From Turicibacter sp. (GTDB lineage: Bacteria; Bacillota_I; Bacilli_A; MOL361; Turicibacteraceae), in contig WRAJ01000005.1 of NCBI GenBank assembly GCA_009780245.1, positions 1-64,000 of the forward strand: a stretch of 64,000 nt of DNA, written 5' to 3'. The position numbers and the translations under genes were made by a program. Every line of letters begins with the position of its first letter. The stretch's first letter is position 1. Under the pieces are notes generated by a model, which was not told the DNA's origin, made no database searches, and worked only from the letters and a program-made list of their open reading frames with translations. Below are positions 1-64,000 of the stretch, piece after piece.

Positions 1-25
1 ACTTTGTCGTCTAAAATCGCGCGCT

Positions 26-84
26 AGTGGCATTGAATGAGTTAAAATCTAGGCTCGCGAGTCCGCGAGTCACAAAATGCCACT
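26..84. repeat. Nested inverted repeat (cruciform or RNA hairpin)
   Basis: AGTGGCATT at 26-34 is answered by AATGCCACT at 76-84. Inside it, CTCGCG at 54-59 pairs with CGCGAG at 64-69 around a 4-base loop. There is no T-run after the stem on the plus strand, so it is not a clear terminator. It lies upstream of the gene starting at 183. Its function is unknown. Confidence 0.5.
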
Positions 85-182
85 TTCCCCCTCCAAATTA
101 CGTGTTAGTGGCAGAGTGTGGTAGCAATAACTCATTAAGGGAAGAACAAGTTAAAAAATTGTAAGTGAGGTGTAATAAACTA

Positions 183-932
183 ATGAAAAAAATGATAAAG
201 CATATTAATCATTATAAAAAAGAATTATCTAGATTTGTAAAAGAGCTCGAAACTTCACCAGAGGGATGTTTAATAAAAAGTGGTACAAGCTACAGACACC
301 GAATAAAAGGCAAAGACATTGGGATTACAAAAAACGAGCTGCTCATCATACAGCTTTGCCGAAAGAAATTCCTCATTGAACGCATCAAACAACTTAAGTA
401 TAATATCGCGGTTATCCTAGCCGATAATCTTGAAAACTTCGACTTCAGAACACCGCAAGAACTTATCCAAAGTTTCCCTTCGGCCTATCAAGGCTTACCA
501 AAAGAATATTTCTACCACCCATCCGTCATTCCATGGCTACAGCAAGAGCGAGTAAAAAATACATACCCGATGGATTCATCGGACTGGTCATACTCCAACA
601 ACGGCACACCGCTAAGATCAAAATCCGAAACATTCATCGCCAACCTGTTGGAGCAATACGACTTACCTTATCACTACGACGTTGCAACAAAAATCGGAAC
701 AAAACCGATGTACCCAGACTTTCTAATTATAAACCCCTACACGGGTATCGTCACCCCTTGGGAACACTTCGGCGCCCTTCACAAGGATGGCTACGAAAAG
801 AAAATGAATGAAAAAATGGCGATTTACCTTGAGGCCGGCTTCATTCCACTAGAAACGATCATTTACACCTTCGAAGCGGATGCCAAAAACCCAGCTCGCC
901 TTAAATATCTAATAGAAAAGCTTCTTTTGTAA
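183..932 (+). CDS. PD-(D/E)XK nuclease-like protein, orphan
   Basis: A complete 249-residue soluble protein. I chose the ATG at 183 because GAGGTG lies about ten bases upstream; a GTG at 165 would add six residues. The C-terminal half carries a pattern seen in small PD-(D/E)XK-like nucleases: a conserved Lys-Ser-Glu in the context LRSKSE near residue 155, then YPDF about 30-35 residues later, then WEHFG after another 15. The Asp of YPDF and the Glu of WEH would be the metal-binding pair. The N-terminal half is basic and helical. No methylase, helicase or partner gene lies beside it, so a restriction role is not supported. The fold call is by motif only. Confidence 0.5.
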   Translation: MKKMIKHINHYKKELSRFVKELETSPEGCLIKSGTSYRHRIKGKDIGITKNELLIIQLCRKKFLIERIKQLKYNIAVILADNLENFDFRTPQELIQSFPSAYQGLPKEYFYHPSVIPWLQQERVKNTYPMDSSDWSYSNNGTPLRSKSETFIANLLEQYDLPYHYDVATKIGTKPMYPDFLIINPYTGIVTPWEHFGALHKDGYEKKMNEKMAIYLEAGFIPLETIIYTFEADAKNPARLKYLIEKLLL

Positions 933-1140
933 CCCTAACGCACCACCTTCCCGTCGGGAAAAGCATCAATTAACGACCACCCGAACCAAGCCAGATAAAC
1001 ACGGACAACGGGTTGCGCACCAAAATCATTTTACAAGTTCATCAACACGATCATACACCATTAAGAGCGTACACAAAGCACTTGAAACGAGGCTTTTTTT
1101 TTGCACTTTTTTATGGTTGTGATTTTTTTCGTTTTAGCCC
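933..1140. other. Intergenic stretch without clear features
   Basis: About 210 bases between the nuclease-like gene and the PadR promoter. There is a short TTCCC/GGGAA palindrome near 948 and a T-run near 1094 without a convincing stem before it. I see no gene, RNA gene or repeat here. Confidence 0.4.
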
Positions 1141-1169
1141 TTGCCTTTTGTTTGAGAGTGGTGTATAAT
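1141..1169 (+). promoter_or_regulatory. Promoter of the PadR-DUF2812 operon
   Basis: TTGCCT at 1141-1146, a 17-base spacer, then TATAAT at 1164-1169. It points into the PadR gene. Confidence 0.6.
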
Positions 1170-1180
1170 AACATTGTAGG

Positions 1181-1240
1181 TCGAGTCATGACAGGTCACG
1201 ACGAGTCATGTCAAGGCTAGTCAGGTCATGAGAAGACATA
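1181..1240 (+). promoter_or_regulatory. Cluster of GTCATG/GTCACG motifs, candidate PadR operator
   Basis: The 60 bases after the promoter hold repeated GAGTCATG (1183 and 1203), GGTCACG and GGTCATG motifs, including the palindromes GTCATGAC and TGACATGACTC on the other strand. PadR regulators often bind ATG/CAT-type palindromes in their own promoter, so autoregulation is the likely reading. This is inferred from position. Confidence 0.4.
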
Positions 1241-1260
1241 GGTAAACGGAGGTGGAAGTG

Positions 1261-1584
1261 ATGAAAGCAATGATGGCTAAATATTTGCCGATGACGGAGA
1301 CGAGTTGTTATATTTTGTTGGCAACCGAAAGCATGCCGATGCACGGGTATGCGATTGTTCAGCACGTGAGGCGGATCACGAACAATCGGATTACGCTCGG
1401 GAATGGGACGTTGTATGGGACGATTAGCAAGATGGAAAAAGACGGATTGCTCCAGATGATTCTCGATGATGAGAAGAAGAAAATTTATGAAATCACGTCA
1501 CTTGGGAAAGACATTTTGCGAAGTGAGAAGAAGCGCATCGAGGAGCTTCATAACAATTTGAAGGGAGTGGCTGACGATGATTAA
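1261..1584 (+). CDS. PadR family transcriptional regulator
   Basis: A 107-residue winged-helix regulator. The sequence shows the PadR core: TSCYILLATES..MHGYAIVQHV in helices 1-2, then NRITLGNGTLYGTISKMEKDGLL for the recognition helix and wing, and a short C-terminal dimerisation helix. The ATG at 1261 has GGAGGT seven bases upstream; an in-frame GTG at 1252 overlaps that site and is less likely. The last eight bases overlap the next gene, a layout typical of PadR with DUF2812 membrane proteins. It probably represses its own operon through the motif cluster just upstream. Confidence 0.9.
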   Translation: MKAMMAKYLPMTETSCYILLATESMPMHGYAIVQHVRRITNNRITLGNGTLYGTISKMEKDGLLQMILDDEKKKIYEITSLGKDILRSEKKRIEELHNNLKGVADDD

Positions 1585-2398
1585 ACGCATTCCGAATCGG
1601 AACCATATTTTTGAGTACGAGAAGAAGTATTTAGAGGAGAAACATCGTGAGGGGTTTAAGCTAAAGCGTAGAGGGTTGATTTTTTATACCTTTGAGCGCG
1701 TGACGCCAGGTGAGGCAGTTTACGAGATGGACTTGGCATGTAAGGGGCTTTCGGACTGTCAGTTGCAGGCGTGTGATTGGGAATTGTTGACGAAAAGGCG
1801 TACGTTGTTTAGGAAGTTGAAGAAGGTTTATTACTACAGTCAGGACACTGAGGCAAGGCTGTTGGTAGATGAGCAGTTGCGCTTAGAATATTACAAGTTT
1901 AAGCGGGCAGCTTGGTGGGTGTTGCTTGTCGCTTGGCCGTTTGTGACGATCTTTGGGGGTGGCATGTTACTTTATGATTTAGCCCCAGACTTTTTTGATA
2001 ATTGGCTATCATCTTCTATCTTCGTCATGCCGTATATTTATTATAAGGCATTACCCTTTACTCGTGGCATTAATTTTCTTAATGAGAAGCTTGGAAATGA
2101 AACGATTATGTGGCACCACTTTACGATTCATTTTACCGGCTTAACCGATGAGCAGCACACTGAGCTTAGTCAAACGATTCGTTTTTTCGGATTGGTGGCT
2201 GCTTATGCGAAAAAGGGTGAAAAAGATTATGTGTTGTTGAAAACACGTCTGACAAATACGGCGCTTCTTGAGCAAGAGATTATGAATTCTGCTGGGTTGC
2301 GACCGGAGAATTTATTGTTTATTCATAAGGCGAGCATTGCTTACAACACGACGGGTGCGTTGTTTGAGGCGTTGGTTAGTGCACCACCGAAATTGTAA
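1577..2398 (+). CDS. DUF2812 family membrane protein
   Basis: 273 residues, overlapping the PadR gene by eight bases and so translationally coupled. The N-terminus has the DUF2812 pattern: EYEKKYLEEKHREGFKL, then a beta-rich stretch with FYTFERVTPGEAVYEMDL. A Trp-rich hydrophobic stretch around residues 113-135 gives one or two membrane segments, with another possible one near 145-160. The C-terminal third resembles a soluble domain shared weakly with the next gene. PadR-DUF2812 pairs are common in Firmicutes, and their function is not established. It is probably a membrane sensor or effector under PadR control. Confidence 0.7.
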   Translation: MIKRIPNRNHIFEYEKKYLEEKHREGFKLKRRGLIFYTFERVTPGEAVYEMDLACKGLSDCQLQACDWELLTKRRTLFRKLKKVYYYSQDTEARLLVDEQLRLEYYKFKRAAWWVLLVAWPFVTIFGGGMLLYDLAPDFFDNWLSSSIFVMPYIYYKALPFTRGINFLNEKLGNETIMWHHFTIHFTGLTDEQHTELSQTIRFFGLVAAYAKKGEKDYVLLKTRLTNTALLEQEIMNSAGLRPENLLFIHKASIAYNTTGALFEALVSAPPKL

Positions 2399-2412
2399 AG
2401 GAGGGAAAAGCT

Positions 2413-3192
2413 ATGAAAATTTTTAAAATTCCAATCAGGAATATTTCGATGATAACGGAGAAAAGATACCTTGAAGAAAAGCTTGCAAAGGGATTGAAAT
2501 TAGTTAACCGTGGATTATTCTTTTACAAGTTTGAAAAAGTGTCGTCGTGTCAAGGCAGTGTTGGGATTGATTTAGTGCCGACGATGTTTAATGAGGACGG
2601 TTTAGAGATCGAGGGTTGGGAGTACAGGTTGTCACACAAAAGTTTTTTAAGCAAGTATAAAAAGGTGTATTATGATACGACGGAACCCGATTTAACGATT
2701 TCGGTAGATGAAGGTATGGTGATGGATTTTTATTCGGTGGCGGCAAATCGTGCGTCTAGTGTGTTGATTCTTTCGAGTATTGGCGCTATTTTGATTCTAC
2801 TTGCGCCGGTGTATTTAGATTTATTAGGGATTGACCGGCGTGTTCCCGCCAGTGTTTTGTTAGGTGCGGTCGCTTTAGCGGTGGTTGTTGGGGTGGTAGC
2901 GGCCATTTATGATAAGGCAGCAATGAATTCGAGGAAGGCGCTTAATCCTGTTGCGTTTCAAAAGGTTTATTCGGTTAGATTAAGGAAAGGGGTGGGAGAT
3001 TTACAGAAACAGCAGGTTGAAGAGAAGATGAAAAGTTTGGGATCACATGTGATGTCAAGTAAGAACGGTATTATGATTCGGACGAGTTTGACTGGCGAGG
3101 ACGTTAGGCAGGAGCTTTTAGCGCTTGATGAGGTGACTCTTGATGATTTTACGATTTGGAATATGGCGGGCAGATGGTCGGTTCAGGTTTAG
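2413..3192 (+). CDS. Second DUF2812 family membrane protein
   Basis: 259 residues, 14 bases after the previous gene, with AAGGAGGG just before the ATG. It is a diverged paralogue of its upstream neighbour: ITEKRYLEEKLAKGLKLVNRGLFFYKFEKV matches the first gene's start, followed by WEYRLSHKSFLSKYKKVYYDT. Two hydrophobic segments near residues 115-135 and 143-165 form a hairpin in the membrane. The C-terminal 75 residues are soluble. The pair arose by tandem duplication and may form a heteromer. Function unknown. Confidence 0.65.
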   Translation: MKIFKIPIRNISMITEKRYLEEKLAKGLKLVNRGLFFYKFEKVSSCQGSVGIDLVPTMFNEDGLEIEGWEYRLSHKSFLSKYKKVYYDTTEPDLTISVDEGMVMDFYSVAANRASSVLILSSIGAILILLAPVYLDLLGIDRRVPASVLLGAVALAVVVGVVAAIYDKAAMNSRKALNPVAFQKVYSVRLRKGVGDLQKQQVEEKMKSLGSHVMSSKNGIMIRTSLTGEDVRQELLALDEVTLDDFTIWNMAGRWSVQV

Positions 3193-3215
3193 TGTAGATG
3201 ATGTTAGCCTACGGG

Positions 3216-3244
3216 TTGACATTGTCTTTTATTTTGTGTATGCT
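3216..3244 (+). promoter_or_regulatory. Promoter of tsaD-menA
   Basis: A perfect TTGACA at 3216-3221, a 17-base spacer and TATGCT at 3239-3244, about 40 bases before the tsaD start. Confidence 0.65.
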
Positions 3245-3286
3245 CTATGTACTTAGGAAAACCAATTTTTGAAAGCAGGTTGTGTT

Positions 3287-4285
3287 ATGTTAATATTAGG
3301 AATTGAATCGAGTTGTGATGAGACGGCGGCAAGCGTGGCGCGGGATGGCTGCGAGGTTTTGTCGAACGTCGTGGCATCGCAGGCGGATATTCATCGGCAG
3401 TTTGGCGGGGTGGTGCCGGAGGTGGCGAGTCGCTATCACGTGGAAGTCATTACGGCTGTGATTGATGAGGCGATGCGTGAGGCGGGAGTTGCGTTTTCGG
3501 ATCTCGACGGCATTGCGGTGACGCAGGGGCCGGGGCTGGTGGGCTCGCTCATTGTTGGGTTGCAAGCGGCGCAGGCGATCTCTTTTGTGCATAACATTCC
3601 GTTGATTCCTGTGCATCATATTGCGGGTCATATTTATGCGAACGCATTGGAGGCACCGATGACGTTTCCACTGATTGCCTTAGTTGTCAGCGGCGGTCAC
3701 ACGGAGCTTATCCTCATGAAAGCCGATAACGAATTTGAATACCTCGGGCGCACCCTTGACGATGCGGTGGGGGAAGCTTATGACAAAGTCGCTCGCATTT
3801 TAGAAATTGGCTATCCGGGCGGTCCTTTAATAGATAAGCTTGCGACAACGGGTTGTGACACGTATTCTTTACCTCGCATTTGGTTGGATAAGAATGGGTT
3901 TGACTTTAGCTTCTCAGGATTGAAGTCGGCTGTGATTAATCTCACCCATAACGCTAAGCAAAGAGGGGAGCTGATTGATCCGGCGAATTTGGCAGCGAGT
4001 TTTCAGGCGAGTGTGGTGGAGGTGCTCGTGGGGAAGACGATGCGGGCATTGGAGAAGTACGGCGTGGAAAATTTGGTTGTCGCTGGTGGCGTTGCCGCGA
4101 ATTCGGGTTTGCGTGGAGCGTTAGAAGCCGCAGCAAAAGAAAAAGGCATCCATTTAATGATCCCTGCGTTTAAGTATTGTACGGATAATGCGGCGATGAT
4201 TGCGGCGGCGGGTGCTGTGAATTTGCGTCAACAGAAGACGAGCGATTTGGCGCTTGATGCCAAGCCGAATTTGAAATTGGTATAG
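3287..4285 (+). CDS. tsaD: tRNA N6-adenosine threonylcarbamoyltransferase TsaD
   Basis: TsaD transfers the threonylcarbamoyl group to A37 of ANN-decoding tRNAs, working with TsaB and TsaE. The 332-residue length is normal for the family. Visible marks are the N-terminal ILGIESSCDETAAS, the metal-binding HHIAGH motif near residue 107, SGGHTEL, DDAVGEAYDKVAR, FDFSFSGLKSA and VAGGVAAN. I chose the ATG at 3287, which begins directly at the conserved MLILGIESS; an upstream TTG at 3269 would add six non-conserved residues. tsaB and tsaE are not in the window. menA follows 13 bases later. Confidence 0.95.
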   Translation: MLILGIESSCDETAASVARDGCEVLSNVVASQADIHRQFGGVVPEVASRYHVEVITAVIDEAMREAGVAFSDLDGIAVTQGPGLVGSLIVGLQAAQAISFVHNIPLIPVHHIAGHIYANALEAPMTFPLIALVVSGGHTELILMKADNEFEYLGRTLDDAVGEAYDKVARILEIGYPGGPLIDKLATTGCDTYSLPRIWLDKNGFDFSFSGLKSAVINLTHNAKQRGELIDPANLAASFQASVVEVLVGKTMRALEKYGVENLVVAGGVAANSGLRGALEAAAKEKGIHLMIPAFKYCTDNAAMIAAAGAVNLRQQKTSDLALDAKPNLKLV

Positions 4286-4298
4286 AGGAGTTACACGG

Positions 4299-5249
4299 AT
4301 GAATTTGACTCATTTTTTACAACTTGTTGAGATTAAAACGAAGATTGCGAGCGTATTCCCATTTTTAATCGGATTGTTTTTTACGCTTTATCGCTACGAG
4401 ACGTTGAACGTGAAAGCAACGTTTGTCTTTTTTGCGGCGATGCTGATTTTTGATCTGACGACGACGAGCATCAATAATTTTTTGGATTATCGCAAGTCGG
4501 ATGATGATGCTTATCGCCAGGACGTTAACATTATCGGAAGCGCGGGGTTGAATGAGAAGACGGTGCTGTTTGTCATTTTGGCGATGCTTACGGTGGCGAC
4601 GGGACTAGGCCTTTACTTGGTAAGCTTGACTAGCTGGTTAGTTTTACTAATCGGTGCGCTTTGCTTCGCCATTGGTATTTTCTACACGTTTGGACCGATC
4701 CCTCTGTCGCGTTTGCCATTGGGAGAGATTTTCTCAGGCGTTACAATGGGTTTTGGTATTTTATTTTTAACCGTTTACGTCAACACTCATCAGCTAGGCT
4801 ACTTAGCGGTCAATATTTCCCAGGGAATATTGTCGATTCAGCTAAGCGTGCCAGAGATGCTAACGTTGTTGTTGGTATCCCTTCCGTCAATTTTTACGAT
4901 TGCGAATTTAATGTTAGCCAATAATATCTGTGACTTAGAAGAAGATGTGAAAAACAACCGTTATACGTTGGTGTATTACATCGGGAAAAAACGGGCGGTT
5001 GTGCTCTTTCATGTGCTTTATGCTTGTTCGTTCCTTTCGATTTTAGTGTGTGTGCTGCTGGGGATTCACAACGCGTGGATGTTGATCGCTTTGATCGTCT
5101 TACCCCTTGTGTTAAAAGGTTTGGCTAAGTTTCGTCAGGAACAGGTCAAGTCACGGACGTTTGTTGTGGCGGTTAGGAACCTTGTGCTTATTGATGGGAT
5201 TTTGATTATCGGGTTGAGCATAAGTAATATTAGTCGTTTTTTTAGCTAG
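4299..5249 (+). CDS. menA: 1,4-dihydroxy-2-naphthoate polyprenyltransferase-like UbiA family protein
   Basis: 316 residues with eight or nine membrane segments. The first Asp-rich motif of the UbiA superfamily reads NNFLDYRKSDDD near residue 60, and the second reads NNICDLEEDVKNNRYTL near residue 205. The order of segments and the IGSAGLNEK stretch fit MenA, which prenylates 1,4-dihydroxy-2-naphthoate in menaquinone synthesis. No other men gene is in the window, so the exact substrate rests on family resemblance. It probably shares a transcript with tsaD and is closed by the terminator just downstream. Confidence 0.8.
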   Translation: MNLTHFLQLVEIKTKIASVFPFLIGLFFTLYRYETLNVKATFVFFAAMLIFDLTTTSINNFLDYRKSDDDAYRQDVNIIGSAGLNEKTVLFVILAMLTVATGLGLYLVSLTSWLVLLIGALCFAIGIFYTFGPIPLSRLPLGEIFSGVTMGFGILFLTVYVNTHQLGYLAVNISQGILSIQLSVPEMLTLLLVSLPSIFTIANLMLANNICDLEEDVKNNRYTLVYYIGKKRAVVLFHVLYACSFLSILVCVLLGIHNAWMLIALIVLPLVLKGLAKFRQEQVKSRTFVVAVRNLVLIDGILIIGLSISNISRFFS

Positions 5250-5253
5250 TAGG

Positions 5254-5300
5254 AAAAGCCACTGGAACCGTTTTAAAAAATGCGGATTCAGTGGCTTTTT
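5254..5300. terminator. Bidirectional intrinsic terminator
   Basis: AAAAGCCACTG at 5254-5264 pairs with CAGTGGCTTTTT at 5289-5300. The A-run and T-run on either side let it serve both menA and the converging gene ending at 5304. Confidence 0.8.
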
Positions 5301-5303
5301 ATT

Positions 5304-5720
5304 TTATTCTATCGCTTGTTCCAATGCGTCTTCTATTGCACTTAAAATGACGTAACTGCTATTCGTTGCTTCGCTTACCGTATCAACCTCCAAGGTTTGC
5401 CTTGAAATTACCTCATTGATGATAACTTCTGCTGCTAACGCGTGCTCACGACCATGGTGGTGTTCGTTGATCGTGATCGCAACAATTTGGTGATCCTCGA
5501 CGACAACCTCAACGTCTGCTGACACAAGGATAGCATCAAAAGATCCGTTAAACACACCATCTGGCACTTGCTGCAAATCAGGTGTCATGATTTCAATTTC
5601 TGACACAATGCGTCGATATGACATCACATCTAATAAATACCGTCCCCCGATAAATAACCCTACCACCATCGCAATGCTGATTGTAACGGCAATTGCTTTT
5701 TTGGTTTTCTTTTGCATCAC
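5304..5720 (-). CDS. FMN-binding domain protein, membrane-anchored
   Basis: 138 residues. An N-terminal membrane segment (about residues 10-30) is followed by one FMN-binding domain of the NqrC/RnfG type: DGVFNGSFDA, VVVEDHQIVAITINEHHHGR, then the C-terminal DTVSEATNSSYVILSAIEDAL. In the family the last motif is usually S/T-G-A-T-x-S/T, whose final Thr/Ser can carry FMN covalently. Here the Gly is Glu (SEATNSS), so flavinylation is uncertain. It stands alone, without an apbE flavin transferase nearby. It may shuttle electrons outside the membrane. Confidence 0.75.
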   Translation of the reverse strand: MMQKKTKKAIAVTISIAMVVGLFIGGRYLLDVMSYRRIVSEIEIMTPDLQQVPDGVFNGSFDAILVSADVEVVVEDHQIVAITINEHHHGREHALAAEVIINEVISRQTLEVDTVSEATNSSYVILSAIEDALEQAIE

Positions 5721-5885
5721 TAACCGACTCCTCTTTCACTCATTTACCTTGCACCACTTAACTGGGATAACTAGATTATAAATGAAAAAGGATTGTTTAT
5801 TAACCACCTTTAGGATGAAAAACGCTAGGTACTTAGGCCTATTTGTTTGTGGTTTTCAAGTTTGTCCACTTCAAGAATTTTTTAA

Positions 5886-7022
5886 CTACCGAGGTACTTC
5901 CAGACGATACCCGTTAATGATAATCGCCGTCACGGCTTCGATGTCAATTGGTTCGTTCGTAGTCATCCAAGAGAATCTCTCACCACCGCCACCAGGTCCC
6001 GCAATGATCGACTCACCGTTTGCCAGTTCAATTTCGATATTGAACCAGTCGGGATAGGTTCTCATAAATAAACTGCCCAAGTGTTGTGTGCTTGTCCCGC
6101 GTATGCCGAATGGGTGGAGTCTAATGTATTCAAAATGGTACTCATTTTCTGCTAAACTTACAACGACGTCTTCCCAAAGAATAACGGGATGTTCGATGTC
6201 ACTGACGTTGACAGGTAAGTGCCATTCTCCTCGCACTGTTCGTTCGTAAGATGCAAGGGGAATGAAGTTTAAATGAATATCAGGCGCGATCTCTTCAATT
6301 GGCTCATAGAGAAAAGAAATTGCAATTGAATCCATTCGTAACTCTAGGGCATTCATATTTGGAAGCTTCTCATCTGAAAAAAGTATCATTTCGAGGTAGA
6401 ACGTCTGTGTTTCTTTGTTGAAATAGACAAGCTGTCCCATGCCCCCAAAACCATGGATGTATCGTTCATCCCCTATATATAAATCGAACCACGGTGATAC
6501 TCCTACCGAAGAAAAATTAAATGCTTCCGCATCAAACGGGTAAGGGGAAGACACACTCCAACTGCGGAATTGATCCTCACCAACTTGTTCAATTCTTTGC
6601 GTCATCAGCGGTCCGTGAACCGTTGGGTCCCAACGATAAGGCTCAAATAAACCTTCACCGCTCACATCTTGTACCGTGAGATAAAGCAAAATCGTATCGT
6701 CAATTTGCTCAGCAGCGATCACTTCAATCCGAATGCCTTCGTCCACTGCATACACGGGTTCAACCTGTGGCAGGGCATATTCCGTCAACGGCGAGTCAAA
6801 AATCGGGTGAATGAATTCAAATCTAACCATGGTTGCATAGGTCGTCGCAGACATGACGATCACCATCACCATCGCTGCCGCTAGCTTTGAAAATTTAAGC
6901 CGTGGCCTTTGCCCCACGGGTTGTAGCGCATGCATGTTTTCTTTAAATCTGTTAGCGTCCACTTCGATGTTAGAAAATGCGTCGTGGATGCGTTGTTCGT
7001 CTTTATCAAAATGAGTCATCAT
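5886..7022 (-). CDS. Membrane-anchored anti-sigma factor-like protein (DUF4179-type)
   Basis: 378 residues. A cytoplasmic stretch of about 45 residues (DKDEQRIHDAFSNIEV) precedes one membrane segment near residues 46-66, and then a large extracytoplasmic beta-rich region follows. This is the layout of the DUF4179 proteins that pair with ECF sigma factors. The start overlaps the end of the sigma factor gene by 17 bases, so the two are coupled. It probably holds the sigma factor at the membrane and releases it on an envelope signal. The extracellular part is acidic. The assignment rests on layout and neighbour more than on motifs. Confidence 0.7.
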   Translation of the reverse strand: MMTHFDKDEQRIHDAFSNIEVDANRFKENMHALQPVGQRPRLKFSKLAAAMVMVIVMSATTYATMVRFEFIHPIFDSPLTEYALPQVEPVYAVDEGIRIEVIAAEQIDDTILLYLTVQDVSGEGLFEPYRWDPTVHGPLMTQRIEQVGEDQFRSWSVSSPYPFDAEAFNFSSVGVSPWFDLYIGDERYIHGFGGMGQLVYFNKETQTFYLEMILFSDEKLPNMNALELRMDSIAISFLYEPIEEIAPDIHLNFIPLASYERTVRGEWHLPVNVSDIEHPVILWEDVVVSLAENEYHFEYIRLHPFGIRGTSTQHLGSLFMRTYPDWFNIEIELANGESIIAGPGGGGERFSWMTTNEPIDIEAVTAIIINGYRLEVPR

Positions 7023-7500
7023 CGTGTTCCTCCTTTAAAATTGCGGCTAGTTTCGCCTTTGCTCGTTCGTACCGTTTCCGCAAAGTTGCGGGTCTCACAC
7101 CCATCTGCTCGGCCAGTTCCTCGTAACAATACCCCTCAACAATTCGCCCGTAAAGCAACGCCCTCTCCTGTGGTTTCAACTTCCCCAATGCTTGCAAAGT
7201 CCGCTCGCTAAAGTCATTGTTTTGATTTTCTACAACCGTATCAACAGGCACCTCACCAAACGGCAAAACCTTCCGCCTCCGCAGCAAATTGATGCTTTTA
7301 TTATAAGTGATTCGGTAAAGCCAAGCAGAGAGATGCTTGCCGTCGAACGTGTCCAAGTGTTGATAAGCGGCGACAAAGACGTCCTGTACGACATCCTCGG
7401 CGTCCTGGTGGTGATATAAAATAGAGGTCGCGTAACGCAATAGGCGTTCGCTGTAAGTTTCGATTAAATCTTCAATTTGATAAGCCAACTTGCGTGGCAC
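7006..7500 (-). CDS. ECF-type RNA polymerase sigma factor
   Basis: 164 residues. Region 2 reads YATSILYHHQDAEDVVQDVFVAAYQHLDTFDG..SAWLYRITYNKSINLLRRRK. Region 4 reads LQALGKLKPQERALLYGRIVEGYCYEELAEQMGVRPATLRKRYERAKAKL. This is a standard sigma70-family group 4 protein. It lies between an FtsX-like permease gene (11 bases upstream) and its putative anti-sigma factor, in one leftward operon. The operon layout suggests an envelope-stress circuit. Its target promoters are not identifiable here. Confidence 0.92.
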   Translation of the reverse strand: MPRKLAYQIEDLIETYSERLLRYATSILYHHQDAEDVVQDVFVAAYQHLDTFDGKHLSAWLYRITYNKSINLLRRRKVLPFGEVPVDTVVENQNNDFSERTLQALGKLKPQERALLYGRIVEGYCYEELAEQMGVRPATLRKRYERAKAKLAAILKEEHDDDSF

Positions 7501-7511
7501 CTCCTTTGGCG

Positions 7512-9110
7512 CTACTGAATGCGCCCCTGCATTAATATCTTTTTAGGGTTTGATTTTGCAACGTAAAAAACGGGAATTACGGTAGATAACACAATAACTC
7601 CTAAACCAGCGCTATATAAAGGGAGAATAATACCTGTTGTTAACGATTGATCAAATAATTCTAGGGTTTGTTCAATGGTGAGTTCTGAGCCAAAGCCCAT
7701 ATGAAACAGCGTGTCATTTTGTCCCCATGATCCTTCTGTCATCGTATAAATGTAACTCGGTTGATGAGCAAATTCGGATCTTAACATTTGTCTTGAGACT
7801 GCACCTGATATAAGTTGACCAGCAAAGATTGAAAGGGTCATCCCAATAAAGCCAACCACCACAACTTCGATTAAAATTTGTGTGATGATTTTTCTCCTAC
7901 TTTCACCGAGCGCTAAATAGACTCCGATTTCATGTCGACGATCGCGCAAGAATAGTAAAATGAATAGCGTTAAAATTAAAATCGTTGCGCTTGCTGAGAT
8001 CCATAAAATGCTGTTTGCAATACTGCGAATAGAATCAAAGGATGCCGAGACGTTGGCAAAGGTATTTAATAAATCATCAACTATCCAGAAATCCGGTAGT
8101 ATTTCCAAAGCAGCCTCTCTAAATGATTCTAACTCTAACGGGTCGTTCAAGATAAAAAACGATTGAAAATCAATAATATCTTCGTTAGCTTGTTCAAGTG
8201 GCCACCATTCTAAGCCGTAATCATCGTACAACCGCTGATATTCTGCGAGTGTGTTTGTTTGAATAATAGTGAGTACTTCATTTGGAACGTGAATCCGATT
8301 TGAAAGGTCGCTCACACGCTGTCCTTCCATGTGTTCATATCCTCGTGGAATGATATTATCGGTTGGTACGACATCAAACAGACCGACGATTTCAAATTCG
8401 TAAGGGAAATACCAAAGAACATTTTCATCTATTCTAGGATTTTCAGCGTCCCAGTCGAAAAAGTATAAAATTAGAAACTCATATTCCATGGTGAAAGTTG
8501 AGCCGACATGCAGTTCATTTTCCGCAGCAAGCGAGCTGGAAATGAGTGCTGGGAATAAATCAGTTTCTGATTGGACAGAAAAATTTTCAAATGTCTCTCC
8601 TGCTACAAGTTCAATTACGCCTTCTTGCATCGCGATCGGTTCATCATCTGATGTTCCGTAAAATTGGAAAAAATTCCCTTGCTGAAGCCAGATGCTACGT
8701 CCGTTTCCTAGTGATAGCTGTACGCCAGCATTGAAAGAATGATGAGCATACGGAGCGAAGTAATAATCGTAGTCGTAAGTATATAATTGTGTATGCCTTG
8801 AATAATAATGGCGATTAACATAAGGCAATTCAGAAATTTGCTGGATGATTTCAGATGTGAGCGAATCGGGTAGCGTAAAGGTCATACCCCCATCTGCCGT
8901 CAGTTCAAACGGAATATTGTCTTGGTCGATTTGCAAAGTAACAATCGGTGACATACGGTGCCTAAGAGCTAAATCGGTGTTATTCATGGCTCTTGTCATG
9001 GTGATCGAGCCTAATAGAGTGGTGCTTAGAATGAAAATAAGTACGAGTAGAATGACAGCTTTCACAGGTTGCCTGAAAATAGTTGTGCTAGCTCTTTTGA
9101 GAACATTCAT
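7512..9110 (-). CDS. FtsX-like ABC permease/MacB-type membrane protein
   Basis: 532 residues. An N-terminal membrane segment (residues 15-40) is followed by a long extracellular domain of about 320 residues, then three membrane segments in the C-terminal third: SILWISASATILILTLFILLF, a segment around IEVVVVGFIGMTLSIFAG, and the last near the end before FYVAKSNPKKILMQ. The DRRHEIGVYLALGESRRKI loop between segments is the FtsX domain signature. AGGAGGT precedes the ATG. No ABC ATPase gene is adjacent. It heads the operon with the ECF sigma and anti-sigma genes and may report on the envelope or be a target of them. Confidence 0.8.
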   Translation of the reverse strand: MNVLKRASTTIFRQPVKAVILLVLIFILSTTLLGSITMTRAMNNTDLALRHRMSPIVTLQIDQDNIPFELTADGGMTFTLPDSLTSEIIQQISELPYVNRHYYSRHTQLYTYDYDYYFAPYAHHSFNAGVQLSLGNGRSIWLQQGNFFQFYGTSDDEPIAMQEGVIELVAGETFENFSVQSETDLFPALISSSLAAENELHVGSTFTMEYEFLILYFFDWDAENPRIDENVLWYFPYEFEIVGLFDVVPTDNIIPRGYEHMEGQRVSDLSNRIHVPNEVLTIIQTNTLAEYQRLYDDYGLEWWPLEQANEDIIDFQSFFILNDPLELESFREAALEILPDFWIVDDLLNTFANVSASFDSIRSIANSILWISASATILILTLFILLFLRDRRHEIGVYLALGESRRKIITQILIEVVVVGFIGMTLSIFAGQLISGAVSRQMLRSEFAHQPSYIYTMTEGSWGQNDTLFHMGFGSELTIEQTLELFDQSLTTGIILPLYSAGLGVIVLSTVIPVFYVAKSNPKKILMQGRIQ

Positions 9111-9167
9111 TTTATCTACCTCCTACCCTTATAACAATTCTCATCACCTCTTTGTGACAGTTTATAC

Positions 9168-9206
9168 AAAAAAAGATGCAAAAGTTGTTACACCGTTACA
9201 TCTTAG
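9168..9206 (-). terminator. Terminator of the NUDIX gene
   Basis: On the minus strand AAGATG, which includes the last codon of the NUDIX gene, pairs with CATCTT, followed by a T-run at 9169-9174. The stem is only six pairs, so termination may be partial. Confidence 0.45.
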
Positions 9207-9642
9207 TGATAATTTCTGTGTATGCGCTGCCTTGCTGCCAAGCTTCAATGGCAATTTTGCGACATGGTACCATAGCGTTAGGCAAGTCGGTCAAATCAAA
9301 CCACTTGAGTTTGGCTGCTTTTTCTGGTTCCATGATGGTGGGTGTACCAGCGTAACTTTTAACAAGAAAATAAAGGTGGTAATAGATACGTTCTGATTCT
9401 GAGAAGTGATGCGTTAAGTGGATGAATTCTAAATCACTGGTTGCGACATCAATCCCGATTTCTTCTTTACATTCGCGGATGGTCGCTTGCCTGGCAGCTT
9501 CGTTTGCATCGACGTGCCCACTCGCCGCGGTGTCCCATTTCCCATCTTGGTAGCCGGTATTTTGCCTTAAGTGCAGCAGAATTTTCTGTCCGTCTTCGCT
9601 TAGAATAATTGGAAAAACAGCTGAATAATTTTTAAATGCCAT
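9196..9642 (-). CDS. NUDIX hydrolase
   Basis: 148 residues. The Nudix box is complete, beginning GHVDANEAARQATIRECKEE and ending IGI, with the REUXEEXGU core that binds the catalytic metal. The context (FPIILSEDGQKILLHLRQNTGYQDGKWD) resembles nucleoside-diphosphate-derivative hydrolases acting on small substrates, but the substrate cannot be read from sequence. AGGAGGT lies eight bases before the ATG. It is transcribed alone, upstream of the FtsX operon on the same strand. Confidence 0.9.
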   Translation of the reverse strand: MAFKNYSAVFPIILSEDGQKILLHLRQNTGYQDGKWDTAASGHVDANEAARQATIRECKEEIGIDVATSDLEFIHLTHHFSESERIYYHLYFLVKSYAGTPTIMEPEKAAKLKWFDLTDLPNAMVPCRKIAIEAWQQGSAYTEIITKM

Positions 9643-9684
9643 GTGTGACGACCTCCTAATGCGGGTTATGTTAACTTTGCCCCC

Positions 9685-10010
9685 CCTTTTTTTGGATTTT
9701 CGCTTGAAAGATTGATGAAGTGCTTGGATTAGTGTGTGAAAATGCCGCTCTTGTCATCCTTTTTTTAGATTTTCACTCAAAAGGTTGACGAAACGCTCGA
9801 TTGGCGTGTGATGCTACTGCCCTTATCATCTTTTTTCTGAAATTTCGTCCAAAAGGTTGACGAAACGCTCGGGTTAGCGTGTGATAATGCTGATCTGATC
9901 ATCCTTTTTTTAATTTTTCGATCAAAAGGATGATTTAGCATGCCAATCAGCGTGTAATGATACCAACCACATCACCTTTTCTTGAATTTCCACCCAAAAG
10001 GTTGATGATC
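9685..10010. repeat. Tandem array of about 4.5 imperfect 72-bp repeats
   Basis: Units begin near 9685, 9758, 9830, 9903 and 9975, at a period of 72-73 bases. Each opens with CCTTTTTTT, continues with ATTTTC and AAAAGGTTGA, has GCGTGTGAT-like bases in the middle and ends in ATCAT. Units differ at many positions. The array fills the gap between the whiA stop and the NUDIX start and contains no reading frame. Its T-runs lie on the plus strand, against the direction of the flanking genes. Confidence 0.75.
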
Positions 10011-10013
10011 TCC

Positions 10014-10952
10014 TTATTCCCCTCGTAATTCAGCAGCGATTTTCTTAATGCTGCGCATACGATGATTAATCCCTGATTTCGTTAATGCATGACCACGCTC
10101 AGTGGCGATGCTAGCCAGCTCTGCCAGATTTTCTTCGGGAAATTCAAGCCGTAATTCAGCGAGGTAAGCGAGCTTTTCGTTTAAAAAATCACCGCCCTTT
10201 GTGCGTTTGATCAGCTCAATGTCTGCTACTTGACCATCGGCTGCGGTTAGCGTTTTTGTCTCATTCGCAATCTCGCAATTATTTAGGCGGTTATCCGAAT
10301 TGCGCATGTCGCGAATGATGCGCATGTCTTCAAAACTTAAAACAGAGCCAACAGCACCAACGGCCCGTAAAAAATCGCCAATCTTTTCCGACTCTTTAAT
10401 GTAACAGATGTAACCCTTCTTCCGAGCTAACACACGCGCATTAAGATCGAGGTCATTGAGCATTAGTTGTAACGTCAGCGCGTGTTCCGAGTCTGACGCG
10501 GTAAGCTCGAAATGATAGGACGAAGTCTCCGGGTTATTCACCGAACCACTCGCTAAGAAGGCACCACGCAAGTAGGCCCGAGAGCAGCAGCCTTTATTAA
10601 GTAGCTTTTCAAAAATTGAAAAATCGCCTTCCTCAGTCGGCATAACTTGCAGTGTTTCTGCCACTTCTAACACGTGACTAATAATGCGCACTACGTACGT
10701 GTTATTTTTTTTTAGATTTTTTTTCTTTCGTGCTAAGATGGCCGTTTGGACATTGGGGAAATTGTTTTTAAGCAAAGTTAAGACGCGCCTTGCGGTTGCC
10801 GCGTTTTCAGTATCAAAGTTTAAAACGGGACCGCTGCTCGTTAGCGACATGGTCCCGTTCATTTTTAGTAATGCTGAGAGTTCGGCAATCTGGCAACACG
10901 GTGCACTTTCAATACCGACCAACTCTTTTTTTATGTGAGCTGCAAATGACAT
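10014..10952 (-). CDS. whiA: DNA-binding protein WhiA
   Basis: 312 residues, the normal length. The N-terminal half is the LAGLIDADG-like domain ([33 protein letters not shown] pattern, without catalytic acids). The C-terminal part is the helix-turn-helix ([32 protein letters not shown]). WhiA is a conserved Gram-positive regulator linked to cell division, chromosome segregation and, in Streptomyces, sporulation. It is the last gene of valS-rapZ-glmR-whiA on the minus strand. Confidence 0.95.
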   Translation of the reverse strand: [312 protein letters not shown]

Positions 10953-10979
10953 ATTGCCCGCTCCTTTCTATAAGCTAAA

Positions 10980-11939
10980 CTAAACATCCAACAATAACGA
11001 GAAAATCATCGCAGCGACTTTTTTCGAATCGTGGCGCACTTCGCGCGCTTTGTTATAATCAACCATGCGGCTTTGGATAATATTAACGCCCATACCTTCT
11101 AATTGCTCACGATCAATCTCGACGATGCCAGAATTATCCGCGATGTATTTTTGAATCACATCCGCATCGATTTTCCCGTCGTTGACTAACACGCTATCAA
11201 TAAATTTAAAACCAACGTGATCTTCAATGGATGTGATGTGATCAGACACCGTAAAATCAGTGGTTTCTCCCGGTTGACTCATGATGTTGCAGCAATAGAC
11301 GAAGTCTGCTTTTGTCTGTTCAATCGCCGACCTCATCTCTGAAAACAGTAAATTCGGAATAATACTCGTATAAAGACTTCCCGGCGCAAGCACTACTAAA
11401 TCTGCTTCTTTGATCGCCCGCACCGCTTCTTCCAAAGCAGGGCAGTTTTCCTGATAATAAACGCGCTTAATCTTCTTCGCATTGTTCGGAATGTTAGATT
11501 CACCGGTTGCCACGTCCCCGTCTTCGTACTCGGCACATAAACACAGCGCTTCGTTACAAACCGGTAAAATGCGCCCGCGTACATTCAACACTTCACTTAA
11601 ATTCGCGACCGCAGCAGCAAAGTTCCCTGTGATATTCGTCATCGCAGCAAGCAATAAGTTTCCTGTGGGATGACCCGCTAACCCGTCGCCATCTTCGAAT
11701 CGGTATTGGAACAACTCGTCAACCAGTGGTTCCGCTTCTGACAGTGCAACCAGAACATTTCGAATGTCTCCTGGGGGTGGAACGTCAAACGTTTCGCGCA
11801 AACTCCCGGATGAACCGCCATCATCGGCGACCGTGACAATCGCTGTGATGTCGATCGGGAACCTTTTCAATCCGCGCAAAATACTCGATAAACCAGTCCC
11901 GCCACCGATAACGGCGATTTTATAATCGTATTCGTACAT
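10980..11939 (-). CDS. glmR: Gluconeogenesis factor GlmR (YvcK), CofD-like
   Basis: 319 residues. It begins IAVIGGGTGLSSILRGLK and contains TVADDGGSSGSLR, GDIRNVLVAL and LVVLAPGSLYTSIIPNLL, all typical of YvcK of the CofD-like family. In Bacillus it binds UDP-GlcNAc and directs carbon to cell wall precursors by stimulating GlmS, being required on gluconeogenic carbon sources. It overlaps the rapZ stop codon by one base and precedes whiA by 27 bases. Confidence 0.95.
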   Translation of the reverse strand: MYEYDYKIAVIGGGTGLSSILRGLKRFPIDITAIVTVADDGGSSGSLRETFDVPPPGDIRNVLVALSEAEPLVDELFQYRFEDGDGLAGHPTGNLLLAAMTNITGNFAAAVANLSEVLNVRGRILPVCNEALCLCAEYEDGDVATGESNIPNNAKKIKRVYYQENCPALEEAVRAIKEADLVVLAPGSLYTSIIPNLLFSEMRSAIEQTKADFVYCCNIMSQPGETTDFTVSDHITSIEDHVGFKFIDSVLVNDGKIDADVIQKYIADNSGIVEIDREQLEGMGVNIIQSRMVDYNKAREVRHDSKKVAAMIFSLLLDV

Positions 11940-12823
11940 TAGTGTCCACCTCCGTGAATGTTGGCTTGCCCGATGTTTCGATGAACCACGTGCGTGGGGT
12001 AACTAGGTTTAAAATGAGCAGCCAAATACTCAGCCAAAGCGACCGATCGATGTTGGCCACCCGTGCAACCAATACCAATCACCACTTGTGACTTCCCTTC
12101 TTTTTTGTAATTAGGGATTAAAAAACTTAATAGATCAACCAATTTTTCTAAGAACGTCTGCGCCATCTCGGAATGGATGACAAAGTCGTACACGTTTTGA
12201 TCGAGCCCGGTCTGTGTGCGCATGACTTCATCGTAAAACGGGTTAGGGAGGAACCTGACGTCGAACATCACGTCGGTATCCACTGGGGTTCCGTGCTTGA
12301 AGCCAAACGAGGCAAACGTGACGTTAAAATAATCACCGGTTTGGTTGCTGTATAACCGGACGACTTCTGCTTTTAGATCACGCGCGGACATGCTGGTGGT
12401 ATTAATTTTGGCGGTTGCTAACCCAAAAATAGGTTCTAATAATTGGCGTTCTTTGTTGATGCCAAAGAGGGGATTTGAATCGCGAGAGAGGGGATGACTG
12501 CGACGGGTTTCTTTGAATCGTTTGACTAACGTTTGGTTATCGGCATCAAGGAACAAGATTTGGACGTTGATGTAATTACTGTCTTGCATGAAAAGGTGCA
12601 TTTCATTGATCGAATCGAAAGACAGGCTGCGTAAGTCGATGACCACCGCTAACTTCACTTCGTGATCGCTTGCCTCAAGAATCAGCTGGGTTAAGGTTGG
12701 TAATAATTTAGGTGGTAAATTGTCGATGCAGTGATAACCCAAGTCCTCTAAGCTATCAAGCACCACACTTTTTCCCGCGCCACTCATCCCGGTAACAATG
12801 AGTAAGTTTATTTTTTTGCCCAT
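11939..12823 (-). CDS. rapZ: RNase adapter/nucleotide-binding protein RapZ (YvcJ)
   Basis: 294 residues. Walker A reads GMSGAGKS near residue 13. The C-terminal domain carries GIGCTGGQHRSVALAEYLA and a histidine-rich end, HRNIGQANIHGGGH. In E. coli RapZ senses GlcN6P and steers RNase E; in Firmicutes YvcJ is a GTP/ATP-binding protein of less defined role. Its neighbour glmR also concerns GlcNAc metabolism. It sits 19 bases after valS. Confidence 0.94.
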   Translation of the reverse strand: MGKKINLLIVTGMSGAGKSVVLDSLEDLGYHCIDNLPPKLLPTLTQLILEASDHEVKLAVVIDLRSLSFDSINEMHLFMQDSNYINVQILFLDADNQTLVKRFKETRRSHPLSRDSNPLFGINKERQLLEPIFGLATAKINTTSMSARDLKAEVVRLYSNQTGDYFNVTFASFGFKHGTPVDTDVMFDVRFLPNPFYDEVMRTQTGLDQNVYDFVIHSEMAQTFLEKLVDLLSFLIPNYKKEGKSQVVIGIGCTGGQHRSVALAEYLAAHFKPSYPTHVVHRNIGQANIHGGGH

Positions 12824-12842
12824 AGTGGGTCAACTCCTTGTG

Positions 12843-15479
12843 TTATTTCTTCAACGCTTCAAGCCTTGCAGAGACTTCTGCCAGCTTAGCTTCGTAATCG
12901 ATCAGTTTGGCACGTTCTTCCTCGACTAGCTTTTCCGGTGCTTTGCTGACGAATTTCTCGTTAGCAAGTTTCGATGTGCCGCGCTTTACTTCGGCTTCTA
13001 ATTTCTTTGCCTCCGCAGACAAGCGTGTGATTTCTGCTTCCACGTTAACGAGGCCTTCCATTGGCAACAGAACACTCGCCCCGGTAACGACGGCTGACAT
13101 GGTTTCTTCAGCCAAAACAAGCCCGGTATTTAAGGTTAATTCAGATGGGTTACAAAATCTTTCTAGGTAGGCTGCGTTCTCTTTTAGCATGCCCAAATCG
13201 CGCTCCGTTTTTACATCCACGTACATGCGAATGGCTTTGCTCATTGGTGCTTCAACTTCAGCACGCATGTTACGCACGGATTTGATGATGTCTGAGATGA
13301 GCGTAAAATTAGCGACAGCGTGCTCGTCTTCAAAAAACGTCCGTTCCTCTGGCCAAGCCGATACCGAAATCGAGGCTTCTGCACCAGAGATTAACCCGTA
13401 GATTTCTTCTGTCACAAAAGGCATAAACGGATGCAACAGTTTGACAATGGCTTCTAGTGTGTAAGCCAACACCATGCGTGTGGTCGTTTTTGCTTCTTCG
13501 TTAACCCCCGACATCGGGACTTTCGCCATTTCAATGTACCAACTACAGAAGTCTTCCCAAATAAAACTGTAAAGGTAGCGATCCACTTCACCAAATTCGA
13601 ATTTTTCTGCGTTGTAATTAACCGCTTTGATGGTCGCATTCAATTTTGAAAGAATAAACTTATCCGCGATATTAAAGGTACGACCTTCCAAGTTCACATC
13701 TGCAGCCGTCATCCCGTCTAAATTCATGATCGTAAAGCGCGAAGCGTTCCAAATTTTATTAATGAAATTCCAAGTCGATTCGATTTTTTCTTCGTTGTAA
13801 CGCAAATCCTGACCTGGCGCTGAGTTTGTCGTTAAGAAGTAGCGTAGTGAATCCGCTCCGTATTTCTGGACAACGTCCATCGGGTCAACACCGTTTCCTA
13901 ATGATTTACTCATCTTCCTACCATCGGCAGCCCGCACCAGCCCGTGGATCAATACGTTTTCAAATGGGCGCTCATCGGTGAATTCAAGGCTGGTAAAAAT
14001 CATGCGCGAGACCCAGAAAAAGATAATGTCGTACCCGGTCACTAAGGTTGAAGTTGGAAAAAAGGCTTTGAACATGTCGGCCTCTTCGTTTGGCCAATCC
14101 ATCGTACTAAACGGCCATAACGCTGATGAGAACCACGTGTCTAACACGTCCTCGTCTTGCGTCCAGTTTTCGACATCAGCAGGCGCATCGGCCCCCACAT
14201 AGACCTCGCCCGTTTCGTTGTGATACCAAGCCGGAATTTGATGCCCCCACCAAAGTTGACGTGAAATACACCAATCGTGAATGTTTTCCATCCATTGCAA
14301 AAACGTGTGCTCAAAACGATTCGGCACGAAATTAACTTTATTATCACTTTTCTGATTGTCAACCGAACGCTGTGCCATCTCTGTCATTTTTACGAACCAC
14401 TGCGTCGACAAATAAGGCTCAACCACCGCATCCGTGCGCTCCGAGTGACCCACCGAATGAACATGCTTTTCAACCTTTACAACTAAACCGGCCGCCTCTA
14501 AATCAGCCACCAACTGCTTCCTTGCGATGAAGCGGTCCAACCCGTCGTACTTGCCAGCCAATTCGTTCATCGTACCGTTTAAATGCATACAAACCGGTCG
14601 CGCCAAGTCATGACGATTCCCGACTTCAAAATCGTTCGGGTCATGCGCAGGGGTAATTTTAACGACGCCCGTCCCGAAGTCCCTCTCCACATACTCATCG
14701 ACAATGACCGGGATTGGCTTCCCGTTTCCTGGGAGTAACACATTTTTCCCAACCACGTGCTGGTAACGATTATCCTCTGGGTGCACCGCTACCGCCACAT
14801 CCCCGAACATCGTTTCCGGTCTTGTCGTGGCAACTTCTAAATAATCGCTCGTTCCCTCGATCATGTATTTGAAATGATAAAAAGCACCCTCCACTTCTTT
14901 GTGGATGACTTCGATATCAGAAAGAGCTGTTTTAGCAGCCGGATCCCAGTTAATAATTCTTTCTCCGCGGTAAATGAGGCCTTTGTTGTAAAGGTCAACA
15001 AACACTTTTTTAACGGCGTTTGAAAGGCCTTCATCGAGGGTGAAGCGCTCTTTTGAGTAGTCTAATGATAAGCCGAGCGTTGCCCATTGATTTTTAATGA
15101 CGCTTGCGTATTCTTCTTTCCATTCCCATGATTTTTCGAGGAATTTTTCACGCCCGAGGTCGTAGCGCGAAATCCCGTCTTCGCGTAGGCGCTCTTCCAC
15201 TTTTGCTTGTGTCGCAATGCCTGCGTGATCCATACCTGGTAGGAATAAAGTTTCAAAGCCTTGCATGCGTTTCATGCGGACGATGATATCCTGCAGTGAC
15301 GTATCCCAGGCGTGACCAAGATGGAGTTTTCCAGTAACGTTTGGCGGGGGGATGACGATTGAATATTTCGGCTTATCGCTCGTCGGATCAGCCTTAAAAC
15401 TATCCTGCTTTAGCCAATAATCGTACTTACCTGCTTCGACTTTTAAATGGTCGTATTTTGTATCTAAATTTTTATCCAT
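12843..15479 (-). CDS. valS: Valyl-tRNA synthetase
   Basis: 878 residues, a full-length class I synthetase. The HIGH motif reads HLGH in [16 protein letters not shown] (about residue 53), and KMSKS reads [14 protein letters not shown] (about residue 522). The C-terminus is the ValRS coiled coil ([42 protein letters not shown]...). The editing domain is intact ([19 protein letters not shown]). It leads the operon with rapZ-glmR-whiA, whereas uvrA often holds that place in other Firmicutes. The leader of roughly 45 bases is too short for a T-box. Confidence 0.97.
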
Positions 15480-15526
15480 TTTTGGGCACCGCCTTTGATT
15501 TTAAAAATAACTTGATATAACCCCGT

Positions 15527-15535
15527 ATTATAGCA
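15527..15535 (-). promoter_or_regulatory. Extended -10 promoter of valS
   Basis: On the minus strand TGC directly precedes TATAAT at 15532-15527. No convincing -35 is seen, which fits an extended -10 promoter. The transcript would start about 40 bases before the valS ATG. Confidence 0.5.
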
Positions 15536-15565
15536 GAAATGGCGATGGAATTAAAGTCTCAACCT

Positions 15566-15614
15566 AAAAAGGTCTAATCCTATCATTCAATAATAGGTAG
15601 CGATTAGACCTTTT
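15566..15614. terminator. Bidirectional terminator bounding the phage-tail element
   Basis: AAAAAGGTCTAATC at 15566-15579 pairs with GATTAGACCTTTT at 15602-15614. A second small stem (CCTAT..AATAGG) sits in the loop. It separates valS from the ImmA-type gene and marks the left edge of the element. Confidence 0.8.
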
Positions 15615-15634
15615 CTTTTTGTATGTTTATTTCT

Positions 15635-16114
15635 TTACCAATCATAATCGTCGTCATCCCTAGTAGATTGCCGTATTTCTGCGAAATAATTTTCTAATAA
15701 GCGGACTTCATTTGTGTTCATATCATAATCCATAATCAGACCATCGACCGTCGCATCTTCATCTAAGCGTTTAAGTTCTAGCTCGAAAGCAAAATAGTTC
15801 GCTTCGACTTCATAATGACTAGTGATCAGAGAAGTATATGCGCGAAGGGAGGATACATTGCGATTAGGGTGAAGAATCGCATGCCCTAACTCGTGCGCAC
15901 AAACGAGACGTTGCCGTCCTTCGCTTAACGCTTCATTTAAAAGAATCGCTTTAATTCGTTTCTCATATAGCCACATGCCATGCGCATCCTGCAGGGGTTG
16001 TTTGATAACCAATATGCCAAGATGTTTCGCAATGACAAAAGGATCGCGAGAACCAACTTTCTTAACTAATGCATCGACGGTCTTTTTAATCTCAATGACC
16101 GGTTTATGCCTCAT
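15635..16114 (-). CDS. ImmA/IrrE-type zinc metallopeptidase
   Basis: 159 residues. The zinc site reads CAHELGHAILH (HExxH) near residue 68, with a downstream acidic helix YEVEANYFAFEL giving the third ligand. ImmA proteases cleave or destabilise their partner repressor when DNA damage or another signal appears, which turns on the phage or element genes. The gene is immediately downstream of the XRE repressor (stop and start adjacent), the standard pairing. It therefore probably controls induction of the tail cluster. Confidence 0.9.
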   Translation of the reverse strand: MRHKPVIEIKKTVDALVKKVGSRDPFVIAKHLGILVIKQPLQDAHGMWLYEKRIKAILLNEALSEGRQRLVCAHELGHAILHPNRNVSSLRAYTSLITSHYEVEANYFAFELELKRLDEDATVDGLIMDYDMNTNEVRLLENYFAEIRQSTRDDDDYDW

Positions 16115-16609
16115 CTAGTTGTCCCCCTTAGTGTGTTTATGCTTATTAGGCGTAAATTTCTCTTTCCTTTCTAATGCCATGGCAGTTAACGCTACCTCAA
16201 TGGCACTTAAAACAGCTTTTTGCGTGCCTTCGCTATATTCATGCAAACCTAAGCCATCGTTAGCCGCATTGGCTCCGTCCACAATGCCAAGCTTGATTTC
16301 TTCTAAGCGTTCTTGAATCGACCGTTCATCTTTTTTAGTCAAAGCAGGTTGCCAATTGGCATCAGGTGCAAGTGAGGTGGTGTCAGTTTGTTTCTTAGAC
16401 GTATCAAATCCTAACAGGTATTCAGGCGTCACACCAAGCGCCTTGGCAAAAACATCCACTTTATTAAGTGGAAACTCTCTCGTTTTATTAAAGTAACGGG
16501 ATAAGCCAGATTTAGCATGTCCAACTCGTCGTGCTAACTCACTTAGAGATAACCCTTTTTCTTCTTTCAGCTTAGCTAGTAAATCAATCATTTCATCGTT
16601 TGTTCTCAT
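16115..16609 (-). CDS. XRE-family repressor of the tail element
   Basis: 164 residues. The N-terminal helix-turn-helix reads LKEEKGLSLSELARRVGHAKSGLSRYFNKTREFPLNKVDVFAKALGVTPEYLLG. The C-terminal part is Lys/Glu-rich and may be the ImmA contact or dimerisation region. AAGGAGGG lies about nine bases before the ATG at 16609; a TTG one codon earlier is less likely. It faces the operator array at 16643-16830, which overlaps its own promoter and the rightward promoter, as in a phage genetic switch. Confidence 0.92.
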   Translation of the reverse strand: MRTNDEMIDLLAKLKEEKGLSLSELARRVGHAKSGLSRYFNKTREFPLNKVDVFAKALGVTPEYLLGFDTSKKQTDTTSLAPDANWQPALTKKDERSIQERLEEIKLGIVDGANAANDGLGLHEYSEGTQKAVLSAIEVALTAMALERKEKFTPNKHKHTKGDN

Positions 16610-16642
16610 CAAAGGACCCTCCTTGTTATTCTAAATGATAGT

Positions 16643-16830
16643 ATTCCCATTGGAGAACCAATTATACCATTGTTCTTTAGAGAGTACAACAAGAAAGTTC
16701 GAGAAGTTTGAACTTTTACCGAAAAAGGTGTTGACAAAGAAGAACGATCGTATTATACTCAACACGTTCACCATAGAGAACCAAAAGGAGGTTTGTCGTT
16801 TTTTTATCTTTACAGTTCTCTATAGTGAAC
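16643..16830. promoter_or_regulatory. Divergent promoters with a GTTC-N8-GAAC operator array
   Basis: Five related 16-17 base palindromes lie here: ATTCCCATTGGAGAAC at 16643, GTTCTTTAGAGAGTAC at 16672, GTTCGAGAAGTTTGAAC at 16697, GTTCACCATAGAGAAC at 16766 and GTTCTCTATAGTGAAC at 16815. A perfect rightward promoter is TTGACA at 16731-16736, 17 bases, TATACT at 16754-16759. A leftward promoter on the minus strand is TTGTAC (16689-16684), 17 bases, TATAAT (16666-16661). The sites cover both promoters and the start of the right transcript, as expected for the adjacent repressor. Confidence 0.8.
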
Positions 16831-16847
16831 AAAATTAACTAAATCAC

Positions 16848-16955
16848 AAGCCTGATTACGTATAAGGGCATGGGATTCAAATATTGGAACAATCACTAAC
16901 TATTTAGTGTTTGCCATATGAAGCCCTAGCTTTCTTGTACGCTTTTTTCAGGCTT
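16848..16955 (+). ncRNA. Candidate structured leader RNA
   Basis: Three nested helices can be drawn. P1: AAGCCTGA (16848-16855) with TCAGGCTT (16948-16955). P2: AGGGC-ATGG (16865-16873) with CCAT (16914-16917) and GCCCT (16923-16927), leaving a five-base bulge. P3: CACTAA (16894-16899) with TTAGTG (16904-16909). The region lies in the untranslated leader between the rightward promoter and the sigma-like gene and has no long reading frame. I do not recognise a known riboswitch. It could attenuate transcription or be a remnant of a deleted gene. Confidence 0.35.
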
Positions 16956-17047
16956 TTGATGAGCTAGCAATGACTTTGATGTGCTTCATACGACCACTTT
17001 ATTTGTTTCCCATCCCCTTCTGCACCAGGCAGAAAGGAAGGTCAAAC

Positions 17048-17563
17048 ATGACAAAAGTAACCATGAAGTACGACAAAGGCATCAAGAAAGAAGAGGTGGT
17101 AGCGCTAGAAATTCCAGCCGCTGAATTTGAAACGATGCTCGAAAATGATTATCAAGAGCGCTTAGCGTATGCCACTGATGGTGAAGTGGTTGAAAGAAGA
17201 ACACCACAGGCGATATTTGATGAATTGAATCGTAAAGAAAGAAACTCATGGCAGACCCATACGCGCCATCAACATCAATTCCAGATGACACTAGAAATAG
17301 AAGATGAAACATCAATTGAAACACATACAATGGATCGATTCATCGATGATTCTCAAGCAAAAGAGCGTCAACGTCAAGAAGATTACGAAGCACTGTGCCA
17401 AAAGCTAAGAGGACAGTTAAACCCAGACCAAGTAGAAATGATCATTGCGATTTGTTTGGACGGGATGTCAGTCAAAGATTACGCAGCCCAAATAGATGAA
17501 AAACCAAACACAGTCACCAAAAGATTTATGCGAATTAAAAATTTCTTAAAAGAAAATTTATAA
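17048..17563 (+). CDS. Sigma70 region 4-like phage transcriptional activator
   Basis: 171 residues. The C-terminal 60 residues form a sigma region 4-like helix-turn-helix: LNPDQVEMIIAICLDGMSVKDYAAQIDEKPNTVTKRFMRIKNFLKENL. The first 100 residues are acidic and include EVVERRTPQAIFDELNRKERNSWQTHTRHQHQF, a stretch I recall from small sigma-like proteins of Gram-positive phages and conjugative elements. AGAAAGGAAGG precedes the ATG at 17048; the frame is open upstream but lacks a site. As first gene right of the switch, it probably activates the lysis and tail genes. The last codons and following hairpin are duplicated 3,070 bases downstream. Confidence 0.7.
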   Translation: MTKVTMKYDKGIKKEEVVALEIPAAEFETMLENDYQERLAYATDGEVVERRTPQAIFDELNRKERNSWQTHTRHQHQFQMTLEIEDETSIETHTMDRFIDDSQAKERQRQEDYEALCQKLRGQLNPDQVEMIIAICLDGMSVKDYAAQIDEKPNTVTKRFMRIKNFLKENL

Positions 17564-17615
17564 AAACGTCACATGACACCCTCTGCCGTGAGATATAAGT
17601 AGAGGGTGTCATCTT
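17545..17615 (+). repeat. 70-bp direct repeat, left copy, with CACCCTCT hairpin
   Basis: This stretch covers the last six codons of the sigma-like gene and a hairpin of GACACCCTCT paired with AGAGGGTGTC around a 16-base loop. About 64 of 71 bases recur at 20615-20685. The hairpin lacks a clean T-run. It may be a weak terminator or a protein-binding site for late gene control. Confidence 0.8.
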
Positions 17616-17624
17616 CTCAAGAAA

Positions 17625-17819
17625 AACAGTGAAAGTAATTCTTAACTCTCGTGTTAATATGAAAAGCCCCAGTGCTGCAACACTAAGGCTTTACATTAAC
17701 AAATATCAAAAGAAAGGAATGATCTGCATGAAATTCACAGGCAAATACGCATTGTTTTGACTTATTAATCCACAGGTAAGTAATCAATGCCCAAACTTTT
17801 AATGAGTTGATTATAATTT
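17625..17819 (+). repeat. Cassette repeat copy 1: long stem-loop plus 10-codon ORF
   Basis: This is the first of three copies of a roughly 200-bp element (others at 25411 and 28805). A long imperfect hairpin at 17653-17700 begins GTTAATATGAAAAGCC and ends AAGGCTTTACATTAAC, with an inner AGTG/CACT stem. Then comes AAAGGA, seven bases, and a reading frame at 17728-17760 encoding MKFTGKYALF and stop. It lies before the DUF6440-tape measure cassette. Confidence 0.8.
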
Positions 17820-17836
17820 ATGAAAATAACAGATCG

Positions 17837-18037
17837 TTATTCAGATTTGTCAATGATAGGTTTTCCATCTGCATCAAGTAGTGGCGTCATAGTAAGAGCT
17901 GCAGCAGTTTTCCCAGCTACGACGTAGTATAAGACACCTGTATGAATATCTTTATGAATTTCATACCATCGTGTAGAAGCTTTGAATTCCTCAGGGAATT
18001 TCCCTAGATGAACACGCTCAAATCTATTTTCAAACAT
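17837..18037 (-). CDS. DUF6440-like small protein, cassette 1
   Basis: 66 residues. The pattern RFERVHLG...HKDIHTGVLYYVVAG...LTMTPLLDADGKPI matches what I know of DUF6440, a small beta-rich family of unknown function in Firmicutes and their phages. GAGGTGATT lies a few bases before the ATG at 18037. It is transcribed divergently from the tape measure gene starting 70 bases away, so the two share a control region. Three more members occur in this window, each at the start of a tape measure gene. The consistent pairing suggests a joint function, such as chaperone, regulator or self-protection, which is inference. Confidence 0.65.
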   Translation of the reverse strand: MFENRFERVHLGKFPEEFKASTRWYEIHKDIHTGVLYYVVAGKTAAALTMTPLLDADGKPIIDKSE

Positions 18038-18107
18038 TAGAATCACCTCAAAAATTATTATAGATTTATTATACATTAAAAAAATATAAAAAGAAAGGAG
18101 AAATTTT

Positions 18108-20453
18108 ATGAATGAAAAAATAAAAATAGATATTAATATTGACAATCGCGAAATGCGAGAATTTCGCGATGTCGTTAATAGTTTAGAAAGTGTTATCAGT
18201 GATCTACAATCATCCAATGAAATATTAGAAGGTTCACTTCGAACCTTGAGTCGTGAGCTGAGTTCGACTGAAGGTGCATTTGCTTCATTTGAATCTGGAG
18301 CTAATTTGTTACTTGGAACCTTAGGCTTTCTGGCTTTAGCAGGTCATGATTTAAGCAATATTCCTGCAAATATAGAAGGAGCTGCAGGAGCGATCACAGG
18401 ATTTATAGGTAAATTAGGCGGCTTAAAGCTAACCTTAGGAACACTAGGAATTGCTGCAGTTGTCACTCTAATAGGTAGTCTGACTAGCTCTATTCGCATG
18501 AGTAGCGAAGCAGCTATAGAATTAAATGAGCGCCTAATCGAAATGCGTCATCGGCATCGCGACGCCATTGGTGAAATAAACGCAAGCATTCGCTCAAATA
18601 ACAACTTAGCTGGCGCACTATTAAACCTAAACTCACAAGCAATAAGAAATAACGATGAACAAAGAGAAATGATTCGCCTAGTAAGAATTCTTAATGCAGA
18701 GGAAAATGGTTTGATACTTACCTATGACGAGCTAAGTGAAGGGCTAAGTGCAAACAGTGTTGCCATGCTCGAACAACATACACAAAGAAATGAAATCAAC
18801 GCATCAGCTGAGCGTGGGGCACAATACTTGGATTCTTTGATTTATGCCATGAATGCAGAAGCAGAGGCGTCTGAAGCATTGGAAGATGTAAGAGAAAGGC
18901 GTGAAGCTGCAAATGAAGCAGCAGGTGATGCAGTTCTTACTATGAGAGAGGTAAATGAGGCGGCGCTACACGGTGAATTTGTTCATGGTCAATTAAATCA
19001 ATCACTTGAAGAATTGAGCCGTGAGTATGAAGCTATCAGCTATGTCCTTGAATCGGTAGGGGCAGACGTTGAATATTTCTATGAGGCATGGACTGAAAAT
19101 GCAAGTAGTCATGCGACTCAAATTAGAGAATACATTGATGAACATGGGCTGTCATATGAAATTTTAAATGAAGCTCAGCAGTATGCAGTTGATCAAATGG
19201 TGGAGCGGTGGACTGAATACCGAGATAATGGACGCGAAATGTTCCAAGAATTAGGAAATGAAACGAGATTATGGTATGAAACAACGGATGCATACGGAAA
19301 TGCCGTAAGGATGAGTTATCTTGAACTAGAAGATGGTCAGAACAGAGCGATGCAAGCCATGATTGACAATCTGCGAAACAACCGAGAAGCAACTGCGGAA
19401 TGGTCAAATAACTTAGACGACCTAGCGTACCGAACGTCAGAAGAATTTGCTGAACATATGAGAAGTATGGGGATAGGATCAGCAGCTTATGTCCAAGCAA
19501 TGTTAGATGGTTGTAGCTATTTGTTAGAAGAGTTATATACAGAATTTGGATTAGCAGGAACATATGCAACCAATAATATGACGGGCTCATTAGGTGAAGG
19601 TGCAGAGGAAGTTATCAACTTGGTTAGTAATATGGGAGCTGACACAGGGGATAGTTTTCTGAGTGCGATTCAAGCAGCAGATTTTCAGAGTATAGGAATC
19701 ATGATACCGCGAGCGGCAATGCTAGGTGTAGAAGAAGGAACGCCAGAATATGAAGCTGCAGTGAGAAGCTTGGGTCAAGATGGTAACGATGCGTTTGAAG
19801 AAGTTATTGGATATAGCTCACCATCCCGAGTGTATAGAGGGTATGGTGAATCAATCATTCAAGGTTTAGTAATTGGTCTTGAAGCATTAAGAGCTCAACC
19901 AATCCGCTCAATGCAAACATTAGCTCGCGACATGCAACGAATCTACAGCACTGCTAATCGCGATTACATAAATGTTGGTCGTGACATCATGCGTGGCCTA
20001 AACCAAGGCCTACTCAACGGTGAGGCCCAAGTCATGAACACGGCTCGTCGGATTGCTAATCAGGTTACGCAGGCAATGCGTCAGGCGTTGAATATTAACT
20101 CGCCTTCGCGGGTGATGCAGGAGGAGATTGGGCGTCAGATTCCGGCTGGGGTGGCTGAGGGGATTGATAAGTACGGTAGCTACGCTACAGATAGTATGTA
20201 CGACCTTGGCAACGAACTAGCTAAAGTGAAATTTCCGAGTATCAACGATGTCATCAACATGGGGTCAAGTTTAAATCTTGCATCAGTAAGCAATGGCGGT
20301 AACTCGTCATATGACAACCGTGTCATTAATAATCATAGCTACGCAGGTTTATTCGACGGCGCAAACATTACTTGGAATGGAGAAGAAGATATCCGTCGTA
20401 CGATGGAGAAAATGGCTCGTGCAGCCGAAGAGGATTCTTATCGGATGTGGTAA
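18108..20453 (+). CDS. Tape measure protein paralogue 1
   Basis: 781 residues. The N-terminus (KIKIDINIDNREMREFRDVV) is shared with the other two paralogues. Hydrophobic stretches near residues 63-80 and 114-130 (LTLGTLGIAAVVTLIGSL) could cross a membrane. A helical, Glu/Ala-rich centre is unique. The last 200 residues hold the tape measure repeats SSPSRVYRGYGESIIQGL and NINSPSRVMQEEIGRQIPAG and are nearly identical to the others. Tape measure proteins set tail length and, in phages, help form the membrane channel. AAAGGAG precedes the ATG. It lies far from the canonical place between gp15 and dit, as part of an inserted cassette flanked by 70-bp direct repeats. Confidence 0.8.
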   Translation: MNEKIKIDINIDNREMREFRDVVNSLESVISDLQSSNEILEGSLRTLSRELSSTEGAFASFESGANLLLGTLGFLALAGHDLSNIPANIEGAAGAITGFIGKLGGLKLTLGTLGIAAVVTLIGSLTSSIRMSSEAAIELNERLIEMRHRHRDAIGEINASIRSNNNLAGALLNLNSQAIRNNDEQREMIRLVRILNAEENGLILTYDELSEGLSANSVAMLEQHTQRNEINASAERGAQYLDSLIYAMNAEAEASEALEDVRERREAANEAAGDAVLTMREVNEAALHGEFVHGQLNQSLEELSREYEAISYVLESVGADVEYFYEAWTENASSHATQIREYIDEHGLSYEILNEAQQYAVDQMVERWTEYRDNGREMFQELGNETRLWYETTDAYGNAVRMSYLELEDGQNRAMQAMIDNLRNNREATAEWSNNLDDLAYRTSEEFAEHMRSMGIGSAAYVQAMLDGCSYLLEELYTEFGLAGTYATNNMTGSLGEGAEEVINLVSNMGADTGDSFLSAIQAADFQSIGIMIPRAAMLGVEEGTPEYEAAVRSLGQDGNDAFEEVIGYSSPSRVYRGYGESIIQGLVIGLEALRAQPIRSMQTLARDMQRIYSTANRDYINVGRDIMRGLNQGLLNGEAQVMNTARRIANQVTQAMRQALNINSPSRVMQEEIGRQIPAGVAEGIDKYGSYATDSMYDLGNELAKVKFPSINDVINMGSSLNLASVSNGGNSSYDNRVINNHSYAGLFDGANITWNGEEDIRRTMEKMARAAEEDSYRMW

Positions 20454-20553
20454 AAGATATCCGAGCTGCGCTCGGTGGCTAGTTGGTGTAGTGGATTAAC
20501 GTTGGTTTTGAATGTTAGCGCTAGTTCACACTGCATCCAACTGATTTGTTGAA

Positions 20554-20594
20554 GGACTGGCTCACTAATGAAAGTTAGTGACTCAGTTCTTTTA
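20554..20594 (+). terminator. Terminator after tape measure 1
   Basis: GGACTGGCTCACTAAT at 20554 pairs, with some G-U and mismatched positions, with GTTAGTGACTCAGTTC around a GAAA loop, followed by TTTT. It closes the cassette 1 transcript. Confidence 0.65.
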
Positions 20595-20614
20595 ATGTGA
20601 TTAAGATAAAACTT

Positions 20615-20685
20615 TTTAAAAGAAATTTTATAAAAACGTCACATTACACCCTCTGCCGTGAGATATAAATAGAGGGTATAAATCT
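20615..20685 (+). repeat. 70-bp direct repeat, right copy
   Basis: This is the second copy of the sequence at 17545-17615, offset by exactly 3,070 bases. It retains the last codons of the sigma-like gene with its TAA, out of context, and the CACCCTCT hairpin with one arm altered. It now lies 34 bases before the endolysin gene. Confidence 0.8.
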
Positions 20686-20718
20686 TCAAGCAAAAAATCA
20701 AAAAGGAGAGAACACACA

Positions 20719-21570
20719 ATGAACTTAATAGACCGAACAAGAGAGGCCATGGGCTGGAATAATCCCTGGCAAACAAGAAAGCAAAACAAAATCAAACGCA
20801 TCGTCGTGCATCACAGTGCAACAGCCGCAGGAAATATGCGAATCTTTGAAAACCATTGGCGCACCAAAGGCTGGCGAAACGGCGGCTATGCAGAAATCAT
20901 CTTACCAAACGGTGATGTTGAAATCTGTTACCCACCAACCGTCGTTACAAACGGTGCAGGCGTCTGGAACAAAACCTCGTATCACATCTGCGTTGTCGGT
21001 AACTTCCGCAAAAACGGCGCCCAACCAAGCAGCGCACAAATGCAAAGCTTACTAACGCGCATTAGGCATAACATGAACGTCTTCAACGTCCCAGTCAAAA
21101 AAATAAAAGGACATAAAGAACTCATGCCGACAATCTGCCCAGGGATGAATATGCCCACGTTGCGCAACCAAGTGCAAAGAGAAGCAGCACCAACGAACAA
21201 TGCGAACCCCACCACACACACCATTCGTCAAGGCGATACCTTCTGGTCTTTATCTCGCATCTGGCAAGTGACGGTCGAAGAAATCAAGCAAGCAAACCCG
21301 AGCGTTAACCCTGCCAATTTACGCATTGGTCAGAGAATTAATCGCCCTGCAAGAAACTCGCAGCCAGCCGCTACTCAAACCAATGCCATTCGAGTGGGTT
21401 CAAGCGTGCGTGTTAATAACACGGCTCAAAGTTGGGCAACCGGTCAAGTTATTCCGACATGGGTAAGAGGCCGCACTTACACGGTGCAACAAATGAGAAA
21501 CAACAACACCGAACTGCTACTTGCTGATATTGTGTCATGGATTAGACGTAGCGATGTCACAAAAGTTTAA
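20719..21570 (+). CDS. Endolysin: N-acetylmuramoyl-L-alanine amidase with LysM
   Basis: 283 residues. Residues 15-150 are an Amidase_2/PGRP domain: IVVHHSATAAGNM with the first zinc His, SYHICVVGNF, and KGHKELMPTICPGMNM with the remaining ligands. Residues 165-210 are a LysM wall-binding domain (HTIRQGDTFWSLSRIWQVTVEEIKQANPSV...LRIGQRI). The last 65 residues look like an SH3-type domain (VGSSVRVNNTAQSWATGQ...WIRRSDVTKV). There is no signal peptide, so release needs a holin. It is unusual that the gene is early in the cluster, 18 kb from the holin. AAAAGGAGAG precedes the ATG. Confidence 0.92.
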   Translation: MNLIDRTREAMGWNNPWQTRKQNKIKRIVVHHSATAAGNMRIFENHWRTKGWRNGGYAEIILPNGDVEICYPPTVVTNGAGVWNKTSYHICVVGNFRKNGAQPSSAQMQSLLTRIRHNMNVFNVPVKKIKGHKELMPTICPGMNMPTLRNQVQREAAPTNNANPTTHTIRQGDTFWSLSRIWQVTVEEIKQANPSVNPANLRIGQRINRPARNSQPAATQTNAIRVGSSVRVNNTAQSWATGQVIPTWVRGRTYTVQQMRNNNTELLLADIVSWIRRSDVTKV

Positions 21571-21819
21571 CAAAAAATAGGACCAAAAAATCCTGCCGTC
21601 TCTAACTTACTGTCCGATTCGTCCCAGTTTACTGTCCGATTTACCCAATTTCTTGACCTTGTCACGTCATTAAACTGACAGCGTAGCTACGCCTAGCCCT
21701 GATCAAGCTATACAAATTAAATAAACAAACAAGCAACACCTACCTCCCCAAAAACGTCCCGTAGCGGGAGAAAATCAGAAAAAAGAGGCGGTGTTGCAAC
21801 GAAGGTGAGGAATCAAAGG
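21571..21819. other. Leader with hairpins and possible IS end remnant
   Basis: TTACTGTCCGATT occurs twice, at 21607 and 21629, 22 bases apart. Repeated short motifs of this type are found at the ends of IS21-like elements, but no transposase is present. Further on, GCAACACC at 21733-21740 pairs with GGTGTTGC at 21790-21797, enclosing a TCCCG/CGGGA hairpin at 21757-21769. These helices lie in the leader of the tail structural genes. Confidence 0.35.
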
Positions 21820-22227
21820 ATGACAGTAAACAGCCTACTATCCCATAGCGGCTATAACAAACTGGGTTCATTTCGCCCGATTGCTTGTGCGGAAGATTAC
21901 TACGCACTGGCATACAAAGCAAATGACGTCTTACTTCACCTCACCGGTCATTTCTATCGAGACAATGATTTCGAAAGTGACAAGAAGGTGAGAAAAACAG
22001 CCTACCAAAAAGCACTCGCCTGTCAAATAGAATATTTCTATGAAACCGGCCAGTCAACCACAGCTGGGCTAAATAGTCTGCCACAACTGATGGACGTCGG
22101 CAGAACAAAAGTAAGCATGATGGCACACGTCAACGAAGAAGGAAAGACGGTGCCAAAATCAATCGTCTGTCCAGATATCGCCTTATACCTAGACGGAACC
22201 GGCTTACTGGATGGGAGTGATGTGTAA
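21820..22227 (+). CDS. Phage connector/tail-completion-like protein
   Basis: 135 residues, the first structural gene. Its place directly before a Minor_capsid_1-type protein matches the connector (head-tail adaptor) of A118-like siphophages, and the length is right. The text FESDKKVRKTAYQKALACQIEYFYETGQST fits the helical core of such adaptors, followed by the KVSM region and CPDIALYLDGTGLL. I chose the ATG at 21820; an in-frame GTG at 21805 overlaps the AGGTGAGG site. The stop overlaps the next start (TAATG). In a tail-only particle it would cap the tail top instead of joining a head. Confidence 0.55.
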   Translation: MTVNSLLSHSGYNKLGSFRPIACAEDYYALAYKANDVLLHLTGHFYRDNDFESDKKVRKTAYQKALACQIEYFYETGQSTTAGLNSLPQLMDVGRTKVSMMAHVNEEGKTVPKSIVCPDIALYLDGTGLLDGSDV

Positions 22228-22568
22228 TGGCATTACGAATCAACCCACAACTACTCAATCAAAGCTTTGAGTATCACGAATTCGAAGAAAAAGACAACTG
22301 GCAAACAGCAAGTTACAAAGCACCGATCACCATCAAAAACGTTCGGTTAGACGAAACACTTGAAACCACACCAGTGTCAGCGGGAGAAGGTCGCGTCATC
22401 AACAAAGCCATCGCTTTTATTTACGCCTCAGACACCACCCCGTTCATCGCATTCAAACGACAGTCAAAAGTCGTGACAAACAACGGCATTTATACCATCA
22501 ACAAAGTGGTAAAAGTAAACGAGCCGTTCAAAGATAAACTATGGAGTGTTGAGCTCGAACTCGTTTAA
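22227..22568 (+). CDS. Minor capsid/tail-completion protein (Minor_capsid_1-like)
   Basis: 113 residues, sharing one base with the previous stop codon. The pattern INPQLLNQSFEYHEFEEKDNWQT...YKAPITIKNVRLD...AIAFIYASDTTP.IAFKRQSKVVTNNGIYTINKVV is that of the Minor_capsid_1 family (A118-type phages), now understood as a head-completion or stopper protein. In a particle without a head it may act as a tail terminator component. The partner Minor_capsid_2 gene that usually follows is missing. Confidence 0.75.
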   Translation: MALRINPQLLNQSFEYHEFEEKDNWQTASYKAPITIKNVRLDETLETTPVSAGEGRVINKAIAFIYASDTTPFIAFKRQSKVVTNNGIYTINKVVKVNEPFKDKLWSVELELV

Positions 22569-22612
22569 GCTCGACATTCGAGCACAAACAAAAAAGAAGG
22601 AGAGCGCGATAC

Positions 22613-23011
22613 ATGAAAAACTTTATCTACCAATTAGTAGATGTTGTCAACCAACTAGAACTAGACGTACCCGTTAAGATCGGTATCTTTGATGAGACCG
22701 AATCCCTGATGGTAAAACCAGCCAGTGGTTCACAAATCATCCACGAATACATGGACGGAAGTGTGGACATCCGCCTGCCGTTCGAGATTAGTATCAAAAA
22801 AGCTAATCAAGAAGAAGCCTTCACCGTCTTACAGGATGTATTAAATCACATCAAAAACAGCGGTGAATACTTGAGCCACACAAATAACGAGGAAAAAGAA
22901 GCACACCTCTTACTTCACTTGACAATGGACCAAATCCCAGTGTTTCAAGCACACACAGACGGTTACTTCATTTACACCTCATATTTAACGGTTGATCTAA
23001 CCGTGGCATAA
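22613..23011 (+). CDS. Minor capsid protein 3-like, tail terminator
   Basis: 132 residues. FIYQLVDVVNQLELDVPVKIGIFDETESLMVKPASGS and the ending YFIYTSYLTVDLTVA fit the Minor_capsid_3 family of A118/TP901-1-like phages, which occupies the tail terminator position just before the tail tube gene. AGAAGGAGAGC precedes the ATG. It probably stops tail tube growth at the length set by the tape measure protein. Confidence 0.7.
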   Translation: MKNFIYQLVDVVNQLELDVPVKIGIFDETESLMVKPASGSQIIHEYMDGSVDIRLPFEISIKKANQEEAFTVLQDVLNHIKNSGEYLSHTNNEEKEAHLLLHLTMDQIPVFQAHTDGYFIYTSYLTVDLTVA

Positions 23012-23058
23012 CAAACAAAAAGACAGCTGGCAACCCAGCCAAAAGGAGAAAAGAAATT

Positions 23059-23502
23059 ATGAGAAACAAAAACGCAAAACGCCAACATTTCGTAGCACCA
23101 TTTACAGGAGCAGAAGCAGCACCAGCAATGGCTGAATTCTTGCCATTAGCTAAGTTCATCACCGACATCACAGATGGCAGTGACGACCAAACGGATGAGT
23201 TTGCCGACTACGCCGGAGACGGAACGGTCCAAACTGAAATCACAGGCATTCAAGAATCATGGGACATCTCTGGCACGTTCGACGTGACGGACCCAGCACA
23301 AGCTTTAATCGCAGGCATGAAGCGTAAAGTCGGAAACGAGCGCAAAGTGTGGCACATGATCATTGATTCAAACGGCACGGAAGAAGTAGTCGGCGTTGCA
23401 ACGGCATTATCAATCGTGGCAGGTAGCGGCTCAGCAGAAGACCACGAAGAATTCGCTTGTACGTTACAATTCGACCAACGCCCTGAAGTTCGCTCTATCT
23501 AA
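23059..23502 (+). CDS. Major tail (tube) protein
   Basis: 147 residues. The position between the terminator and the chaperone genes, and the stretch ADYAGDGTVQTEITGIQESWDISGTFDVTDPAQALIAGMKRKVGNERKVWHMI, match the short major tail proteins of siphophages and Listeria monocins. It forms the tube of hexameric rings. AAGGAG precedes the ATG. A GGGATGC/GCATCCC hairpin at 23571-23600 follows in the gap before the next gene and may reduce read-through, as expected for a highly expressed structural gene. Confidence 0.8.
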   Translation: MRNKNAKRQHFVAPFTGAEAAPAMAEFLPLAKFITDITDGSDDQTDEFADYAGDGTVQTEITGIQESWDISGTFDVTDPAQALIAGMKRKVGNERKVWHMIIDSNGTEEVVGVATALSIVAGSGSAEDHEEFACTLQFDQRPEVRSI

Positions 23503-23641
23503 CAAAAGCAACTAAAAACTAAGCTTACGACAAAGCAAGTCTGAACACAAGAAACAATAACAAACAGAATCGGGATGCCTAACACAAATAAGCGCATCCC
23601 TATTCTTAAATAAACTTAGGAAAAAGAAAGAGGTAATCATA

Positions 23642-24016
23642 ATGGCATTAAAACTAAACTTAAAAAAATCAATCTTTCCCGTAGAAATCGGCGCGTTCAC
23701 ATTCGAAGTTGACCTATCAGACGACAAAGTAAAAGACTTCGAAGCAAAAATGGCATCGTTTCTAGAGGGAGTAGAAGCAGCAGCAGCTGACGAAGCAACA
23801 TTCACAGAACTACTAGGCAACGTCTACGACGAACTACTCGGCGACGGCGCGTACAAAAAACTATACGATCACACAAAACGCGTGGACATCCTAGCTGAAC
23901 TGCTAGGCGACTTAATGCTAGCACTAGTAAGCAAACTACCAGGCCGTACGACATTAATCGACGCCTTAAAAGCTTCCGACACAACCCTAAAATCAAAACA
24001 ACCTGATGGTAACTAG
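23642..24016 (+). CDS. Tail assembly chaperone-like protein
   Basis: 124 residues, acidic and helical (FEVDLSDDKVKDFEAKMASFLEGVEAAAADEATFTELLGNVYDELLGDGAYKKLYDHTKRVDILAELLGDLMLAL). Its place between tail tube and gp15 and its helical nature fit the tail assembly chaperone (G-type) that coats the tape measure protein. It ends two bases before the gp15 ATG. I see no obvious slippery sequence for a programmed frameshift into gp15. Confidence 0.65.
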   Translation: MALKLNLKKSIFPVEIGAFTFEVDLSDDKVKDFEAKMASFLEGVEAAAADEATFTELLGNVYDELLGDGAYKKLYDHTKRVDILAELLGDLMLALVSKLPGRTTLIDALKASDTTLKSKQPDGN

Positions 24017-24018
24017 TC

Positions 24019-24585
24019 ATGTTTGAACTAGACGAAAAGTTAGAAACAGAGCTTGATTTAGACGGTACCGTCTACCCGGTGAATATGGCGTTTAATAACA
24101 TCATGACACTTTTCAAGCTCTTAGAAAACAAATGGCTAAGACCGGATGAGAAAATTCAGCAGGGGCTTCATTTATTACTTGACACCCATTTAGAAATTGA
24201 AAACAACGAGCAAGTGGCAGTCTTCCATTACTTATTAGATCACTTTGTTAATAGCGATCAAAAAAACGTACCGGAAGTCGATTTAGAGGGTAACCCCATA
24301 CCGATCAAAAAACAAGCGGCTAGCCAAGATTTGCGACACGATGCCTCTTACATCTACAACTCCTTTCGGCAGGCATACAACATCAATTTGTTCGAAGAGC
24401 ACGGCAAGTTAGATTGGCGCGAATTTTTATCACTCCTTCGCGGCTTACCAGAAGACACCGAGTACAAGAAAGTCTTAGACATCCGTACGCGACCTTATCA
24501 GAAAGGCAAGGGAACCGGCGAAGCGAACCGAAAACTGAAGGAAGCGAAAAAGCGTGTAGCCTTGCCGGGAACTTCGGTGGAATAA
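24019..24585 (+). CDS. Bacteriophage Gp15 family protein, tail chaperone
   Basis: 188 residues. LDGTVYPVNMAFNNIMTLFKLLENKWL...KIQQGLHLLLD and later SYIYNSFRQAYNINLFEEHGKLDWREFLSLLRGLPEDTEYKKVLDIRTRP are classic for the Gp15 family of A118-like phages, encoded directly upstream of the tape measure gene. Here the tape measure gene does not follow directly: a terminator, a reverse lipoprotein gene and the DUF6440 array intervene. It probably assists tape measure folding or tail nucleation. Confidence 0.85.
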   Translation: MFELDEKLETELDLDGTVYPVNMAFNNIMTLFKLLENKWLRPDEKIQQGLHLLLDTHLEIENNEQVAVFHYLLDHFVNSDQKNVPEVDLEGNPIPIKKQAASQDLRHDASYIYNSFRQAYNINLFEEHGKLDWREFLSLLRGLPEDTEYKKVLDIRTRPYQKGKGTGEANRKLKEAKKRVALPGTSVE

Positions 24586-24602
24586 GGGCAGTTAGCAAAA
24601 AG

Positions 24603-24629
24603 AAAACCAAGGCATCACACCTTGGTTTT
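24603..24629. terminator. Bidirectional terminator after gp15
   Basis: AAAACCAAGG pairs with CCTTGGTTTT around a seven-base loop. It separates the converging gp15 and lipoprotein genes. Confidence 0.8.
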
Positions 24630-24633
24630 GCGG

Positions 24634-25146
24634 TTATTCTTCACCGAGGAAGAACGCTCTGATGCCAATGAGGCCTTCGATAATCACATCGCGTGCTTCT
24701 TCCAAATCTAAGTCATCGCTATCGATGTTTTGCACCACAAAGCCTTGCACCTCTTCAACAAAGTCCACCACGTTTTCAATTTGTGCGACGACGTAAACAG
24801 AGGCATTGACATCCTGCAAAGCCGATCGTGTACCAGTAATGAAACCACCGGTCGTTGCCGTAAACAAGAGGGCACTTTCGGTGTTGATTTCTTCAAATTG
24901 CGGGAGTGTATCGGTTATCCAGTTTGCCAGTATTTCATGCTCAGCAGCTAAAGGATCGACGTCTTCTTCCTCGATAGCCTCTGTGGCTGGTTCGGTCACC
25001 TCTTCAACCTCTTCTTCAGCAGGCTCAGTCACCTCTTCAACAATCTCTGGTTCATCAACTGGCTCATAGTCATCACCATTATTGTTGCAGGCGACAAGAA
25101 CGAACCCCACAAATAAAACAGCTAGCAAACCAAATAACTTTTTCAT
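24634..25146 (-). CDS. Acidic lipoprotein within the tail module
   Basis: 170 residues. A lipoprotein signal peptide ends in the lipobox LVAC at residue 20. A Glu/Val/Pro-rich linker follows (VEEVTEPAEEEVEEVTEPATEA), then a helical domain of about 110 residues with no family I recognise. It is encoded against the tail genes, between gp15 and the tape measure cassettes. In some phages (for example the Ltp protein of TP-J34) a host-anchored lipoprotein blocks superinfection by acting on the tape measure protein. A self-protection role against the tail particle is therefore possible, but is inference from location and anchoring. Confidence 0.6.
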   Translation of the reverse strand: MKKLFGLLAVLFVGFVLVACNNNGDDYEPVDEPEIVEEVTEPAEEEVEEVTEPATEAIEEEDVDPLAAEHEILANWITDTLPQFEEINTESALLFTATTGGFITGTRSALQDVNASVYVVAQIENVVDFVEEVQGFVVQNIDSDDLDLEEARDVIIEGLIGIRAFFLGEE

Positions 25147-25342
25147 CTTAAAAACCCCTTTGTGCTTGTGTCTCTACCCATAGTATAGCGATTTAAGCCC
25201 AAAAGGTGACCTTCATTTTCACAAAGTGAAGAAATTTGAAAAAGAAACAAAGTTCTTTGAAAATTGCATAAGAATAAGCATTAAATGCTCAGGAGTTTTT
25301 ACATGCTTTCGCTAACTTGAAAGTAGTGTTGGAAAGGGGGTG

Positions 25343-25397
25343 TCTCGCTAAAGAATCAAATGAAACGACCTTCATTTTTTAGCGAGACAACCTTTTT
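25343..25397 (+). terminator. Intrinsic terminator before cassette 2
   Basis: GTCTCGCTAAA at 25343-25353 pairs with TTTAGCGAGAC at 25378-25388, followed closely by CCTTTTT. It stops transcripts entering from the left, so the tape measure cassettes need their own promoters. The stretch 25147-25342 holds the lipoprotein promoter region and no gene. Confidence 0.7.
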
Positions 25398-25410
25398 ATA
25401 AGTTGAGTTT

Positions 25411-25617
25411 AAGATGACAGTTAAAAACTATGTAAGTAATTCTTAACTCTCATGTTAATATGAAAAGCCCCAGTGCTGCAACACCAAGGCTTTAGTTAAC
25501 AAATATCAAAAGAAAGGAATGATCCGCATGAAATTCACAGGCAAATACGCATTGTTTTGACTTATTAACCCACAGGTAAGTAATCAATATCCAAGCTTTT
25601 AATGAGTTGATTATAGG
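25411..25617 (+). repeat. Cassette repeat copy 2: long stem-loop plus 10-codon ORF
   Basis: This second copy is about 90% identical to copy 1. The hairpin spans 25454-25500 (GTTAATATGAAAAGCC to GGCTTTAGTTAAC). The 10-codon frame is at 25528-25560 with the same peptide, MKFTGKYALF. It begins AAGATGACAG, as copy 3 does. Confidence 0.8.
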
Positions 25618-25621
25618 TTTA

Positions 25622-25828
25622 TTATACAGAGGTATTAATAGCTTGTTTTCCATTTGAATCAACTAGTGGTGTCATGGTTGCTCTGCCTTGTCCAGACTCA
25701 GTGTATAAATAGAGGGCACCAGTTACTTTATCTCGTAAGGTTGCAGTATTTAACTGCCCCATTACAAATAAATCTAGTGGCATAGCAACTGATTCAGCAT
25801 GAATTACCTCAAAACGATTATCTAACAT
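25622..25828 (-). CDS. DUF6440-like small protein, cassette 2 (orphan)
   Basis: 68 residues: RFEVIHAE..., LRDKVTGALYLYTESG..ATMTPLVDSNGK. The family pattern is kept, although the usual DGKP is SNGK. The ATG at 25828 has GAGGTGATTTTC before it. The gene diverges from a tape measure start at 25888 that is broken after about 30 codons, so this copy has lost its partner. Its upstream region (25829-25976) is about 90% identical to that of the next DUF6440 gene, yet the two proteins are only distantly similar. Confidence 0.65.
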   Translation of the reverse strand: MLDNRFEVIHAESVAMPLDLFVMGQLNTATLRDKVTGALYLYTESGQGRATMTPLVDSNGKQAINTSV

Positions 25829-25887
25829 GAAAATCACCTCAGAATAAATTTTTAAAAACTTAAAAACGAAAGGAGTTATAATAAAAA

Positions 25888-26007
25888 ATGCAACAGAATC
25901 AAACAATAAGAATCGACATAAACATGAATGATTCAGAAATAAGAAATCTAAATTCTAGTATACAGGATTTAGTAAACTTCCAGAACTTTGTTAAGACTTG
26001 TCAATAA
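25888..26007 (+). pseudogene. Relic of a tape measure gene (5' end only)
   Basis: 39 codons. The first 29 (QQNQTIRIDINMNDSEIRN...) are almost identical to the start of the tape measure gene at 26249, with the same AAAGGAGTT site. Similarity stops after GATTTAGTA at 25976, and the frame then runs into the 3' end of the next, oppositely oriented DUF6440 gene and stops at 26005-26007. It is the remains of a tape measure cassette cut by deletion or replacement. Confidence 0.8.
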
Positions 26008-26188
26008 ATGGTTTTCCATCTATATCAAGTATCGGTGTTAATGCTGGTTCACCATTCCTGTTTTGGAGATAAAGATAAAGAATGTTTGTTATCCTATCCT
26101 TAATGATGAGTTGATTACCAAAGCTTTTTTTCTTTAACTCATCCCACAAAGATTCGTCACGAATGACAAAAAATCTATTTTCTAACAT
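25991..26188 (-). CDS. DUF6440-like small protein, cassette 3
   Basis: 65 residues: RFFVIRDESLWDELKKKSF..IIKDRITNILYLYLQNRNGEPALTPILDIDGKPFIDK, a clear member of the same family as its neighbours. It diverges from the intact tape measure gene at 26249, with GAGGTGATTTTC before the ATG. Its 3' end overlaps the relic tape measure frame by 17 bases on the opposite strand. Together with 25622-25976 it forms a tandem duplication of roughly 360 bases. Confidence 0.65.
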   Translation of the reverse strand: MLENRFFVIRDESLWDELKKKSFGNQLIIKDRITNILYLYLQNRNGEPALTPILDIDGKPFIDKS

Positions 26189-26248
26189 GAAAATCACCTC
26201 AATAATAAATTTTAAAAATATAAAAACGAAAGGAGTTGTAATGAAAAT

Positions 26249-28840
26249 ATGCAACAAAATCAAATAATAAGAATTGACATAAACATGAATGATTCAGAAA
26301 TAAGAAATCTAAATACTAGTATACAGGATTTAGTAGATGTAAGCAATAGCCTAGGAATGTCTTTTAGAAGCGCTGGTGATGATCTACAGTCACTAGGCAG
26401 TAGTTTCAGTTCCTCGAAAACAATATTCAATACACAACGCAAAACTATGACATATTTAAGAGATGCTTCGTTTATGCTGGGACAAGATTATGAAAGGTTG
26501 GTTGGGCAAATAGAAGAGCTTGCCGCACCTCTCGCAGCTGCCGAAGCAAGTGCAAATGGAACTGCTAAAGCATTTAGCTTCAAAGGAGCATCTGCTAAAG
26601 TTGCTGCAACTGGAGTAGGGATTTTAAGTGGAGCACTAAAAGCTTTACCATTTATCGGTATCGGTATTGCCCTTGTAAATCTTGTTGGCTCATTCGCTAG
26701 ACTGGTTGGAAACTTAAATACAAGTAGCGATGCTACAGATGAATTTAACGAGAGATTACGTGACTTAAGAGATGAATTAGATGAAAATCGAACAGCTCAC
26801 GACAGCAATATTCAGCGTATCAGAACAAGCAATCAAGTCATGCAGACAGCCATTGATCGAATCTCAGATCTATCTAATGGAGAAAACCTAAATGAGGGCT
26901 ACAAAAACAGATTACGAATTGCAACTGGCATACTTAATGTAAGCTTGTCAGAGTATGCTGCAGCACTTGGTATTACAACTAGTGCACTAGCAGGAAATAA
27001 TGAAGAGGCATTAAGAAGCATTCAAAACTTCCAAACTCAATCTAGTCATATGTCAGCAATGGAGGGACACTTGGAAGAGATCATCAGACTTCAAGAAGAT
27101 AAATACTACTCAACAGAAAGTCTAGCCAGTTTACAAGAGGTATACGATAATTTACAGAGAGGCGTTGCAGAATACCGTGTTGAGTTAGAAGAATTACGTG
27201 AAAACAATGAAATTATTCTTGGGCAAAACGATGGACTTGCTGAAAGATATTTATATCTTGCGAGAGAGGTGGGTGCAGTTGACGGAGAAATCGCGGAATT
27301 AAATGTGAGCATGGCAGAACACAATATGATTATTGATGATGCTGTTGAAGGAATTTCCGATCTTGAAAGAGAGTATCAAATCACATTCACCGAAATGTAT
27401 ATGCATGTTCAGCAACATGGACTAACATTAGGAGCGTTAAATGATGTCCAAAGAGAGGTCATTGACCGTGGAATTGGCTATTGGCAACAGTATGAAGAGA
27501 TGAGTACGGAGATGTTTAGGCGGGTTGGTCAATCAAACCAATATAGCCTCGAACAAGTTGCTGAGAATCAATATCAGAATCGACTTGCAACAGAAAATTG
27601 GCAAGACAATTTAGTTGTTTTATATGAAAAATATGGTGCAGAAGTAGCTGCAGAACTACGTGCAATGGGTGAAGATGGTATGCACATCGTTGCTGAAATG
27701 GCTGACTATGTAACAAACAATTATGAAGAGATGGCAGATGGAACATGGGAACATTTAGGGAATATGGCAGATGGCACTTATAGTCATGCTACTCAAATCG
27801 CAAACAATTTGACAAGCGGTGCAGAGACTGCCAGGCGAGGGATGACACTTCAATTAGGAGAAGGCTTTGACTCAAGTATTGATTTGATAGAACAGTTTGG
27901 TAGTCGTAGTCGAACTACGCTAAGTCAAGACTTTAATGCCGCTAATTTTGAAGTATTTGGAATCGCAATCCCAGCAGGTTTGATGGAAGGGGTAAGAAGA
28001 AACCAACCAGAAGCTATTGCAGAACTTGAAAGATTTGCAGATGAATTAGGGTTGTGCTTTAGAACAATATTACAAATCAATTCACCATCAGGTGTGTTTA
28101 TGGAATACGGTGAAGGGATCGTTGAAGGTCTTCAGCGAGGAATAACTGCATTAAAGAGCCAACCAATCAATCTATTGCAAAGAGCAGCACGCGATATGAA
28201 GCGAATCTACAATACAGCTAGTCGTGACTACATAAATGTTGGTCGTGACATCATGCGCGGCCTAAATCAAGGTTTACTCAACGGTGAAGCTCAAGTCATG
28301 AGCACGGCTCGTCGGATTGCTAATCAAATCACGGTTGCGATGCGTCAGGCGTTGAACATTAACTCGCCTTCTCGGGTGATGCAGGAAGAGATTGGGCGTC
28401 AGATTCCGGCTGGGGTGGCTGAGGGGATTGATAAGTACGGTAATTATGCGACAGATAGTATGTACGATCTCGGCAACGAACTAGCTAAAGTGAAATTTCC
28501 GAGTATCAACGACGTCATCAACATGGGGCCAAGTCTGAGCTTAGCTGGTGCTGGTGCTTCGTCGATGATCACGAACCACAATAACAACCAGAGTCATAGC
28601 TATGCCGGTTTGTTTGATGGTGCGACGATCAACTGGCACGGCGAGGAGGATATCCGTCGTACGATGGAGAAGATGGCTCGGGCAGCGGAAGAGGATGCTT
28701 ATCGCATGTGGTTTAGAAAATTTTGTGCGACAACCCTAAAACAGAGATGTTCAATTTTGGATACTAAAATCTTTCGTTATGCAAAAAAATACGCGATTCA
28801 TATTAAGATGACAGCTAAGAACAGTGAAAGCAATTCTTAA
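26249..28840 (+). CDS. Tape measure protein paralogue 2
   Basis: 863 residues. The N-terminus IIRIDINMNDSEIRNLNTSI matches the other paralogues. A hydrophobic stretch near residues 123-152 (LSGALKALPFIGIGIALVNL) could span a membrane. The helical middle is unique. The last 200 residues repeat NSPSGVFMEYGEGIVEGLQ and NSPSRVMQEEIGRQIPAG and are nearly identical to paralogues 1 and 3. Those two end at YRMW; this one lost its stop codon there and adds about 46 unrelated residues that run into cassette repeat 3. I chose the ATG at 26249 because the one at 26241 is out of frame and stops early. Confidence 0.8.
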   Translation: MQQNQIIRIDINMNDSEIRNLNTSIQDLVDVSNSLGMSFRSAGDDLQSLGSSFSSSKTIFNTQRKTMTYLRDASFMLGQDYERLVGQIEELAAPLAAAEASANGTAKAFSFKGASAKVAATGVGILSGALKALPFIGIGIALVNLVGSFARLVGNLNTSSDATDEFNERLRDLRDELDENRTAHDSNIQRIRTSNQVMQTAIDRISDLSNGENLNEGYKNRLRIATGILNVSLSEYAAALGITTSALAGNNEEALRSIQNFQTQSSHMSAMEGHLEEIIRLQEDKYYSTESLASLQEVYDNLQRGVAEYRVELEELRENNEIILGQNDGLAERYLYLAREVGAVDGEIAELNVSMAEHNMIIDDAVEGISDLEREYQITFTEMYMHVQQHGLTLGALNDVQREVIDRGIGYWQQYEEMSTEMFRRVGQSNQYSLEQVAENQYQNRLATENWQDNLVVLYEKYGAEVAAELRAMGEDGMHIVAEMADYVTNNYEEMADGTWEHLGNMADGTYSHATQIANNLTSGAETARRGMTLQLGEGFDSSIDLIEQFGSRSRTTLSQDFNAANFEVFGIAIPAGLMEGVRRNQPEAIAELERFADELGLCFRTILQINSPSGVFMEYGEGIVEGLQRGITALKSQPINLLQRAARDMKRIYNTASRDYINVGRDIMRGLNQGLLNGEAQVMSTARRIANQITVAMRQALNINSPSRVMQEEIGRQIPAGVAEGIDKYGNYATDSMYDLGNELAKVKFPSINDVINMGPSLSLAGAGASSMITNHNNNQSHSYAGLFDGATINWHGEEDIRRTMEKMARAAEEDAYRMWFRKFCATTLKQRCSILDTKIFRYAKKYAIHIKMTAKNSESNS

Positions 28841-29015
28841 TTCTCATGTTAATATGAAAAGCCCAAGTGCTGCAACACTAAGGCTTTACGTTAACAAATA
28901 TTAAAAGAAAGGAATGATCTGCATGAAATTCACAGGCAAATACGCATTGTTTTGACTTATCAATTCGCAGGTAAGTAATCAATGTCCAAGCTTTTAATTT
29001 ATTTATTGATTATAT
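28805..29015 (+). repeat. Cassette repeat copy 3: long stem-loop plus 10-codon ORF
   Basis: This is the third copy, overlapping the extended 3' end of the tape measure 2 gene. The hairpin is at 28848-28895 (GTTAATATGAAAAGCC to GGCTTTACGTTAAC). The 10-codon frame lies at 28923-28955 with an unchanged peptide. The AT-rich 29016-29180 stretch after it carries only the promoter of the next gene (extended -10 TGATATAAT ending at 29149). Confidence 0.8.
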
Positions 29016-29180
29016 CATATGCGATATGAAAAATAAAATGTGCATTGAAGGCAAAAGACGAGTGGAACAAGTGTTCTAAGAAAATTAAATATTAATAAAT
29101 AAGTATCTTTACTAATTAACTAGGCAACGCTTTAATTCTTTGATATAATGTGATTATCAATTCGATTGGAGTGTGGAAAA

Positions 29181-29378
29181 ATGAAAAACAAGAAACTTGG
29201 TGCACGATTCGAGAGGGTTTACTGGGAAAATGGTCTTGTAGATGGAGTTGGTGTTATAAATCAGTTTATCATGAAAGACAAGAAAACAGGCGTTCTATAC
29301 CTACACACTGAAAATAGAAGTGGAACTTCTGTGATTGTACTAGTTGATCGAGACGGTAAACCATTAGTTGATGAATAA
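29181..29378 (+). CDS. DUF6440-like small protein, cassette 4
   Basis: 65 residues: RFERVYWENG..IMKDKKTGVLYLHTENRSGTSVIVLVDRDGKPLVDE. It is the best match to the family pattern among the four. Unlike the others it runs in the same direction as its tape measure gene, which starts 87 bases later. The ATG at 29181 follows TTGGAG; a TTG at 29166 in frame is less likely. An extended -10 sequence, TGATATAAT, lies about 30 bases upstream, so it may be expressed with tape measure 3 from one promoter. Confidence 0.7.
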   Translation: MKNKKLGARFERVYWENGLVDGVGVINQFIMKDKKTGVLYLHTENRSGTSVIVLVDRDGKPLVDE

Positions 29379-29464
29379 AGTAAATATTATTTAGAGAGAT
29401 GCTTATGAAAACAAAATCATGCGCATCTTTTATTATGCGCAAAAATTTGAAAAGGAGAGAAAAT

Positions 29465-31846
29465 ATGAATATACAAAATGAAACAATAAGAATAAACTTT
29501 GACATCGATGATCGTGCAATCAGGCAATTAGATGATATCATTTCTGATTTAAATAAAACACTTGGAGATATTGGTGATGCACTTGGAAATTTAGAATTAT
29601 CAAGTAGTAACTCCCTTGGAACATTCGCGATGTTGGCGGGTGCCTTTGCAGTTTTGTCATTTGATGGGGACGCTTTGAAAGGAAGCTTAACTGAATTAAC
29701 TAAAAAGTCACTTAAAGGTCTTTCAGGAGAATTAGCTACTGCACAAGGTAATGTCGTAGGTTTGCTTGGTGCTTTTAAAAACACAGCAGGTACAATTGTT
29801 AAGAAAAAAGGAGCATTGGGGCTCTTAGTCGGAGCAATGAAATTAATCCCATGGGCAGGTGCTATCTGGGGGCTTACCCAATTACCGGGATTATTTAGAA
29901 GTGTAATTTCAAGTGCAATCGGTTGTAGAGAGGAGTATGAACGATTAACTGATGCTATAGGAGCAAATCGTGCTGCACATGCAACTAGAAGAGGAGAGAT
30001 AGAGCGAGAGTTAACTACGAATCGCAGTTTAATTTCACATCTTCAGGAACTACAAAATGCAGAGCATAGAACTAATGGTGCTCGTGGGGTGGCTATATTA
30101 AAAACAAGAGAATTAAATGAATTGATGCCAGATTTAAACTTAGCTTATGACAGGCAAACTGGATTGCTTGATGAAAACAGCGAACGAACACTTACGCTAG
30201 CTGGTTATTATGCAGACTTGTCTGCTGCAACTGATAGTTTACAAAACGATCAAGACAGATTGAACGAGATAACAGAAGAATATCCAGATATCACCGATCG
30301 CCTTACCGATCTTAGGCAAATTATGGCTGAAAATAACGAGACCATCCGAGACACAACAACAGGCATATATTCACATAGTGCGGCTTTCTATCGTGCTAGA
30401 GATGAATATCAGGCTCTAATTGTTCAACAACAAAGATTAGGAAATGAAAGCGAGTATTTAACTGATAGAATCTATAACACAGCAGGCGAAATGATGGGTA
30501 TTTACGATACTTTGGCTATTCATCATTCGATGACATTCGATACGATGACTGATTCACAACAAGCAGTAGTGGATGGGTTTAGAGACATGCACAGTCTCTC
30601 TGCAGGATACCTGAATGATTTAACAGGGACATTTGAACATAACAATGATCTGACGTGGGCATCTGCACAATTGAATAACAGGAGAATGATTACGGAAACA
30701 GCAATGTTTACTAATTTATACTCAGATTTAGTATCACAGGGGGTTAGTGAAGCGTTCTTGCAAGCAATTGGTGCTGATAGTGCAAGTGCAATCCCGATGC
30801 TGGTTGAGATGCAACGGTATGGCGTTCAAAATGTTATCAATGAGCAAGATAGATGGTATGCGGCACATGCTGCAAATGCGGACACCATGCTAGATGCATT
30901 TGAGATTAATGGGGAACATCGTACTGCTATTAGAAACTATGTATTAGGACTTGAAAACTCTTTGTCTGACAATATTGAAGCATCTAATTTTAGAGAACTT
31001 GGTAGAACGAGTTCTAGACAATTTATGGGAGCTTTGAATGAAGAAGCACAAGTGCAAGCTGAAATGTTAAGACACAATTCATACTTATATGGTGGACAAT
31101 TTGTTGAAGGAACAGCAAATGGAATAATGGGAAGAGTTAGAGAAGCGGTTAATTCAATGTCGCATGTATCTGAAGCTATGCAACGGGCATTTAGAATGCT
31201 AAACGGATTGAGTTCACCATCAAGAGTTTATCGTAGTTATGGAGAGAATATCATACAAGGATTAGTCAATGGACTTGAAGCATTAAGAGCTCAACCAATT
31301 CGTTCAATTCAAACATTAGCTCGCGACATGGAACGAATCTACAACACTGCTAATCGTGACTACATCAACATCGGCCGTGACATCATGCGTGGCTTAAACC
31401 AAGGTTTACTCAACGGTGAGGCGCAGGTCATGAACACGGCTCGTCGGATTGCTAATCAGATTACGCAGGCAATGCGTCAGGCGTTGAATATTAACTCGCC
31501 TTCGCGGGTGATGCAAGAAGAGATTGGGCGTCAGATTCCGGCTGGGGTGGCTGAGGGGATTGATAAGTATGGTAGTTATGCTACGGATAGTATGTATGAC
31601 TTAGGCAACGAACTAGCTAAAGTGAGATTTCCGAGTATCAACGACATCATCAACATGGGGCCAAGTCTGAGCTTAGCTGGTGCTGGTGCTTCGTCGATGA
31701 TCACGAATCATAATAACAACCAGAGTCATAGCTATGCTGGCTTGTTTGATGGTGCGACGATCAACTGGCACGGCGAGGAGGATATCCGTCGTACGATGGA
31801 GAAGATGGCTCGTGCAGCCGAAGAGGATTCTTATCGGATGTGGTAA
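29465..31846 (+). CDS. Tape measure protein paralogue 3
   Basis: 793 residues from the ATG at 29465, which has AAAGGAGAG before it; an upstream ATG at 29399 in frame lacks a good site. The N-terminus (TIRINFDIDDRAIRQLDDII) is shared. Hydrophobic stretches lie near residues 54-70 and 118-150 (GALGLLVGAMKLIPWAGAIW). The middle is unique. The last 200 residues with SSPSRVYRSYGENIIQGL and NSPSRVMQEEIGRQIPAG nearly match the other copies, and it ends at YRMW. It lies just before dit, the canonical tape measure place, so it is the likeliest to be used. Confidence 0.85.
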   Translation: MNIQNETIRINFDIDDRAIRQLDDIISDLNKTLGDIGDALGNLELSSSNSLGTFAMLAGAFAVLSFDGDALKGSLTELTKKSLKGLSGELATAQGNVVGLLGAFKNTAGTIVKKKGALGLLVGAMKLIPWAGAIWGLTQLPGLFRSVISSAIGCREEYERLTDAIGANRAAHATRRGEIERELTTNRSLISHLQELQNAEHRTNGARGVAILKTRELNELMPDLNLAYDRQTGLLDENSERTLTLAGYYADLSAATDSLQNDQDRLNEITEEYPDITDRLTDLRQIMAENNETIRDTTTGIYSHSAAFYRARDEYQALIVQQQRLGNESEYLTDRIYNTAGEMMGIYDTLAIHHSMTFDTMTDSQQAVVDGFRDMHSLSAGYLNDLTGTFEHNNDLTWASAQLNNRRMITETAMFTNLYSDLVSQGVSEAFLQAIGADSASAIPMLVEMQRYGVQNVINEQDRWYAAHAANADTMLDAFEINGEHRTAIRNYVLGLENSLSDNIEASNFRELGRTSSRQFMGALNEEAQVQAEMLRHNSYLYGGQFVEGTANGIMGRVREAVNSMSHVSEAMQRAFRMLNGLSSPSRVYRSYGENIIQGLVNGLEALRAQPIRSIQTLARDMERIYNTANRDYINIGRDIMRGLNQGLLNGEAQVMNTARRIANQITQAMRQALNINSPSRVMQEEIGRQIPAGVAEGIDKYGSYATDSMYDLGNELAKVRFPSINDIINMGPSLSLAGAGASSMITNHNNNQSHSYAGLFDGATINWHGEEDIRRTMEKMARAAEEDSYRMW

Positions 31847-31944
31847 AAGATACCGAGCTGCGCTCGATGGCTAGTTTATATGAAACAATCTGTGAAAGTT
31901 AAAAAGAAATGAAAAAAATGAGAAACAAAAAGAGGAGGAAAAAT

Positions 31945-32667
31945 ATGTTTACGTATAAAGGAAAAAGTAGTAAAGAAATGAATTTGCGCGTTGTAGGGAA
32001 TGTGTCGTTTGCATCGCCAAGTCGAGACGTTAGGGCGGTTCAAGTGCCGGGGCGCGATGGGGATTTGATGCTGGATAATGGGCGATTTAATTCTGTTGTT
32101 CGCAGTATCCCTTGTCGGATTGAACCCGTTGATGGGGGTGACATTGAGGCGTTGATTAGTCGGATTAATAATTGGTTGAGTGACGATGGCAATTTGCATG
32201 AGTTTGGTTGGGACAACGATCCTGATTTTAAATATTTAGCGCGTGTTGATGGGGGTGTTGTTAGTCAGCGGATTTTATCCCATTTTGGCACAACCGCGAT
32301 TGATTTTAGGATGCACCCGATTAAGTATTTGCGTGCCAGTTTAAATGAACGTCCGGTAACGAGTGGAACGAATGTGGCGAATCCGTTTAGTATTGATGCG
32401 AAGCCAAGGATGCGCATTGTGAGGGTAGGCAGTGGTGAAGGTGATGTGACGATTCATGTGGGTGGTCGCCCTGTGCTGATTAGAGGATTGGCTAGTGGTT
32501 GTATCATCGATAGTGACACACAAACGATTACGAATTTGAATGGCACGGTCACGTTGTTTAGTCAGATGAGGAGTCCGTTCCCTGTTTTAAGGCCGGGAGA
32601 TAATCAGATCACGTTTCCAGCGAATGTTCAGGTTCAGCTTACACCGCGATTGGGGGCGTTGTTATGA
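31945..32667 (+). CDS. Distal tail protein Dit
   Basis: 240 residues. FTYKGKSSKEMNLRVVGNVSFASPSRDVRAVQVPGRDGDLMLDNGRF and LISRINNWL...GNLHEFGWDNDPDFKYLARV are typical of the N-terminal belt domain of Dit proteins, which form the hub ring at the tail tip of Gram-positive siphophages. AGAGGAGG lies directly before the ATG at 31945; upstream in-frame ATGs cover that site. It overlaps the next gene by four bases (ATGA). Confidence 0.88.
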   Translation: MFTYKGKSSKEMNLRVVGNVSFASPSRDVRAVQVPGRDGDLMLDNGRFNSVVRSIPCRIEPVDGGDIEALISRINNWLSDDGNLHEFGWDNDPDFKYLARVDGGVVSQRILSHFGTTAIDFRMHPIKYLRASLNERPVTSGTNVANPFSIDAKPRMRIVRVGSGEGDVTIHVGGRPVLIRGLASGCIIDSDTQTITNLNGTVTLFSQMRSPFPVLRPGDNQITFPANVQVQLTPRLGALL

Positions 32668-35600
32668 GTTATCCGATTATTTACGAGGCTGGGACGGTTG
32701 AGTTTGGGCATATGGGCCTGGGGATTTTAAACGATGCGACTTATTGTCTGGTTACAGAGGAAAGAAACGGGAGATTTCAACTGAATCTTCGCTATCCCAT
32801 GACTGGGATTCACGCTGAGCATTTGAAGGTTGATCATGTGATTAAGGCAGATGCTGGTCATGCGCTTAAGGGGCAGTTGTTTCGAATTGAGCGAGTGGAT
32901 AAGAATGCGGAGGGGATGATTGAGGTGTTAGCGCATCACGTGTCTTATTTAGCGCAGAGTTTGGTGTTGGAGCCAGAGGTAGTGATTGACAATGAAACGG
33001 CGGCTACGGCTTTGGATCGGTGGCGTCGTGCGATTGTTGGGGAGCATGGGTTTACGACGGCTTCTGATATGACTGAGACTCGAAGTGCGCGTTTAAGGAT
33101 TCAAAATTTTCAGAATGCGCGGGAAGCTTTGGGTGGTGGTGCCGGTTCGATCTTGGCTGTGTGGGGCGGTGAGTATCGGTTTGATAACTACCGGGTTGAG
33201 TTGCTTCGAAATCGTGGTTCGGTGGCTAATACGTTGATTAGTTACGGTCGGAATTTGACTGATTTGAGGCAAGAGGAAAACATTAGTCAGACGTTCACTT
33301 CGATTTACCCTTATGCGATTTATCGTAACGGGGATGTGGAGCGGATTGTGACGTTAAGTGGTAGCGCGTTGGTGATGGATTCTGAATATGCGGATCGTTT
33401 TGCGCATCGTCGGGTGTTGCCGGTTGATTTCTCACGTGAGTTTGCGCGTGATGTTGTGCCGACGGCAGCTAAATTAAGAGAGTTGGGGCTGGCTTTTATG
33501 GCAGAGAACGCGATTGGGTTACCGCGTGTGTCGATGTCGTTGCGCTTTGTTGATTTAACAAAGGCGTTGAACGGTGCGGGTTTAACGTATGAGCGGCTCA
33601 ATTTATGTGACACGGTGCCGGTTAGGTTTGAGAAGTTGGGCATTGATACTAGTGCGCAGATTGTTCGGATTTGTTGGGACGTGTTGCTTGATCAGTACGA
33701 TTCGCTTGAGATTGGTGAGGTGCGTGCAACGCTGAGCGATCGCCTGCGAGGGGTTGAAAGAGAAATGACTGAGGTTAGTGGGTCGGCCAATTCGGCGTTA
33801 AGCGCTGCCAATGGTCGAAATACGGTGTTCTTTGGTATTGATGAGCTGGTGGCTAACCGAGTGGGTGATTTGTGGTATCGGCCAAATGGTGAAGACACGG
33901 AGTTGTTTATGTGGGACGGTCACGGTTGGGAGTTTGTGATGTCGACGGCGGTTGACGAGGACTTGTTGCGACGGATTGACGAGGCGCGCGTGAATGCGAA
34001 TTATGCGTTGGGGCGCGCGAATGCTGCGGTGAGTGATGCACGCGAGGCGACTGATCGGGCACAGGCGGCTTTTGATAAAGCGGAGCCGCTGGTGGTGAGG
34101 ACGGATGAGTTAAGTGGTCAGGTGACTGCGGTGACGGCTTTGGCTTCGGGGTTGCAGACGACGGTGACGAACAACCACAATGCGACGGCTACTAGGATCA
34201 CGCAGCTTGATCATCAGATTAATTCGCGGGTGGGGAATCTCGAGGGAACTGTTAGTTCTGAGATCACGCAGCTGACGAACGATATTAACTTGCGCGTTAG
34301 AAACGGAGAAGTGATTAGTCAGATTAATGTGTCGCCTGAATCGGTGTTGATCCAAGGTCGACGCATTCACCTTACGGGGCAGACAACGATTGATGATGCG
34401 GTGATTGAGAGTGCTCATATTGCCAGTCTTGAGGCTGATAAGATTCAAACTGGGACGTTGAATGCCGCTAATGTTAATGTGATTAATTTGAATGCGAATA
34501 ACATTACTTCAGGGACGTTGAATGCTCATTTGATTACAGCAGAAATCATTGAGGCAGCTGCGCTGCGAGCTGGTCAGATTGATATTAATCATTATCGTTT
34601 TGATGGCCAGTCGGTTGGTACTGTAGGGGATCATGATTTTGTGATTAGGCGTGGAACCGGTGGATCGGTTTCGAATGCACAACGTGATCGTTTGATTATT
34701 GGTCGTCACCATACGCGGGTTTACATGGAGGGGGATGATTCAAGTGACGGTACGGCTGCTGATACGGGGGCATATGGCGATGTAAGAGACGATGGCACCC
34801 CGATGACCGGACGCAATCGCGTAGGCTTTTTGGAGTTTAATGCAAACCGGCTTTCTGCTTTTAATATGAATCAACGAACAGTGGCACCGAATACTTCTGT
34901 TGAGCGTCAACCGCTTAGAAATCTTCACTTACAGCCGGCGGATAAATGGGTAAGAGGAATTCCGGGTGCAACGTTATTGGGAGCTGACCGAGGCGGTGGC
35001 GAAATTAGATGTACGTATACAACTGATTTTGGTTCTGATCGACAACATGTATTTGCACCGCTTCGCGCACGCCGCTTGACGATTCAAGGTCAAGCGTTTA
35101 ATGCTGGCTTCACGCAATTGACACGCAATATAGCAAGGCATTTAAACATTGATACAACGAATGAACGCTTGATGGTTACTTCAAATATTGCAGGTACGAA
35201 CGCGGCTTCTCTGCACGTGTCATCATTAGTGGTAGGTGGCGCTACGACAGGTGGGACGCCGAATGCTAATATGACCCGATCGGATTACCGGATTGGGTGG
35301 TGTGGATCAGTTGGGAATTCGAATTTTCACATTCGAAGAAATAACGTGGATCGCATTTCACTCGGTAGTTTGACAACGACGATTAGAGGTGGTGCTGGTG
35401 GCGGTAATGCCCAGAATACATCGGTGAGTTTGGTGCATGAAGGCAATGCTAGTGGGAGTTTTAATATCGGACAAAGTGGGACGGATGTTGCTGCGGCGAG
35501 GCGTTCGCGTGTTTGGTCAGATGCCGTTTATAGTCGAACGGGCACAGCGTCTAGTAATAGCTTACGTGTGACGGGGTATGGGACGTTTGAAAGGGTTGCT

Positions 35601-36026
35601 TCTTCTGCTCGCTATAAGCTGAACATTAACCGGGATTTTGAGTTGGAGTACGCGGAACGCGTGTTAAACGTTGAGCCAGCGAGTTGGTTTGATCGTGCAA
35701 GTTCAGAAACGTATGCGTCGATGATTACGTCTAATATGGATGAATCTGGTCAGGTTGATTGGACATTAGTAAATGAAAAGGCAAGAGAAGAAGTAGAACG
35801 CATCACGAGAATTGGTGGTCTGATTGCCGAAGACGTTGAAGAGGCTGGTTTAGGGATGTATGTGTCTTACGCCGACGATGGTAAAACCGTTGAAGGTGTG
35901 CAATACGACCGTTTGTGGACACTTTTAATCCCGCTTGTTAAGGATCAACGCGACCGGTTATCCAAGCAAGAACGTGAGATACAGGATTTACGAAAAGAGA
36001 TGGAGGAATTGAAAAATGGAAAATAG
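32664..36026 (+). CDS. Tail-associated protein Tal with gp58-like region and S74 chaperone
   Basis: 1,120 residues. Residues 1-370 are the gp44/Tal-type hub domain (prophage tail endopeptidase family). Residues 370-700 resemble gp58-like tail proteins: GRANAAVSDAREATDRAQAAF coiled coil, then ISQINVSPESVLIQGRRIHLTG and ADKIQTGTLNAANVNVINLN. The last 140 residues are a peptidase S74 intramolecular chaperone: SSARYKLNINRDFE holds the Ser and Lys of the self-cleavage site, followed by RIGGLIAEDVEEAGL and a C-terminal coiled coil. The chaperone should trim itself off after trimer folding. It forms the tail tip and may carry the wall-penetrating part, but no separate lytic domain is evident. Confidence 0.82.
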   Translation: MSYPIIYEAGTVEFGHMGLGILNDATYCLVTEERNGRFQLNLRYPMTGIHAEHLKVDHVIKADAGHALKGQLFRIERVDKNAEGMIEVLAHHVSYLAQSLVLEPEVVIDNETAATALDRWRRAIVGEHGFTTASDMTETRSARLRIQNFQNAREALGGGAGSILAVWGGEYRFDNYRVELLRNRGSVANTLISYGRNLTDLRQEENISQTFTSIYPYAIYRNGDVERIVTLSGSALVMDSEYADRFAHRRVLPVDFSREFARDVVPTAAKLRELGLAFMAENAIGLPRVSMSLRFVDLTKALNGAGLTYERLNLCDTVPVRFEKLGIDTSAQIVRICWDVLLDQYDSLEIGEVRATLSDRLRGVEREMTEVSGSANSALSAANGRNTVFFGIDELVANRVGDLWYRPNGEDTELFMWDGHGWEFVMSTAVDEDLLRRIDEARVNANYALGRANAAVSDAREATDRAQAAFDKAEPLVVRTDELSGQVTAVTALASGLQTTVTNNHNATATRITQLDHQINSRVGNLEGTVSSEITQLTNDINLRVRNGEVISQINVSPESVLIQGRRIHLTGQTTIDDAVIESAHIASLEADKIQTGTLNAANVNVINLNANNITSGTLNAHLITAEIIEAAALRAGQIDINHYRFDGQSVGTVGDHDFVIRRGTGGSVSNAQRDRLIIGRHHTRVYMEGDDSSDGTAADTGAYGDVRDDGTPMTGRNRVGFLEFNANRLSAFNMNQRTVAPNTSVERQPLRNLHLQPADKWVRGIPGATLLGADRGGGEIRCTYTTDFGSDRQHVFAPLRARRLTIQGQAFNAGFTQLTRNIARHLNIDTTNERLMVTSNIAGTNAASLHVSSLVVGGATTGGTPNANMTRSDYRIGWCGSVGNSNFHIRRNNVDRISLGSLTTTIRGGAGGGNAQNTSVSLVHEGNASGSFNIGQSGTDVAAARRSRVWSDAVYSRTGTASSNSLRVTGYGTFERVASSARYKLNINRDFELEYAERVLNVEPASWFDRASSETYASMITSNMDESGQVDWTLVNEKAREEVERITRIGGLIAEDVEEAGLGMYVSYADDGKTVEGVQYDRLWTLLIPLVKDQRDRLSKQEREIQDLRKEMEELKNGK

Positions 36027-36186
36027 GATACAAGTAGAAATGATTAATGGTTTGGCGGTTAAGATTGCCAATTTAGAGGTACAGGTAGCGGCTTTGACGG
36101 CAGAGAATAACATGTTGTTAGGTGAACTTCAAGGTGCTTCGAATGAGGATGTGGAAGGAGTTGGCGTTTATGAATCAAGTGAATAA
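36016..36186 (+). CDS. Small coiled-coil protein between tal and bppU
   Basis: 56 residues: MENRIQVEMINGLAVKIANLEVQVAALTAENNML and a polar end. It overlaps the Tal stop by 11 bases and the next start by 17 bases, so it is probably translated by coupling. Heptads of Ile/Leu/Val suggest a short coiled coil. Similar tiny genes sit here in many Gram-positive phages. Function unknown. Confidence 0.55.
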   Translation: MENRIQVEMINGLAVKIANLEVQVAALTAENNMLLGELQGASNEDVEGVGVYESSE

Positions 36187-37396
36187 GCAACACGAATTAA
36201 CGATTAACATCAGTGCTGGGACGCGTGGTAATATTGTCACGAATACGACTTTTTTTACGATGGATGTGAAGACGGCTAAGAAAATCATTAACTTTACCCA
36301 TGCGAGTGGTCCAGTTGATTTAACCCATGCGACGGTGGTGTTAGGGTTTGAATTTGTGGGGACTAATGCCTCGAAGATCATTGATTCAGAGGATGGGTCT
36401 GTGGTGATTGAGGATGCTACGGCTGGCGTTTGTAGTGTGTTGTTACCGAATCATCTTTATGACTATGAAGGGCAAGTGTTGGTACACGTCTATATCACTT
36501 ATGAAGACGGGCGCTCTTTGGACTGTGGGGTTATTGTGACCGAGTTTGAAGAGAGTTGGTTAGATCGTGAGTTAGACGAAATGTCGCCGTTTTATGTGCA
36601 GCGATTTGAGGATTTGGCTGATACGATTAAGGCACGCGTTGCGGAATTAGAAGGGAAGCTGAGTGACCTCGGTGCGATTCAAGGGTTACAAGGGCCTCCG
36701 GGTGAGGTTGGTCCGATGGGTCCGCAAGGTGAGCGTGGGGAGATGGGGCCAGCTGGGCCGCAGGGAGTTCCAGGTGCTGTTGGTGCTCGTGGAGAAATGG
36801 GTCCGCAAGGTCTTGCTGGTGAACGTGGGTTGCCGGGAGCTGCTGGTGTTGCTGGTCCGATGGGTCCGCAAGGAGAACGTGGCGAAACTGGTTCGCAAGG
36901 TCCACAAGGTGAAATAGGTCCAGTAGGTTTACAAGGCCTTCCGGGTGCAGTCGGTGCTCGAGGTGAAGTTGGGCCACAAGGTGTTCAAGGAGAAAGAGGT
37001 GAGGTGGGCTCTCAGGGTTTACAGGGCGAGCGAGGGGCTGTTGGTCCAGCAGGTCCACAAGGGGAACAAGGACTTCAAGGTATTCCAGGCATTGTCGGTC
37101 CGCAAGGGCCACCGGGAACAGGTGGCGGTGCAGTGGTTGCTGGCAATCAAACGTTAGGTTCGTCTAGAATTGGAGACTTATTAATCAATTGGGGAACCAC
37201 GACGTTCAACGCTGCAAGTTTTACCCAAGCCTATCACACACCGTACTCAACCGCTCCTCGTGTGATTGCTAGTTATCGAACAGGTGATAATTTAGCTGTG
37301 TTAAGGTATACCGAAAACGTTGCCAATGTGGTCTTCACACGACCTGCTGGCTTTGGTTCTGTCACTCTGAGCTGGATCGCAATTGGAAGAGCATAG
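36170..37396 (+). CDS. Baseplate upper protein (BppU-type) with collagen-like fibre, 1
   Basis: 408 residues from the ATG at 36170, which follows GGAAGGAG; the longer frame from 36122 lacks a site. Residues 1-135 are the BppU N-terminal domain ([24 protein letters not shown]...[30 protein letters not shown]). After a short coiled coil come about 50 Gly-X-Y triplets with many Pro and Gln, a collagen-like trimeric fibre. The last 80 residues ([20 protein letters not shown]...LSWIAIGRA) look like an H-type lectin or gp53-like receptor-binding domain. It should link to Dit and bind the target cell surface. Confidence 0.82.
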
Positions 37397-37407
37397 GAGG
37401 CGGAAAT

Positions 37408-39444
37408 ATGAATGAAATAGTAAAAAAAGAGCACGAACTAACGATTAACATTAGCCCGGCTACGCGATCGAACATTGTGACGAATACGACTTTCTTTTCA
37501 ATGGACGTGGAAACTGGGAAGAAGATTATCAATTTCACTCACGGGAATGAACCCGTTGATTTGACGGCTGCGAAGGTAATGTTGGGGTTTGAATTTGTGG
37601 GGACGAATGCATCCAAAATCATTGATTCAGAAGATGGGTCCGTGGTGATTGAAGATGCCTTAGCAGGGCAATGTAGTGTGATTTTGCCCAACCACTTGTA
37701 CGAGTACGCCGGTCAGGTTTTAGTGCACGTATATATCGTGTACGAAGATGGCTATTCCTTAGACTGTGGGATTATTGTCACCCAGTTTGAAGAGAGTTGG
37801 CTCGATAGTGAGTTAGACGAAATGTCACTGTTTTATGTGCAGCGGTTTGAGGATTTGTCTGATACGATTAAGGCGCGTGTGACGGAGTTAGAAGATAGGT
37901 TTGACGATATTGAGGCGCTTCGGGGGCCGCAGGGAGAGCAAGGTCCTCAGGGGGAGCGAGGTCCAGCTGGTGAACGGGGGTTACCGGGAGCTCAGGGAGA
38001 GCGAGGCCCGGTTGGTCCTGAAGGAGCGCAAGGTTCTCAGGGCGAACGAGGAGCATCAGGAACTCAAGGAGAACGAGGCCCGATTGGTCCACAAGGAATA
38101 CCAGGTTCTCAGGGAGAAAGAGGTCTTTCTGGTCCGACCGGTCCACAAGGCGTTGCGGGTGAAAGAGGCCCTCAGGGTTTTTCTGGGGCTGTTGGTCCCC
38201 GTGGTGAAATCGGGCCGGTAGGTCCAGCTGGTGAACGTGGTTTACCGGGAGCTCAGGGCGAGCGGGGACCAATTGGTGCTCAAGGCCCTCAGGGAGAACG
38301 CGGATTGGCGGGAGCAACTGGTCCACAGGGTTCTCGTGGTGAAACTGGCCCACAAGGTATTGCGGGCCCAGCTGGTGAGCGTGGTTTGCAAGGTGCACCA
38401 GGAACGACGTCATGGAATGGGATTACGGATAGACCTGCAACGTTTGTACCAACTGCGCATACTCACGATGCTAGTCACATCAATGCTGGTACATTGCCGT
38501 TCGCGCGTATTCCTGTAGGGACGACCACGACGACAGTGGTCCGCGGTGATCATGCTGGTGCATTTCCTTTGCATAATCGTCCAACCCAAATGATTACGAA
38601 CTGGGATTTTAATCCTAGTACACACACTGTGATTGGGCAAATAGCTAGAGGGGAAGAGGTGAGGCTGATTGGAGATGCTTCAGCAACGAATAACCCTTTT
38701 CCTTCAAATACAGTAGCGGGTACAATCAGAAGAACAAATGCCACAACAGGATTTGCAGTTGTCGTCTACCGCTCGATAGGGAGTATAAATGAACCTATTG
38801 CGCATAGATTTCATGGTGCCTCTGGCTGGACGGATTGGCTATACCCAAATCGCGCAGCGAGTATCAACAGTGGCACCTTTGCAGCTGCGCGCATTCCGAC
38901 AGGGATCAACATAACGGGTAATGCAGCAACGGCAACAACTTTACAAACGGCAAGAACGATAAATGGTACTAATTTCAATGGCTCAGCTAATATCACGACG
39001 GCGAATTGGGGGACTGCTAGAAACGTTACCATCGGAAGCACGCAGCGTAGTGTAAATGGTTCAGCTAACGTCGCATGGTCATTAGCAGATATCGGAGCAG
39101 CCGCAGCGAGTCATACGCATAACGCTTCGCAAATCACGGGAACGTCGAGTGCGGTAGCAAATAACACGGGAACTTTCCGTGTTGGTGATATATTGATCCA
39201 GACGGGGGAAGTGCAACTATCACCAGGGGCGAATAGCTCTGCTTTTGGTGTGGCTAATTTTGAAACAGCATATGCAAGTGTGCCACATGTAACGACAGAG
39301 CGATCGGGGTCTTTGTTAAATGCAGATATCATGATAGCCGTCAATCCAGCGACGGCATTAGCGCAAATTTTGATGGTTAATAGTCTACCAGTCGCTGCGT
39401 CGGGGATGGTTAGATGGATGGCTATTGGGCGTGCAGCGACATAA
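37408..39444 (+). CDS. Baseplate upper protein (BppU-type) with collagen-like fibre, 2
   Basis: 678 residues, a paralogue of the previous gene. The BppU domain (residues 1-130) is about 80% identical. Residues 172-332 are over 50 Gly-X-Y triplets. Then follow fibre domains typical of phage tail fibres: WNGITDRPATFVPTAHTHDASHINAG, a pyocin-knob-like segment (TQMITNWDFNPSTHTVIGQ...GWTDWLYPN), an IGAAAASHTHNASQITG repeat, and a C-terminal domain ending WMAIGRAAT like the first protein. AGGAGG precedes the ATG. Two fibres with different heads suggest two receptors or a main and a side fibre. Confidence 0.82.
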   Translation: MNEIVKKEHELTINISPATRSNIVTNTTFFSMDVETGKKIINFTHGNEPVDLTAAKVMLGFEFVGTNASKIIDSEDGSVVIEDALAGQCSVILPNHLYEYAGQVLVHVYIVYEDGYSLDCGIIVTQFEESWLDSELDEMSLFYVQRFEDLSDTIKARVTELEDRFDDIEALRGPQGEQGPQGERGPAGERGLPGAQGERGPVGPEGAQGSQGERGASGTQGERGPIGPQGIPGSQGERGLSGPTGPQGVAGERGPQGFSGAVGPRGEIGPVGPAGERGLPGAQGERGPIGAQGPQGERGLAGATGPQGSRGETGPQGIAGPAGERGLQGAPGTTSWNGITDRPATFVPTAHTHDASHINAGTLPFARIPVGTTTTTVVRGDHAGAFPLHNRPTQMITNWDFNPSTHTVIGQIARGEEVRLIGDASATNNPFPSNTVAGTIRRTNATTGFAVVVYRSIGSINEPIAHRFHGASGWTDWLYPNRAASINSGTFAAARIPTGINITGNAATATTLQTARTINGTNFNGSANITTANWGTARNVTIGSTQRSVNGSANVAWSLADIGAAAASHTHNASQITGTSSAVANNTGTFRVGDILIQTGEVQLSPGANSSAFGVANFETAYASVPHVTTERSGSLLNADIMIAVNPATALAQILMVNSLPVAASGMVRWMAIGRAAT

Positions 39445-39460
39445 GAGGGCGGTGAGCAAT

Positions 39461-39691
39461 ATGATAGAATTATTAATAGAAAATGCCTTTACTTACGGTG
39501 TTTTTGCAGGGTTGTTTGTCTGGTTGCTTTATACGACCAATCGGCGCAATGAATGTCGTGAGCAGATGTATCAAACGACCATTCGTGAGAATCAATCGAT
39601 TATTTCTGAGCAAGCGAAAGCTTTTGGTAGCATGTCGACAGATGTGAGTGAGATTAAAAACCTTTTGTTTCAGAGGAGGAGTCGCGAATAA
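39461..39691 (+). CDS. BhlA/UviB-type holin-like protein
   Basis: 76 residues. One N-terminal membrane segment (LIENAFTYGVFAGLFVWLLYTT), then a charged, coiled-coil tail with QSIISEQAKAFGSMSTDVSEIKNLL, matches the BhlA/UviB family of holin-like bacteriocin and phage proteins. GAGGGCGGTGAG lies before the ATG at 39461. It would let the endolysin reach the wall. It is the last gene of the tail cluster and is followed by a run of terminators. Confidence 0.82.
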   Translation: MIELLIENAFTYGVFAGLFVWLLYTTNRRNECREQMYQTTIRENQSIISEQAKAFGSMSTDVSEIKNLLFQRRSRE

Positions 39692-39710
39692 GCAAGCCTA
39701 GATAGGCATG

Positions 39711-40000
39711 AAAAGTCACAGGAAAGTCAGTTTTCGAATTTCCGTGACTTTTTGTGCATTGATTTGGTTGAGAAAAGTCACAGGAAAGCTGATTTTCGAA
39801 TTTCTGTGACTTTTTGCGCATCGATTTGGTTGAGAAAAGTCACAGGAAAGCTGATTTTTGAATTTCCGTGACTTTTTGTGCATCGATTTGGTTGAGAAAA
39901 GTCATTGATTCGACGTTTTTCGAATTTCCGTGACTTTTTGCGCACCAATTCACGCAAAAAAAGCCAATGGATGACGAAAATCGACCTTCCATTGGCTTTT
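39711..40000. terminator. Five consecutive terminators, four in a 62-bp tandem repeat
   Basis: Units start at 39711, 39773, 39835 and 39897, exactly 62 bases apart. Each forms AAAAGTCAC paired with GTGACTTTTT (the fourth AAAAGTCA with TGACTTTTT). A fifth, different hairpin, AAAGCCAATGGA with TCCATTGGCTTTT, ends at 40000 and serves the converging hydrolase gene. The array closes the tail operon. Confidence 0.85.
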
Positions 40001-40009
40001 CAGCGTCAA

Positions 40010-40945
40010 TTATAAATAATCCGCGATAAATCGATGCACGCGTTCAAAGTATTCATCCTCAACGCTTAGATGAGCGGTACAGTGTCCCTGTTCCGGGAAA
40101 ATTTCAAGGCGTCGCTGGTTGTGGTGAATCGCACCAAATAGTTGGCGGCTACCGTCAGGGCTTGTGACGTCATCTAGCTCGCCGTGAATCAGTAAGACCG
40201 GGCGAGTGGTATGGTGAATGACGCTAAGTGGGGCGATGTCTTTGTAAGCCACGCGTTGCCGTAATCGTAAAACAGCATCACCTGAGAATTTAAGATACCA
40301 CGGTGGAATTCGTGTTTCAGCGCCACGACGGGCTGCGAGTTCGATCGTACTGGCCATGGTATGAAACGGTGCATCTAACATGTAGAAGTCTATGAGATTG
40401 GAGGTTTCGTTAAGCTCAGATTGCATAATGGCTGTTGCAGCTCCCATCGAAAAGCCATGGACGCCGATCTGGGCGTTTTTATAGATCCGCCTTGCAACGG
40501 TCGCCACTTCTTCTAAATCAAAGCGTTCGTAAAGGCCGAAGGTGGACGTTTTACCACCTGTTAAGCCCGATTGCCGCTGATTGTAAAGGATGATATGGTA
40601 ACCGTCGTTTAAGTAACGGAAGGCTGTCGGGAGGAGGTCGTAGAAATTGCTTCTAATGCCATGCACTAAAACGATGACTTTGTTTGTAACCAACTTGGAC
40701 TGGATGTGCATGACTTCAATGTTGTATTTATTTTTGCTACTCTCAATGAGAAAAGATTGGTGCTCGTACGCGCTTAATTGTTGGAGGCGTCGTTCGTGAA
40801 GGCGTCGACGTTTGATTTCATGCGGGGTGGTTTTGAAGGTTTTTTTGTAGACACGCTCACCTGTGAAGATGGTTAGCAGACTTGATAAGACAACGAGTGC
40901 GCTTAGGACGACAGCCCAGATGGGTAACTTTTTTTTGCTTTTCAT
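40010..40945 (-). CDS. Alpha/beta hydrolase, membrane-anchored
   Basis: 311 residues from the ATG at 40945; a GTG three codons earlier overlaps the AGGTG site. One N-terminal membrane segment (residues 6-28) precedes an alpha/beta hydrolase domain. The oxyanion region reads VLVHGIRSN, the nucleophile elbow GFSMGAA, the catalytic Asp HGELDD, and the His EQGHCTAH. It resembles the YqkD/BAAT-like esterases of Firmicutes, probably acting outside the membrane. The substrate is unknown. It stands alone. Confidence 0.85.
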   Translation of the reverse strand: MKSKKKLPIWAVVLSALVVLSSLLTIFTGERVYKKTFKTTPHEIKRRRLHERRLQQLSAYEHQSFLIESSKNKYNIEVMHIQSKLVTNKVIVLVHGIRSNFYDLLPTAFRYLNDGYHIILYNQRQSGLTGGKTSTFGLYERFDLEEVATVARRIYKNAQIGVHGFSMGAATAIMQSELNETSNLIDFYMLDAPFHTMASTIELAARRGAETRIPPWYLKFSGDAVLRLRQRVAYKDIAPLSVIHHTTRPVLLIHGELDDVTSPDGSRQLFGAIHHNQRRLEIFPEQGHCTAHLSVEDEYFERVHRFIADYL

Positions 40946-41043
40946 TGTGATCACCTATTTTGAATGTATGAGTTATAATATGCCAAAAAATTACATTAAT
41001 TATTATTATACCAAAAGTGAAAATTGGAAACAAGTATAATGCT

Positions 41044-41072
41044 TTGACTATGTGTGGTAATTTTAGTATACT
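41044..41072 (+). promoter_or_regulatory. Promoter of the S41 protease gene
   Basis: TTGACT at 41044-41049, a 17-base spacer and TATACT at 41067-41072, about 33 bases before the ATG. Confidence 0.65.
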
Positions 41073-41104
41073 GTAGTCATGAGGATGAGAGGAATGAATT
41101 TAAT

Positions 41105-42577
41105 ATGAAGAAATTTAAAAAAGTCTGGTTGGCTGTTTTTTTAATGCTTTTTGTTCTAGGAGCATGTACGCCGAGCGATTCAGATGAGGGCGTTGATGAG
41201 AACGGCTATGAAGTTAATGAAAATGGATACGATGAAGAGGATCTCGCTGAGTTTGGTCCGCGTGGCTTACCACTCATTTATTTGACCACTGAGGCACGGG
41301 ACATTGTGCTTGAAGATTTCGATTATTTGGCTGAGATTATGTTGACGAACGCACCGCAACAAGGGATTTTTGAACGCCGATTCGGGCTAAGCCTCGAAGA
41401 GGTTCTAGTCTTCTTACGTGATGAGATTTATTATATGGTGCCGATTGAATCGGTTCACTTTCTGCTCATGGACGAGGACTGGCCAACCGATACGAGTGGG
41501 GTTGCTTCTGCGGACGAACCACGCTATTTAGCAGCGCAATATTTGTCGTCGTTCTTAATGTGGTTTGCGATTGATGTTGAGGGGCTTGGTCATTTTGGGC
41601 CACAAGACATCCGCAGCTATTGGGAAGTGCTTGAAGCGAACGCAGCCATGCTTCACCAGACTGAAGAGATAGACGGGCAGTTTATGTTTGATGGCGAAGA
41701 AATCAGCGACATTAGAGGGCTAGAGAATATGGTTGAGGTCTTTTCATCGGAGTCGACGCTGTGGTTTTTCGGGATTGAATTTGATGATTTGGATTTATAT
41801 CGCAGCTTAGATGACATTGGTTTTCGAGAAGAAGGGAATATCACAACAGAGATTATTGAAGAAGGCCGTATTGCCTATTTCCATATTGACAGCTTTATGA
41901 ACAACCCATCGTACGACAGTGAAACGTTGATCCCGTTCTTTGAGGAAGTGCAAGATTTTGATCATTTGATTATTGATTTGCGCGGCAATGGCGGAGGTTG
42001 GGGGCATTACTTTGCTGATTACGTCGCTTCGATGTTGATTGAAGAGCCGCTTACAGCAAGTTTTAATGAGTTTATTACGAGTGGTGATGAGGCGATGCGC
42101 TTGGCGGAGTATAGTTTGTCAGGTTCAGCTCGCGGTGTTGCCAATGAGTACGGTATTTTGCCTGCTTATGAATTTGTAAGCAACAACGATTTGCCTTATT
42201 TTAATCGTGCTGATTTAGCTATTTTGGAGTACGTGGTGCAATGGGAATTAGAAATTGAACCGCATGAAGATCGTGTGCCGTTTGACGGTGAGATTTGGAT
42301 TTTGGTTGACGACTGGTCAGCATCAGCTTCTGAGCTAGCGGCTATGATTGCGATTGATTCAGGGTGGGCGACGGTGGTAGGCGAGCCAACTGCAGGTGTG
42401 ACCCCGGCAATGGCGATGCACGTTTCTTTGCCACATACTGGTGTGTTATTTAGAATTGACATTGGTTATCTCATTGATGGTGAGGGGCGCTCATTAGAAG
42501 AATTTGGTGTTACGCCGGATATCGTGATTGGTCCTAGAGACGATGCGTTATTTACGGTGCTTGATTTAATTCAATAA
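41105..42577 (+). CDS. S41 family peptidase lipoprotein
   Basis: 490 residues. I chose the ATG at 41105, which starts a lipoprotein signal ending in LGAC. An acidic linker follows, then a helical region of about 200 residues and a C-terminal peptidase S41 domain: HLIIDLRGNGGGWGHYFADYV and WILVDDWSASASELAAMIAIDSG, where the Ser of SASASE is the nucleophile. No PDZ domain is evident, so it is not a standard CtpA. It probably cleaves unfolded or wall-associated proteins outside the membrane. Confidence 0.85.
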   Translation: MKKFKKVWLAVFLMLFVLGACTPSDSDEGVDENGYEVNENGYDEEDLAEFGPRGLPLIYLTTEARDIVLEDFDYLAEIMLTNAPQQGIFERRFGLSLEEVLVFLRDEIYYMVPIESVHFLLMDEDWPTDTSGVASADEPRYLAAQYLSSFLMWFAIDVEGLGHFGPQDIRSYWEVLEANAAMLHQTEEIDGQFMFDGEEISDIRGLENMVEVFSSESTLWFFGIEFDDLDLYRSLDDIGFREEGNITTEIIEEGRIAYFHIDSFMNNPSYDSETLIPFFEEVQDFDHLIIDLRGNGGGWGHYFADYVASMLIEEPLTASFNEFITSGDEAMRLAEYSLSGSARGVANEYGILPAYEFVSNNDLPYFNRADLAILEYVVQWELEIEPHEDRVPFDGEIWILVDDWSASASELAAMIAIDSGWATVVGEPTAGVTPAMAMHVSLPHTGVLFRIDIGYLIDGEGRSLEEFGVTPDIVIGPRDDALFTVLDLIQ

Positions 42578-42584
42578 TAATAAG

Positions 42585-42626
42585 AAGCAACTCCAGCCAC
42601 TCGCTAGCTCGTGGGGAGTTGCTTTT
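42585..42626 (+). terminator. Terminator after the S41 gene
   Basis: AAGCAACTCC pairs with GGAGTTGCTTTT across an 18-base loop. A near-identical copy lies at 42730. Confidence 0.8.
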
Positions 42627-42669
42627 CAGGTTCGTCGCTATATTGCTCATGCCTCGCAAAGCTCCTGTC
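42627..42669. repeat. 43-bp dispersed repeat, copy A
   Basis: It begins CAGGTTCGTCGCTATATTGC and ends GCAAAGCTCCTGTC. Its reverse complement, with about four changes, is at 52320-52362, downstream of typA. Both copies lie just after a gene end. Confidence 0.8.
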
Positions 42670-42729
42670 CGCGCCAGTGAAACTTGCAAACTTGTTTGCA
42701 CATAGTTGAACCAGTACCCATAAGGGTGA

Positions 42730-42773
42730 AAGCAACTCCAGCCACTCGCTAACTCGTGGGGAGTTGCTTTTTT
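42730..42773. terminator. Second copy of the S41 terminator
   Basis: AAGCAACTCC at 42730 pairs with GGAGTTGCTTTTTT, differing from the copy at 42585 by one loop base and a longer T-run. Its right arm encodes the last residues (KKQLPTS) of the converging gene ending at 42749. Confidence 0.7.
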
Positions 42774-43321
42774 ATTCTATCCAACTCTGCATAGATGTTG
42801 TCGAAGTCGTGGTGGAGGGCGTTACCTAGTTCGCGTGAATTTTTGTTGAGTCGATAATTATTTAAGATGATCTCTTGTTCAACCAAGGTTTGGATGGTAT
42901 CCGTGACGTTTGAAAGAAAAGCGAAAATGATTTTGGCTTCGGTTTGATTGAGTTCTTCGGTAATAATAAGGGCGACGAGGGTAATGAAAACGAGGTATTG
43001 TTTCGGTGTTAAGTTTCCAAGAAAATAGATGAATTTTGAGTTTGTGAATTCGTAGCAATACGTTTCAGTCGGCTGGCCTTTTTCGTAGGTATAGTCCGAG
43101 CGTGACGTCTTACCGTGTGTCGACGTGCTGCCAGACGTAGTACTATCATGGCTACCTACGCCGCTTTGATCGTCCATTAAGAAGGGAAAAACAATCGAAC
43201 TCGCATTTCGTTCGCTTTTTTGCCTAGTTTTATACGGTGAATGCTGATTTTTCTCTTGCTTTCTTTGTTTTTTTTTGGTAGAATTATAGTAAATAGAACA
43301 TTTAGACCTTTTGTTTTTCAT
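42749..43321 (-). CDS. Hypothetical protein with Ser/Thr-rich N-terminus
   Basis: 190 residues, no family recognised. The first 80 residues are basic, then Ser/Thr/Gly-rich (SGVGSHDSTTSGSTSTHGKTSRS) and probably disordered. The rest is helical, with one hydrophobic stretch LTPKQYLVFITLVALIITEEL and a helix-rich end resembling small Firmicute proteins that follow this NLTPKQYLV pattern. Upstream start codons at 43321 and 43177 (MDDQSG) are both possible; the shorter one would drop the basic leader. The C-terminus is encoded inside a terminator arm. Function unknown. Confidence 0.5.
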   Translation of the reverse strand: MKNKRSKCSIYYNSTKKKQRKQEKNQHSPYKTRQKSERNASSIVFPFLMDDQSGVGSHDSTTSGSTSTHGKTSRSDYTYEKGQPTETYCYEFTNSKFIYFLGNLTPKQYLVFITLVALIITEELNQTEAKIIFAFLSNVTDTIQTLVEQEIILNNYRLNKNSRELGNALHHDFDNIYAELDRIKKQLPTS

Positions 43322-43399
43322 GGGAATCAGCTCCTGGGGAGGTGTTGTGTCCTATTATTATATGTGAAAACTTTTGAAATGGTATGAGGGGGTTTTTTA

Positions 43400-44149
43400 A
43401 TGCAAATAAATGTAAATGCAGACAAATGGCAACACATGCAGCAAATGATGGTGATCGGTGAATTGACAATTGGCATTGTTCACGACCTCAAAAATCAGCT
43501 AGCATGTATCGGAACGAATATGAGCTTGATTGAATCACTAAACGGACAACTACCCATTGATAAATATTTGACGAGCATTAATCGTCAACTTGGTTATGCC
43601 AACGAGATGACGGAGCTCATGTTAAAAATGGGAACGAGTCACTCCAAATACACGGCGTTTGATTTAGCCGTGCTCATGGAAGACGTGACCGCCTTTTTTG
43701 AGCGTGTTTCCGGAAAAGGTATTGCCATTAAAACGTATGTGGATGAATCTGCTCATTTTATTTCAGGTTGCCAATCTTTGATTAGCAATAGCATTTTAAA
43801 CCTCTGCGCCAATGCGCGTGATGCTATTGGTGACCAAGGAACGATTGAAGTAACACTGGTTCGCGATCACGTTGAAGAAGTAGCCGGAGACGTTTTAAAC
43901 CAAAACGTCAGCGGTGAATGTTCGGTGTTAACGGTGCGTGATACAGGGTGTGGCATTGCCCCGGATAAACTAACAGAAATTTTCAAACCCTTTTTTACAA
44001 CCAAAGGTACCACATCTGAACGTTCAGGCATGGGGCTTGGCTTAGCCAATGTCGTCCATATTGCAAAAGAGCACGGCGTGAGCATGACCGTCGAATCAGA
44101 ACTGGGTGTAGGAACCACATTTAAACTTTATTTCAAGACAGCTGCCTAG
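43400..44149 (+). CDS. Soluble histidine kinase-like protein
   Basis: 249 residues with no membrane segment and no sensor domain. The phosphoacceptor region reads ELTIGIVHDLKNQLACIGTN (His near residue 31), the N box LISNSILNLCANARDAIGDQG, the G1 box VRDTGCGIAPDKL, the F box FKPFFTTKG and the G2 box GMGLGLANV. It is closest in layout to NtrB-type kinases. No response regulator gene is nearby, so its partner is elsewhere, or it acts through protein contacts. GAGGGGG precedes the ATG. Confidence 0.82.
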   Translation: MQINVNADKWQHMQQMMVIGELTIGIVHDLKNQLACIGTNMSLIESLNGQLPIDKYLTSINRQLGYANEMTELMLKMGTSHSKYTAFDLAVLMEDVTAFFERVSGKGIAIKTYVDESAHFISGCQSLISNSILNLCANARDAIGDQGTIEVTLVRDHVEEVAGDVLNQNVSGECSVLTVRDTGCGIAPDKLTEIFKPFFTTKGTTSERSGMGLGLANVVHIAKEHGVSMTVESELGVGTTFKLYFKTAA

Positions 44150-44194
44150 ACAATAAAATGTCCCTCTGCATAATCTAGTACTAGGTGATCAGAT

Positions 44195-44833
44195 ATGGGC
44201 ATTTTATTTTTGTTTTTACAGACTTTTTTATTAGTTTTTGCGCTAGGGGTAGATGCTCTAGTGTGTAGTTTTTCATACGGAGTGAATAAGATTCGCATCC
44301 CGCTGAAGTCATCCTTGGTTATCAATGTCATTACGTTGTTTTTATTGATCTTGGGAATCATGGGTGCGCACATTTTAGAGGGGTTTTTACCCCCTGTTTT
44401 TGTGGAGGCTTTGTCATTTATTATTTTATTTATTTTAGGGTTGTCAAAAATCTTTGAAGGTGCGATTAAAAGGATGATTAAGCGTTATGAGGGGCGGCGT
44501 GATTTTCGTTTTTCGATGTTTAATTTGGGGTTTGTTTTGCAGGTGTATGCGCAGTATGAGCTGGCAGATTCGGATGATTCGAAGGATTTGAGTACGAAAG
44601 AGGCAATTCCGCTTGCTTTTGCGTTGGGATTTGATGGTTTGTCGGTTGGTTTATCGATCGGGTTAATGACGTTGAATATCGGGTTGTTACTAGTTATGTC
44701 GTTTGTGGTCGGGGTGGCGTGTGTCGCGGTTGGTAGTTATTTAGGTCGTACACTTTCAAGGCGTGTCTCTTTGGATTTTAGTATTTTGAGTGGCCTGATT
44801 TTGATTTTAATAGCGATGTTGAATGTGATTTAG
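44195..44833 (+). CDS. YtaF/MntP-like membrane protein
   Basis: 212 residues with six membrane segments. FALGVDALVCSFSYGVNKIRIPLKSSLVINVITLF and the repeated half FALGFDGLSVGLSIGLMTLNIGLLLVMSFVVGVACVAVG are typical of YtaF, named a sporulation membrane protein in Bacillus and related to MntP manganese exporters and the LysE superfamily. Conserved Asp residues sit in both halves. The substrate is not established. Presence does not imply that the organism sporulates. Confidence 0.75.
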   Translation: MGILFLFLQTFLLVFALGVDALVCSFSYGVNKIRIPLKSSLVINVITLFLLILGIMGAHILEGFLPPVFVEALSFIILFILGLSKIFEGAIKRMIKRYEGRRDFRFSMFNLGFVLQVYAQYELADSDDSKDLSTKEAIPLAFALGFDGLSVGLSIGLMTLNIGLLLVMSFVVGVACVAVGSYLGRTLSRRVSLDFSILSGLILILIAMLNVI

Positions 44834-44908
44834 ACTCGCTGATAACGTTTTAATTGTTTGATATTCAAAATGTTTTACGTTTTCAAACCTTTCGAATGTG
44901 CAAAATGT

Positions 44909-44962
44909 TTGACTTTCAAAATATTTCGTGTATAATAAACTCATCCTCTGAATAGGATGAGT
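44909..44962 (+). promoter_or_regulatory. Promoter with palindromic operator for the YgjV-like gene
   Basis: TTGACT at 44909-44914, a 16-base spacer and TATAAT at 44931-44936. Right after it, ACTCATCCT (44939-44947) and AGGATGAGT (44954-44962) form a 24-base palindrome over the expected transcription start, a likely operator. CAAAATGTTT occurs twice upstream of the -10. Confidence 0.55.
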
Positions 44963-44988
44963 TAGGATTGAATTTGAAAGTGGATGTG

Positions 44989-45867
44989 ATGGATATGAAT
45001 ATTAGTATTTGGTTTATTGCTGCGCAAGTATTTGGTATTTTTGCGATGGGGTTTGAGTTTGCGTGTTATCAGATTAGTCAGAAGCACGAGAAGACAAAGT
45101 ATTTTTTAATGACAGGGATCGGTAGCTTGTTTTGGACGTTGATGTTTGTTTCAATGGGAATGGCGACTTCAATGAGTACGCAGCTATCGTTAGTTTTAGC
45201 GGGTACCTATAGTACCGTTCGTAACCTTGTGTTCTTTGGTATTTTTAAAAAAGGCACACCGGAAAGCCAAAAAGCAGGTCGTATTTTCTTGTTAGTGATG
45301 ATGGTGATCGGAATTGTTGCTGGTACCATTACGGTCCTGCAAGCGCCTGAGCAAGTACGTTGGTTACACATTTTAGGATTGATCACAGCTTTATTATTTG
45401 TTGTTGGGCAGTACTTACCAGGTGATCATTATGTGCGTATTTCGGTTGTGTTTTATGCCGCAGTGGTTTTATTGACGCAAACACCTATCAACATTTTATC
45501 TGGCACGGGCATTGAGCGTTGGAACGTGATGGGAATCTTGATTGAATCTTCTAAAATCATTTCGGTGGCTGTGTTCTATGTGTTGCAGATGTTAAAAGCA
45601 AAACGTGCGCGAGATTTGCAGCTCATTAAGTATGTGATTGCGGATGAGATGTCTAAGATCGAAGATTTAGCAGATAAAGTACCGGTTGCGAACATTCCAG
45701 CTGTGGGTAAGGTTGAAAAAATGATGGCGAAAATGGTTCGTTATGAACTAAAAGCAGTGACGTCAGCGCGTATTAAAGACGTGGATTCAACGGAAGATGA
45801 ATTGCAAGCATTAATTGATGACTTGAAGCTCGTTCAGCGAATGAAGAACGTGAGAGCTGGGGCTTAA
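44989..45867 (+). CDS. YgjV family inner membrane protein
   Basis: 292 residues from the ATG at 44989; an ATG two codons later and a TTG at 44968 are alternatives. Six or seven membrane segments fill the first 210 residues (IWFIAAQVFGIFAMGFEFACYQISQ; STVRNLVFFGIF; GLITALLFVVGQYLPG), a pattern I know from the YgjV family. The family is usually about 180 residues; the extra 80-residue cytoplasmic tail (LIKYVIADEMSKIEDLADKVP...) is helical and unusual. Function unknown. Confidence 0.65.
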   Translation: MDMNISIWFIAAQVFGIFAMGFEFACYQISQKHEKTKYFLMTGIGSLFWTLMFVSMGMATSMSTQLSLVLAGTYSTVRNLVFFGIFKKGTPESQKAGRIFLLVMMVIGIVAGTITVLQAPEQVRWLHILGLITALLFVVGQYLPGDHYVRISVVFYAAVVLLTQTPINILSGTGIERWNVMGILIESSKIISVAVFYVLQMLKAKRARDLQLIKYVIADEMSKIEDLADKVPVANIPAVGKVEKMMAKMVRYELKAVTSARIKDVDSTEDELQALIDDLKLVQRMKNVRAGA

Positions 45868-45909
45868 AGCGAAATGAAACAAAATAAAAAAAAATGGACG
45901 AGCGAAGTG

Positions 45910-45942
45910 AACAACTCCCTGTCAAGTAGACAGGGAGTTGTT
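45910..45942. terminator. Bidirectional terminator
   Basis: AACAACTCCCTGTC pairs perfectly with GACAGGGAGTTGTT around a 5-base loop, between the converging YgjV-like and tadA genes. Confidence 0.8.
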
Positions 45943-45948
45943 CAAAGT

Positions 45949-46416
45949 TTAAGCTTTGTCCATTTTATTTTTGCGCAGATTTTTAAAAAATCGGCTCAGT
46001 ATTTCTTTGCATTCTGCTTCCATGATGCCACCAATCACTTCGCATTGGTGGTTAAATCGCTCTTCTTGTAACAGGTTGAAGATGGTACCGCTGCATCCGG
46101 CCTTTTCATCTTTTGTGCCATACACAACCGTCTTAATCCGAGCCTGCACAATCGTCCCTGCACACATCATGCACGGCTCAACGGTCGTATAAAGCGTGGC
46201 ACCGTCTAAGCGCCAGTAACCTGTTTTTTCATTGGCTTTGTTAATCGCGAGCATCTCGGCGTGGGAAGCAGTAAGTTGCAAGCCTTCTCTTAAATTATGG
46301 GCTTGTGCAATCACTTCACCGTTTTGAACGATGACGGCCCCGATTGGCACCTCGTTTTTTTCATAGGCGATCTTGGCCTCGTTTAGTGCAAGTTCCATGA
46401 AAACGTTGTGATTCAT
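45949..46416 (-). CDS. tadA: tRNA-specific adenosine deaminase TadA
   Basis: 155 residues. TadA converts A34 of tRNA-Arg(ACG) to inosine. The zinc site is complete: HAE in TASHAEMLAI and PCMMC in VEPCMMCAGTIVQARI. The catalytic Glu lies in HAE. VVYGTKDEKAGCSGTIFNLL distinguishes it from guanine or cytosine deaminases. Length and start are normal. Confidence 0.93.
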   Translation of the reverse strand: MNHNVFMELALNEAKIAYEKNEVPIGAVIVQNGEVIAQAHNLREGLQLTASHAEMLAINKANEKTGYWRLDGATLYTTVEPCMMCAGTIVQARIKTVVYGTKDEKAGCSGTIFNLLQEERFNHQCEVIGGIMEAECKEILSRFFKNLRKNKMDKA

Positions 46417-46564
46417 AAAAATACTTCCTTTTAGCTTTTTCTTATTACCATTTTATGTTATGATAATAGTAGTAAGTTTTGTAATTTTGTGGTATTATAG
46501 TAGTAGTAGGAATTGTTGCTTATTTGCTGCTTAAATTATATTTAGAATTTAGAGGTGTTTTTTT

Positions 46565-46774
46565 GTGACTAAGACATTTGTATTAAGCGTTGAAAATTTG
46601 AATTCATCTGAGGATGCGACGAAGATAGAGGATTATTTTCTGAGTCGCCCAGGGGTTGAAAAAGTGACAGTTGAAATGGATTTGAAAATTGTATCGCTTA
46701 GTTATAATGAATCGGTAGGGTCGCCTAAAAAATTGCTTGAAGCATTTGGCACTTTAGGTTATCCCGTTCGATAG
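46565..46774 (+). CDS. HMA-like small protein without metal-binding cysteines
   Basis: 69 residues from a GTG at 46565 with GAGGTG before it. The beta-alpha-beta pattern FVLSVENLNSSEDATKIEDYFLSRPGVEKVTVEMDLKIVSLSYNES..KKLLEAFGTLGYPV matches the HMA fold of copper chaperones. The CxxC motif is replaced by Leu-Asn-Ser-Ser, so it cannot bind copper in the usual way. No copper ATPase gene is near. Role unknown. Confidence 0.6.
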   Translation: MTKTFVLSVENLNSSEDATKIEDYFLSRPGVEKVTVEMDLKIVSLSYNESVGSPKKLLEAFGTLGYPVR

Positions 46775-46777
46775 AAC

Positions 46778-47221
46778 TCATTGCGTAACATTTTCACGCT
46801 TTCGCAAATATCCGTTGATTGTTTTCTTAATAAAAGAATAATTGCACTTGGGACAGGTTACTTTGATGTGATCTGTCTTTTTTGGTATGCGAAGTAGTTG
46901 TGTGCAAGAACGACATTTAAAGTAAAGGTGATGTTCTTTTGGCATGAAGCGTCTAGCAAAGTTTTGAAAGCCTGAGCTTATCGGGTAATAATGTTTAATA
47001 AAACGTTGGTTCTCTTTGAACCGCTGGAGTCGATTTTTTGAGTAAGAGCGCCAGTAGGCAAGAATTAATAGCACCCATGCGAGGAAAATCCAGCGAATAA
47101 AACCAAAAAGGGTGGTGATGATTGAAAAGGCTAGTGCGATAGAAATAAGGAAAAGAGATAGATCATCAAAGGCTAGATTGCCACTTTTGATTTTTTGGAA
47201 AAAATGTTTAACGGCGTTCAC
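46778..47221 (-). CDS. Membrane protein with C-terminal zinc ribbon
   Basis: 147 residues. One or two membrane segments (residues 20-58, LSLFLISIALAFSIITTLFGFIRWIFLAWVLLIL) precede a basic linker and a zinc ribbon with CRSC and CPKC, 20 residues apart (YFKCRSCTQLLRIPKKTDHIKVTCPKCNYSF). This is a widespread Firmicute layout of unknown function, possibly nucleic-acid or protein contact at the membrane. It converges with the HMA-like gene. Confidence 0.6.
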   Translation of the reverse strand: MNAVKHFFQKIKSGNLAFDDLSLFLISIALAFSIITTLFGFIRWIFLAWVLLILAYWRSYSKNRLQRFKENQRFIKHYYPISSGFQNFARRFMPKEHHLYFKCRSCTQLLRIPKKTDHIKVTCPKCNYSFIKKTINGYLRKRENVTQ

Positions 47222-47310
47222 AGTTAAATCACGCTCCTATAAATGTGTATTAGTATTAATGTATGCAACGCTATCATTTAAATATTCGCTTCCATTGTGG
47301 TTCTCACAAC

Positions 47311-48018
47311 TTATAGATTTTTGACAACTGGAACGAAAAACTTTGATTGTTGATAATGAAAAACCGTGTTGGAATAGTTAAAAGGTGTGCGATCGCTTAA
47401 GTAAAATGTGTTGATCAAACACGGTCGCGGGTCTCCTGTTTTCAACTCTAGCAACTTAGCCTCTTCTTTGTTTAATTTATCAACAACTAAAAAGGCATCA
47501 GAAAAACCAAATTTCAAATTGAGATTTTGTTGCAGGTGCGCAAAGATAGAGGCCGAAGCAATCCCAGCATCTAAATATGGAATAACAGAAACGAGATAGT
47601 GCGACTCTTCAATGCAAAGTGGTTGCTTATCAACAAAAATCAACCTTTTCACATAATGAACTTTATCCGCAGTGGTGATGTTCAAATTTTTAGCAACCTC
47701 GTCTGTGGCTTCTCTAATTTCAATAGCTAATAGCTTGTTTGACAATTCATAATCAGAAAATTCATAGGCGAAACCACGATTAAAACTGAGGTCGATATAG
47801 CCTCTTTCTTTAGGCGTTCGGACGAAGATGCCGCTACCGTGTTGCTGATAAAGAATGCCTTTGTTTTCAAGCAAAGACAAAGACCTGCGAATCGTACTTT
47901 TACCCGCATCAAAATAAGCAACAAACTCTTCTAAGCGAGGCAGTTTATCACCTTGTTTTAAACTATTCTGTTCAATGTATTCTTCGATGTGTTTAGCGAT
48001 TTTTTGATATTTCAGCAT
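47311..48018 (-). CDS. GntR family regulator with UTRA domain, copy 1
   Basis: 235 residues. The N-terminal winged helix reads KYQKIAKHIEEYIEQNSLKQGDKLPRLEEFVAYFDAGKSTIRRSLSLLENKGILYQQHGSGIFVR. Residues 85-230 are a UTRA effector domain (VKRLIFVDKQPLCIEESHYLVSVIPYL). UTRA regulators sense sugars or small metabolites. No sugar operon lies beside it, so the target is unknown. It is about half identical to the next gene upstream, from which it is 23 bases away. Confidence 0.88.
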   Translation of the reverse strand: MLKYQKIAKHIEEYIEQNSLKQGDKLPRLEEFVAYFDAGKSTIRRSLSLLENKGILYQQHGSGIFVRTPKERGYIDLSFNRGFAYEFSDYELSNKLLAIEIREATDEVAKNLNITTADKVHYVKRLIFVDKQPLCIEESHYLVSVIPYLDAGIASASIFAHLQQNLNLKFGFSDAFLVVDKLNKEEAKLLELKTGDPRPCLINTFYLSDRTPFNYSNTVFHYQQSKFFVPVVKNL

Positions 48019-48041
48019 GGGAAAACCTCGGTATTTTAGTA

Positions 48042-48752
48042 TTAATCGGTGCTTGTGGCTTGAATGAAAAATTGTGATTCTTCATAATTGTAAGTCGTTT
48101 TCGAATAGTTAAAGGCTTGCCCTGTTGCTAAGAAGAAGATGTTTTCAAGGCGTAAAGCAGGCTCGCCAACTTCAAGTTTAAGTAATTTTGACTCCGCTTC
48201 GTTGATCTTTCCAATGTTAAAATAGGTGTCAGAGAAACCTAGGCTTAATTTTAAGCCATTACGTAGGTAGTAAAAGATCGAGTCTTTGACAATCTCTTTG
48301 TTCATGTAAGGAACAACCGATTTATCATAATGTGATTCTTCGATGCAAAGTGGCTTTCCATAGATGAAGCGCAACCGCTTAATGTAATAGATAGCATCTC
48401 CTGTTTCGATGTTTAGATTTGCTGCGACCTCAGCCGAAGCAGCTCTTACTTCAACCGCTAGCACTTCCGTGGTCATTTCAAATTCACCTAAATCTTTTTT
48501 GAATCCGCGGCTAAACCCTAAATCAATGTAACCAGGACGTTTTAGCGAGCGCACAAAAATGCCGCTTCCACGCAGCTGATAAACAGCGCCTTTGGATTCA
48601 AGTAGCTCAAGTGCTTTTCGAATGGTACTTTTACTTACTTTGTATTCTGTTACAAGCTGTTCTAAGCTCGGTAATTTGTCGCCTTGTTTCAATGCATTGT
48701 CACGAATGTGATTTTCAATGCTTTCGGCGATTTCTTGGTATTTTAACAACAT
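48042..48752 (-). CDS. GntR family regulator with UTRA domain, copy 2
   Basis: 236 residues. The helix-turn-helix LKQGDKLPSLEQLVTEYKVSKSTIRKALELLESKGAVYQLRGSGIFVR and UTRA domain (IKRLRFIYGKPLCIEESHYDKSVVPYM) match the neighbouring regulator closely throughout, including a shared GYIDLxFxRGF stretch after the winged helix. Tandem duplication with divergence of the effector pocket is likely. It leads the pair on the minus strand and could also control the divergent lipoprotein gene, which starts 222 bases away. Confidence 0.88.
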   Translation of the reverse strand: MLLKYQEIAESIENHIRDNALKQGDKLPSLEQLVTEYKVSKSTIRKALELLESKGAVYQLRGSGIFVRSLKRPGYIDLGFSRGFKKDLGEFEMTTEVLAVEVRAASAEVAANLNIETGDAIYYIKRLRFIYGKPLCIEESHYDKSVVPYMNKEIVKDSIFYYLRNGLKLSLGFSDTYFNIGKINEAESKLLKLEVGEPALRLENIFFLATGQAFNYSKTTYNYEESQFFIQATSTD

Positions 48753-48974
48753 AGAAATCCCTCATTGTGCCTAATTATTATTTTTACTACGTGCTATTAT
48801 ATCATAATTTGTGTCCATTTAATAGTGGTAGCAATTACATTTCGACAACATTTTAAGAGCGAATTTGCAAACTTTCGTCTACTATGGTACAATATCGTAG
48901 CTTTGTAATATAATAATAGGGTTAATAACACATAATAAGAGTTAACGACTCAACTCTAAAGGAGTTTTTTTGAT

Positions 48975-50297
48975 ATGAAAAAATTAATTATGATGATGGC
49001 ATCATTCGCGACGGTGGTAGCATTGACCGCTTGTGGTGGTGGGTTAGATGCCTTTGAATTGTTAGAGCTTTCTAACGAGGCGCAAGCAGATGCAGATATT
49101 AGTTCAATCTTTATGGAGATTGAAATGGAGGTGTTTGCACAAGAAGACGGTGACGTGTTTGAAGATATTAACATGTTCATGCGCTTTGAGGTCGAAGACG
49201 AAGAACGTATGGGCATTGAAATCAGTATGGTGGATGCCTCTTTTAACGACGAATTCAACATGCAAATGTACTTAAGAGACGGCTATATTTATATGCGCGA
49301 CTACGACAACGGTCACGTGTTTTATGACCGTGAAGACGTTGGGGGCATGAATTCGTTTGATATGATGGATGAGTTGATTGACGATGGCGATTTCTTTACA
49401 GTGAATGAAGATTGGGTCGCTGAATCATCAGCTGAGGAAACAGATAACGGTTATCGTTTAGAATTCGTTTATAACTTTGAGGGTGTGTCAGCGTATTTGG
49501 AAGATGCTGATTTCCCGGGTCTTGATGAAGTGAGCCATTTATTTGATGACGAAGACGGTGACAGCGAATGGAGTCTGATCATGGTGATGTACATCGATGC
49601 GGATTATTTATTAATCTCAGCTGAAATGGTCATGGAAATCAGCATTGCAGATGGCGATGAAATTGGTGAGCTGATGATGTCAGCAACGATGGAAGTTCGT
49701 GATGTTACCATTACATTCCCAGATTGGTTAGATGAGATTGGGACGTTTGACGGTCCACCAGTTGCGGAAGCTGATTTGATTGGGACGTGGGAATGGGACC
49801 TTGGCGGTTACGTTTATATCTTCAACGAAGATGGAACGGGGCAATCAGGATTTGTTGACGACCTTTGGGACTGGGAATGGGAGATTAACGATGATAACAT
49901 TCTGTACTTAGATTCTGGATTTTGGGTTGAGCGTCACGGCATCCTTTTAGATGGTGATACGCTAACGTTAGTTGATTTAGAAACGATGATTGAGTTTACT
50001 TACCTCCGCAACGATGACCTTGATTTAGACGCAAACGATGATGCAGATGACGACGATGACGACAACGATGTTTCTTCGAATGCTTCATCTGCTGATGCAG
50101 ATGATTGGCGAGCATTTTTAGCTGAATACGAAGACATCGTGATGCGACTAAATGCCAATCCATTAAACATGTCAATCTTTGAAGAATACATAGATTGGCT
50201 TGAAAGATCTGAAGACGTGATTAATGCGTTAGCGCTTGAAGACATGTTAGAATTTACGGAAGAAATGCTTCGTATCACAGAGTTGTTAGATTTCTAA
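48975..50297 (+). CDS. Highly acidic lipoprotein
   Basis: 440 residues. The signal peptide ends in the lipobox LTAC. The mature protein is very acidic, with over a quarter Asp or Glu and a run of Asp near residue 355 (DANDDADDDDDDNDV). The first part resembles lipoproteins with repeating beta strands (YLRDGYIYMRDYDNGHVFYD), and residues 260-345 resemble the small beta domain with LIGTWEWDLGGYVYIFNEDGTG seen in DUF5640-type proteins. GAGTTT and AAAGGAG lie before the ATG. Function unknown; the acidity fits a protein exposed to high salt or pH. Confidence 0.6.
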   Translation: MKKLIMMMASFATVVALTACGGGLDAFELLELSNEAQADADISSIFMEIEMEVFAQEDGDVFEDINMFMRFEVEDEERMGIEISMVDASFNDEFNMQMYLRDGYIYMRDYDNGHVFYDREDVGGMNSFDMMDELIDDGDFFTVNEDWVAESSAEETDNGYRLEFVYNFEGVSAYLEDADFPGLDEVSHLFDDEDGDSEWSLIMVMYIDADYLLISAEMVMEISIADGDEIGELMMSATMEVRDVTITFPDWLDEIGTFDGPPVAEADLIGTWEWDLGGYVYIFNEDGTGQSGFVDDLWDWEWEINDDNILYLDSGFWVERHGILLDGDTLTLVDLETMIEFTYLRNDDLDLDANDDADDDDDDNDVSSNASSADADDWRAFLAEYEDIVMRLNANPLNMSIFEEYIDWLERSEDVINALALEDMLEFTEEMLRITELLDF

Positions 50298-50319
50298 CAT
50301 TAGATCGTGATTTTTGATG

Positions 50320-50356
50320 AAAGAATGACCTCAAAGTAGAGGTTGTTCTTTTTTTT
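50320..50356 (+). terminator. Terminator after the acidic lipoprotein gene
   Basis: AAAGAATGACCTC pairs with GAGGTTGTTCTTT, with two G-U pairs, around an AAAGTA loop, followed by a run of T. Confidence 0.8.
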
Positions 50357-50461
50357 CGTCTAGCCCTGCGTTTACATGTTGAAAATTTTTTCAAAATTCT
50401 GTATAATTCAAAAGTTGCGAAACAGTTTAATAACAGACATAATAGGTAAAGAGGAATAAAT

Positions 50462-52303
50462 ATGAAAATCAAAAACATAGCAATTATCGCTCACGTTGAC
50501 CACGGGAAAACAACATTGGTCGATGCACTACTCACACAGTCAGGTCTTTTCCGTGAAAACGAAGAAACGGAAAAACGCATGATGGACTCTAATGACATTG
50601 AGCGCGAACGTGGGATTACGATTTTAGCGAAAAACACCGCGATTGACTATAAGGACCATCGGATCAACATTTTAGATACGCCAGGTCACGCGGATTTTTC
50701 TGGTGAAGTGGAGCGCATCATGAACATGGTGGATGGGGTTCTACTTGTCGTAGACGCTTACGAAGGCACGATGCCGCAGACACGCTTTGTACTGAAGAAA
50801 GCCCTGGAACAAAAGTTAACCCCGATTGTGGTGGTTAACAAAATTGATCGTCCTGCCGCTCGCCCAGAAGAGGTTGTGGATGAAGTTCTCGAGTTATTTA
50901 TCGATTTGGGCGCAGAGGAAGACCAGTTGGATTTCCCAGTGGTTTATGCGTCGGCGCTTAATCAGACCGCAAGCATGAGTGATAGAATCGAAGATCAAGA
51001 AGACAACATGTCCGCTGTTTTTGAAACGATTTTGAGCGAAATTCCTTCGCCGGTCATGGATGCGGAAGCTGCGTTGCAATTTCAGCCAGCCCTTTTGGAC
51101 TATAACGACTACGTTGGTCGTATCGGCATCGGGCGAGTGGCACGCGGGACGATCAAAGTGAATGAGATGGTGTCGATTTGCCGTTTGGACGGATCGGTAA
51201 AGCAGTTTAGAATTACAAAGTTATTTGGCTTTTTAGGTTTGAACCGCATTGAAGTCGAGGAGGCGGTTGCGGGCGACATTGTGGCGGTTTCAGGACTGGC
51301 GAACATTAACGTTGGCGAGACGATTTGTGAAGTGGGCAAGGAAGATCCGCTTGAGCCGCTTCGTGTGGATGAGCCAACGTTGAAAATGACGTTCTCAACG
51401 AATTCGTCGCCGTTTGTGGGGCAGGAAGGGAAGTTAGTAACGGCATCGAAGATTGATGAACGTTTGAGCCGTGAGACGCAGCGAGACGTTTCTTTGCTGG
51501 TCGAGCGTGTGGGGACCAAGGAAGAATGGGTCGTATCGGGGCGCGGTGAGTTGCATCTTGGGATTTTACTGGAGAACATGCGCCGTGAAGGGTTTGAGCT
51601 TGAGGTGTCGAAGCCGGAGGTCATTATTCGTGAGATCAACGGTGTTTTGTGCGAGCCATATGAGGATGTGCAGATTGAAGTGCCTGAGGAATCGAGCGGA
51701 GCTGTCATTGAAGCATTGGGGCATCGCAAGGGACAAATGCAAAACATGATTCACAACGAATCGAATCAAGTGCGTTTACTTTATACTGCGCCATCTCGTG
51801 CTTTGATCGGGTTTATGACGGAATTTTTAACGTTGACTAAGGGATACGGGATTTTAAATCATACGTTCTTGGATTACCGCCCGATGGAGACTGGTTCTGT
51901 GGGTGAACGTAAGAACGGCGCCTTGGTGTCGATGGAAAATGGGAAAGCGACCAACTACAGTTTAACTGCCCTTGACGACCGTGGCGTCATGTTTATCGAA
52001 CCGGGCGCAGCGGTGTACGAAGGTATGATTATCGGTGAGAACAACAAAGAGCAAGATTTAGCCGTGAATGTCTCGAAGGCAAAGCAATTAACGAATCACC
52101 GTTCAGCTGGTAAGGATAACACGGTTGTGTTGAAGCGCCCACGCCAGATTACATTGGAATACGCGTTGGAATACATCGCTGAGGATGAGCTGGTGGAAAT
52201 CACACCAGGATCCATTCGTCTGCGCAAAAAGATTTTAGATACGAACGCGCGTAAGAAGCAGGATAAGATGAAAAAGTGGAACCTCATGAACGGTAGTGAA
52301 TGA
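50462..52303 (+). CDS. typA: Ribosome-associated GTPase TypA/BipA
   Basis: 613 residues, full length. G1 HVDHGKTTLVD, G2 ERERGITI, G3 DTPGHADF and G4 NKIDR are all intact. Domain III-V and the BipA C-terminal domain (GSVGERKNGALVSMENGKATNYSLTALDDRGVMF) follow. TypA helps 50S ribosome assembly and stress or cold growth. AAAGAGGAA precedes the ATG. It is transcribed alone. Confidence 0.96.
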   Translation: MKIKNIAIIAHVDHGKTTLVDALLTQSGLFRENEETEKRMMDSNDIERERGITILAKNTAIDYKDHRINILDTPGHADFSGEVERIMNMVDGVLLVVDAYEGTMPQTRFVLKKALEQKLTPIVVVNKIDRPAARPEEVVDEVLELFIDLGAEEDQLDFPVVYASALNQTASMSDRIEDQEDNMSAVFETILSEIPSPVMDAEAALQFQPALLDYNDYVGRIGIGRVARGTIKVNEMVSICRLDGSVKQFRITKLFGFLGLNRIEVEEAVAGDIVAVSGLANINVGETICEVGKEDPLEPLRVDEPTLKMTFSTNSSPFVGQEGKLVTASKIDERLSRETQRDVSLLVERVGTKEEWVVSGRGELHLGILLENMRREGFELEVSKPEVIIREINGVLCEPYEDVQIEVPEESSGAVIEALGHRKGQMQNMIHNESNQVRLLYTAPSRALIGFMTEFLTLTKGYGILNHTFLDYRPMETGSVGERKNGALVSMENGKATNYSLTALDDRGVMFIEPGAAVYEGMIIGENNKEQDLAVNVSKAKQLTNHRSAGKDNTVVLKRPRQITLEYALEYIAEDELVEITPGSIRLRKKILDTNARKKQDKMKKWNLMNGSE

Positions 52304-52319
52304 TTGGTTCCTCTTTCGA

Positions 52320-52362
52320 GACAGGAGCTTTGCGACGTAGGAGCAATATAGCGACGAACCTG
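52320..52362. repeat. 43-bp dispersed repeat, copy B (inverted)
   Basis: It is the reverse complement of the element at 42627-42669, with about four changes (GACAGGAGCTTTGCGACGTA at its start). It lies 17 bases after the typA stop. Confidence 0.8.
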
Positions 52363-52397
52363 AGAAGTGGGAAAGCATTAACGGGTAGCTAAAACAA

Positions 52398-52445
52398 AAA
52401 ACCTTCGGTAGAGATCACGATTTTTACGTGAATCACCGAAGGTTT
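52398..52445. terminator. Bidirectional terminator after typA
   Basis: AAAACCTTCGGT pairs with ACCGAAGGTTT, 26 bases apart, between converging genes. Confidence 0.75.
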
Positions 52446-52464
52446 CTTCGTTTTGATGGCTCTT

Positions 52465-53019
52465 TTATCTTCTCTTATTCTTACCAACAGCTTCTTCCAT
52501 GGCAATGATATTGTGATAATGCTTATCGGTGTTCGTTTTGATTTTAGCGATACGTCGCAGGCAGAAGGCCGCTAGTAGGGAACCAACGCTGACAATACCA
52601 GCGAGGACTAATCTGGTGGTTAAATAATTAGTTAAAAATGGGTAGAACGCATCATAACCAAAGCCTGATAGGATGATCGCGATGAAAAAGAAATTGGCTA
52701 TCAGCTGAACTTTGAAAAATAAGGTGGTATGTTTTAATTCATCTGTGATGTCTAACGTTGGTAGACCTAGCAATTTGATTTGCTCAAGGACGACGAACGA
52801 TCCTAATAAAAATAGAGCACCCGGTATGAGCCAAGCGAAGCCGCCTCCAAGGCTATTCGTTGCCCAATATAAATTAGAAAAGCAAAAAATGGCTAGGGCA
52901 TACCTGAGCGGTAAAAAGCGCGTATAACGAAAACTTCTTCGCTGCTGTTCTTGTTTTAGTTCTAGTTTTTTAATTTGATCGGGATTTGGTGGACGTTTAG
53001 CTTTTTTGGTTTTGCTCAT
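52465..53019 (-). CDS. Hypothetical membrane protein
   Basis: 184 residues from the ATG at 53019, with AGAGGAG before it. A basic N-terminus (KTKKAKRPPNPDQIKKLELKQEQQRRS) is followed by four membrane segments in two pairs: ALAIFCFSNLYWATNSLGGGFAWLIPGALFLLGSFVVL, then residues around IANFFFIAIILSGFGYDAFY and LVLAGIVSVGSLLAAFCL. I recognise no family. It lies between typA and the ArAE-like gene. Confidence 0.5.
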   Translation of the reverse strand: MSKTKKAKRPPNPDQIKKLELKQEQQRRSFRYTRFLPLRYALAIFCFSNLYWATNSLGGGFAWLIPGALFLLGSFVVLEQIKLLGLPTLDITDELKHTTLFFKVQLIANFFFIAIILSGFGYDAFYPFLTNYLTTRLVLAGIVSVGSLLAAFCLRRIAKIKTNTDKHYHNIIAMEEAVGKNKRR

Positions 53020-53188
53020 TATGATTCTCCTCTGTCTCACATTTATGGTTAACTTTACTATTATAAAGGTTTTCACGCGCTTTTGCAACCTCTAGTTTAT
53101 GAAACGGCTGTGTATGCAGTAGCTCTTGTAAATCTTTTAATTTCGGCGTATAATAGATGTGATTATTTTATAAAAGGAAATCATTAAT

Positions 53189-54007
53189 ATGAATATTCAA
53201 CAAACCATTAATAAAATCAAAGATTATAGCCCCATCTCCATCGGGATGAGAACCTTCAAAACGTGGATCGCAGCCACTTTAACAGCAATGGCGGCACTAA
53301 CACCGATCATCGGTAATCCGTTCTACGCGCTGATGGGGACGGTTTTTAGCATGCAAGCCACGGTTGCTAGCTCATTTAAAATGGGATTTGGGCGCGTGAT
53401 TGGAACGGCCATTGGTGCGTTTATCGGTTTTATTTTTGCTTATTTTGAGCTAAACTCGCCCTTATCAATCGGATTAGCCATTGCCTTGGTGATTATCATT
53501 TGCGGGTTGTTTAATATCAAGCATTCCATTCTTATTACCGTGACGCTTTGCTTACTCATTATGTTTAATCCCGATCGCGAAGGTGGTTTATTTCATTATG
53601 CCTTCTTTCGCACACTCGACACAGCATTTGGTGTTGTGATCGGTTTCCTTGTTAATCGGTTCATTGCGCCACCAAATCACCTAAAAGCGTTGCAGCTGGA
53701 ACTGGCTACCATTTACAAGCTCGCCAAAGAAGTTCTAACCGACCACAAGAAGCTACCTGCACTTAAAAAAGAATTGAACACCTTGGCATTAATTCACACG
53801 AATTACCAAGCGGATGAAAAGTACGACAATCACGACGTATCAAACGAAAATCTCCGCAACATGGTCGAGGCATGTCATTATCTATGCTTTCATTTTCAGC
53901 ATTATAAAGACTCTGACACAACCATAAAGAACTACCATACGGCTAACATTTACAAAACCCTCGCGTTGTTAGAAAAGACAATTGCTGAGCTAAAAGGAGC
54001 GATTTAA
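53189..54007 (+). CDS. Aromatic acid exporter family protein (DUF939/FUSC-like)
   Basis: 272 residues. Six membrane segments fill the first 155 residues (ISIGMRTFKTWIAATLTAMAALTPIIGNPFYALMGTVFSMQATVASSFKMGFGRVIGTAIGAFIG), matching the ArAE_1 family. The C-terminal 110 residues are a soluble helical domain. Members are proposed exporters of aromatic acids. AAAGGAAAT precedes the ATG, and the trmL start follows without a gap. Confidence 0.8.
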   Translation: MNIQQTINKIKDYSPISIGMRTFKTWIAATLTAMAALTPIIGNPFYALMGTVFSMQATVASSFKMGFGRVIGTAIGAFIGFIFAYFELNSPLSIGLAIALVIIICGLFNIKHSILITVTLCLLIMFNPDREGGLFHYAFFRTLDTAFGVVIGFLVNRFIAPPNHLKALQLELATIYKLAKEVLTDHKKLPALKKELNTLALIHTNYQADEKYDNHDVSNENLRNMVEACHYLCFHFQHYKDSDTTIKNYHTANIYKTLALLEKTIAELKGAI

Positions 54008-54481
54008 ATGCCAGTACACGTGGCGCTATATCAACCAGAAATACCACCGAACACCGGCAACATTGCGCGGACTTGCGTGGCGACCAACGTTGATTTACAT
54101 TTGATTCACCCGTTGGGCTTTGACATCGATATTAAGACGGCTCGCCGTGCAGGAATGGACTATTGGGAGCATGCGGTGGTGCACCATTACGATAGTTTGG
54201 ATGAGCTATTTGCGAAGTACCCGGAAGCGTGTTTTTACTTGATTGAGACGGGTGGGCATCACCTCCACACAGACATTGATTTTTCTGATGCCGATGCGGA
54301 TATCTTTTTTTTGTTCGGAAAGGAATCCAGCGGTTTACCAAAAGACTTGCTTACTGAGCACACCGATAAGATTTTGACCATTCCCATGTCAGACAAGGTC
54401 AGGTCGCTTAACTTATCGAACACAGCCGCGATTTTGATTTACGAAGCATTGCGTCAGCAGGGGTATGGGGGATTAGTCTGA
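54008..54481 (+). CDS. trmL: tRNA (cytidine(34)-2'-O)-methyltransferase TrmL
   Basis: 157 residues, normal for this SPOUT enzyme that 2'-O-methylates the wobble base of tRNA-Leu. HVALYQPEIPPNTGNIARTC, IHPLGFDIDIKTARRAGMDYWEH, FLFGKESSGLPKDLL and IPMSDKVRSLNLSNTAAILIYEALRQ are the family motifs, including the knot that binds SAM. It is coupled to the exporter gene upstream. Confidence 0.94.
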   Translation: MPVHVALYQPEIPPNTGNIARTCVATNVDLHLIHPLGFDIDIKTARRAGMDYWEHAVVHHYDSLDELFAKYPEACFYLIETGGHHLHTDIDFSDADADIFFLFGKESSGLPKDLLTEHTDKILTIPMSDKVRSLNLSNTAAILIYEALRQQGYGGLV

Positions 54482-54622
54482 AGTAGATGACGATTTTGAC
54501 TGACAGCTATTTCGTTGACGAAGTGGTGTCGAGTGTGATAGAATGAAATCGAGATCGTAAAAGGATTTTGCGATTTCAATTTTTTTTTACATCAGACAAT
54601 AGTTATTTTTGGAGGAATAATA

Positions 54623-55477
54623 ATGAAGTTGAAACAAATTGTGGGCTTAGTTGTGCTCGTCGTTTTATTAGTCGGGGGATATTTCTTAGCTGATCGTTTT
54701 TTAGGGTATCAGTTCTCGTATGACACGTTTGAATTAGCGATTAGAAGCCCTCAAGGCCGTGGCGCAGCAATGGATTATGAAGGGCAACGTATCACGTTCA
54801 CGGTGCAGATTACGTCGCATTCGATGGATTTGCACTTTGACGATGGTACGAATGCGGATTACGTTTCGGCTATTATTGCTCGAAGTCCTAACCGCCCGTT
54901 TTTGATCAATGTTGAAGGCCTTGACGATGTGCCATCGCCAGGTGATGTTGTTCAGGTGACAGGTCGCGTCAACGGTTCGATTCGCACGTTGGGTGAAACG
55001 ACAATCGGGGATCAAAGTGGTGTGTTTTTAAATTTAGATGCCAGTGCTTTCGAAGCGGTCGATCACGATGGTGTAGAGGTTAATATAGGTTATGTTTATG
55101 AGGATTTAAGAGGTGCCTTTATTTTGCACTTTGATCGTGCAGAGGCGTTTACGAATTTTTATGATCATCCGGCGGTGATTATTCATTTTGATTACGAGGC
55201 GCTTGAGGATCATTTGTTGCGTGGGTTGGATGATTTACTTGTGATTCAGGATGGCGTGGTGCTTGAGGGAAGTACTGGTGGTATTTCGATGAGCCTCCTT
55301 GATGAGGAAGATTTTGGTCGTTTAGCCTCTTCGCGTGTAGCAGGAGATCGGGTATATACCATTAGTACGTTTGTGCTTGCAAACGATGCGGATTCGGTGA
55401 CGATCGTGGCTTATAACGATGATTTCCAGCGTATCTTTGAATTGGAATTGCCAATTCTTGAACGTGCTGCAGAGTAA
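54623..55477 (+). CDS. Hypothetical secreted or membrane-anchored beta protein
   Basis: 284 residues. One N-terminal membrane segment (residues 5-25) precedes an extracellular, acidic, beta-rich region. YEGQRITFTVQITSHSMDLHF and SPGDVVQVTGRVNGSIRTLG recall an OB-fold of the tRNA_anti-like type, but this is weak. The second half has no family I recognise. TTTGGAGGAAT precedes the ATG. It is transcribed alone and closed by the terminator at 55510. Confidence 0.5.
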   Translation: MKLKQIVGLVVLVVLLVGGYFLADRFLGYQFSYDTFELAIRSPQGRGAAMDYEGQRITFTVQITSHSMDLHFDDGTNADYVSAIIARSPNRPFLINVEGLDDVPSPGDVVQVTGRVNGSIRTLGETTIGDQSGVFLNLDASAFEAVDHDGVEVNIGYVYEDLRGAFILHFDRAEAFTNFYDHPAVIIHFDYEALEDHLLRGLDDLLVIQDGVVLEGSTGGISMSLLDEEDFGRLASSRVAGDRVYTISTFVLANDADSVTIVAYNDDFQRIFELELPILERAAE

Positions 55478-55509
55478 ACGAGATTGCTGGAAATTAAGAA
55501 GGAAAGAAA

Positions 55510-55536
55510 AAAGATTTCTACGGAAGTCTTTTTTTT
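55510..55536 (+). terminator. Terminator, twin copy A
   Basis: AAAGATTTC, TACG loop, GAAGTCTTTTTTTT. The same 27 bases recur at 56802-56828. Confidence 0.75.
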
Positions 55537-55604
55537 GAATTTATGGCTTTTATTTTCTACAAAAATATGATATGATAACAACATCTAAAGTGAATGGAGT
55601 GGTG

Positions 55605-55793
55605 ATGATGTTGACGACTTTTGTAACGAGTGGCAATTTTCAAGAGGTTAGGATCCCGCAGATGATTTTGAGGCGGGCAGGGATCGATGATCAAGAGATG
55701 ATTGATTTAACGGTTGAAGATGGAAAAATCATCGTCGAGAAATCAAAAACAGCACAGGAGAACAGGGCTTTTCTTATGAAAAAAATAGCTTAG
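55605..55793 (+). CDS. AbrB/MazE-like swapped-hairpin protein
   Basis: 62 residues from the ATG at 55605, with GGAGTGGTG before it. TFVTSGNFQEVRIPQMILRRAGI..QEMIDLTVEDGKIIVEK is the SpoVT-AbrB fold as found in MazE-type antitoxins, where SGNS..VRIP is the usual start. No toxin gene follows: 55794-55966 holds no frame of note. It may be an orphan antitoxin or a small regulator, and lies before the Uma2 gene, 173 bases away. Confidence 0.7.
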   Translation: MMLTTFVTSGNFQEVRIPQMILRRAGIDDQEMIDLTVEDGKIIVEKSKTAQENRAFLMKKIA

Positions 55794-55966
55794 TGAAAAT
55801 TGTGTTGTTACGGCGTATAGGAGACGCTGGTATTCGCTGTTATTTCATGTCAGTGCCTGTCATTTCACGAAACTTTTTGTGTTAAAGAGGTTTTGGTGAA
55901 AAAAAGGGAAACGGTCCTGTATAATTGTTGTATGGTATAAATTTTGGTGCAAAGGTGTGAGTTTGA

Positions 55967-56803
55967 ATGGATGAGAAGGATTTAGAAAAAGAAAAGGAAA
56001 AAGCTCGGGGTAAAGACATCACCTATGATGTAGAGTTAGAAGCTCAGATTATTAGTGAAGCTCGGGCAGCTTATGAGGTGGATCGGGTCTATACTTATGA
56101 GGATTACCTCAAGATGGAATGGCCAGATAACGAATGGCTCGAATTGATTGATGGTGTCATTTATCATATTCCTGCACCAAGTACGAAACATCAGCTGTTG
56201 TTGCATCGATTAGCGGTGCGGTTTGGAAATTATCTTCACGGTCGTTCTTGCGACGTGTATTTTGCACCATTTGGCGTAAGGATTGATTTGGAGATCGGAA
56301 AAGATTCAGTGGTTCTACCAGATTTGGTGCTTATCTGCGACAAGGAGAAACTAGATGAGCAAGGATTGAATGGCGCTCCTGACTTAATTATTGAAGTGTT
56401 ATCTAGATCAACGGCTGGCAAAGATAAAGTGGTTAAGTACAATAAATATTTATCGGTTGGGGTGAAAGAGTATTGGCTGATTGACCAGTACAAGGAAGAG
56501 GTGATGGTGAATGTATTGACTCGTGGGTGGTATGAACAAACGGTGTATGTGAAAGGCGATGTGATCAAGCCGACTGTTTTAGGTCACCTGACGATTAACG
56601 TAACCGATTTGTTTGAGGGGTATCAGGGGCGTGAGATTGAGGAGGTTGAGGTGGCGCGTGAAGAAGAGCGGGGAAATGCAGAAATAGCGATGACTTCAGA
56701 GAAGCTCGGCATTGCTCGGAAACTCTTAGCTAGAGGGATATCAATCGAAGAAGTGGCGCAAGATTTAAACTTAGCGATTGATGTTATTAAAGAAGTGTCT
56801 TAA
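55967..56803 (+). CDS. Uma2 family PD-(D/E)XK protein
   Basis: 278 residues. The Uma2 (DUF820) core lies at residues 40-200: EWLELIDGVIYHIPAPSTKHQLLLHRLAVRF, VRIDLEIGKDSVVLPDLVLICD (catalytic Asp), GAPDLIIEVLSRSTAGKDKVVKYNKYLSVGVKEYWLID (Glu-x-Leu). The C-terminal 60 residues are a Glu-rich helix with LGIARKLLARGISIEEVAQDLNL, the usual tail in these proteins. Uma2 genes are often found in mobile or multicopy settings and their role is unknown. The GTGTGAG site before the ATG is weak. Confidence 0.85.
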   Translation: MDEKDLEKEKEKARGKDITYDVELEAQIISEARAAYEVDRVYTYEDYLKMEWPDNEWLELIDGVIYHIPAPSTKHQLLLHRLAVRFGNYLHGRSCDVYFAPFGVRIDLEIGKDSVVLPDLVLICDKEKLDEQGLNGAPDLIIEVLSRSTAGKDKVVKYNKYLSVGVKEYWLIDQYKEEVMVNVLTRGWYEQTVYVKGDVIKPTVLGHLTINVTDLFEGYQGREIEEVEVAREEERGNAEIAMTSEKLGIARKLLARGISIEEVAQDLNLAIDVIKEVS

Positions 56804-56828
56804 AGATTTCTACGGAAGTCTTTTTTTT
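56802..56828 (+). terminator. Terminator, twin copy B
   Basis: This is the same sequence as at 55510. It begins within the stop codon of the Uma2 gene. Confidence 0.75.
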
Positions 56829-56840
56829 AATGCATTGAAA

Positions 56841-56935
56841 TGACCCAGGTGGTCAAAAAAATCAACAAATTACAAAAAAAGGGTTGACCCGGGTGGTCAA
56901 GTGTGCTAATATAAAGAAAATGACCACTATGGTCA
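56841..56935 (+). promoter_or_regulatory. TetR promoter with three TGACC-N5-GGTCA operators
   Basis: The 15-base palindromes lie at 56841-56855, 56885-56899 and 56921-56935. The middle one overlaps TTGACC at 56884-56889, which with TAATAT at 56907-56912 forms the promoter (17-base spacer). The TetR protein encoded 28 bases later is the obvious ligand. Confidence 0.75.
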
Positions 56936-56962
56936 TGATGAAGGTTAGGAGGAAAGACAGCC

Positions 56963-57604
56963 ATGACGGAAAAGTTTTTAAAGTTACCCCCAGAAAAACA
57001 AGAGAAAATATTACAAGCGATTTGCCAGGAATTTACGGATCACAGCTACGACGAAGCCTCAACCAATCGCATCATTGAAAAAGCAGGCATTAGCAAAGGA
57101 ACGTTATTCAATTACTTTGGTTGCAAAGAAAACATGTATCACGCGCTACTAGCTTACGTCCTTGATTTTTTCAAACAATACGCGATCGACGACTTCGAAA
57201 CGGATGACTTTATCGAACGGTGCCGTATACTAGCTGAAAACGACATCAAAATCTATCAAGATGCCCCGTACATGATTGACTTTTTCGCCAGAATTTACGC
57301 GGCAGACCAATCGCGCATTCCCACAGATGTTAGCGAGGCCATCAGCCTCTTGTTATCACAAGCGATGGAAAAGTTGTACGCAGGTCTGAACTACGATTTA
57401 TTTAGAGAAGATGTTGATGCAACCATCCTAATGCGGATCATTCGCTTTACCTTTGATGGCTACATGCAAGAAATCATGATGCAATTAAAAATGAGCGGCT
57501 TAATGCGTGAAACGTTTGAAACCTTTATGGTGGATTATAAAAAGATACTTGCAGAAATGAAAAAAATATATTACCGGGAAGAGGTGTTGACCAATGTTGG
57601 ATAA
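56963..57604 (+). CDS. TetR/AcrR family regulator
   Basis: 213 residues. The N-terminal helix-turn-helix reads PEKQEKILQAICQEFTDHSYDEASTNRIIEKAGISKGTLFNYFGCKENMYHALLAYV. The C-terminal ligand domain is unlike any I can name. TTAGGAGG precedes the ATG. The gene overlaps the AI-2E-type transporter by 11 bases, and three operators lie over its promoter, so it probably represses both in response to a ligand handled by the transporter. Confidence 0.9.
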   Translation: MTEKFLKLPPEKQEKILQAICQEFTDHSYDEASTNRIIEKAGISKGTLFNYFGCKENMYHALLAYVLDFFKQYAIDDFETDDFIERCRILAENDIKIYQDAPYMIDFFARIYAADQSRIPTDVSEAISLLLSQAMEKLYAGLNYDLFREDVDATILMRIIRFTFDGYMQEIMMQLKMSGLMRETFETFMVDYKKILAEMKKIYYREEVLTNVG

Positions 57605-58739
57605 GCTAAAGGATCGCTCATTGTACAAACAGGTGGGTTTTATCGCTGTTGAGCTCGTATTGCTTTATTTGTTTATTGTGAATATCGAAAATATTTTTGG
57701 ACAAATTGGTCGCTTCATTGGTGTGATTACCCCCTTTATTGCGGGAACGGCCATTGCTTATTTGCTAAATAAGCCTGCGTCAGGTATTGCGCGGCTTTAT
57801 GAACGAAATCAAAGCGCGTGGGTTAAGAAAAATGCTTCTGTCCTGTCGGTGTTTAGTGTGTTTGTGATTTTGATTTTTATTGTAGCGTTGGCGATTAACA
57901 TTGCCGTTCCGATTGTCGTGGCAAACATCGGAGACTTTGCACGGAATTTAGCTGGTTATTACGATCAGTTTATTGCGTGGGTGCAAGAGCTGAGCTCGGA
58001 TGATTTTTTGTATGGTTTAATGCCGGACTTTAGTGGGAATTTGCTGGATTTGATTTCAGCAGATTTAGTGACAGGGATTGGAACGGGTGCGGTGGAGTTT
58101 GCTGGTCACATTGTTAACATTACGTCGAGTATTTTTAATATTCTTCTCAGTATTATTGTAGCGCTGTATGTCTTGATCTCAAAAGAAAACATCAAACGGT
58201 TTGTTCAGCGTTTGTTGCTGTTGTTTATGAAGAGATCGACCTACGATAATGTTGCTAGTTATGCAGCGAAGTCGAATCGTATTTTTTATAAATTTGTTGG
58301 TGCGCAGTTCTTAGATGCCTGTATTTTGGGGACACTTGCGACGATTATTCTTGCGATTATCGGGGTGCCGTATGCGGTGACGTTTGGGATTTTGCTTGGG
58401 ATTTGTAACATGATTCCCATTTTCGGTTCGATCTTTGCAACGATTGTGACGACGATTGTGACGATTTTTACCGGTGGTGTGCCGCTTGCGATTGTGACGT
58501 TTGTTGCGCTTTTGATTTTGCAGCAAGTGGATGCGAATTTTATTGGGCCAAAAATTACCGGTGATGCGTTAGGGTTAAAGCCGTTGGTCATTATTTTTGC
58601 GATTGTCATTGGGCAACATTACGCGGGGATTATCGGGATGTTTGTGGCGGTGCCGGTGGCCGCGATGGTGAAGATGTTTTTAGAGGATTTGATGGCGGCT
58701 AGGGAGAGGAAGTTGAAGATGAGGGGGGATGGTGGTTAG
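57594..58739 (+). CDS. AI-2E family transporter (PerM/YdiK-type)
   Basis: 381 residues with about eight membrane segments. The C-terminal block GAQFLDACILGTLATIILAIIGVPYAVTFGILLGICNMIPIFGSIFATIVTTIVTIFTGGVPLAIVTFVALLILQQVDANFIGPKITGDALGLKPLVIIFAIVIGQHYAG is the family core. Members export AI-2, act in sodium-proton exchange or have unknown substrates. It is coupled to the TetR gene. Confidence 0.88.
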   Translation: MLDKLKDRSLYKQVGFIAVELVLLYLFIVNIENIFGQIGRFIGVITPFIAGTAIAYLLNKPASGIARLYERNQSAWVKKNASVLSVFSVFVILIFIVALAINIAVPIVVANIGDFARNLAGYYDQFIAWVQELSSDDFLYGLMPDFSGNLLDLISADLVTGIGTGAVEFAGHIVNITSSIFNILLSIIVALYVLISKENIKRFVQRLLLLFMKRSTYDNVASYAAKSNRIFYKFVGAQFLDACILGTLATIILAIIGVPYAVTFGILLGICNMIPIFGSIFATIVTTIVTIFTGGVPLAIVTFVALLILQQVDANFIGPKITGDALGLKPLVIIFAIVIGQHYAGIIGMFVAVPVAAMVKMFLEDLMAARERKLKMRGDGG

Positions 58740-59110
58740 TTAGCTTACTAGTGAATTGCGAAATTAGTATTTTTCTCCATTCACCTATGATATTTCATGG
58801 AAAGGGATAAACTGATTTTGATGTGGGGTTGTGGGTGAGCGCCCTTTCGGTGATCAGTTTGATGTGACTCTTTAGTTTTTGTTGGTCATTGCGTTTGTTT
58901 TGGTCATTGTAGCTGAGCGCGCCTTTCGGCTTACTGGGGTAGTGATTTGGTGTTACCTGCACCGGTTTTTATGTAGCGAATGGCATTCAAGACTTCGCAA
59001 TTTATTGCGATATAGTCTTGTAGCATGCAGCTACAAGCAGCTAACACCAAATCACTACCTTATATGTGGGGTTTGTTTTGAACACTATTTTTATGAGGAG
59101 GATTGATGAT
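58740..59110 (+). other. Intergenic region with 18-bp perfect inverted repeat and inner hairpins
   Basis: GGTAGTGATTTGGTGTTA at 58938-58955 is answered by TAACACCAAATCACTACC at 59042-59059. Inside are AAGACT/AGTCTT enclosing TCGCAA/TTGCGA (58989-59018) and a TTGTAG/CTACAA stem (59018-59036). The unit of 122 bases could be a small insertion element or a structured leader of the ABC exporter. Before it, 58740-58937 has two GAGCGC..CTTTCGG motifs and no gene. Confidence 0.6.
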
Positions 59111-60007
59111 ATGGTAACGTTAGATGTTAAAAATGTCAGTAAAAATTTTGGGAAGTTTCAGGCGTTGGACAACGTTAGTTTGCAGGTGAGGCAAGGTGAG
59201 GTTCATGGCTTTATTGGACCAAACGGGGCGGGGAAGTCGACGACGATTCGGGTGATTTTGGGGATTTTGCAGGCGAGTGAGGGGAGTGTGACGGTGTTTG
59301 GCAAGGACGCTTGGAAGGATAAGGTGGAAATTCATCGAAAAATTTCGTATGTGCCGGGGGATGTGAATTTGTGGCCGAATTTAACCGGTGGGGAAGTGAT
59401 TGATTTATTTATGAAGTTGCAAGGTTCGGGGAACGTGGCTAAGCGTGAGGAGTTGATTCGTCGGTTTCAGTTGGACCCGACGAAGAAGTGTCGGACGTAT
59501 TCAAAAGGGAATCGTCAGAAGGTGGCGCTGATTGCAGCGTTTGCGACTGATGCGGAATTGTTTATTTTGGATGAGCCAACCTCTGGTCTTGATCCGTTGA
59601 TGGAGAAGGTGTTTCACGAGTGCGTGTTGGAAGTGAAGGCTGCGGGTAAGAGCGTGTTGTTGTCGAGCCACATTTTGTCTGAGGTTGAAAAACTCTGTGA
59701 TCATGTGAGCATTATTAGACGAGGCGAAATTATCGAGTCCGGTCAGATGGACGCATTGCGTAAGCTTCAGAGAGTCAATGTAGCGGTGGTTACAGAAGAA
59801 AAAATACTTGATTTTGGGCAGTTAGACGGGGTTCACGAAGTGGAGGAAGTGGACGGAGCCGTGGTGTTTCAGTTGGAACCCCGCGCGAAGTCTGAGGTGA
59901 TGCGGGTGTTGGCTGGTTATGGGGTCATGAGTTTAGAGGTTAGTCCGTTGCCGCTTGAGGATTTATTTATGCAGCATTATGAGCAAGGGGACGGTGAGCG
60001 CGGATGA
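59111..60007 (+). CDS. ABC transporter ATP-binding protein
   Basis: 298 residues from the ATG at 59111, with GAGGAGG before it; the frame is open to 59066 without a site. Walker A reads GPNGAGKST, the Q-loop lies in ISYVPGDVN, the signature is RTYSKGNRQKVAL (a SKGNRQK variant of LSGGQ), Walker B LFILDEPTSGLD, and the switch His is in LLSSHIL. The C-terminal 80 residues match drug and antibiotic exporters. It overlaps the permease gene by four bases. Confidence 0.93.
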   Translation: MVTLDVKNVSKNFGKFQALDNVSLQVRQGEVHGFIGPNGAGKSTTIRVILGILQASEGSVTVFGKDAWKDKVEIHRKISYVPGDVNLWPNLTGGEVIDLFMKLQGSGNVAKREELIRRFQLDPTKKCRTYSKGNRQKVALIAAFATDAELFILDEPTSGLDPLMEKVFHECVLEVKAAGKSVLLSSHILSEVEKLCDHVSIIRRGEIIESGQMDALRKLQRVNVAVVTEEKILDFGQLDGVHEVEEVDGAVVFQLEPRAKSEVMRVLAGYGVMSLEVSPLPLEDLFMQHYEQGDGERG

Positions 60008-61593
60008 GAGAAACATTGCAGTTAGTGACCTTTATTTTGCGCCGCGAGCGGTTGAGCCTTGTGTTGTGGGTGATCGGGATTGTCGGGATTGTGGTGTACA
60101 TGCCGTTTTTGTATGAGGGGATGTATCCGACGGTGACGGATCGTTATGCGGCGATGCTGATGATGGCGAATCCGGCGATTGTGGCGATTGTGGGGCCGAG
60201 CACGGGAGCTTATACGTTAGGCGCGCTTATGACGCAGGAGATTTTGTTGATTTCTGTGCTTGCGGTGGGGATTATGAACGTTTTGCTCGTTAATCGCCAC
60301 ACGCGGGTAGACGAGGAGCTGGGCCGGTTGGAATTGATTCGCTCGTTTCCGGTGGGGAGCACGACGATTTTGCAGGCAGTCTTTGCGGTTGTGGTGGTTG
60401 CGAATGTGTTGATTGGTGGGCTTGTGGCTGTGGGGTTTGCTGTGAGTGGCGTAGAGGGGTTGACCGTGGCAGGATCTGTTTTGTTTGGGGCAATCTTGAC
60501 GGTGAGTGGTTTGTTGTTCGCGGCCGTGACGGCGGTTTGTGCGCAAGCGTTTAGTACGGCTAAGGGAGCCTCAGGTGCTGCATTTATGGTGTTGCTTGTG
60601 ATGTACATGGTACGGGCGGTGGGGGATATTGCTGGGAATTTCTTGTCCTATGTGTCGCCGCTGGGCTTAGTGTTGCAGACGCGCACTTTTGTTGATGATG
60701 TATGGTGGCCGCTCGCCGTGGTGCTTGTTCAAGTGGTTGTACTTAGTGCTTTGGCTGTGTATTTAATTAGTCAGCGTGATTTGGGTATGGGGTTGATACC
60801 GGCTAAGGCTGGTCCGCGTGGGGCAGCGCCGTCGCTATTGAGTGTGGATGGCTTGGCTTGGCGATTGTCGCGCGGTAGTTTGCTGATTTGGACGGCGGGC
60901 ACGTTTTTGGTGGGGCTTGCTTACGGGGCGGTGATTGGCGAAGTCGAGACTTATATTGGCGAAAACGAGATGCTCCAAATGTTGCTGGCGAGTGTTGGTA
61001 GTGGCGATGCGACGGGCCCTGATCAGTTTATCCCGTTCCTAATTATGTTTTTGGTGATTGTACTGATGATCCCGATTGTTGGCCCGATTTTGCGGTTGGC
61101 GGGGGAGGAGAAGCGTAATTTAACTGAGCATTTATTGTCTCGTGTGGTGACGCGTGGCGGGTTGTTACGCAGTTACTTTTTGATTAGCATGTTGGCGAGT
61201 ATGGTGTTACTGGCAGCGGGAGGCTTTGGGTTCTGGTTGAGTGGGAGTATGATGCTCGACGACCCGATTGCCTTGACGACGATGATGGGAGCCATGCTGG
61301 TCTATTTACCAGCGACGTGGCTTCTGATTGGCTTAGCGGTTCTGTTAGTAGGTTGGTTGCCGAAGTTTGCGGGCTTTTCGATGCTGATGATTGGCTTTAT
61401 GTTTTTTATCGGCTTCTTCGGTGCGATGTTGGCATTGCCTGAGGTTGTGATGAATCTATCACCGCTTAGCCATGTCCCAGCCATGCCGGTTGATGATTTT
61501 TCAGCCGTGTCGTTTTCTGTGATGACTAGTTTGGCTGTGGCTTTGATGGCAGCGGGCTTTGTGGGGTATAGTCGCCGCGATATGCAGGGGTAG
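60004..61593 (+). CDS. ABC-2 type exporter permease (polyketide antibiotic exporter-like)
   Basis: 529 residues with about twelve membrane segments in two similar halves, the layout of the TnrB3/tetronasin-type exporter permeases. RRERLSLVLWVIGIVGIVVYMP at the start, an extracellular loop with TVTDRYAAMLMMANPAIVAIVGPS, and LAGEEKRNLTEHLLSRVVTRGGLL in the second half are characteristic. With the ATPase it forms a two-gene efflux pump. The substrate is unknown. Confidence 0.85.
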   Translation: MRETLQLVTFILRRERLSLVLWVIGIVGIVVYMPFLYEGMYPTVTDRYAAMLMMANPAIVAIVGPSTGAYTLGALMTQEILLISVLAVGIMNVLLVNRHTRVDEELGRLELIRSFPVGSTTILQAVFAVVVVANVLIGGLVAVGFAVSGVEGLTVAGSVLFGAILTVSGLLFAAVTAVCAQAFSTAKGASGAAFMVLLVMYMVRAVGDIAGNFLSYVSPLGLVLQTRTFVDDVWWPLAVVLVQVVVLSALAVYLISQRDLGMGLIPAKAGPRGAAPSLLSVDGLAWRLSRGSLLIWTAGTFLVGLAYGAVIGEVETYIGENEMLQMLLASVGSGDATGPDQFIPFLIMFLVIVLMIPIVGPILRLAGEEKRNLTEHLLSRVVTRGGLLRSYFLISMLASMVLLAAGGFGFWLSGSMMLDDPIALTTMMGAMLVYLPATWLLIGLAVLLVGWLPKFAGFSMLMIGFMFFIGFFGAMLALPEVVMNLSPLSHVPAMPVDDFSAVSFSVMTSLAVALMAAGFVGYSRRDMQG

Positions 61594-61620
61594 GGGGGTC
61601 TTCTTTTTAGCTGAAGTTGA

Positions 61621-61667
61621 AAAAACCAATGAGTTGCGTGTAGAAAATCGCAGCTGCATTGGTTTTT
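61621..61667. terminator. Bidirectional terminator after the ABC exporter
   Basis: AAAAACCAATG pairs with CATTGGTTTTT across 25 bases that hold a small inner stem (TTGCG/CGCAG-like). Confidence 0.75.
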
Positions 61668-61728
61668 ATATGGATTTTGTCCCTAGAGTCTCAGAATTGC
61701 TGTTTCAGGGGCACTTCATACCTTAAGA

Positions 61729-62790
61729 CTACTCAGAAAACAATTTTTCAAAGTATTTGTCGTTATACAACACACTCGCATGCTCGGGTTTCAACGCTTT
61801 TGTCTGTAAATGATAGTTGTAGGCTAAGTCGTGTTTTCCTAGGCGATCGAAGACAATGCATAGCTGCAAGTAAGGCAGGAAATCACAGAAGTCACGGTTA
61901 ACAAAGCCCGCTTCCACTTGGCTATTTGGGTTGGTCGCTAAATCGTACCAGTAAATGGCTTGCTCATTGCTATTCTGCTCAAAAAAGTAATCGCCGATTT
62001 TGTAACACGCTTCTGAGCGCGGCCGATCGTAAACGAAAGTCTGAAACAGCTGATTCAAAGCGTCCCGTGCTTGCCCTGAGCCCGTGTAGCAACCCGCGAT
62101 GTCCAGACACGCACGGATGTTATCCTCAAGCCATCCCCGACCATCCTCTAAAAATGCCTTATACTGCACAACCGCCTCTTCCAAGCGCCCGTGATCGCGC
62201 AACTCCCGCGCGTAATAAAACATCCCGCGCGGACTCAGCTCAGACTGTGCTTCGTAGATTTTCAGGTTGCGATCCGAATGCGCTCGTACCTTCTCGCCGT
62301 GCGTCACTGCAATGTCAAACCGCTCGATCTTTCCCCTCGGTGCGATGCATTCGTGAACGGGTTCTTCCCAGCGAAAGTCACTTGCCCGTTTTAAAATGCG
62401 TTCGCGGTAATTACTCATCGTGACGTTTCCGTCTGCATCGAATCCCACATTGTATTTTAGCAGGGCGACGTCGATGTCCGTATCAAAGTCCTGCTTGAGT
62501 GCTAGTAATTTGCGTTGTTCCGACGCTTCTAACACATCATCCGCATCGAGCCACATGATATAGTCCCCGGTGGCTTTTGAAAACGAAAAATTTCGGGCGG
62601 CGGCAAAGTGATTGTGCCATTCGTAGTGATAAATCTTATCCGTGTACGTCCTAGCAATTTCGACCGTCGCATCCGTAGAACCGGTATCAACGATGATAAT
62701 TTCATCCACGATCTCCTTCACGCAGTCCAAGCAACGTGCGAGCACGGCCTCCTCGTTTTTCACAATCATAGCAAGCGATAGTGTGATCAT
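61729..62790 (-). CDS. Family 2 glycosyltransferase with TPR-like C-terminus
   Basis: 353 residues. The GT-A domain is at residues 1-200: LSLAMIVKNEEAVLARCLDCV, DEIIIVDTGSTDAT and the DxD motif MWLDADDVL. The C-terminal 150 residues are helical repeats (YYARELRDHGRLEEAVVQYKAFLEDG; ACYKIGDYFFEQNSNEQAIYWYDLA). The layout is that of SunS-type and related enzymes; without a bacteriocin precursor nearby, a glycopeptide role is unsupported. It may act on surface glycans or proteins. AAAAGGGGG lies before the ATG. Confidence 0.88.
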   Translation of the reverse strand: MITLSLAMIVKNEEAVLARCLDCVKEIVDEIIIVDTGSTDATVEIARTYTDKIYHYEWHNHFAAARNFSFSKATGDYIMWLDADDVLEASEQRKLLALKQDFDTDIDVALLKYNVGFDADGNVTMSNYRERILKRASDFRWEEPVHECIAPRGKIERFDIAVTHGEKVRAHSDRNLKIYEAQSELSPRGMFYYARELRDHGRLEEAVVQYKAFLEDGRGWLEDNIRACLDIAGCYTGSGQARDALNQLFQTFVYDRPRSEACYKIGDYFFEQNSNEQAIYWYDLATNPNSQVEAGFVNRDFCDFLPYLQLCIVFDRLGKHDLAYNYHLQTKALKPEHASVLYNDKYFEKLFSE

Positions 62791-62803
62791 GTTAAATCCC
62801 CCT

Positions 62804-62830
62804 TAAAAAGGAAGCCTAAATAGCTTCCTC
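62804..62830 (-). terminator. Terminator of the two-component operon
   Basis: On the minus strand AGGAAGC pairs with GCTTCCT, followed by a T-run (plus-strand A-run at 62805-62809). It lies 60 bases after the response regulator stop. Confidence 0.7.
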
Positions 62831-62890
62831 ATTCTATCTTATAGTTTATGTGACAACACGTTTAACGTGACTTTTTCGCGGTGCAAAGCA

Positions 62891-63595
62891 TTAGACCTTA
62901 AAGCGATAACCAGCGCCCCAAACGGTCTGGATGTATGTCGGGTTTTGTGGATCTTTTTCAATTTTTTCGCGAAGCCGATTAATGTGCACAGCCACCGTTC
63001 GAATGTCCCCAAATGCATCCATTCCCCAAATGCGCTCATACAGCGTTTCTTTACTAAACACAATTTCAGGATTCGTCATCAAAAAGCACAACAAATCAAA
63101 CTCCCGGGCTTTGCAGTCAACTTCAACCTCATCCACATAAACACGGCGCGCTTTTGGATGAAGCCGAATGTTACCAATCCGAGTTTCTTGTTCGTTAACC
63201 TCTGTGGCAGCACCCATCCGTGCTGTCACACGCTCGTATTGCGCCAAATTCGCCTTAACTCGGGCAACTAATTCCGGTAAAGAGAAGGGTTTCGTTAGAT
63301 AATCGTCCGCGCCAAGCCCGAGTCCTCTAATCTTATCCACATCTTCGATTTTCGCGGTGGCCATTAAAATCGGAATGATAATCCCCACTTCCCGCACTTG
63401 TTTGCAAATTTCAAAACCATCTAGGCTGGGGAGTTGTAAATCTAGGATGATCATGTCGTATTCACCGGTGAGTGCTTCGTTTAATCCTTCCAAACCATCG
63501 GCTTTAATGGTGGCCGAGTAACCGTTGATTTCAAGAAAATCACGCACAATTTCCGAAATGGCACGATCGTCTTCAATGATTAAAATCTTTTTCAT
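62891..63595 (-). CDS. OmpR/PhoB family response regulator
   Basis: 234 residues. The receiver domain has the acidic pocket IIEDDRA, the phosphoacceptor Asp in DMIILDLQLPSLDGFE, Thr in ILMATAK and Lys in DDYLTKPFS. The C-terminal winged helix reads CKAREFDLLCFLMTNPEIVFSKETLYERIWG...VAVHINRLREKIEKDPQNPTYIQTVWGAGYRF. The histidine kinase gene is upstream in the same operon, three bases away. The signal is unknown. Confidence 0.95.
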   Translation of the reverse strand: MKKILIIEDDRAISEIVRDFLEINGYSATIKADGLEGLNEALTGEYDMIILDLQLPSLDGFEICKQVREVGIIIPILMATAKIEDVDKIRGLGLGADDYLTKPFSLPELVARVKANLAQYERVTARMGAATEVNEQETRIGNIRLHPKARRVYVDEVEVDCKAREFDLLCFLMTNPEIVFSKETLYERIWGMDAFGDIRTVAVHINRLREKIEKDPQNPTYIQTVWGAGYRFKV

Positions 63596-63598
63596 TTG

Positions 63599-64000
63599 TT
63601 AGCTTTCTCCTTTTACAACTGGCAGATTAATCTCAATTTGTAAACCGCCGTTATCGGCATTTCTAGCACTGATCACGCCGCCCATACGTTCGATCATTTT
63701 AGCTGAAATCGCAAGTCCTAGGCCACTACCACCGCCCGGATTGGTTCGCGCTTTATCACTGCGATAGAAAACATCAAACAAGTGTACCAAGTCTTCTTCT
63801 GATACCCCCGGGCCATTATCCGTTAAGGTGATGTTGACGTGGTCGTTTTTATGCATTGCCTCAATGATTAGTTGACCATTCTGCTTGTTGCCATACTTGA
63901 CACTGTTTTCTAGTAGGTTAATTAACACATTTTTCAACTGCACACTGTCTGCTAAGACGTGTTCAAAGGCTGTGTTTTCTCTCAGCTCAACACGTAACCC
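63599..64000 (-). CDS. Histidine kinase, C-terminal part (cut by window edge)
   Basis: Only the last 133 residues are in the window; the frame stays open to 64000, so the gene continues outside. The HATPase domain shows the N box NVLINLLENSVKYG, G1 TDNGPGVSEEDL, F box FDVFYRSDKART and G2 GGSGLGLAISAKMIERMGG. The text fits PhoR/VanS-type sensor kinases. An in-frame GTG at 63943 is internal and not the real start. Confidence 0.9.
   Translation of the reverse strand, partial: GLRVELRENTAFEHVLADSVQLKNVLINLLENSVKYGNKQNGQLIIEAMHKNDHVNITLTDNGPGVSEEDLVHLFDVFYRSDKARTNPGGGSGLGLAISAKMIERMGGVISARNADNGGLQIEINLPVVKGES

Follow-up and report, generated by a model that had tools for sequence, protein, structure and literature searches.

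A headless tail module in Turicibacter with several tape measure genes and adjoining partner genes: a candidate for polymorphic tape measure/immunity cassettes

Killing by tailocins and the survival of kin are normally explained by surface receptors alone, and the insertion of phage tape measure proteins (TMPs) into membranes is established. No immunity proteins have been described for tailocins, absence of the receptor being thought to suffice (PMC7243282). In the diffocin structure, the C-terminus of the TMP lies on the spike and its N-terminus at the collar (PMC11329794); the constraints of docking therefore predict conserved ends and a free middle. Proteins that act on TMPs have precedents in Ltp (PMC3952083) and SNIPE (PMC13190303). 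A 2026 paper reports that contractile systems of actinobacteria carry effectors related to TMPs, one of them paired with an immunity protein (PMC13277306). This TMP-like pair, from Micromonospora, is the nearest precedent for the locus described here, which is not categorically new because the pair precedes it.

The locus lies in a stretch of 64,000 nucleotides that we analysed as a whole (the window), on contig C5 of a draft genome of 2.1 Mb, about 76% complete. A tail-only, headless phage module adjoins valS (15479) there, with the gene order sigma-like regulator, TMP1, amidase, connector/terminator-like genes, major tail protein, Gp15-type gene, TMP2, TMP3, Dit, Tal, two fibres and holin. 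Its genes other than the TMPs, together with a neighbouring lipoprotein gene, are as follows.

17042..17563, plus strand: sigma-like regulator, head of the tail module (phrog_11138, E 1e-22; more weakly phrog_1740, RNA polymerase sigma factor)
20719..21570, plus strand: amidase-LysM endolysin (PF01510, PF01476)
within 21805..24585, plus strand: connector/tail terminator-like genes (phrog_541, 793, 913, 820 and 706, matches for the whole span)
23059-23502, plus strand: major tail protein
24019-24585, plus strand: Gp15-type gene (PF06854)
24634..25146, minus strand: acidic lipoprotein gene between the Gp15-type gene and cassette 2 (lipobox VLVACNN; pI 4.1)
31909-32667, plus strand: Dit (phrog_33, phrog_1330 and phrog_1067, matches for the span 31909..36026)
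32664-36026, plus strand: tail tip/Tal protein (PHROG matches as for the Dit span)
36122..39691 including the holin, plus strand: two collagen-repeat receptor-binding fibres (PF10651, PF01391), the first with a BppU N-terminal domain
39425-39691, plus strand: BhlA-type holin (PF10960)

Among the ORFs inspected or scanned between valS (15479) and 40 kb, none is a gene for a capsid, portal, terminase or integrase or for replication; of head, packaging or integration genes there are connector/adaptor-like ones at most. Over the same interval we found no contractile sheath gene and a single major tail protein, of which the genome holds one copy. The module has genes for the tail tube, TMP, Dit, Tal, fibres and lysis, which is the gene set of an F-type tailocin, and it can be assigned an F-type (non-contractile, headless) tailocin layout. 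The collagen repeats of the second fibre, and HExxH/ImmA-like and repressor-like genes 5' of the module on the opposite strand, were read from sequence only. The acidic lipoprotein gave no match in a Pfam scan and is a possible Ltp-like exclusion lipoprotein. The closest relative, of the same genus, has no such element at valS.

Within this module, the TMP genes are accompanied by short genes of the DUF6440 family (PF20037) and by copies of a repeat. We number the TMPs T1 to T4 and the DUF6440 genes D1 to D5.

17640..17803, plus strand: cassette repeat, copy 1 (94% identical to the 28835-29010 copy)
17837..18037, minus strand: D1, divergent from T1 across a 70-bp gap (PF20037, 38.6 bits)
18108..20453, plus strand: T1, 781 aa (phrog_1686, E 1e-69)
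25441..25603, plus strand: cassette repeat, copy 2 (93% identical to the 28835-29010 copy)
25622..25828, minus strand: D2, an intact orphan whose TMP is only a stub (PF20037, 40 bits)
25888..26007, plus strand: TMP N-terminal stub of ~30 codons (homology to T2 ends near 25970, after which the sequence enters the 3' end of D3)
25991..26188, minus strand: D3, divergent from T2 across a 60-bp gap (PF20037, 37.2 bits)
26249..28840, plus strand: T2, 863 aa including a 42-aa read-through extension (phrog_1686, E 3e-59)
28835..29010, plus strand: cassette repeat, copy 3, the query copy
29181..29378, plus strand: D4, co-directional with T3 across an 86-bp gap (PF20037, 47.2 bits)
29465..31846, plus strand: T3, 793 aa, directly 5' of Dit (phrog_1686, E 4e-51)
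L007 8379-8542 (contig C8 of the same genome): cassette repeat, copy 4
L007 7880-11338 (contig C8): orphan cassette D5-T4, preceded by the 3' fragment of a sigma-like gene

A sequence-only reading of this DNA had claimed three coexisting intact TMPs of 781, 863 and 793 aa with shared ends and a differing middle, and the ORFs and their matches to PHROG tape measure families (the best being phrog_1686) bear it out. T3 would become 815 aa from an in-frame ATG upstream, and a fourth TMP, T4 (814 aa), lies outside the window on contig C8 at 18.5-21.3 kb, with a DUF6440 gene of its own (D5). Over the last ~150 residues the TMPs share 86-97% pairwise amino-acid identity, and their N-terminal ~20 residues hold a common short motif of the I-x-I-[DN] type. 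Their middles are mostly 7-36% identical per 60-column block, yet nonetheless homologous, scoring z 7-18 over shuffled sequences. The terminal codons of T1 and T3 are identical, and T4 has the same terminal residues, whereas T2 has lost its stop (TGGTTT in place of the TGGTAA of T1 and T3) and gains 42 residues. This extension (window 28700-28840) reaches the next repeat, and may be a recombination scar or a sign of lost function. The C-termini of the four TMPs, near-identical in sequence, give an omega of 0.08-0.16 at a dS of 0.20-0.94, a sign of strong purifying selection. The copies are therefore not fresh duplicates, and all four seem to be long-established and under functional constraint, if their similarity is not the product of gene conversion. 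The predicted membrane segments of T1-T4 are weak.

The four DUF6440 genes of the window all exceed the curated cut-off of PF20037 (37-47 bits against 26.5). The same reading had given each TMP one such gene, which holds for each intact TMP, but the window has four DUF6440 genes for three TMPs, D2 standing at a stub. Since all five matches in the 2.1-Mb genome lie within 59-86 bp of a TMP start, the adjacency of the two in this genome is not chance. Four of the five are divergent from the TMP; the exception, D4, has an extended -10 promoter-like site at 29121-29149, such sites being about as frequent as in shuffled sequence. The DUF6440 partners are mutually 32-53% identical with near-saturated silent sites, as against 93-94% for the flanking repeats, so that the partners and the TMP middles have diverged while the surrounding frame was conserved. 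Covariation of TMP and partner gave an r of about 0.5, not significant at a permutation p of 0.17-0.33, in a small sample of the only four intact pairs of one genome. No PDB match better than E 1 was found for the DUF6440 model in a fold search, the best viral fold match was another DUF6440 protein, and Pfam and fold searches gave no DNA-binding or recombinase signature in the partners.

Another way to view the locus is as a series of exchangeable units, as the sequence-only reading had proposed and as the shared ends, diverged middles, cassette-specific repeat, orphan cassette elsewhere and stub junctions all uphold. The 176-bp repeat has exactly four copies in the genome, each ahead of a cassette (D1-T1, D2-stub-D3-T2, D4-T3, and D5-T4 on contig C8). 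One stretch of 40 nt in it is invariant and contains a mini-ORF (MKFTGKYALF) preceded by a Shine-Dalgarno-like site. The repeat also has a hairpin, and it folds somewhat better than shuffles (z -2.2); in Rfam, the whole module including the repeat matches no family. The flanks of the orphan cassette on C8 are, by sequence, chromosomal, with a MATE-type transporter on one side and pilin/sortase genes on the other, and no other tail genes lie near it. The conserved frame and variable part recur in several cassettes, with a partner gene adjoining the TMP in every one. In the D2 unit, the TMP stub of ~30 codons is joined directly to D3 at the 3' end of that gene.

We found the same cassette architecture in two relatives, with partners that are not DUF6440 proteins and likewise lie divergent at the 5' end of the TMP. 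One (G007) is a sister species of the same genus, whose fragmented assembly breaks inside TMP repeats and of which about half was read; the other (G006) belongs to another genus of the same family. The main array of the sister species is on its contig C4.

L128 1-3238 (contig C4 of G007): three divergent partner genes in an array with TMP stubs and two copies of a ~225-bp repeat (90% identical)

Its order is P1 (minus strand) beside a TMP N-terminal fragment, the repeat, P2 (minus strand) beside a 15-codon TMP stub that runs into P3 (minus strand), and the repeat again; P1, which adjoins a truncated TMP, is itself cut by the contig end. The same junction, at which a stub passes directly into the following partner gene from its 3' side, is thus present in two species (D2-D3 here, P2-P3 in G007). 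On contig C44 of G006, an intact partner of 211 aa, related to P2 (42% identical), is divergent from a frameshifted, truncated TMP N-terminus and sits among chromosomal genes such as one that reads as guaA. The only PADLOC match, of this partner to JetB, was sub-threshold (E 0.006) and judged to be chance.

The P2 family has a predicted PH fold, with PDB PH domains heading the Foldseek list, and a SHOCT tail, and P3 a predicted strong N-terminal membrane segment. Confident matches to the P2 (PH-type) family occur in 2 of 395 genomes of the class, G006 and G007, always at TMP N-termini, besides one weak, frame-broken match in a third (G039). The tail module of G007, on two contigs that share an end, holds a regulator-like gene, major tail protein, two chaperones, a 146-aa gene, TMP, Dit, Tal and fibre, and we saw no genes for a head in it; the 146-aa gene, for a basic protein, lies between chaperones and TMP and is divergent from the latter by about 52 bp. 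At contig ends of G007 there are, besides, a second Dit/Tal/fibre module and an orphan TMP C-terminus. Of the TMP C-termini at such ends (L126 1-266 and L127 12326-12591), one precedes Dit/Tal/fibre/amidase; no tail genes follow the other, which counts as one more orphan TMP, this time in the sister species. Thus an intact partner stands beside a destroyed TMP in three genomes, as D2, P2 and the 211-aa gene. Different partner families therefore occupy the same slot, and partners outlive their TMPs.

Pairing of TMPs with DUF6440 as such is too narrow a description, other families holding the same position in relatives, and the enrichment of DUF6440 near TMP genes that the sequence-only reading expected across genomes failed to appear. 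In our class sample of 395 genomes, to which a phylum-level draw added almost nothing, DUF6440 occurs in 12, and none of the other 11 pairs it with a TMP; its neighbours there are groEL, a tRNA-ligase gene and further genes of the chromosome, or else a mobile region of an unrelated kind. With no DUF6440 gene at 17 TMP loci outside the genus either, we rejected DUF6440 as a general TMP partner. One weak DUF6440-like match upstream of a TMP (L105, 8.9 bits) was rejected as an ORF in the usual chaperone position, and a decayed DUF6440 gene with an apparent internal insertion lies in a genome of the same family (G001; L009 10264-10500), with no tail gene near. Ordinary phage TMP layouts of the class (17 loci, excluding those of G007) have no divergent partner gene between chaperone and TMP, and the partners are absent from ordinary prophage TMP loci, including a head-bearing prophage of G006. 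Searching IMG/VR and a genome-contig collection for relatives of the TMP, partners and tail tip returned only this genome and one weak TMP match. Phage and plasmid records held no relatives of partners or TMP N-termini, phage records giving only relatives of the C-terminal half of the TMP and of Dit; for the tested partners, 50,697 phage records held none. The partners have no Pfam, PHROG or PADLOC match of the Ltp/HK97 gp15 exclusion type.

We consider it slightly more likely than not that the locus is an F-type tailocin with polymorphic TMP/immunity cassettes and stacked orphan immunity genes. The TMP would be the swappable killing part, in a cassette of repeat, partner gene and TMP. Its C-terminus would dock at the Dit/Tal tip and its N-terminus at the proximal end, and both ends would be kept because both must dock, while the middle, expected to enter the target membrane, diversifies. 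Lysis would free the particles, the fibres would bind kin-like cells, and the ejected TMP would enter the membrane and depolarise it, presumably killing the cell. The partner would be an immunity protein, usually expressed from its own divergent promoter and perhaps constitutively, so that non-producing kin hold it before the late tail operon fires, and it would neutralise its cognate TMP, either at the membrane or while still in the cytoplasm. A new cassette would enter by recombination, at the repeat or at the 5' end of the TMP, and cut the old TMP to a 5' stub, and the partner of the displaced TMP would be retained as an orphan immunity gene, giving stacked units of partner and stub. More tentatively, and with rather less confidence, we suggest that the TMP of the non-contractile tailocins of this family of Bacillota may itself be a polymorphic, strain-specific toxin, that the bacteria may carry dedicated, exchangeable immunity proteins along with stacked orphans that record displaced TMPs, and that this may be the first immunity system of classical (F-type) tailocins.

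The partner had earlier been proposed to be either a folding chaperone or a self-protection protein, and it is the latter that fits better. Most partners are divergent from the TMP and therefore lie outside the late tail operon, which favours self-protection, and the intact partners beside dead TMPs in three genomes argue for immunity, because a clientless chaperone has no reason to persist and an immunity gene has. That each TMP variant has a chaperone of its own, for folding or against aggregation, a role compatible with a partner that adjoins the TMP and diverges along with it and with the co-directional D4, is thus quite unlikely in our judgement: besides the surviving partners and the four of five that are divergent from the late operon, the modules already carry Gp15/chaperone-type genes, and one partner (193 aa) has a predicted strong N-terminal membrane segment. 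We give somewhat more weight, while still finding it unlikely, to superinfection exclusion only, by which the partners would stop phages or foreign tailocins whose injected TMP is similar, and the partner and stub units would form a small anti-phage arsenal, the TMPs of the host being ordinary rulers whose multiplicity alters tail length or the use of inner-membrane receptors. In its favour, exclusion proteins are known to target the TMP (Ltp, PMC3952083; SNIPE, PMC13190303), orphan partners persist without a TMP, and the acidic lipoprotein gene adjoins cassette 2, but the lack of relatives of the tested partners in those 50,697 phage records and the absence of partners at the TMP loci of ordinary prophages, among them the one in G006 that has head genes, count against exclusion.

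That the partner is a passenger, a small gene carried along when the 5' end of the TMP gene recombines and without a function related to it, would agree with DUF6440 being unrelated to tails elsewhere, and homology of the TMP N-termini could serve as a recombination track. However, every cassette has one partner, unrelated partner families share place and orientation in related species, and their frames stay open, which makes a passenger improbable to us, slightly more so than a chaperone. Least credible, and very improbable, is an array of silent donors in which only T3, before Dit, is used, the other TMPs serving as gene-conversion templates and the partner acting in regulation or assisting recombination. 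The conserved ends of T1-T4 would be ideal for conversion, T3 stands in the canonical place and T2 lacks the usual stop, but silent copies do not need an omega near 0.1 over dS values up to 0.9, though conversion could mimic it, and the partners lack a DNA-binding or recombinase signature.

Against immunity itself we count the weak membrane segments of T1-T4, the co-directional D4, the covariation p of 0.17-0.33 and the shuffle-like frequency of promoter sites. We also count against it that DUF6440 genes of other genomes sit in the chromosome with no relation to tails, so that the domain has no intrinsic immunity function, that classical tailocins have no known immunity protein (PMC7243282), and that P1 of G007 is truncated by the end of its contig. 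The evidence of retention and junctions shows that partners are kept; their activity we infer. If the partners are immunity proteins, then the TMP would be a diversifying toxin, kin discrimination would work on a second level, inside the cell, and the small partner genes could serve to predict which bacteria survive which tailocin. The long-standing question of whether an ejected TMP forms a lethal channel would become testable by protection experiments.

Of the described systems, F-type tailocins (F-pyocin; the Listeria monocin) share with this locus the headless, sheathless siphophage-type tail with major tail protein, TMP, Dit, Tal, fibres, holin, lysin and regulator, but here there are several TMP genes with partner genes, whereas tailocins have no described immunity proteins (PMC7243282). 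Actinobacterial contractile injection systems with the effectors Sle1 and Micromonospora RS14790/RS14785 likewise have a TMP-like cargo with a diversified functional part and, once, an adjacent neutralising protein; they differ in being contractile, with a C-terminal variable domain and the immunity gene downstream, and the portion of the paper available to us holds no multi-cassette or orphan arrays (PMC13277306). In TMP-directed exclusion (Ltp of TP-J34, HK97 gp15, SNIPE), small or membrane proteins also act on a TMP, but they do not form a gene pair with the TMP on which they act, and their sequences are unrelated to the partners here. Polymorphic toxin/immunity systems (CDI, Rhs) have the same conserved frame, variable toxic part and linked immunity gene, with orphan immunity genes left after displacement; in our case, however, the variable part is internal, the partner lies 5' and is mostly divergent, and the displaced remnants are 5' stubs.
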